Positions 1-23,884 of a stretch of 23,884 nt of DNA are shown here, piece after piece (position 1 is the stretch's first letter; the number at the start of each line of letters is the position of its first letter). The notes beneath the pieces were generated by a model. That model did no database searches. It was not told where the DNA came from and saw only the letters and a list, made by a program, of their open reading frames with translations. Source of the DNA: a virus; IMG/VR virus record IMGVR_UViG_3300023478_000005, positions 1 to 23,884 of that record. One strand, written 5' to 3'. Made by a program: the position numbers and the translations under genes.

Positions 1-28
1 CTAACGTAGGCTTTCAAGCCATACTCCA

Positions 29-52
29 CTCGCCTGAAGTGCTTCAGGCGGA
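29..52. promoter_or_regulatory. Dyad element, copy 1 (upstream of the lysis gene)
   Basis: CTCGCCTGAA and CTTCAGGCGGA flank a 3-base centre (GTG). The core CGCCTGAA/TTCAGGCG is a perfect inverted repeat at 31-50. The same 24-base block recurs at 8261-8284 with a different 3-base centre. There is no T-run after it, so it is not an ordinary terminator. Its place upstream of the lysis gene matches Mu Plys. Binding by a Mor/C-type activator, or a role as a leader RNA hairpin, is inference. Confidence 0.6.
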
Positions 53-94
53 ATCATCAAGATAGATATTCAGTATTGCCCTGTTGTGGGTGAG

Positions 95-124
95 AGCGGC
101 ACTGGGCTTCAATCCAGTGCCGCT
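95..124 (+). terminator. Strong stem-loop just before the amidase gene
   Basis: AGCGGCACTGG (95-105) pairs perfectly with CCAGTGCCGCT (114-124) around an 8-base loop. It is followed by TAGTTTATA, a poor but T-containing tail. This is terminator-like and ends 26 bases before the amidase ATG. It may end an upstream middle-gene transcript, or act as a control point for late transcription. Confidence 0.55.
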
Positions 125-150
125 TAGTTTATACCTCTGCTGGGTATCGC

Positions 151-621
151 ATGAAACAAAAAACAGAAAACATTATTATTCATTGCTCAGACTCGCCAAA
201 TGGTCGGGATGTTCGAGCCAGCGATATTCTAGCTTGGCATACTGATCCTAAGCCGAAAGGCCGAGGCTGGCACACGGCAGGCTATCATTATGTGATTTGC
301 ATCGATGGCGAAGTTGAGCCTTTGGTGCATCGTAATGATGATGCCTACACCGATGGGTGGGAAATCGCCAATGGCGCACGCGGGCATAATCACAACAGCA
401 TCCATATTTGTATGATTGGTGATGATCGCTTCACGCAAAATCAATGGGATGCGCTGCATCAACTGCTTGCCAAGCTTGGTTTGCAATGCCCCGGTGCTAC
501 GGTGCATGGTCATCATGAATTCAATCCAGCCAAAACCTGCCCCAATTTCGATGTCGCACAATGGCTCACCGAGCCTGTTCGTATTCAGCAAGCACATCTT
601 TATCCAGGAGGTTCAAAATGA
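151..621 (+). CDS. Endolysin: N-acetylmuramoyl-L-alanine amidase, T7 lysozyme type
   Basis: The 156-residue protein cuts the amide bond between N-acetylmuramic acid and L-alanine in peptidoglycan at the end of the lytic cycle. It is a full-length Amidase_2/PGRP-fold enzyme. The N-terminal IIIHCSDS motif supplies His11, and a GYHYV segment follows near residue 45. The C-terminal GHHEFNPAKTCPNFD motif holds His121, Lys128 and Cys130, matching the zinc ligands and catalytic lysine of T7 lysozyme. No signal peptide is visible, so a holin is needed for export, and holin-like genes follow directly. The start lacks a strong Shine-Dalgarno sequence but is the only sensible ATG. The stop overlaps the next ATG (ATGA). 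It takes the position of the Mu lys gene, with a different enzyme. Confidence 0.95.
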   Translation: MKQKTENIIIHCSDSPNGRDVRASDILAWHTDPKPKGRGWHTAGYHYVICIDGEVEPLVHRNDDAYTDGWEIANGARGHNHNSIHICMIGDDRFTQNQWDALHQLLAKLGLQCPGATVHGHHEFNPAKTCPNFDVAQWLTEPVRIQQAHLYPGGSK

Positions 622-824
622 TTACAATAATGTCGATTGTTTGGTGGGTATTACTTATCTTATTTGCTGGCTGCTTTGGCTGGTCCTTATGGCAATCGCT
701 TGCAGCATTAAAAGCAAAAGCCGAGGACTATGACTGGATAGGCTATTCCGTGCTTAGTGTTTTATTCTTGTCGAGCGTAGTGCTTGCATGGTTCACTATT
801 CAAGCTCTGAAGGCTGGCTGCTGA
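618..824 (+). CDS. Small two-helix membrane protein, holin-like
   Basis: The 68-residue protein has two hydrophobic segments, about residues 3-27 (IMSIVWWVLLILFAGCFGW) and 43-64 (YSVLSVLFLSSVVLAWFTI), joined by a short charged loop (KAKAEDYD). AGGAGG lies at 606-611, and the ATG overlaps the amidase stop. The reading frame extends further upstream, but the ATG at 618 is favoured by this ribosome site. The position between endolysin and 3TM holin suggests a holin, antiholin or other lysis helper. The family is not recognised, so the function is inferred from topology and context. Confidence 0.75.
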   Translation: MITIMSIVWWVLLILFAGCFGWSLWQSLAALKAKAEDYDWIGYSVLSVLFLSSVVLAWFTIQALKAGC

Positions 825-825
825 T

Positions 826-1239
826 ATGGGTTTTTTAACAGCCCTTTTGGGAGGTGCTGCTGCGCAACCCATTGAAGCCGTTGGCAATGTGATGGATAAG
901 TTGTTTACATCTGATGATGAGCGATTAAGCCATGAAGAGATTTTGACGCGGCTAGCACAGCGACCAAATCTAGCGCAGGTAGAATTAAACAAGGTCGAAG
1001 CAGCCCACCGCTCTGTATTTGTTGCTGGCTGGCGACCGGCCATTGGATGGGTATGCGCATTGGCATTGCTGTATCAATTCGTGATTCAGCCATTATTAAA
1101 TTACGGGCTGCTGATTTATTCGCCAGCCACGCCACCACCGCCTTCGCTTGATTTTGGCCCACTCATGACGGTCGTGATGGCATTGCTTGGTCTGGGCGGT
1201 TTGCGCACTGTGGAAAAATTACAGGGGCGTGCTAAATGA
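826..1239 (+). CDS. 3TM-type phage holin
   Basis: The 137-residue protein resembles the 3TM holin family (GTA_holin_3TM type). The N-terminal segment (GFLTALLGGAAAQPIEAVGNV) is weakly hydrophobic and is followed by a charged acidic and basic stretch. The signature FVAGWRPAIGWVCALALLYQF runs into the second membrane helix, and a third lies near residues 110-128 (LMTVVMALLGLGGLRTVEK). It would make inner-membrane lesions that release or activate the amidase encoded two genes upstream. It starts one base after the preceding stop and ends with an ATGA overlap to the next small ORF. Confidence 0.88.
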   Translation: MGFLTALLGGAAAQPIEAVGNVMDKLFTSDDERLSHEEILTRLAQRPNLAQVELNKVEAAHRSVFVAGWRPAIGWVCALALLYQFVIQPLLNYGLLIYSPATPPPPSLDFGPLMTVVMALLGLGGLRTVEKLQGRAK

Positions 1240-1403
1240 GCATCTATCAGTTTGCATTAAGATCTTTGGGCTTGGGGGCTAGGGATATTGCCCCGCTAAA
1301 CACCCCTGTCTTTCATGGCAGATCTTATTTCGCTAGTCGAATAAGCTCTGGCACACGCCAAAGAAAATTGCGTAAGAAGGCACGGAGGGTTGGTCATGTC
1401 TGA
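1236..1403 (+). CDS. Small basic ORF of unknown function
   Basis: The 55-residue reading frame starts with an ATGA overlap to the holin stop and ends inside the start region of the zinc-finger gene, so it fills the gap between them exactly. The protein begins MSIYQFALRSLGLGARDIAP and ends with a strongly basic tail (RQRKLRKKARRVGHV). There is no clear transmembrane helix, lipobox or zinc motif. The upstream ribosome site is weak (GGGGCG). The tight packing argues for translation; no family is recognised. Confidence 0.5.
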   Translation: MSIYQFALRSLGLGARDIAPLNTPVFHGRSYFASRISSGTRQRKLRKKARRVGHV

Positions 1404-1617
1404 TGTCGCAGACCGAGCTGAACGATTTGAGTCACAACAACGTCAGCATGCTATTGATGCTATTCGACATCGAAAGCATGAAACCCCCGAACTAGATGAG
1501 CATGGTGAACGCATTTGCAAAAGCTGTGGTGATATCATCAAAAAGATGCGCTTGATGGCTCTGCCTCATGCAGTGCGCTGCGTGCCATGCCAAGAAGAAT
1601 GTGAGGGGTGTTCTTGA
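1396..1617 (+). CDS. TraR/DksA-family C4 zinc-finger protein
   Basis: The 73-residue protein has an N-terminal helical part rich in Gln, Arg and His, then the conserved zinc module CKSCG (Cys41, Cys44), the RLMALPHAVRC link, and CVPCQ (Cys62, Cys65). This is the short TraR type, lacking the long coiled coil of full DksA. Family members bind in the RNA polymerase secondary channel and mimic DksA with ppGpp. The start ATG is chosen because GGAGGG (1384-1389) lies six bases upstream; a TTG two codons earlier is less likely. It sits in the lysis and head operon, where Mu-like phages often carry such a gene. The effect on phage or host transcription is inferred. Confidence 0.9.
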   Translation: MSDVADRAERFESQQRQHAIDAIRHRKHETPELDEHGERICKSCGDIIKKMRLMALPHAVRCVPCQEECEGCS

Positions 1618-1943
1618 TGGATTATAAAGCAGCAAAGTTTTGGTTAGAAGTGGTCATGATGATGGTGAATATCGCTCTTTGGCTATTTGTTTGGAACAGC
1701 AATAAAAACAGAGTTACAAGCGAGAAGATCGAGGGGCTTGAGCAGGAAATTGAAAGCAAGTTGGAAGATCACGCAGAAAAACTGGGACGCATGGACGAGC
1801 GGTTGAAAGTTTCGATTGGGCATCCTGAATTGAAGTCTGTCTATGATCGCATGAATGGCATGCAAAAAGAACTCAGCGAAATTAATGGAAAAATGCACAC
1901 CTTGGATTTAATTCATGAGATGTTGTTGAAGGGAGATAAGTAA
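1617..1943 (+). CDS. DUF2730 (Mu gp25-like) membrane-anchored coiled-coil protein
   Basis: The 108-residue protein has one N-terminal membrane helix (about residues 9-28, FWLEVVMMMVNIALWLFVWN), then a charged heptad-rich region predicted to be coiled coil (EKIEGLEQEIESKLEDHAEKL) and a second helical segment near the C-terminus. Position and shape match the Mu gp25 family, between the zinc finger and the gp26-like gene. Function is unknown in Mu. The topology, short cytoplasmic N-terminus with a periplasmic coiled coil, is also that of an inner-membrane spanin, and no other spanin is visible here. The start overlaps the previous stop as TGATG. Confidence 0.8.
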   Translation: MDYKAAKFWLEVVMMMVNIALWLFVWNSNKNRVTSEKIEGLEQEIESKLEDHAEKLGRMDERLKVSIGHPELKSVYDRMNGMQKELSEINGKMHTLDLIHEMLLKGDK

Positions 1944-2239
1944 TGGGACTTGCGCAAGTGAAACAAGAAGACCGTCGTTTGCTCATATTAAAAGCTCTGG
2001 CAAGTGAGAGTGATTATGCTATTTCAGATATGGTTTTACGTGGTCTTTTAAGTGAATACGGACACAATGAATCTTCCGACACCATTCGGGTAGATATTGC
2101 CTGGCTTGAAGAGCAAGGACTGGTGACTTTTGAAAAAGTTAGTGTGACTACTGTAGCAACGATTACTGAGCGTGGGCTTGATGTAGCGAATGGCGCGGCA
2201 CGTGTGCCTGGCATTCGTCGCCCTCGCCCTGGTGAATAA
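1943..2239 (+). CDS. Mu gp26-like winged-helix protein (VpaChn25_0724 family)
   Basis: The 98-residue protein begins GLAQVKQEDRRLLILKALA and has the helix-turn-helix/wing pattern DTIRVDIAWLEEQGLVTFE, followed by a strand pair (VTTVATITERG) and a basic C-terminus (PGIRRPRPGE). This is the ArsR-like winged-helix family found directly before the small terminase in Mu-like phages. It may help in packaging or DNA recognition, but no function is established. It overlaps both neighbours by one base, showing a tightly coupled operon. Confidence 0.82.
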   Translation: MGLAQVKQEDRRLLILKALASESDYAISDMVLRGLLSEYGHNESSDTIRVDIAWLEEQGLVTFEKVSVTTVATITERGLDVANGAARVPGIRRPRPGE

Positions 2240-2814
2240 TGGCACCGCGTAGCAAGCTTGAGTCTTTGCCTGATGATTTGCTTGAGCAGCTTGATCAGCG
2301 ATTGTTGGCATCACACTATCATGATATTGATGGCCATCATAAATGGTTGCTTGCTGAACTTGATAGGCGTGAGATTGAATTACCTGAACCGATTAGCCGC
2401 TCGGCGGTTGGACGGTACAGCCGCATGCGTAAGCTGGAGCAACAATCTATCGGCGATAGCGTGCGTCAGATGCGAGCTATTCAACAAGAATTTGGGGATG
2501 ACCCCACATCGTTCTTGGTCAACGGAAATAACATGGCGCAGATGCTCGCATGGAAACGTGTGCAAGCAGCGATGAATGGTGATGTGGATGTGGATGAGGA
2601 GTTTCTGGCTAACATTTCTTTAGCAATGTCGCGCATGGCGAAAACAGCAGTGATCAATGATGATCGTGAACGTGATATCCGCGAAGATGAACGCAAGCTT
2701 GCAATGGAAGAAGCTGCTGCAAAAGTGGATGCCATCATTGAATCAAGCACTGGCTCCAACAGCGATACGATTACCAAATTGCGCGAAGCTATTGCAGGTG
2801 GCTTGAGTGCCTAA
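2239..2814 (+). CDS. Terminase small subunit, Mu gp27-like (DUF3486)
   Basis: The 191-residue protein starts with a basic segment and the LPDDLLEQLDQRL motif. The helix-turn-helix-like region SAVGRYSRMRKLEQQ follows near residues 54-70, then a long alpha-helical, charged C-terminal region. This pattern is typical of DUF3486, the Mu gp27 family, which acts as TerS to recognise DNA for headful packaging. It is followed directly by TerL with an 8-base overlap. In Mu, packaging starts near the left end from integrated copies; that this phage does the same is inference. Confidence 0.88.
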   Translation: MAPRSKLESLPDDLLEQLDQRLLASHYHDIDGHHKWLLAELDRREIELPEPISRSAVGRYSRMRKLEQQSIGDSVRQMRAIQQEFGDDPTSFLVNGNNMAQMLAWKRVQAAMNGDVDVDEEFLANISLAMSRMAKTAVINDDRERDIREDERKLAMEEAAAKVDAIIESSTGSNSDTITKLREAIAGGLSA

Positions 2815-4324
2815 TGTTGAAGCGGCTGCAAGCCCAATTCTTCTTAATTATCAGTCCAAGTGGATCTATGATAAAGTTGCAGTAAAGATTATTGAGAAAA
2901 GCCGACGCATTGGTTTGTCTTATGCTGAAGCAGCGGATGCAGTGCTTCATGCAGCTGATGATAGCGGCGGCAATGTTTATTATATTGCATTTTCCAAAGA
3001 TATGACCGAAGGCTTTATTCAGGATTGTGCAACCTGGGCGAAAGCCTACAACATGGCTTGTGGCGAAGTTCAAGAGGAAGTGCTTGTTGATGAAGACAGG
3101 GAAATCCTTACATACAAAATCAAGTTTGCTTCAGGTAAAATTATTCAAGCCTTATCATCCAGCCCGCGCAACTTGCGTTCTAAAGGTCGCCCCGGCGACA
3201 GGTTGATTATTGATGAGGCCGCGTTTATTGACGAGCTGGAAGAATTGCTCAAAGCAGCTATGGCCATGACCATGTGGGGCGGCTCTGTTCATATTATCAG
3301 TACGCACAACGGCGAAGACAACCCGTTTAATCAGCTTATCAATGATGTGCGGGCTGGCCGCTATGATTACTCATTGCATCGGGTGACATTGGATGATGCG
3401 TTGAATGACGGTTATTTCAAAAAGATTTGCGAAGTGACTGGCAAAGAATGGTCTGAAGAAGCGGAAGCTGCTTGGCGTGATACGATTGTAAAACGCTATC
3501 GTCCAAATGAGAATGAAGAGTTGTTTTGTGTGCCGTCAATGAGCGGCGGCAGCTACATGTCTCGCGCCTTGATTGAATCGTGCATGGTCGAAGCGCCAGT
3601 GGTTCGATTTGAGGGTACAGCAAGCTTCAATATTGCTCCAGAACCTGTGCGGCGAGCCGAGATGCAGGATTGGATCAATGATAACATCACACCTTTGTTA
3701 GCTCGGCTCGACAAGAATCGTCGACATGTGTTTGGTATGGATTTCGCGCGTTCGGGTGATATGTCCGATATTTCACCGATGGAAATTGGTGCAACGCTGC
3801 ATAATACAGTTCCGTTCCTTATTGAAATGCACAACGTGCCGCACAAGCAGCAAGAACAAGTTCTTTTTGCAATAGCGGATGGCTTACCTCGCCTCTGTGG
3901 CGGAGCAATTGATGCGGGCGGCAATGGATCATATATCGCAGAAGCTGCGACAGATCGTTATGGCAGCCTTATTGATGAAGTTCATTTTACAGAAAATTGG
4001 TATAGAGAAAACATGCCGCGCTACAAAGCAAAGTATGAAGACCGTTTAATCAGCATCCCAAAACATGATGATATTCTCGAAGATCATCGTGCCATTCGTA
4101 TGATCAATGGTGTACCTCGTGTGCCCAAGGGTAAGACGGATAAAAAAGGTGCAAGGCATGGGGATAGTGCAATCGCGATGGTGCTGGCAGATAACAAGAC
4201 GCTGAATACAGCAGCTCCGATTGAGTATATCACTGATGACACAGAAACATCGGACTTGTCGTTTTTAGGCGAAGCTGAAGGCATCAATCACAATAGTTTT
4301 ATAGGAGGCGGTTATGGTCGCTAA
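2807..4324 (+). CDS. Terminase large subunit, Mu gp28-like
   Basis: The 505-residue packaging motor has an N-terminal ATPase and a C-terminal RNase H-fold nuclease. The Walker A-like motif is KSRRIGLS (31-38), the variant used by Mu-type enzymes instead of GKT. Walker B is LIIDEAAFIDE (Asp136, Glu137), and the coupling motif is STHNG (165-169). The nuclease acidic residues are Asp312 (MDFARSGD), Asp369 (AIDAGGN) and Asp453 (HGDSA). The start is GTG at 2807 with AGGTGG seven bases upstream; the nearby ATG at 2814 is out of frame. It overlaps TerS by eight bases and the portal gene by eleven. Confidence 0.95.
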   Translation: MPNVEAAASPILLNYQSKWIYDKVAVKIIEKSRRIGLSYAEAADAVLHAADDSGGNVYYIAFSKDMTEGFIQDCATWAKAYNMACGEVQEEVLVDEDREILTYKIKFASGKIIQALSSSPRNLRSKGRPGDRLIIDEAAFIDELEELLKAAMAMTMWGGSVHIISTHNGEDNPFNQLINDVRAGRYDYSLHRVTLDDALNDGYFKKICEVTGKEWSEEAEAAWRDTIVKRYRPNENEELFCVPSMSGGSYMSRALIESCMVEAPVVRFEGTASFNIAPEPVRRAEMQDWINDNITPLLARLDKNRRHVFGMDFARSGDMSDISPMEIGATLHNTVPFLIEMHNVPHKQQEQVLFAIADGLPRLCGGAIDAGGNGSYIAEAATDRYGSLIDEVHFTENWYRENMPRYKAKYEDRLISIPKHDDILEDHRAIRMINGVPRVPKGKTDKKGARHGDSAIAMVLADNKTLNTAAPIEYITDDTETSDLSFLGEAEGINHNSFIGGGYGR

Positions 4325-5840
4325 AATCAATCCAGATTTAACTATGGAATTTGCATCCGATGATCCCAAGGTTGATATTACCAAAGCATTCTTAGGAAAT
4401 ATTCGTTTTAATGAAGACAAGCTTCTTCAGAAGCTGGGCGGCAATCTTGAGATATATGAGGATGTGTACCGTGATGATCGTGTATTGTCCTGCTTGCAAC
4501 AACGTATCAGTGCAGTGATATCAAAAGATTATGATGTGCGTGCCGGCAGTGATTCCGATTTAGACCAACGCGCAGCCGAAGCAGCTGAAGAGATGATTCG
4601 TTCCATACGCTTTGATCGGCTGACAGAAAAATTTTTATTGCAATCGTTGCTGAAAGGCTGGGGTGTTGCTGAAATCATCTGGAGCTTGAAAGGTAATATG
4701 GTATGGCCTGCTGCAATCAAAGTTAAAAAGAGCCAACGTTTTACCTTTGCACCACTCTATACAATTAAGCCTGTCAGCAATCAATATGCTGATGTGCGTA
4801 AGGCTCTAAGACTTGAAGCTGCTTTACGTTTAAAAACCCGTGCCAAGCCGATGGAGGGTGAGGCTTTATCCGAGCGGAAGTTTATTGTGCACACGATTGG
4901 CGCAATGGATGATGACAATCCGTTTGGCACAGGATTAGGCTTTTGGTTATATTGGCCAGTCCGCTTTAAGCGTGAAGGTATGAGCTTGTGGTTGGAGTTT
5001 ATTGATAAGTTTGGTTCTCCCACCGTCAAAGGCAAATATCCAACATCTGCATCCGAGCTAGAGAAACGCAAGCTTATGGAAGCTTTGCGCGCGCTTCGCT
5101 CCAACTCTGTAACGGCTATTCCCGATGGCATGGATGCAGAGTTGATTGCCGCTGCAAAATCTGGCATCAGCACGCATGAACAATTGATTGATCGCATGGA
5201 TCAAGCCATCACCACCGCCATTTTATCCCAAACCCTAACCACCAGCCAAGGCAATACAGGCAGCCAAGCCTTGGGCAAAGTGCATGAAGGTGTGAAAGAT
5301 GAAATTGCCAAATCCGATGCAGATATGTTGAGCGACTCATTGAATGAGACACTGATGCTGTGGTTTACAGAATATAATTTCCCTGGTGCAACACCACCGC
5401 ATGTATGGCGTGATATGTCTGACGTTGAAGATTTGGATGCCAAAGCCGAGCGTGATGAACGCCTTGCCAATGCTTCAGGGCGTACGCTTGATAAGCGTTA
5501 TACTGAAGAAGAGTATGGCATCAAGCTAAGTGATGAAAAGAAAACCGCAGCTGGCAATCCACCCACAGCCTCGTTTGCTGAGACATCAGCTACAGCGGCC
5601 GATGCTGTAGACAAGATTACAGATCAACTGGAGCGTGAAGCGGCTCCGATCACAGATAAGATGATTGACCAGGTGCGCGGGCTGATGGATGAGGTGGAAA
5701 GCTTGGAAGAGTTGGCTGATCGCATTCCTGAATTGTTGGGTGATATGGACACAACACAGATGACTGAGCTCATGGCAAAAGCTTTTGCCACTGCAAACCT
5801 CACGGGGCAGGTAGAAGTGGTGGATGAGAGCAATGCTTAA
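4314..5840 (+). CDS. Portal protein, Mu gp29-like (DUF935)
   Basis: The 508-residue protein is a full-length DUF935 portal, which forms the ring at the capsid vertex through which TerL threads DNA. Typical features are the N-terminal DDRVLSCLQQRISAV segment, the LKGWGVAEIIW core motif, and the central GTGLGFWLYWPVRFKREGMS region, followed by the EFIDKFGSPTVKGKYP motif. The C-terminal third is acidic and helical. AGGAGG at 4303-4308 sets the ATG start inside the end of TerL. It is followed by about 100 bases without an obvious gene before gpF. Confidence 0.95.
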   Translation: MVAKINPDLTMEFASDDPKVDITKAFLGNIRFNEDKLLQKLGGNLEIYEDVYRDDRVLSCLQQRISAVISKDYDVRAGSDSDLDQRAAEAAEEMIRSIRFDRLTEKFLLQSLLKGWGVAEIIWSLKGNMVWPAAIKVKKSQRFTFAPLYTIKPVSNQYADVRKALRLEAALRLKTRAKPMEGEALSERKFIVHTIGAMDDDNPFGTGLGFWLYWPVRFKREGMSLWLEFIDKFGSPTVKGKYPTSASELEKRKLMEALRALRSNSVTAIPDGMDAELIAAAKSGISTHEQLIDRMDQAITTAILSQTLTTSQGNTGSQALGKVHEGVKDEIAKSDADMLSDSLNETLMLWFTEYNFPGATPPHVWRDMSDVEDLDAKAERDERLANASGRTLDKRYTEEEYGIKLSDEKKTAAGNPPTASFAETSATAADAVDKITDQLEREAAPITDKMIDQVRGLMDEVESLEELADRIPELLGDMDTTQMTELMAKAFATANLTGQVEVVDESNA

Positions 5841-5944
5841 ATCGCCACAGCCGCATTTTGATAGGGTGAAACGAGCATTCACTAGACTAGCAGCACGAAA
5901 GTGCGCACCGACGCGTGGACACGGTGTTGACGAAAGAGCGTGTC
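5841..5944 (+). other. Short non-coding gap between portal and gpF genes
   Basis: No gene is supported here. The stretch holds a small hairpin, GCAC-GAAA-GTGC (5893-5904), and a weaker CACCG/CGGTG pairing just after it. The gpF frame is open from 5891 and has possible GTG starts at 5915 and 5924, so part of this gap could be coding. No good promoter is seen. Confidence 0.4.
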
Positions 5945-7204
5945 ATGCCTGTTAAGTACGGTTCGCTGCCCTTCGACGCGCAGATAGCATTCTTTCGCAA
6001 AAAACTGGCTTTGCCAACACGCGGATGGACAGATATTTGGCAAAGCAATCATGATCATGCATTTGTGGTGGCAGGTGCAACCAAGATGGCATTGGTTGAA
6101 GATATGCAAGCGGCGGTACAAAAAGCGATCGAGAAGGGAACCACGATTGCAGAGTTCCGCAAAGATTTTGATAAGGCTGTCAGCGATCACGGCTGGAGTT
6201 ATAACGGCTCGCGCGGCTGGCGCACGCGGTTGATCTACCAAACCAACCTACGCACATCGTATGCAGCAGGTCGGCACGAGCAGCTGCAAAAGTTGGAGTA
6301 CTGGCAATATCATCATTCCATTGGCGCAAACAATCCGCGTGAACAACACTTGGCTTGGGATGGTTTGGTGCTGCCAAAAGATGATCCATTCTGGAATACG
6401 CACTATCCGCCGAATGGCTGGGGTTGTCGTTGTTATGTCACAGGCATGAGCAAAACCCGGATGCAACAGAAAGGTTTGAGTGCAGGGAAATCACCCACTA
6501 TCCAAACTCAAAAAGTAAACGTCGGCGTATCAGGGCCCAATCCGCGCACCGTGGAAGTACCCGAAGGCATCAGCCCAGGCTTTGCTTATGCACCAGGGCA
6601 AAGTGCTTGGATGCATGCGTATGATCTCAAACAAGGGAAGCAGTCACCTTTCCCCTTTGAACAGAAAGATAATGGCTTATTTAAAAAGATCCCCGAACGC
6701 GGAGCTGTCGATTTAATGCTTAATCCTCGAGCCTTTCCAGAAAGTGAAATACTACCATCGATGCAGGCAGGTCAGGATGCCGCCTATGCAAAATTATTTT
6801 TGAAGAAGTTTAATGCTGATATTGGTAAGCCTGTCACATTTATTGATGCCAGTGGTGATGCGATGGTCATATCAGATGCCATGTTTAAGAATGATGAAGA
6901 TGCATGGAAAATGGGCAAAGGCACACGCAGCGCTCAGCTGAATATGCTCGCGGATTCTATCAAAAATCCTGACGAAATCTGGGGTTGGGTTGAATGGCAC
7001 AGGCGTGATAAAAAGGCAATCAGTAGCCGTGCTTATGTTAGCAGGTATATGGTTGGCACTGTGCAATGGCTTGCGATAACGGTCATGCAACGCAGTGAGG
7101 GGAAATGGCAAGGCACAACGGTACATACATCAAGCAGCTCGGATGATTTTAATCAAAAAGTTGAAAAGAACAGGCGTGGGGTTCGCTTGTATCGAAGACC
7201 ATAA
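5945..7204 (+). CDS. Mu gpF-like head morphogenesis protein fused to a PBECR2 nuclease-like domain
   Basis: The 419-residue protein has two parts. Residues 1 to about 215 are the MuF/SPP1 gp7-type minor head domain: MPVKYGSLPFDAQIAFFR at the start, then RTSYAAGRHEQ, and the hallmark DDPFWNTHYPPNGWGCRCY. Residues about 285-419 match the PBECR2 fold (phage Barnase-EndoU-ColicinE5/D-RelE-like nuclease), with the NPDEIWGWVEW, SRAYVSRYM and GVRLYRRP motifs. MuF proteins carrying C-terminal toxin-like domains are known in temperate phages. GTG at 5915 would add ten residues; the ATG is chosen because homologues start there. A clear terminator follows the stop. Nuclease activity is not shown. Confidence 0.9.
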   Translation: MPVKYGSLPFDAQIAFFRKKLALPTRGWTDIWQSNHDHAFVVAGATKMALVEDMQAAVQKAIEKGTTIAEFRKDFDKAVSDHGWSYNGSRGWRTRLIYQTNLRTSYAAGRHEQLQKLEYWQYHHSIGANNPREQHLAWDGLVLPKDDPFWNTHYPPNGWGCRCYVTGMSKTRMQQKGLSAGKSPTIQTQKVNVGVSGPNPRTVEVPEGISPGFAYAPGQSAWMHAYDLKQGKQSPFPFEQKDNGLFKKIPERGAVDLMLNPRAFPESEILPSMQAGQDAAYAKLFLKKFNADIGKPVTFIDASGDAMVISDAMFKNDEDAWKMGKGTRSAQLNMLADSIKNPDEIWGWVEWHRRDKKAISSRAYVSRYMVGTVQWLAITVMQRSEGKWQGTTVHTSSSSDDFNQKVEKNRRGVRLYRRP

Positions 7205-7206
7205 AA

Positions 7207-7234
7207 AAAAGGCTGCGTTCCAGCGCAGCCTTTT
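7207..7234 (+). terminator. Intrinsic terminator after gpF
   Basis: AAAAGGCTGCG (7207-7217) pairs with CGCAGCCTTTT (7224-7234) around a 6-base loop. The stem is GC-rich at the top and ends in a T-run. The A-tract on the left makes it usable on either strand, so it could also end leftward transcripts from the reverse-strand gene at 7405-7662. Confidence 0.85.
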
Positions 7235-7305
7235 GCTCTGTACGTCATTGCTGGGAGCTGGAACCCTCTAGCGTACATAAGATACCCCAAGTTTAGGAGA
7301 TAATC

Positions 7306-7524
7306 ATGGCAAGCACAACCTATCTGGAAAGAATCATTATGCATGCTGTTGCAAAAGAATTGCAATGCCAAAAAGAAATAGATGATGCAGCCTTTAAAAT
7401 TGACCTATTGGCGCAATGCAAGGGTCACTTCTGTAAGTGCTGTTGCAACTTGCGGCGCAGTCGTACCCATAACCACAGAAGCCGTATCAAGTTTACTGCA
7501 AAAAGCCGATATTTCCGTGGTTGA
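7306..7524 (+). CDS. Small ORF with a strong ribosome site, 3' part antisense to another gene
   Basis: The ATG at 7306 follows AGGAG (7295-7299) at good spacing. The first 33 residues (MASTTYLERIIMHAVAKELQ onward) look like an ordinary helical protein. From 7405 onward the frame runs antisense to the reverse-strand gene and its composition becomes odd (GHFCKCCCNLRRSRTHNHRSR). Either this is a short gene whose 3' end was overwritten by insertion of the reverse gene, or the ORF is a remnant. No family is recognised. Confidence is low that the full 72 residues are functional. Confidence 0.35.
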   Translation: MASTTYLERIIMHAVAKELQCQKEIDDAAFKIDLLAQCKGHFCKCCCNLRRSRTHNHRSRIKFTAKSRYFRG

Positions 7525-7662
7525 GAGTATGTCTTTTTGCCGTAATAGATTAAATAGCTCTGTGAGCATAACAAGATGAGCCGATCGCGTGGCATTGGCT
7601 TGCTCTTCCGCCACGGCTCTCGCCAACTGTTGAATCTGTTCTAGCATTGCTTGATTGACCAT
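7405..7662 (-). CDS. Reverse-strand small helical protein, candidate moron
   Basis: The 85-residue protein (starting MVNQAMLEQIQQLARAVAEE) has balanced composition for a soluble alpha-helical protein, rich in Ala, Leu, Gln and Glu. On its own strand GGAGA (complement of 7671-7675) lies eight bases before the ATG. It runs opposite to the whole late operon and lies in an island between a terminator (7207-7234) and the gpG ribosome site. Reverse-oriented genes of this kind in late operons are often lysogenic-conversion genes (morons). No family, membrane segment or zinc motif is recognised, so the function is unknown. Confidence 0.62.
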   Translation of the reverse strand: MVNQAMLEQIQQLARAVAEEQANATRSAHLVMLTELFNLLRQKDILSTTEISAFCSKLDTASVVMGTTAPQVATALTEVTLALRQ

Positions 7663-7733
7663 ATTTTAGATCTCCATGATATGAGGGATAAGGTACACAC
7701 CAAACAAATAATATAATATAAAAAGGAGGTAAT

Positions 7734-8183
7734 ATGGCAGGTGCAAGTGAGTTCATATCCATTGATGTAGATGATAAGCAAATGCAGCAAGTGTTTGGTC
7801 GGTTACAGCAGGCTGGTCAGAACATGGATCCCGTGTTTGCCGATATTGGCGAGTATCTATTAGAATCAACCAAACAACGATTTGTTGATCAGGTTGATCC
7901 CGATGGCCTGCCTTGGCAGCCGCTCTCTGACAATAGCCACAAAGAAAAGAATGCCGATAAGATCTTGCTGGAGCATGGCGGGCTATTGGATTCATTACAC
8001 TACACCAGTGATGCCCAGCAAGTCGAGTTCGGTACGAATCTTATTTATGGCGCAACACATCAGTTTGGTGATGATGCTCGCAATATTCCAGCCCGCGCAT
8101 TTTTAGGAATATCCGTAGAGGATGAGCTTATCATCCTTGATTTAGCAGAGGCATTTCTTCTGGAACACCTTGCGCCTGTGTAA
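7734..8183 (+). CDS. Virion morphogenesis protein, Mu gpG-like (Phage_tail_S family)
   Basis: The 149-residue protein belongs to the family of Mu gpG and P2 gpS, needed for tail completion or head-tail joining. Recognisable parts are FADIGEYLLESTKQRFVDQV, the DGLPWQPLS motif, the ILLEHGGLLDSLHY motif, YGATHQFGD, and the C-terminal IPARAFLGIS. AAGGAGG at 7723-7729 sets the start. It follows the reverse-strand island and precedes the second late leader, the order seen for F-G-I in Mu. Confidence 0.92.
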   Translation: MAGASEFISIDVDDKQMQQVFGRLQQAGQNMDPVFADIGEYLLESTKQRFVDQVDPDGLPWQPLSDNSHKEKNADKILLEHGGLLDSLHYTSDAQQVEFGTNLIYGATHQFGDDARNIPARAFLGISVEDELIILDLAEAFLLEHLAPV

Positions 8184-8209
8184 CGCTGTTTCAATAGTTG
8201 TAATGCATG

Positions 8210-8239
8210 TTGACAGCATTGCTAACCTTGTTCTACGGT
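8210..8239 (+). promoter_or_regulatory. Possible sigma70-type promoter before the protease operon
   Basis: TTGACA (8210-8215) matches the -35 consensus fully. An 18-base spacer leads to TACGGT (8234-8239), a weak -10 with three of six matches. A weak -10 behind a good -35 could mean activator dependence. If used, the start site would be near 8246 and dyad copy 2 would lie in the 5' untranslated leader. Confidence 0.3.
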
Positions 8240-8260
8240 AGACTCATCAAATACATACAT

Positions 8261-8284
8261 CTCGCCTGAATCACTTCAGGCGGA
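8261..8284. promoter_or_regulatory. Dyad element, copy 2 (upstream of the protease gene)
   Basis: CTCGCCTGAA and CTTCAGGCGGA flank a 3-base centre (TCA). Twenty-one of 24 bases match copy 1 at 29-52, and only the centre differs while the palindromic arms are conserved. Both copies have an ATAC tetramer a few bases upstream. Conserved arms with a free centre are typical of a protein-binding dyad or a conserved RNA hairpin. Function is inferred. Confidence 0.6.
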
Positions 8285-8315
8285 CTAGCTCACGTAAAGC
8301 CGCACAATTCGCTGC

Positions 8316-9449
8316 ATGACGACAGCAAAAACACCCCCACATATTCATGCATTCTCGGCTGGCGAGCATATCACCGCCGCTGGCGACAAAGTCCGCATTA
8401 CTGCGAATGATCTAAAAGCATCCGCAGCAGCCTACAATCCTGAACTTCATGAAGCTCCGATTGTGATTGGGCATCCCACTGGTGAATCCCCTGCCTACGG
8501 CTGGATTGAATCTTTCGCTGTGCAAGGCAATGATTTCATCGCACAGCCTACGCAAGTCAACCCAGATTTTGCCGAACTGAATAATTCAGGCGCATTCAAA
8601 AAGCGCTCGATGTCTTTTTACCATCCCGAAAACAAAGCCAACCCAGCCCCCGGCGTTTGGTATCCGCGCCATCTTGGATTTTTAGGTGCGCAACCCCCGG
8701 CGGTTAAGGGTCTGCGCGATTTCAATTTCCAAGAAGATGATGGCGATAGCATCACCATTGAATTTGGCGAATGGGAAGATCGGGTAGAAGCAGGCGTATT
8801 CCGCAGCTTGCGCGAATGGATTCTTGCCAAGTTTGGCAAAGAAGATGCCGATGCCGCCATCCCAAGTTGGGATGTTGATCTTCTTCAAGAAGCTGCTGTA
8901 AAACAAAAAGAAGAGCCCACAACTTCATTTTCAGAAAATAATCCAACGGAGGACACTATGACCCGAGAAGAAAAAGCGGCGGCGCAAGCCGAGCTTGATA
9001 CACAAAAAGCATTGCTGGATACGCAAGCAGCCGAATTTGCCGAGCGTGAAACAGCATTGGCAAAGCGTGAGCAAGCAGCGCATCGCACAACCTGCGTAGA
9101 ATTCACTGAAAGCCTAGTGGCAGATGGCAAAGTATTGCCCGCTCAAAAAGATAATCTTATCGAATTTATGGCAGGTCTGGAACATGTTGAGACTGTCGAA
9201 TTCGGTGAAGGTGATGGCACAGTCGCTAAAACACAGCTGAAATTTATGCAGGATTACCTAGCAGCGCAACCGAAGGTTGTTGCTTTTGGCGAGCATGATC
9301 AAAGCGATGGCAAATCCATTGATTTGGATGATGCGCCCGCATTGGCAAAAGCCGCTGTGGAATTCCAAGAATCCGAGGCTGCTGCAGGCCGAGCCATCTC
9401 AGTCACTCAGGCTGTTGCTCATGTTAAAAAATCGCAAGGGGAAAACTAA
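8316..9449 (+). CDS. Phage prohead protease with C-terminal scaffold, Mu gpI-like
   Basis: The 377-residue protein belongs to the Mu I family of head maturation proteases. The protease part (about residues 1-170) shows the conserved PIVIGHPTGESPAYGWIES motif with His53 and the FKKRSMSFYHP motif with the candidate nucleophile Ser98 or Ser100. From residue 215 the protein is a charged helical scaffold-like region (EEKAAAQAELDTQ onward) that is also made separately from an internal start. The protease would trim scaffold and capsid during head maturation. The ATG is the only reasonable start, as a TAA lies seven codons upstream, yet no Shine-Dalgarno site is visible. Confidence 0.93.
   Translation: MTTAKTPPHIHAFSAGEHITAAGDKVRITANDLKASAAAYNPELHEAPIVIGHPTGESPAYGWIESFAVQGNDFIAQPTQVNPDFAELNNSGAFKKRSMSFYHPENKANPAPGVWYPRHLGFLGAQPPAVKGLRDFNFQEDDGDSITIEFGEWEDRVEAGVFRSLREWILAKFGKEDADAAIPSWDVDLLQEAAVKQKEEPTTSFSENNPTEDTMTREEKAAAQAELDTQKALLDTQAAEFAERETALAKREQAAHRTTCVEFTESLVADGKVLPAQKDNLIEFMAGLEHVETVEFGEGDGTVAKTQLKFMQDYLAAQPKVVAFGEHDQSDGKSIDLDDAPALAKAAVEFQESEAAAGRAISVTQAVAHVKKSQGEN
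8958..9449 (+). CDS. Nested in-frame scaffold protein, Mu gpZ-like
   Basis: An internal ATG in frame with the protease (residue 215) is preceded by CGGAGGA (8947-8953), a much better ribosome site than that of the full-length gene. The 163-residue product would be mostly helical, with a coiled-coil-like repeat (ALLDTQAAEFAERETALAKR). In Mu the scaffold gpZ is encoded by the 3' end of gene I in the same way. The scaffold guides capsid assembly and is then degraded by the protease. Translation from this start is inferred from the ribosome site and the Mu precedent. Confidence 0.78.
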   Translation: MTREEKAAAQAELDTQKALLDTQAAEFAERETALAKREQAAHRTTCVEFTESLVADGKVLPAQKDNLIEFMAGLEHVETVEFGEGDGTVAKTQLKFMQDYLAAQPKVVAFGEHDQSDGKSIDLDDAPALAKAAVEFQESEAAAGRAISVTQAVAHVKKSQGEN

Positions 9450-9826
9450 TGCACAATCCAGGATTGATTAAAAACTTACTCGCGGCTGCCGTCATCGCGC
9501 CATACCGCATCGTTAAATTTGGTGTAGATGATAACCATGTTGTTCAAAGCGCAGCAGCTACCGATGCATTGATTGGTGTTACTGGCCAGCTCGGGGCACT
9601 TGCAGCAGAGAGTCGAGTTGATATCACGCTTAGTGGCGTGGTCTATGTTGAATACGGCGGTGTCGTAACACGCGGCGATCCGCTCACCTCCGATGCCAAG
9701 GGCATGGCTGTTGTGGCAATACCAGCTGCCGGCGTGAACAACCGCATCATCGGCTTTGCAATGGTTTCTGGTGTGCTCGGAGATGTCGGCAGTGTCGATA
9801 TCAGCAAAAACAAAATTCAGGGATAA
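9449..9826 (+). CDS. Capsid cement/decoration protein (DUF2190-like)
   Basis: The 125-residue protein is rich in Val, Ala and Gly with a beta-rich pattern. It has segments such as VDITLSGVVYVEYGGVVTRG followed by DPLTSDAKGMAV, and a C-terminal IIGFAMVSG typical of DUF2190-type cement proteins. These trimerise on the capsid surface and stabilise the shell. It sits between the protease/scaffold and the major capsid gene, the standard place. The start overlaps the protease stop (TAATG). Confidence 0.82.
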   Translation: MHNPGLIKNLLAAAVIAPYRIVKFGVDDNHVVQSAAATDALIGVTGQLGALAAESRVDITLSGVVYVEYGGVVTRGDPLTSDAKGMAVVAIPAAGVNNRIIGFAMVSGVLGDVGSVDISKNKIQG

Positions 9827-9837
9827 GGGAAAAACAA

Positions 9838-10911
9838 ATGAAAAAATCTAATAGTATTATAACATTCGCACTGCTGGCCGTTGTGGTAGTAGCGATCGGC
9901 GGGGTAGACCCAGCCAGCGCATCTGGCTCGATAGATTTTGGTGGGCTTGGTGGTGTTAGTCTAGCTGCATTGGCATTTGGCGGGATCACCAATTCACCAA
10001 TGCCAATCATCCCGGAACTTACCGCTATTGCGATAGGTTACAAAAACAAGAAGATGATTGCTGATGATGTGTTACCGATTGTGCCAGTTGGTAAACAGGA
10101 TTTCACATACTTCGAATACGCACTGGAAGATGGTTTTACAGTGCCTGATACAAAAGTTGGCCGCACCTCAAAACCCAACGAAGTAGAATTTTCAGGCACA
10201 TCGAAAACAGAATCAACAGAAGATCACGGCTTGGATTATCCGATTCCACAGCGTGATATTGACAATGCTCTGCCGAATCACAATCCGCTTGGACGCGGCG
10301 TGGAAAAAGTCATGAACTTGATCGAACTTGATCGTGAGATTCGTGTATCAAGCATGGTGTTTGATCCAGCTAATTTTGCCGCCAATAATAAGCAGGCTCT
10401 AGCTGGGACTTCGAAGTACACCGATCCAACATCTACACCGATCACGGATATTCGTACTGCTCTCGATGCTATGTTGCTGCGGGCCAACAAAATGACAATT
10501 GGTCGCTTGGCCTTCTCAGCGCTTCAAACGCATCCGGATATCGTTAAAGCTACACATCGCAATTCTGGCGATTCTGGTGTAGCTGCGCGCCAAGCCATTG
10601 CTGAACTCTTCGAACTCGAAGATATTTATGTAGGTGAAGCGCGTGTGAACACTGCTCGCAAAGGCCAAGTGCTAGCTTTGCAACGTGCATGGGGTCCGCA
10701 TATCTGCTTGCACTATACCGATAATATGGCTGATACGAATGGTGGCCAGGCATCGTTTGGTATAACTGCCTCTTTCGGCGGCCGCCGTGCCGGCTCTCTC
10801 CCTGATTCGAATATTGGTCTCGATGGTGGTCAGCGTGTTCGTGCCGGTGAGTCCGTCAAAGAACTACTGATTGCTCCTGATCTGGGTTATTTGATCTCCA
10901 ATGTAGTTTAA
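9838..10911 (+). CDS. Major capsid protein with a signal-peptide-like N-terminus
   Basis: The 357-residue protein resembles the major capsid family found in Mu-like and related phages. Supporting features are its place after scaffold and cement, and core motifs such as ADDVLPIVPVGKQDFTYFEY, the ALPNHNPLG segment, a TALDAMLLRANKMTIGRLAF helix, and a C-terminal jelly of Gly and Val. HK97 fold is expected. The first 28 residues (MKKSNSIITFALLAVVVVAI, then DPASA) are basic, strongly hydrophobic and end in an Ala-Ser-Ala site like a secretion signal, which is odd for a capsid protein. AAGGG lies upstream of this ATG; an alternative ATG near 9999 lacks a good ribosome site. Confidence 0.88.
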   Translation: MKKSNSIITFALLAVVVVAIGGVDPASASGSIDFGGLGGVSLAALAFGGITNSPMPIIPELTAIAIGYKNKKMIADDVLPIVPVGKQDFTYFEYALEDGFTVPDTKVGRTSKPNEVEFSGTSKTESTEDHGLDYPIPQRDIDNALPNHNPLGRGVEKVMNLIELDREIRVSSMVFDPANFAANNKQALAGTSKYTDPTSTPITDIRTALDAMLLRANKMTIGRLAFSALQTHPDIVKATHRNSGDSGVAARQAIAELFELEDIYVGEARVNTARKGQVLALQRAWGPHICLHYTDNMADTNGGQASFGITASFGGRRAGSLPDSNIGLDGGQRVRAGESVKELLIAPDLGYLISNVV

Positions 10912-10941
10912 GAATTAGAGCACAATAAAAACAAGAACGTT

Positions 10942-10974
10942 AAAAGGGAGGGAGAAGAACTCTTCCTCCCTTTT
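10942..10974 (+). terminator. Terminator-like stem-loop after the capsid gene
   Basis: AAAAGGGAGGGA (10942-10953) pairs with TTCCTCCCTTTT (10963-10974) with one G-T pair and a 9-base loop. It ends in a T-run. This may cap transcripts for the highly expressed head genes, with partial read-through into gp35 and beyond. Confidence 0.8.
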
Positions 10975-10994
10975 CTAACCCTAGGAGGATAACA

Positions 10995-11351
10995 ATGTCA
11001 AACTGCCTAATGCCAAACTATCTTGTTAAACAAGCTGTAAAACATGATGGAAAAAGCTATGTCGATGGCGATACAATTAAGTTGCCAGAAGCTGAAGCAC
11101 AAGAACTGATTGATGCTGGAATACTTGGTCAGGCGACCAAGCCATCAAAATCAGAAAAGCCTTCTGATGCAGTGCTGCTTCAACAAATTATTGATGCAGT
11201 GGCATCGCTGGATAAAGATGACGCTGATTTGTGGACAAACAGCGGCAAAGCTCAAGTGGCAGCAATTGAAGCCGTGCTTGGGTTTGATATATCTGCAAAA
11301 GATCGTGATGCAGCTTTAGCATCAATTGAAAAAACTGGGGCTGCTGAGTAA
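10995..11351 (+). CDS. Mu gp35-like protein
   Basis: The 118-residue protein has an N-terminal strand-rich module (YLVKQAVKHDGKSYVDGDTI, then a short AQELIDAGIL helix), a charged linker, and a C-terminal helix pair with DLWTNSGKAQVAAIEAVLGF that resembles HeH/LEM-like modules in gp35-type proteins. In Mu this gene follows the major capsid gene, and its exact role is not settled. AGGAGG at 10983-10988 sets the start, six bases before the ATG, right after the terminator-like stem-loop. Confidence 0.78.
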   Translation: MSNCLMPNYLVKQAVKHDGKSYVDGDTIKLPEAEAQELIDAGILGQATKPSKSEKPSDAVLLQQIIDAVASLDKDDADLWTNSGKAQVAAIEAVLGFDISAKDRDAALASIEKTGAAE

Positions 11352-11354
11352 GTC

Positions 11355-11783
11355 ATGTCCTATGCTACGCGACAAGGAATGATTGACCGGTTTGGTAAAG
11401 CTGAGCTTATACAGCTTACGGATCGTGCTACGCCAACTACGGACATGATTGATGATACCGTGCTTAATGCGGCTTTGAATGATGCTGACGCTGAAATCAA
11501 TAGCTACATTCAGGCACGGTATCCCTTGCCGCTGGCATCCATACCTTTGCAGATTTCCCGCATTGCACGTGATATTGCGCGTTATTATTTGTATGATGAC
11601 AGTGTCACGGAAACGGTTGAAAAACGCTACAAAGAAGCCCTTAAAACACTCGAACAAATAGCCAAAGGTATTGTCCACCTGGGTCTTGATCCAGTGGGTG
11701 ATACAACGCCATCAAGTGCATCACCAGAAACATCAGCTAATGCACCTGTATTTTCGCAAGAACGTCTCGCGGGTTATCGCTAA
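11355..11783 (+). CDS. Mu gp36-like head-tail connector (DUF1320)
   Basis: The 142-residue protein matches the DUF1320 family (Mu gp36). The pattern is MSYATRQGMIDRFGKAELIQ at the start, then ALNDADAEINSYIQARYPLPL and the ISRIARDIARYYLYDD core helix. These are helical gp6-like adaptors at the head-tail interface. The gene starts four bases after the gp35 stop, and its stop overlaps the gp37 start (TAATG). Confidence 0.9.
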   Translation: MSYATRQGMIDRFGKAELIQLTDRATPTTDMIDDTVLNAALNDADAEINSYIQARYPLPLASIPLQISRIARDIARYYLYDDSVTETVEKRYKEALKTLEQIAKGIVHLGLDPVGDTTPSSASPETSANAPVFSQERLAGYR

Positions 11784-12331
11784 TGCCAACTTTTGAAGCA
11801 TACGAAAATGCTATGGCAGCCGCTTTAAAGACAGTTGCAGGCATTGATTCTGTGGATGAATACGCAGCTGCTTTGGATGCAGCAGCTCTTAAGAAAGTAG
11901 CACCAAGAAATGCTGGCCTTGTGATTGTTCCGCTGGGTGGTCAGCCAGACCGAGCGCAGCCAAGCACAGGTCAGCTAGCCTTTTCTTGTCGCACAGGTGC
12001 ATTCATTGTATCTCGCAATGCACGTGGGGCTACAAACCGAAGCATAGCTGCCAGAACTTTGGCACGTAATGTTATGCTGTTTATTCACCAAAATCATTGG
12101 GGTCTCGCGGATACCCATGCCGCAGTCATCGAGAAACTTGAAAATCGTTCATCGGGGGCTGCTGATAAAGCTGGTTATGCGGTTTGGCTGGTCGTATGGA
12201 AACAAACTATTTACCTCGATCTTGAGCCTGTTGATACATCGGTTGTGCCAACCGCTGTATTTGCATCGCGAGCGCCTGATATTGGCGTAGGCCACGTTGC
12301 AGATTACCAGCATGTGGATACTTCAATATGA
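11783..12331 (+). CDS. Mu gp37-like protein (DUF1834)
   Basis: The 182-residue protein matches the DUF1834 family at the position of Mu gp37, directly after gp36 and before the tail. It has an N-terminal helix (FEAYENAMAAALKTVAGI), a central region with Gly and Pro turns, and the C-terminal GYAVWLVVWKQTIYLDLE stretch. A role as tail terminator or head-tail joining protein is plausible. It is the last Mu-type gene; the next gene is P2-type, so the mosaic joint lies here. Confidence 0.82.
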   Translation: MPTFEAYENAMAAALKTVAGIDSVDEYAAALDAAALKKVAPRNAGLVIVPLGGQPDRAQPSTGQLAFSCRTGAFIVSRNARGATNRSIAARTLARNVMLFIHQNHWGLADTHAAVIEKLENRSSGAADKAGYAVWLVVWKQTIYLDLEPVDTSVVPTAVFASRAPDIGVGHVADYQHVDTSI

Positions 12332-12855
12332 GTGCCTCTTTCACTATCGCTGAACTTGAACGCCGCCTACTCAATATGATCCGCTTCGGTATGATTACAT
12401 CGGTTGATTTGAACTCGGCAACATGCCGTGTAAAACTTGATGATACGCACACCACAGGTGATTTGCCTTGGTCTGTCCAGCGAGCAGGTAATGTGCGCAC
12501 CTGGTCACCGTTGAGTGTGGGTGAACAAGTCATGATTATTTCACCCGCAGGCGATTTAACACAAGGCGTTGTGGTGCCTTCGCTGTATCAAAATGCACAT
12601 CCTGCTCCATCAAACAAGGCAAATGAGCATATCACGGATTATGGTGATGGAACGGTTATCACATACGATACCACTGCCCATAAATTGCGCATTGATTGCG
12701 CATCCACGGTTGAAGTGATTGCGCCCAAGGTAGATTTGGGCGGTGTGGGCGGGGCAAAAGTTGCGCGAGTGGGTGATTTGGTTGCGGTTGGAGCTGGTTC
12801 ATCAGCTGGCAACTGGCCCATTTTTTCTGGCTCCGACATCGTGAGCGCAACCTGA
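12328..12855 (+). CDS. Baseplate assembly/spike protein, P2 gpV-like
   Basis: The 175-residue protein starts with an OB-fold domain (MIRFGMITSVDLNSATCRVK, then LPWSVQRAG and WSPLSVGEQVMIISPAGDL), the classic gpV pattern. A short beta-helix-like needle follows (TVITYDTTAHKLRIDCASTV, then VEVIAPKVDLGG). It would trimerise to form the membrane-piercing tip of the contractile tail. The ATG overlaps the gp37 stop (ATGA), so the junction between Mu and P2 modules is translationally coupled. Confidence 0.92.
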   Translation: MSASFTIAELERRLLNMIRFGMITSVDLNSATCRVKLDDTHTTGDLPWSVQRAGNVRTWSPLSVGEQVMIISPAGDLTQGVVVPSLYQNAHPAPSNKANEHITDYGDGTVITYDTTAHKLRIDCASTVEVIAPKVDLGGVGGAKVARVGDLVAVGAGSSAGNWPIFSGSDIVSAT

Positions 12856-13190
12856 TGCAAGGCATGGACAAAAATACAGGTAAAACCATTTCAGGGCGTG
12901 CTCACTTGAAGCAGCGCTTGGATGATATTCTGACCACTCCGCTGGGTTCACGCGTCATGCGCCGCGATTACGGCTCTCGTTTACCACGTCTTGTGGATCG
13001 CCCTATCAATGCATCGCTCAAACTTGATTTGGTGCATGCGACTGCTGAAGCGATTGCGCGTTGGGAAAATGAATTGATTCTGAAGCGGGTACGATTATCA
13101 CAAACCGAACCTGAACATCTTATGCTTGACCTCGAAGGCGTTGAAACCATCAGCGGTGAGCCCATTCGTATTGAGGGCATTTCGTTATGA
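12855..13190 (+). CDS. Baseplate wedge protein, P2 gpW-like (gp25 family)
   Basis: The 111-residue protein matches the gp25/GPW family: HLKQRLDDILTTPLGSRVMR, then RRDYGSRLPRLVDRP and a C-terminal beta pair. It is the conserved wedge component that starts sheath polymerisation in contractile injection systems. It overlaps both gpV and gpJ. A second ATG three codons downstream (12864) is a possible alternative start. Confidence 0.93.
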   Translation: MQGMDKNTGKTISGRAHLKQRLDDILTTPLGSRVMRRDYGSRLPRLVDRPINASLKLDLVHATAEAIARWENELILKRVRLSQTEPEHLMLDLEGVETISGEPIRIEGISL

Positions 13191-14080
13191 GTAAACTAAC
13201 AGACTTAAAAGCGCCCGATGTCATTGAAGCCCTGGACTATGAATCTATATTGGTAAAAATTAAAGCTGACTATTTGGCGGCAAACCCTGCTTATACAGCG
13301 GATGTTGAATCTGATCCTGTGGTTAAAATGATGGAGACATGTGCTTATCGTGAGCTGGGTGTTCGTCAGCGTGTGAATGATGCTGCCAGGGCTTTATTGC
13401 TTGCTGAAGCAGTCGGCACCGATTTGGATCATATTGCATTCACTTATTATCAGGGCTTAACTCGATTACTCGTTGATCCAGGCGATGCCGCAGCCATACC
13501 GCCTATTCCACCTATTTATGAATCAGATGATCGTCTGCGTGAGCGCTGCGCATTATCTTTGTATGCATACAGCACAGCTGGACCACGTGGAGCCTATAAA
13601 TTTTATGCCATGACAGCATCGGCAGATGTCAAAGATGTGGATGTTGCAAAACACACCCCAGCACCAGGCGATGTGACTTTAACACTGTTATCAACCGTGG
13701 GCGATGGTGTAGCTGATCAGGCATTGATTGATTTGGTTCAGCTCGCTTTGGATGCGGAAGATAAACGCCCGCTAAACGACACGCCGTTCACACAAACTGC
13801 GACGATTAAACCTTGGACGCTCGATGCATCATTGATTTGTTATCCCAATGCCAATACCACATTGGTATTGCAGCTTGCCAATGCCGCTGCAACGAAGTTT
13901 GTGGCAGATCACCATGCGCTTGATCATGACATCAATATCTCTGCGCTTGATGCCGCATTGCATGTGCCCGGTGTGCAACGTGTGCAAATAACATCCCCCG
14001 CTGCGGATCTGATAATAAGCAATATTGAAGCTCCGTTTAACACAGCCATTGCGATCGCAATCACAGGAACAGCAACATAA
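13187..14080 (+). CDS. Baseplate protein, P2 gpJ-like
   Basis: The 297-residue protein matches P2 gpJ. It has the N-terminal DYESILVKIKADYLAANPAY motif, then AYRELGVRQRVNDAARALLL, and the YESDDRLRERCALSLYAYST segment followed by the GPRGAYKFYAM motif. It forms the baseplate wedge with gpW and gpI and holds the tail fibres. It overlaps gpW by four bases and gpI by one. Confidence 0.94.
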   Translation: MSKLTDLKAPDVIEALDYESILVKIKADYLAANPAYTADVESDPVVKMMETCAYRELGVRQRVNDAARALLLAEAVGTDLDHIAFTYYQGLTRLLVDPGDAAAIPPIPPIYESDDRLRERCALSLYAYSTAGPRGAYKFYAMTASADVKDVDVAKHTPAPGDVTLTLLSTVGDGVADQALIDLVQLALDAEDKRPLNDTPFTQTATIKPWTLDASLICYPNANTTLVLQLANAAATKFVADHHALDHDINISALDAALHVPGVQRVQITSPAADLIISNIEAPFNTAIAIAITGTAT

Positions 14081-14646
14081 TGGCGAGTAAATCTTTACTC
14101 CCTCCGAATGCTACGGCTCTTGAGCATGCTGCGGATGCTGCAATGGCGCGCATTGCCGATGTGAATGTGCCAATCCGTGATCTATGGAATCCTGATCTAT
14201 GCCCTGAAGCAGTACTGCCGTGGCTCGCATGGGCGTTATCGGTTGAGCCTTGGGATGCGGACTGGGCAGCATGGCAACAGCGTAAAGTGATCAAGGCATC
14301 GATTCCAGTTCATCGCATAAAAGGTACGGTGGCAGCGGTAAAACAAGTGCTTGCTGCTGCGGGCTTTCCTGATGCTGTTGTACTCGAAGGTTTGCACCGC
14401 GCAACATACAATGGTCAGGCATCATACAATGGCAGCTATGTGCATGGTGACCCTATTGCTTGGGCAACGTATCGCATTGTTTTGCCGCGTCCGATGACCA
14501 ACCCGCAAGCCTCATTTGTTCGTGCCCTGCTTACTGAAGCAGACCGAGCAGTGTCTAAATTAATGGGCTTGGAATACACCCAAGTCCCCAATACTTATAA
14601 CGGCGCGTCACTTTATGACGGTGCTTATAATCATGGAGTTGCATAA
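14080..14646 (+). CDS. Tail protein I, P2 gpI-like
   Basis: The 188-residue protein matches phage tail protein I: LLPPNATALEHAADAAMARI at the start, the PWLAWALSVEPWD motif, and VHRIKGTVAAVKQVLAAAGF. The C-terminus carries a repeated Tyr-Asn-Gly pattern (ATYNGQASYNGSY and NTYNGASLYDGAYNHG), a likely fibre-contact region. It joins the baseplate to the tail fibre encoded next. Confidence 0.93.
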   Translation: MASKSLLPPNATALEHAADAAMARIADVNVPIRDLWNPDLCPEAVLPWLAWALSVEPWDADWAAWQQRKVIKASIPVHRIKGTVAAVKQVLAAAGFPDAVVLEGLHRATYNGQASYNGSYVHGDPIAWATYRIVLPRPMTNPQASFVRALLTEADRAVSKLMGLEYTQVPNTYNGASLYDGAYNHGVA

Positions 14647-15882
14647 ATGCCAAATCTTCCTGAAACCGCAAACCAGTTTGATGCTGGTGTTTACCAACTT
14701 GAAACCAACGACCCGGTTGTCGGTGGTGCTGCTGGCACATCAAACAAACAGGCTATTGCTCTAGCCAATCGCACCGCGTTCTTAAAAGCGGCAATTGATG
14801 CTGTGATTGCGGGGGAAGGTGGCCTTCCAGATAATACTGATCCGACATTATTGTATGCAGCCATTCAATCTGCAATTCAATCTGCAATTGGTGCTGGGAC
14901 AATCACTACAGCTATCAATGCGCATATTGCTGCCAATGATCCGCATGCGCAATACACCACCAATGCCGAAGTATTGAAATTGATTGCAGCCAATGTACCA
15001 ATCCCACCCACTGCACCTGTGCAATCAGTGGCGGGCAAAAAAGGCGCGGTAGTCATAACAAAAGCGGATGTTGGTTTAGCTAACGTGTCGAATACGTCTG
15101 ACATGTCGAAGCCTATCAGCACCGCTCAAAATGCTAAGTTTAATGCGGAATATTTACGTACACAAATGCCCCAGGGCTTGCGTCGAAAATCAACCTACCT
15201 AGGCACCGATTATAATTTTTCATTGTGGAGAGATGGGCTTGAGGATGGGCATTATGATGTTTATCTATCAGTAGCGCAAAATGGTCTGCCTCGCGGATAT
15301 TGGTATATTGATGTGCAGCGGCATTATAACGACATACCTAGCAATAATTGGCGCACGATTCGGGCGATTGGATTTGGGGCTGGAAACAAAGCCAATGAGA
15401 TTTATCAGTCAACGTGTGCTCTCGGAACATGGACACCGTTTGAAAAGATTGCCAAGCATAGCGCGGGAGAAATCTTTGCTTTTGCCGGCGCGGCAATACC
15501 TTCGGGCAGTATTATTTGCAATGGCGCGGCAATCTCGCGGAGCACGTATGCAGCATTGTTTGCTGTGATTGGCACAACGTTCGGAGCTGGCAATAACACA
15601 ACAACATTTAATCTCCCTGATTTGCGCGGTGAATTTATTCGCGGCCTAGATGCCGGGCGTGGTATTGATGTAGGACGTGTTTTGGGTAGCTGGCAGCCAG
15701 ATGTGATTAAGTCACATACCCACACGGTGAACGGATTCGCGCTAACCATGCCAGGCAACCAAATTCCTTGGTATAACTGGGGTAATCGTGCAATGGCTAA
15801 TAATTCACCGACAACAACAGCGACCGGCGGCACAGAAACACGCCCGCGCAATGTCGCTATGAATTACTGCATTAAGTATTAG
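14647..15882 (+). CDS. Tail fibre protein with C-terminal collar domain
   Basis: The 411-residue protein begins with the fibre N-terminal module PETANQFDAGVYQLETNDPV and ANRTAFLKAAID, which attaches to the baseplate. A middle region includes a KADVGLANVSNTSD motif. The end (about residues 274-345) is a phage tail collar domain: FAFAGAAIPSGSIICNGAAI, then FNLPDLRGEFIRGLDAGRG. The last residues, NVAMNYCIKY, are the usual collar ending. It recognises the host surface. GGAG at 14635-14638 precedes the ATG. No diversity-generating repeat or invertase site is seen. Confidence 0.92.
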   Translation: MPNLPETANQFDAGVYQLETNDPVVGGAAGTSNKQAIALANRTAFLKAAIDAVIAGEGGLPDNTDPTLLYAAIQSAIQSAIGAGTITTAINAHIAANDPHAQYTTNAEVLKLIAANVPIPPTAPVQSVAGKKGAVVITKADVGLANVSNTSDMSKPISTAQNAKFNAEYLRTQMPQGLRRKSTYLGTDYNFSLWRDGLEDGHYDVYLSVAQNGLPRGYWYIDVQRHYNDIPSNNWRTIRAIGFGAGNKANEIYQSTCALGTWTPFEKIAKHSAGEIFAFAGAAIPSGSIICNGAAISRSTYAALFAVIGTTFGAGNNTTTFNLPDLRGEFIRGLDAGRGIDVGRVLGSWQPDVIKSHTHTVNGFALTMPGNQIPWYNWGNRAMANNSPTTTATGGTETRPRNVAMNYCIKY

Positions 15883-15891
15883 GAGAGAGAT

Positions 15892-16617
15892 ATGCCAACC
15901 ACAAACCCCAAGATGAATGCCACCAGCGTCACTCCCAAACCTGTGATGCTGTATCATTTTTCACCCACCACAGGCGAGCTGATCCACAACGCATTAAGCG
16001 ACACTGATCCGCTGGAAGGTCTGGCTTTGATACCGGCTTTTGCCACCGCCATCAAACCGCCCAAAATCATCAAAGGAAAAATTGCAGTCTTTGATATGGT
16101 GAAACAAGCATGGGTGAATCAATCCGATTATCGCGGCACAGTGTACGATACCCAAACCCAGGCTGAAGAGCTATGGCTAAAACTCGGCGCATTGCCAGCT
16201 GGCAAAACCAACCTTGCCCCTGCCGATGCACTGCATAGCTGGGATGCTACAACAGCCGCATGGATATTGGATATAGCCAAAGTGCAAGCCGATAAACTTG
16301 CACGGTTAGCGATAGATTACAGCACTGCTAGCGATGCAGGGGTGAGTTATAGCGGCACGATATTTCAATCAGATAGTAAATCTATAGCTACATTGAGCCA
16401 GGTGCTTACAGCTATCAGCAACGGCTGGGTATTGCCCACAAACTTTGCCTGGCTGGATACAGCTAACCAACCACAGCCAGCCAATGCGGCATATTTGCAG
16501 GGTTTATCGGTGGCATTTGCGAATCATAAATCTGCATTATTTGCGCGGTTACAGATAGCCAAAGCAGCGGTTGCAGCAGCTACTACGCAAGCTGCAATCA
16601 ATAAGGTGGTGCTGTGA
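15892..16617 (+). CDS. Tail fibre assembly-type protein with DUF4376-like C-terminus
   Basis: The 241-residue protein follows the fibre gene and has the layout of fibre assembly or attachment proteins. The N-terminal half includes VMLYHFSPTTGELI and the IAVFDMVKQAWVNQSDYRGT motif. The C-terminal half, from about residue 125, is a helical DUF4376-like region (DKLARLAIDYSTASDAGVSY, then ALFARLQIAKAAVAAATTQA). It may chaperone the fibre or form part of it. AGGAGAGAG at 15882-15890 lies just before the ATG. Confidence 0.85.
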   Translation: MPTTNPKMNATSVTPKPVMLYHFSPTTGELIHNALSDTDPLEGLALIPAFATAIKPPKIIKGKIAVFDMVKQAWVNQSDYRGTVYDTQTQAEELWLKLGALPAGKTNLAPADALHSWDATTAAWILDIAKVQADKLARLAIDYSTASDAGVSYSGTIFQSDSKSIATLSQVLTAISNGWVLPTNFAWLDTANQPQPANAAYLQGLSVAFANHKSALFARLQIAKAAVAAATTQAAINKVVL

Positions 16618-16952
16618 TGCGTAGCTTCGCTTTAATGCTGATCGCTGCTGCGCTTATAGCCTTGCTCTTTTTGCCCTTGCTGATCGGTCAAACGGTGCGT
16701 TTTTTCATCATGCGTGAGCCGCTGACTAAACTTTGGTGGGCGATTGCGATTGGTTTGGATCAGCTGGGTGGTTCGATATTATACGGTGAACCCGATTGGA
16801 CAATCTCTAGCCGTACATACTTGCTGCGAAGCAAGGGCAACAGATATGCGGCATGGTTTGAGCGGTTTATCAATGTTTTTTTCGGCGGCAATCATTGCCA
16901 AGAAAGCTATGAAAAAGAATTCGGCAACGAATTAAGTTTAAAGGAGAAATAA
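16617..16952 (+). CDS. Small single-helix membrane protein of a phage family without known function
   Basis: The 111-residue protein has an N-terminal membrane helix (FALMLIAAALIALLFLPLL), then a conserved soluble part with ALDQ-like IGLDQLGGSILYGEPDWTIS, a WFERFINVFFGG segment and the NHCQESYEKEFG motif. I have seen this overall pattern in hypothetical proteins of Mu- and P2-like phages, but no function is assigned. It lies between fibre assembly and sheath, where P2 carries the Z/fun moron, so a conversion or lysis role is possible. The start overlaps the previous stop (TGATG); GTG at 16614 is an alternative. Confidence 0.75.
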   Translation: MRSFALMLIAAALIALLFLPLLIGQTVRFFIMREPLTKLWWAIAIGLDQLGGSILYGEPDWTISSRTYLLRSKGNRYAAWFERFINVFFGGNHCQESYEKEFGNELSLKEK

Positions 16953-16953
16953 T

Positions 16954-18459
16954 ATGGGTTCAGAACGATATTTACACGGGATTGATTCACAAGATGTGAA
17001 TAATGGCACGCGTCCGATTCGCAATGTTAATATGGGCGTGATTGGCTTGGTATGCACAGCACCGAATACGGTCGCAGCGGCCATTGCTAAATTGGACGTG
17101 GGCGTGGTCGCTGACAACAATGCAATCACTGTCACAGCCAATGCTAGCGGTGTGCCTGGCAATAACTTAGCAGTCCTCTTTAAAGACCCTCGTACCAATA
17201 GTTCAGCTTTGGCGGTATCGATATCGAGCTCGGTGATTACGGTGAGTTTGGCAACTGATGCAGCGGGCATTATCACAAGTACAGCAACCCAAGTGATTGC
17301 TGCAATCGCAGCATCAGCGCAAGCATCACTGATGATTACAGCATCAAATACCTCTACATCTACGGGTGTGGGCGTGATGACTGCAACATCCAAAGCAGGC
17401 TATTTGGCGGGTGGTGTGGATGAAGCTTTCCCACTGAACAAACCAGTGCGTATTTCATCACGCAAACAAGCAGCTGGGCTGGACACAACAGGTGCGGGTG
17501 CAGGTACAGCCCCTGCGGCAGTCGATGATATCTTTGATCAAGGCTCTGCCGCGATTGTGATTGTGCGTGTGGCTGAAGGTGTTGATGTAGCAGCAACCAA
17601 GGCGAATATTATTGGTGGCGTGGATGTGAATGGTAAACGCACCGGTATTCAAGTACTGCTTGATGCCCAAGCGGTAACAGGTGCCAAACCCAAGGTTCTT
17701 TGTGCGCCAGGATTCACGCATGATTTAGCAGTCGCCACGGAACTCGATGCAGTTGCTCAACGCTTACTTGCTGTTGTGCCGATTGATGGCACCAATACCA
17801 ATAATAACGATGTGATTGCATACCGTGGAAAATTTGGTTCTAAGCGCATCTTTATTGTGGACCCTTGGTGCAAACGTTTCGACACGATTTCAAAATCAGA
17901 TGTCATTTCCCCATCCTCGGCTCGTGTTGCTGCCATGATCGCTGCACGTGGTTATTGGGAATCGCCATCCAACCGCATCATCAACGGTATTATTGGCACA
18001 GCTCGCCCTATTGATTACATCATGTCGGACTACAATTGCACTGCCAACTTTCTCAACGAAAATGAAGTGGCGACGATTATTCTTGATGATGGTTATCGTT
18101 TGTGGGGCTCACGCACTTGCTCCGATGACCCACGTTTTGCATTCATCACCACGGTGCGCACCGATGATGCGATTGCTGAAGCCATTGCGATGGCGCACAA
18201 ATGGGCTGTGGATCAGGGCATCACCAAAAACTTCATTGAAACAGTGCTTGATAGCATCAATGCTTATCTTGATCACGAAGTTGCATTGGGGCACTTGATT
18301 GGTGGTAAAGCTTGGATTGACCCCGATATCAACACACCTGAAAGCTTGGCAAATGGTCATATCTATTTTGACTATGACTTTACCGATGTGAAGACTGCTG
18401 AACACATCACGATGCGCAAGCATTTAACCAATGAATATCTGAAGAATCTATTTAAATAA
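16954..18459 (+). CDS. Tail sheath protein, P2 FI-like, with an inserted domain
   Basis: The 501-residue contractile sheath has the family start YLHGIDSQDVNNGTRPIRNV followed by MGVIGLVCTAPNT. The FPLNKPVRISSRKQAAGL region begins near residue 159, and PAAVDDIFDQGSAAIVIVRV follows. The C-terminal half is typical (DYNCTANFLNENEVATIILD, WGSRTCSDDP, then IYFDYDFTDVKTAEHITMR). It is about 100 residues longer than P2 FI, and the extra length is a Val, Ala, Ser and Thr-rich beta-like block at about residues 40-157. AAGGAG at 16941-16946 sets the start. Confidence 0.94.
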   Translation: MGSERYLHGIDSQDVNNGTRPIRNVNMGVIGLVCTAPNTVAAAIAKLDVGVVADNNAITVTANASGVPGNNLAVLFKDPRTNSSALAVSISSSVITVSLATDAAGIITSTATQVIAAIAASAQASLMITASNTSTSTGVGVMTATSKAGYLAGGVDEAFPLNKPVRISSRKQAAGLDTTGAGAGTAPAAVDDIFDQGSAAIVIVRVAEGVDVAATKANIIGGVDVNGKRTGIQVLLDAQAVTGAKPKVLCAPGFTHDLAVATELDAVAQRLLAVVPIDGTNTNNNDVIAYRGKFGSKRIFIVDPWCKRFDTISKSDVISPSSARVAAMIAARGYWESPSNRIINGIIGTARPIDYIMSDYNCTANFLNENEVATIILDDGYRLWGSRTCSDDPRFAFITTVRTDDAIAEAIAMAHKWAVDQGITKNFIETVLDSINAYLDHEVALGHLIGGKAWIDPDINTPESLANGHIYFDYDFTDVKTAEHITMRKHLTNEYLKNLFK

Positions 18460-18488
18460 CATAAAAAACTAATCCAAGGAGATGTTTT

Positions 18489-18992
18489 ATGATCCCAAAT
18501 GTTTTAAAGAATTTTAACCTGTTTGTGAACGGTAAAGGCAAGGCAGGTGTCGTCGATGAAGTGACCCTGCCAAAATTAACACTCAAAACCGATGAGCATC
18601 AAGCCGGTGGCATGGATGCCCCGATTGATATCCCGTTGGGGATGGAAAAGATAACCTCTGATTTCACCCTCAGCTCATACGATGTAGATACACTTGCTTT
18701 ATTCGGTATCGTCGATGGCGCATCCACACCCCTAACATTAAAAGGGGCGCTCTTAGGTGATGCTGGAAAAGTCATACCTGTGGAAATAAAGATGCGCGGA
18801 CTACTTACTGAGATGGACCCAGGCACTGCCAAGATGGGCGATAAAACCCAGATTAAATTTGCGGTCAGTTTGCGTTACTACAAGCTGGATGTGAATGGCA
18901 AGGTCATTTATGAAATTGATATCGAAAATATGAAACGCATTATCAATGGCGTGGATCAGTTAGCAGCCGAACGTTCGGCATTGGGGCTTTAA
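18489..18992 (+). CDS. Tail tube protein, P2 FII-like
   Basis: The 167-residue protein matches the major tail tube family: MIPNVLKNFNLFVNGKGKAG at the start, LPKLTLKTDEHQAGGMDAPI, and a late DPGTAKMGDKTQIKFAVSLR segment. Hexamers stack to form the inner tube within the sheath. AAGGAG at 18476-18481 is well spaced before the ATG. It is full length compared with P2 FII. Confidence 0.95.
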   Translation: MIPNVLKNFNLFVNGKGKAGVVDEVTLPKLTLKTDEHQAGGMDAPIDIPLGMEKITSDFTLSSYDVDTLALFGIVDGASTPLTLKGALLGDAGKVIPVEIKMRGLLTEMDPGTAKMGDKTQIKFAVSLRYYKLDVNGKVIYEIDIENMKRIINGVDQLAAERSALGL

Positions 18993-18994
18993 TC

Positions 18995-19144
18995 ATGAAT
19001 AAATATAAAGTGATCAAACCATTTGAAGCACACAAAAAAGATGACACGGTTGAGCTCAATGCTCGCCAAGCCATGCATCTTGAACTTGCTGGATTTATCA
19101 AGCTTGTCAAAAAGACTAAAGCGAAAGGTGGTGGTGCGGCATGA
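18995..19144 (+). CDS. Small 49-residue protein between tube and gpE
   Basis: The frame starts two bases after the tube stop and its stop overlaps the gpE ATG (ATGA), so it fills the gap precisely. The protein reads MNKYKVIKPFEAHKKDDTVE, then LNARQAMHLELAGFIKLVKK and a basic Gly-rich tail. Its pattern resembles the N-terminal module of the gp35-like protein in this same window (a strand, a D-D/G-D-T turn, then an A-hydrophobic-L-x-x-A-G-hydrophobic-I helix). Function is unknown; a structural or chaperone role in tail assembly fits the place. Confidence 0.68.
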   Translation: MNKYKVIKPFEAHKKDDTVELNARQAMHLELAGFIKLVKKTKAKGGGAA

Positions 19145-19380
19145 GCAAAGAAATAAAACTAGAATACCCCATCATCGTAAATGGTGAAAAAATCACGCGC
19201 TTAAAGCTGCGTAGAGTCACGGTGCGTGATATTGAAATTATGAATATGGAGAAGTCTGAAATGGCTAAGTCTATCCGTATTCTTGCCATGATTTCAGACA
19301 ACGATGAAGATGATATTCGTAATTTGGATGTGTCTGATTTCAATAAAGCCAGTGAGGTGGTTGTTGATTTTTTAGAGTGA
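19141..19380 (+). CDS. E: Tail assembly chaperone, P2 gpE-like
   Basis: The 79-residue protein matches the P2 gpE type: IKLEYPIIVNGEKITRLKLR, then RRVTVRDIEIMNMEK and a C-terminal acidic stretch ending VVVDFLE. It is thought to bind the tape measure during tube polymerisation. A slippery heptamer near its 3' end lets part of the ribosomes make the longer E+E' protein. It lies directly upstream of the tape measure region, as in P2. Confidence 0.9.
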   Translation: MSKEIKLEYPIIVNGEKITRLKLRRVTVRDIEIMNMEKSEMAKSIRILAMISDNDEDDIRNLDVSDFNKASEVVVDFLE

Positions 19381-19526
19381 CAGTGAGTACGCTACAGCAA
19401 CTGATAGCCATGCTCGCTGTAGCGTATCACTGGCAACCCTCTGAAATAAAAAAGCTAGGATTTAAGGAGGCGATGGATTATTTCAATATAGCAATAGATA
19501 TGAAATTGCTGAAAAGAAGTAGCTAA
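19141..19526 (+). CDS. Frameshifted tail assembly chaperone E+E' (-1 shift at 19368-19374)
   Basis: After the heptamer T TTT TTA in the zero frame, a -1 shift continues from AGA at 19374 for 50 more codons to TAA at 19524-19526, giving about 128 residues. The added part reads RVTVSTLQQLIAMLAVAYHW, then QPSEIKKLGFKEAMDYFNIA. Its W-x-P ... E-hydrophobic pattern is like P2 E'. A strong stem-loop starts eight bases downstream of the heptamer. In P2 the equivalent shift uses a similar T-run heptamer. The two proteins are expected to be needed in a fixed ratio. Confidence 0.88.
19368..19374 (+). promoter_or_regulatory. -1 frameshift slippery heptamer
   Basis: T TTT TTA read in the gpE frame (GAT TTT TTA GAG TGA) is a canonical X-XXY-YYZ slippery site. 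It lies two codons before the zero-frame stop. Confidence 0.9.
19383..19430 (+). promoter_or_regulatory. Frameshift-stimulating stem-loop
   Basis: TACGCTACAGC (19388-19398) pairs perfectly with GCTGTAGCGTA (19416-19426) over a 17-base loop. GTGA (19383-19386) and TCAC (19427-19430) extend the stem past one bulged G (19387), for about 15 base pairs. The eight-base spacer from the heptamer fits -1 frameshifting. Confidence 0.82.
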
Positions 19527-19726
19527 ATATCCCGATGTTGCAATTCAATGCTTATGCCATAAATCCACATGCCTAAAGCAAAAGCCACAGGCCCAACGGC
19601 AATCAGTGAAATGCAGACTGCCGTCATCGGGTCAATAGGCCACAGTGTATATGCGGAAAGAGCTATCACAGGGATAGCAAATGACCAAGCAGGTCTATAA
19701 AAGCGAAAGAGTTTATGCAGTCTCAT
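19523..19726 (-). CDS. Reverse-strand small membrane protein, candidate moron
   Basis: From the ATG complement at 19726 the frame gives 67 residues: a basic start (MRLHKLFRFYRPAW), then two hydrophobic helices (SFAIPVIALSAYTLW and MTAVCISLIAVGPVAFALGM) and a polar end (IELQHRDI). It occupies exactly the gap between E' and the tape measure, and its stop overlaps the E' stop tail to tail. A GTG at 19750 would add eight residues. No clear ribosome site is seen for either start, which weakens the call. A membrane protein in a late operon on the opposite strand could act in superinfection exclusion; this is speculation. Confidence 0.52.
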   Translation of the reverse strand: MRLHKLFRFYRPAWSFAIPVIALSAYTLWPIDPMTAVCISLIAVGPVAFALGMWIYGISIELQHRDI

Positions 19727-19740
19727 GGAGGATATTTTAA

Positions 19741-22035
19741 ATGAACCCACTTGATTTGTCCATTATCATTGCTGCTGTTGATAAATTTACAGCGCCTGTT
19801 AAAAAGATTAACGGTGTTAGTGAAAAAATGACCAAATCCATGATTGCAGGTCAAAAATCAATCAGCTCACTATCCAAACAGAAGGTGACAATTGCCAATT
19901 TCAAGCGGCTTGGTAAAACGCTGAGTAAAACTGCCAGTGATATACAAAAAGCAGCACTTAAAACAGCCGCTATTGGTCGTGAGATTGCAGCAACTGAAAA
20001 ACCAACCAAAGCGATGGTGCGAGATTTTGAGCGTGCAAAAATTAAAAGCCAACATCTCAAAGATGCTCATCGTAAACAAAAGAATGAACTTAATACATTA
20101 CGCAAAGAATTACGTGACGCGGGTGTTGATACACGCAAGCTTAGTGATGAAGAAACGCGATTAAGTAAAAAAATGACCGAAGCGACCCATAAGATGCAAG
20201 TCATGTGTGCAGCTCAGGCGAAAATGAGCCACGCACAAGCTCGCTATGACAAGTCTATACAGAAGGCAGCGAATGTATCCTTGATTGCTGGCGGCATCTC
20301 TAATGTTGGTCGTAAGCTCACATCTGCATTGACTGCGCCCATTGCCTCAGCGGTTTCATTTGAATCAACAATGGCAGATGTGAAAAAAGTTATTAACTTT
20401 GAATCTCCAAAGCAATTCAAGCAAATGCGAAAAGATATATTAGCGATGTCATCGGTTATTCCTTTATCAGCCCAAGGCATTGGAGATATTGTTGCAGCCG
20501 CTGGTCAGGCTAATATTCCGCGTGAGCAACTGCTTGGCTTTGCTGAGGCTGCTGCGAAAATGGGTGTGGCTTTTGATTTGAGTGGTGCACAAGCTGGAAG
20601 TATTATGGCTGGCTGGCGTTCAAGCATGAATCTCACGCAGCAGCAAACCAATGACCTTGCCGATGCTGTCAATTACCTATCCAACAACATGAATGCCCAA
20701 GCAGGCGATTTGGCTGATGTCATTTCACGGCAAGGCGCAGTCGCCAAAGCTGCAGGCTTGACAAAGGAAGAGACAGCCAGCCTTGGCGCGGTGTTGCTAT
20801 CTTCAGGTGCGCCTTCCGAAATTGCAGCAACAGGCATGAAAAACCTCATGCTTACACTTGCAGCGGGAACATCTGCAACAAAGGCTCAAAGCGATGCTTT
20901 GGGCAGCTTGGGTCTGGATGCGGTCGATATGGCACAACGTATGCAGGTCGATGCCAAGGGCGCGATCATGGAAGTGTTCACTGCTATGTCACAATTGGAT
21001 AAGGCCGAGCAGCCAGCTATTCTAAAGAAATTATTTGGACTGGAAACAGTCGGAGCAATTGCTCCTATTCTCTCGAACCTGAAGGCAGTGCAACGCGCTT
21101 TTGACCTGACAAGTGATAAGGCAAACTTTGCAGGATCTGCGCAGCAGGAATTTGAAGTGCGCAGCAAGACAACTGAAAATGCCATAATCTTATTTAATAA
21201 TAGGTTAGAAAAAATGCGCATTAATTTTGGCGATAAGTTACTGCCTGTTTTGAACAGGCTGTTAGATGTATTTGCCCCGATTCTTGATAGTATTGCAGCA
21301 CTGGCAGATCGATTTCCAAAAATAACAACGGCGATTCTGATTGCTGTGGGTGTCATAGGGGGTATCGCTTTAGTGGTTGCTCCCGTGATAACCGCCTTTG
21401 CGGCTTTATCGGTGGCACTAGCATGGTCTGCTAAAATGGCACAGAAAAACGCCTTAGCACAGACATTGTCTGGCACATCAGGCGGGGGCTTTTTTGGTGG
21501 CAAAGGGATAGGGAACAAATTGAAAGGTGCGGGTCGCTTCTTGAAGGGTAAAGGCGGATTGATTGGGGCTGGCTTAGGTGTGTTAAGTATTGGTTCCACA
21601 CTGATGAGCGACAGTAAAAATAAAGGTACTGAAATAACCAAAGATGTTGGCGGTATTGCAGGGGCTCTTGCTGGTGGTGCTATGGGAGCTGCATTGGGCA
21701 GTGTTGTTCCTGTCATAGGGACAGGGATTGGCGGTATTTTAGGCTCAATTATTGGTGGCCTTGGTGGTGATATGGCTGGCGGCGCATTGGCGGGCCTGTT
21801 TTCATCCGATGCAGCAGTTGTGGATAACCCACTCGCAGCAACATTGGCGGGTACGCAGGCTGTGGCATCCAATCATATAAATAAAACAGAAGTGCGTAAT
21901 CACTATCAAATTACCATCCATGCACAACCTGGTCAGGATGGTGCGAAAAATGCCGAAGATATGATGCGTGAAATCGAGCGTATTGAAGCATCAAAGAGTC
22001 GTTCAGCGATGCATGACAGGAGTTCTGATCTATGA
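19741..22035 (+). CDS. Tail tape measure protein, P2 gpT-like
   Basis: The 764-residue protein sets tail length. Residues 1-180 are a basic, coiled-coil-like region (repeated Lys-rich helices, such as FERAKIKSQHLKDAHRKQKN). The core (about 190-470) contains the TP901-type tape measure pattern: ESTMADVKKVINFESPKQFK, then QGIGDIVAAAGQANIPREQL. A hydrophobic segment follows at about 525-555 (AILIAVGVIGGIALVVAPVI), then a Gly-rich region with small-residue helices (GALAGGAMGAALGSVVPVIG). The hydrophobic part may enter the host membrane during DNA ejection. GGAGG at 19727-19731 precedes the ATG by nine bases. Confidence 0.95.
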   Translation: MNPLDLSIIIAAVDKFTAPVKKINGVSEKMTKSMIAGQKSISSLSKQKVTIANFKRLGKTLSKTASDIQKAALKTAAIGREIAATEKPTKAMVRDFERAKIKSQHLKDAHRKQKNELNTLRKELRDAGVDTRKLSDEETRLSKKMTEATHKMQVMCAAQAKMSHAQARYDKSIQKAANVSLIAGGISNVGRKLTSALTAPIASAVSFESTMADVKKVINFESPKQFKQMRKDILAMSSVIPLSAQGIGDIVAAAGQANIPREQLLGFAEAAAKMGVAFDLSGAQAGSIMAGWRSSMNLTQQQTNDLADAVNYLSNNMNAQAGDLADVISRQGAVAKAAGLTKEETASLGAVLLSSGAPSEIAATGMKNLMLTLAAGTSATKAQSDALGSLGLDAVDMAQRMQVDAKGAIMEVFTAMSQLDKAEQPAILKKLFGLETVGAIAPILSNLKAVQRAFDLTSDKANFAGSAQQEFEVRSKTTENAIILFNNRLEKMRINFGDKLLPVLNRLLDVFAPILDSIAALADRFPKITTAILIAVGVIGGIALVVAPVITAFAALSVALAWSAKMAQKNALAQTLSGTSGGGFFGGKGIGNKLKGAGRFLKGKGGLIGAGLGVLSIGSTLMSDSKNKGTEITKDVGGIAGALAGGAMGAALGSVVPVIGTGIGGILGSIIGGLGGDMAGGALAGLFSSDAAVVDNPLAATLAGTQAVASNHINKTEVRNHYQITIHAQPGQDGAKNAEDMMREIERIEASKSRSAMHDRSSDL

Positions 22036-22448
22036 TGCCCTTATTGCAGATTGGTAACTTTGCGACTGGCGGTTTTCAATTCTCGATGGATACAGCTGCT
22101 TATGAAGAATTTGTTCGAAGAACAGAGTATAGATGGGCTTCTGTACCGCGCTTTGGCAAAGCTCCTGCTCAACAATTTGTCGGGCTTGGTGAAGATATAA
22201 TCGAACTAAAAGGCACGGTGTATCCGCATTGGCGCGGTGGGCTATACCAAATCGATGATATGCGGGTTTTGGCTGCAAAAGGAAAGCCCCAAAAGATGGT
22301 GGCAATGCCACTTATCAATACCGGCGTGGACATAGGTTATTGGGTCATCAAAAGTGTTGAGGAAATTCAATCCAGTATTCGCAATGGTGGCATACCTGGC
22401 CGCCAACGCTTTACCATGAAATTATCTGCATATGGCGGTAAGCTATAA
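22032..22448 (+). CDS. Tail protein, P2 gpU-like
   Basis: The 138-residue protein matches P2 gpU: LLQIGNFATGGFQFSMDTAA at the start, the EYRWASVPRFGKAPAQQFVG motif, and YPHWRGGLYQIDDMRVLAA, ending in FTMKLSAYG. It belongs to the tail completion and baseplate hub group. The start overlaps the tape measure stop by four bases; two ATGs lie in tandem. Confidence 0.94.
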   Translation: MMPLLQIGNFATGGFQFSMDTAAYEEFVRRTEYRWASVPRFGKAPAQQFVGLGEDIIELKGTVYPHWRGGLYQIDDMRVLAAKGKPQKMVAMPLINTGVDIGYWVIKSVEEIQSSIRNGGIPGRQRFTMKLSAYGGKL

Positions 22449-22654
22449 TGGCAACTTACCGAACAAAAGACGGTGATATGCTCGATGATATTTGCTTTAA
22501 ATATTATGGCACATCGACTGGCACCGTTGAGATGGTATTAAATGCCAATCAGGGCTTGGCTGATAAGGGGCTGGTGTTTGTTTCAGGTATTGAAATCGTA
22601 TTACCTGATCTGAAACCAGAACCTCGATCTGCAGCCGTTCGGCTTTGGGATTAG
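22448..22654 (+). CDS. Tail protein X, P2 gpX-like, LysM-type
   Basis: The 68-residue protein matches P2 gpX, a small LysM-like protein: YRTKDGDMLDDICFKYYGTS, then VEMVLNANQGLADKG and a closing VSGIEIVLPDL. It likely binds peptidoglycan or connects the spike hub to the tube. It overlaps gpU by one base and is followed directly by gpD. Confidence 0.93.
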   Translation: MATYRTKDGDMLDDICFKYYGTSTGTVEMVLNANQGLADKGLVFVSGIEIVLPDLKPEPRSAAVRLWD

Positions 22655-22656
22655 CT

Positions 22657-23646
22657 GTGCAGCCTCAGTTCCAAATAACAGCCGATGGCAAGGATGTCAC
22701 CGCTGCCATTCAAAGCCGTTTCATTTCCCTGACCTGGCATGATGAAGGTGGTGCGCGTTCCGATACATTATCCATACAAATTGATGATCGACCTGAACGC
22801 GATGGAGTATACATTGAGATACCCCGCAAAGGTGTGGTGCTTGAACTATCGCTGGGTTATGACGGAACACTCACATCCGTTGGTAAATTTATTGTCGACG
22901 AAACAAACCCGTCAGGCTTCCCCGAAAAGCTCGAAATAAAAGCCCATGCTGCAGACATGCAGAAGGCATTCGTGAAAGAGAAGAAATCACGTGGCTTTGA
23001 GCAAATAACCATTGCAAATCTTGTAGCAACCATCGCCGCAGAACATGGTTTAACAGCCAAGGTTGCTACGAGCCTAGCTTCTGAAGTAATCAGTCGAATA
23101 GATCAGGCGGGAGAAAGTGATTCGCATCTTCTAACACGCATTGCAAAAGAGCGCGGAGCCGTGCAAAAAGTAGCCTATGGGCACTTGCTGTTTGTTCCCA
23201 AGGGTGAAGCCAAATCAGTCAGTGGAAAGGTGTTGCCGATTGTACGATTGCATCGTACTGATTTAAGCAGTTGGAACGCGACACTTGCCGATCGCGAAAG
23301 GTACAATCAAGTCACTGCCCGCTGGTATGATAAAGCTTTGGCAAAAGAGCACCAGATACATGCTGGAAGCGGTAAACCTATCTTTAGTATTCGTCGAGTA
23401 TATGCAGATGCGGCGGGTGCGCAAAAGGCGGCTGATGCGCGTTTGAAAGCCTTGCAAGCAGGCACTGGATTTATCGATATTGAAACAGATGGAGATGTGA
23501 CTCTAGTCTCTGAAGCTGAGGTCGTGCTGTCAGGTATGCGCCCTGGATTAAATGGTTCATGGGTGTGTGATTCTGTTGATCACACGCTCGCGAAAAACAG
23601 CGGCTGGAAAGCGGCTGGAAAATTGGAAAAGAAATCGAAAAAGTAG
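22657..23646 (+). CDS. Baseplate hub protein, P2 gpD-like (late control D family)
   Basis: The 329-residue protein matches P2 gpD: QPQFQITADGKDVTAAIQSR at the start, then SLTWHDEGGARSDTLSIQID and the GFEQITIANLVATIAAEHGL region. Further motifs are DSHLLTRIAKERGAVQKVAY and a C-terminal beta region. It forms the hub that holds the spike. GTG at 22657 is chosen because GGGA (22647-22650) lies upstream at good spacing; TTG at 22645 is in frame but lacks a ribosome site. It is the last gene before the prophage end. Confidence 0.92.
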   Translation: MQPQFQITADGKDVTAAIQSRFISLTWHDEGGARSDTLSIQIDDRPERDGVYIEIPRKGVVLELSLGYDGTLTSVGKFIVDETNPSGFPEKLEIKAHAADMQKAFVKEKKSRGFEQITIANLVATIAAEHGLTAKVATSLASEVISRIDQAGESDSHLLTRIAKERGAVQKVAYGHLLFVPKGEAKSVSGKVLPIVRLHRTDLSSWNATLADRERYNQVTARWYDKALAKEHQIHAGSGKPIFSIRRVYADAAGAQKAADARLKALQAGTGFIDIETDGDVTLVSEAEVVLSGMRPGLNGSWVCDSVDHTLAKNSGWKAAGKLEKKSKK

Positions 23647-23773
23647 AAGGAAGCAAATCATCTGAACTGAGGTGATAGATGGTTCACTATGTGAAACGTA
23701 GTTACAAATACAGTAATTGACTTAATTTGTGTTTATCGCACCTTTACGGCATAAATTATCGCGCGCGGCATCA
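23647..23773. other. Non-coding right-terminal region of the prophage
   Basis: No gene is seen between the gpD stop and the junction. It holds a dyad TTCAC-TAT-GTGAA (23683-23695) and, at the very end, two TTATCGC repeats (23733-23739 and 23756-23762) spaced 23 bases apart, with related CGGCAT motifs. It ends in CA. This arrangement fits transposase-binding end sites like those of Mu. Confidence 0.65.
23733..23773. repeat. Putative transposase-binding repeats at the right end
   Basis: Read inward from the end (reverse strand), the sequence is TGATGCCG-CGC-GCGATAA, then TTATGCCG-TAAAGGT-GCGATAA. The GCGATAA units are 23 bases apart. From memory, the Mu right end reads similarly near its tip (a TCG-TGCGCCGC-TTCA pattern). 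Assignment to an A-protein site is inferred. Confidence 0.58.
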
Positions 23774-23884
23774 GGTAATGATTAGCGACTCCCCCAACTG
23801 TTCCATCGCATAATTCTGTTCTTTCAAAGAGCTTTCACGCACATCAATTTCATACAGCATCGTATTAAATGATGAACCAAGATC
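23771..23884 (-). pseudogene. Interrupted host gene, HAMP-like region of a sensor protein
   Basis: On the reverse strand an open frame enters from the window edge and reads DLGSSFNTMLYEIDVRESSL, then KEQNYAMEQLGESLIIT, followed by TGA. The F-N-x-M-L motif with the following charged helix is typical of the end of a HAMP domain and the coiled coil after it, as in histidine kinases, diguanylate cyclases and chemoreceptors. The stop codon TGA is formed by the first bases of the prophage end, so the protein is cut off where an output domain would be expected. The 5' part of the gene is beyond the window. Confidence 0.68.
23774..23778. repeat. Candidate 5-bp target duplication
   Basis: GGTAA is the first five host bases after the predicted prophage end. 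Mu-like phages duplicate five bases, so the same pentamer should abut the left end, which is outside the window. Confidence 0.4.

Follow-up and report, generated by a model that had tools for sequence, protein, structure and literature searches.

Right end of a Mu-like transposable phage inserted in a zetaproteobacterial hybrid sensor kinase gene

The window, which is the whole stretch of 23,884 nucleotides of viral DNA that we analysed, very probably (probability about 0.95) carries the right-hand boundary of a Mu-like transposable phage that has inserted in a zetaproteobacterial dCache-HAMP-PAS hybrid histidine kinase gene. Four observations support such a junction: intact orthologues of the host gene, a host frame that stays in phase, a conserved phage end, and a sister insertion at another site. 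In the proposed mechanism, the transposase would join the 5'-TG phage ends to staggered cuts in host DNA, and the insertion would leave the kinase cut just inside its PAS domain. The features of the window are as follows.

1–23773, plus strand: late (right) part of a B3/Tn552-type transposable phage, from Pfam hits and 99.5% identity to a sister contig
23728–23773, minus strand: phage right terminus, 5'-TGATGCCGCGCGCGATAATTTATGCCGTAAAGGTGCGATAA read inward, with GATAA-type sites at end positions 14 and 37
23733–23739, plus strand: inner copy of the TTATCGC repeat
23756–23762, plus strand: outer copy of the TTATCGC repeat, 23 bp from the inner one
23771–23773, minus strand: TGA at the phage terminus, a premature stop in the host frame
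23774–23779, no strand assigned: predicted 6-bp target-site duplication GGTAAT, from two relatives (G341 and G037) and published B3
23774–23884, minus strand: host flank with the HAMP end and first PAS residues of the interrupted hybrid sensor kinase, equivalent to orthologue residues 344–380 of 863

The interrupted kinase gene

Host sequence occupies 111 nt of the window. On the minus strand, an open frame of 37 codons spans positions 23884–23774 and encodes DLGSSFNTMLYEIDVRESSLKEQNYAMEQLGESLIIT (...GESLIIT), followed directly by TGA. The sequence-only reading had taken this frame for a HAMP-type sensor gene interrupted by a prophage. The nearest relatives of the transposase and the terminase (for the terminase, a Mariprofundaceae MAG) indicated the host class, and Zetaproteobacteria genomes were then searched with the peptide. 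One of these genomes, G265, holds an intact orthologue that is identical to the host flank at 34 of 37 residues and 95 of 111 nt, with ten synonymous and three non-synonymous codon differences.

The orthologue has 863 residues and comprises dCache, HAMP (305–353), PAS (376–476), HisKA, HATPase and REC domains, as assigned by Pfam on the protein of locus L156, where dCache_1 and HisKA score slightly under the gathering cut-offs. Of these domains, the window itself contains just the end of HAMP and the beginning of PAS. Past the junction, the orthologue continues from ...GESLIIT into NQHGVIEYVNPSF; the cut follows the residue equivalent to 380, within the first residues of PAS. Five other aligned orthologues also run past IIT into PAS. 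The interruption of the gene is thereby upheld, and the outcome that would have spoken against it, a natural end at ESLIIT in relatives, is not what they show: they continue into PAS-HisKA-HATPase-REC.

The truncated product would retain its sensor, membrane and HAMP portions but be left with none of the phosphorylating ones. We infer that the interrupted allele has lost its kinase output, and the change in host signalling suggested earlier as a possible consequence is a fair inference.

The host frame is in phase up to the exact base at which the phage end begins, as had been claimed, and its TGA is the complement of phage bases 23773–23771, the terminal three of the phage end. In the frames entering the right end, the first stop begins 1, 50 or 39 nt in; in those entering the left end, it begins 1, 11 or 39 nt in. 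Three outcomes are possible, of which the in-frame TGA is one, and it needs no special explanation. A dedicated stop-codon device was considered and rejected, as all six frames that enter the phage ends meet a stop in the first 52 nt.

Phage ends, gene content and target duplication

Read directly from the sequence, plus-strand phage DNA terminates in CA at 23773. The boundary at 23773/23774 is firm because independent phages share the same end at the same base. The right end of a prophage in the MAG G036 equals that of the window over the first 15 bases, and that of a complete relative, G341, matches at 14 of the first 15; further related-phage ends were obtained from G341 and G247. A pattern screen with TGATGC[CG]GCGCGCGA[AT]AA returned 64 IMG/VR records. 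The second, inner repeat is present in 57 of them (56 distinct flanks and one duplicate), in which the right-terminus motif TGATGC[CG]GCGCGCGA is thus recurrent. GATAA-type sites occupy end positions 14 and 37 in seven phage ends, and these paired sites with 23-bp spacing are presumed to be transposase sites. The boundary, the phage right end and the 23-base spacing of the TTATCGC repeats at 23733 and 23756 had all been placed accurately by the sequence-only reading, whose coordinates are correct throughout when checked against the sequence and its frames.

Phage genes in the window all run rightward, the last ending at 23646. They include late functions recognised by Pfam: terminase, Mu-type portal, MuF, head, baseplate J and collar/tail fibre proteins, together with a contractile sheath, FII tube, tape measure and gpD. 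The long non-contractile tail of the flexible-tailed (siphovirus) B3 group was looked for and not found in the window, where the sheath and FII tube proteins are present instead. A search with the baseplate-hub protein gave one distant relative among viral contigs and no match among genome contigs. The MuF head protein (window 5915–7204) carries a C-terminal PBECR2 (Barnase-EndoU-ColicinE5/D-RelE-like nuclease) domain by Pfam, and is thus a MuF protein fused to a toxin-like module.

The rest of the phage is found on a sister IMG/VR contig of 27,749 bases (L049/G029), 99.5% identical over window positions 1–15035, which carries the leftward early block and the left end. The early block encodes a 576-aa transposase and an AAA ATPase (AAA_22), neither of which is on the window itself. 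This transposase is ~32% identical to PM105 transposase A over 96%; Pfam gave no rve hit on it. In L068, the transposase and ATPase lie on the minus strand and the late genes on the plus strand, so the early operon is inverted. The window phage thus belongs to the B3/Tn552-type transposable phages and has a contractile tail. Among related contigs, partial and full copies of the transposase gene stand side by side in G247 (L182, 1648–4576), and a reverse-transcriptase-like frame is suggested by eye near the end of L071 (G002); an RNA-directed DNA polymerase is also annotated in MuM16-1, a Mu-like phage of Shewanella.

On the sister contig, the left end lies at base 114 (TGATCAGAGGTGAGATAACAATAGGGGATAGAGTGCGATAA), and the phage left-end sequence to be expected at a left junction is TGATCAGAGGTGAGATAA. 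Together, the left end TGATCAG... and the right end ...GGCATCA form 5'-TG...CA-3' termini. Read inward, the sister's left end and the window's right end both begin with TGAT and have their GATAA-type sites at 14 and 37. Their identity of 23/45 is weak alone: it ranks the true position first among the opening 400 bases of L068, but not contig-wide. The left end of a further related prophage, in the MAG contig G253, is identical to that of the sister contig over the first 13 bases.

The 113-base host flank of the sister contig encodes LLHNRQEGLLQQRDQWKQQVGQLSLEMERQQHTIQHQ and matches a GGDEF-EAL protein of G265 at 68%, the gene being cut just before GGDEF. The window phage and its near-identical sister therefore sit in different host genes: one host group carries the same phage population at two sites, as expected of a transposing phage. 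The left junction of the window insertion and the 3' remainder of the kinase gene were not found in the records reached with exact left- and right-end DNA patterns, nor was the insertion met there a second time.

The relatives also bear on the length of the target-site duplication, for which the pentamer GGTAA had been proposed. In the complete relative in G341, where both ends are present, ACTCTA stands in each flank, a match of 6 bp and not 5; once one ACTCTA is removed, an IS1595-type transposase frame reads through (...VGYS/KHFRVN..., with a slash at the junction). In G037 (Marinobacterium litorale), the 6-bp duplication GCAAGA accompanies the pair of ends that scored best. A 5-bp duplication, tried on three relatives, gave no convincing pair, and G338 and G339 yielded no convincing pair of ends at any duplication length. 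Phage B3 is reported to duplicate 6 bp and Mu 5 bp (PMC8705779). At the window insertion, the hexamer GGTAAT is thus predicted in place of the pentamer, by analogy with G341, G037 and published B3.

Origin of the junction and choice of target

The junction could also derive from lytic replicative transposition or from packaged virion DNA and not from a stable lysogen, in which case the truncation never mattered to a living cell line; we hold this to be a genuine possibility, although the less probable one. In virions of Mu-type phages, the packaged phage DNA has host DNA attached at either end (PMC5977238). The flanks are only 111 nt in the window and 113 nt in the sister contig, whose phage sits at another site, and several metagenomic right-end loci break ~80–130 nt past the terminus, as if most copies differ beyond it. 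Against this, short flanks are also expected where an assembler stops at the meeting point of inserted and empty alleles, and two MAG contigs (G036 and G253) hold related prophages with at least 1 kb of host flank, which means that stable insertions do occur among phages of this class.

Among the right-end matches L228–L290, six (L233, L237, L247, L273, L279 and L284) end 123–127 nt beyond the phage terminus, which may be an effect of the assembler k-mer size at points where inserted and empty alleles come together. Short flanks suggest a junction that is not common to all copies in the sample, and are compatible with both packaged DNA and a polymorphic lysogen.

The position of the insertion in a sensor gene raises the question of target choice. 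Of the six insertions in the zetaproteobacterial or sister set, three fall within signalling genes: the window kinase, the GGDEF-EAL gene and, in G253, a hybrid kinase. The G253 phage (L183, minus strand, bases before 7188) sits in the linker that precedes the REC domain in that kinase, which is 39% identical to the C-terminus of the G265 kinase. In L260, whose flank ends at the right-end match, and in L290, a transposable phage with the same right terminus interrupts the HAMP domain of a further dCache-HAMP sensor gene. The other targets are SpoU rRNA methylase, IS1595, IS66 and IS3-type transposase, ThiF, EamA and aminotransferase V genes.

A preference for signalling genes is possible, and surviving insertions will be enriched in dispensable genes. 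It is nevertheless highly unlikely that transposable phages of marine iron oxidisers accumulate preferentially in sensory genes such as hybrid kinases and GGDEF-EAL genes, as a recurrent, possibly selected, switch-off of environmental sensing by the host in iron mats. The stronger proposal, that the phage specifically targets sensory genes and that its in-frame terminal TGA evolved as a means to cut short and silence host signalling, we consider very improbable indeed. It could draw on the three insertions out of six and on the related phage within the HAMP domain in L260, but the remaining targets are diverse, B3-like phages are reported to lysogenise at random sites (PMC4777764), and every frame at both ends meets a stop within 52 nt anyway; moreover, identifiable targets are few and their sampling is not random. 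Targeting of signalling genes was therefore set aside as unsupported.

A chimeric assembly, in which an unrelated kinase fragment was joined to a phage end, might be suspected since the junction is on a single contig. We judge it exceedingly improbable: the phage sequence stops at exactly the base where other phages independently place the terminus, and the flanks of the window and of the sister both match genes of one zetaproteobacterial genome, G265. Finally, that the host gene ends naturally at ESLIIT with the phage merely adjoining, for which the sole point is that the open frame stops there, has practically no likelihood and is rejected by the orthologues, which extend ~480 residues more through PAS, HisKA, HATPase and REC, while the TGA sits within the conserved phage terminus.

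Relation to known transposable phages

As the end of a transposable phage in a host gene, the junction can be set against known systems. The phage shares with the Pseudomonas phage B3/PM105 group a homologous transposase (~32%), a leftward early operon opposite the late genes, TG...CA ends, a 6-bp target duplication (here in relatives) and insertion in varied genes. In contrast to the long flexible tails of B3 and PM105, its tail is contractile (sheath, FII tube, gpD), and its host class, the Zetaproteobacteria, is different.

The B3-like two-arm organisation with myovirus tail genes and the TG-CA ends are shared with contractile-tailed, B3-organised Leptospira prophages (PMC8705779) and with BcepMu-like myoviruses, and a 6-bp scar, here in relatives, is shared with the same Leptospira set (PMC8705779); both comparisons are by description only, and the hosts of these phages are other than that of the window phage. 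With Enterobacteria phage Mu, it has in common the Mu-type portal and MuF, the replicative-transposition style and the disruption of host genes. Mu, however, duplicates 5 bp and has early and late genes in the same direction, whereas the relatives of the window phage duplicate 6 bp and have the early block inverted.

Mu-like phages with zetaproteobacterial hosts have been reported earlier, from iron mats (PMC8114936) and as a prophage of M. ferrooxydans PV-1 (PMC3179512), the host being assigned by CRISPR spacers in one case (PMC8114936, PMC3179512); their likeness to the window phage, beyond the shared host class, is by description only.

For a wide group of transposable phages, the exact right terminus (TGATGC[CG]GCGCGCGA) is now fixed, and the motif could be used for locating phage ends and insertion sites in metagenomes. 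Disruption of a host gene is the expected behaviour for a transposable phage of known kind. Host DNA at two separate junctions ties this uncultured phage lineage to zetaproteobacterial hosts.
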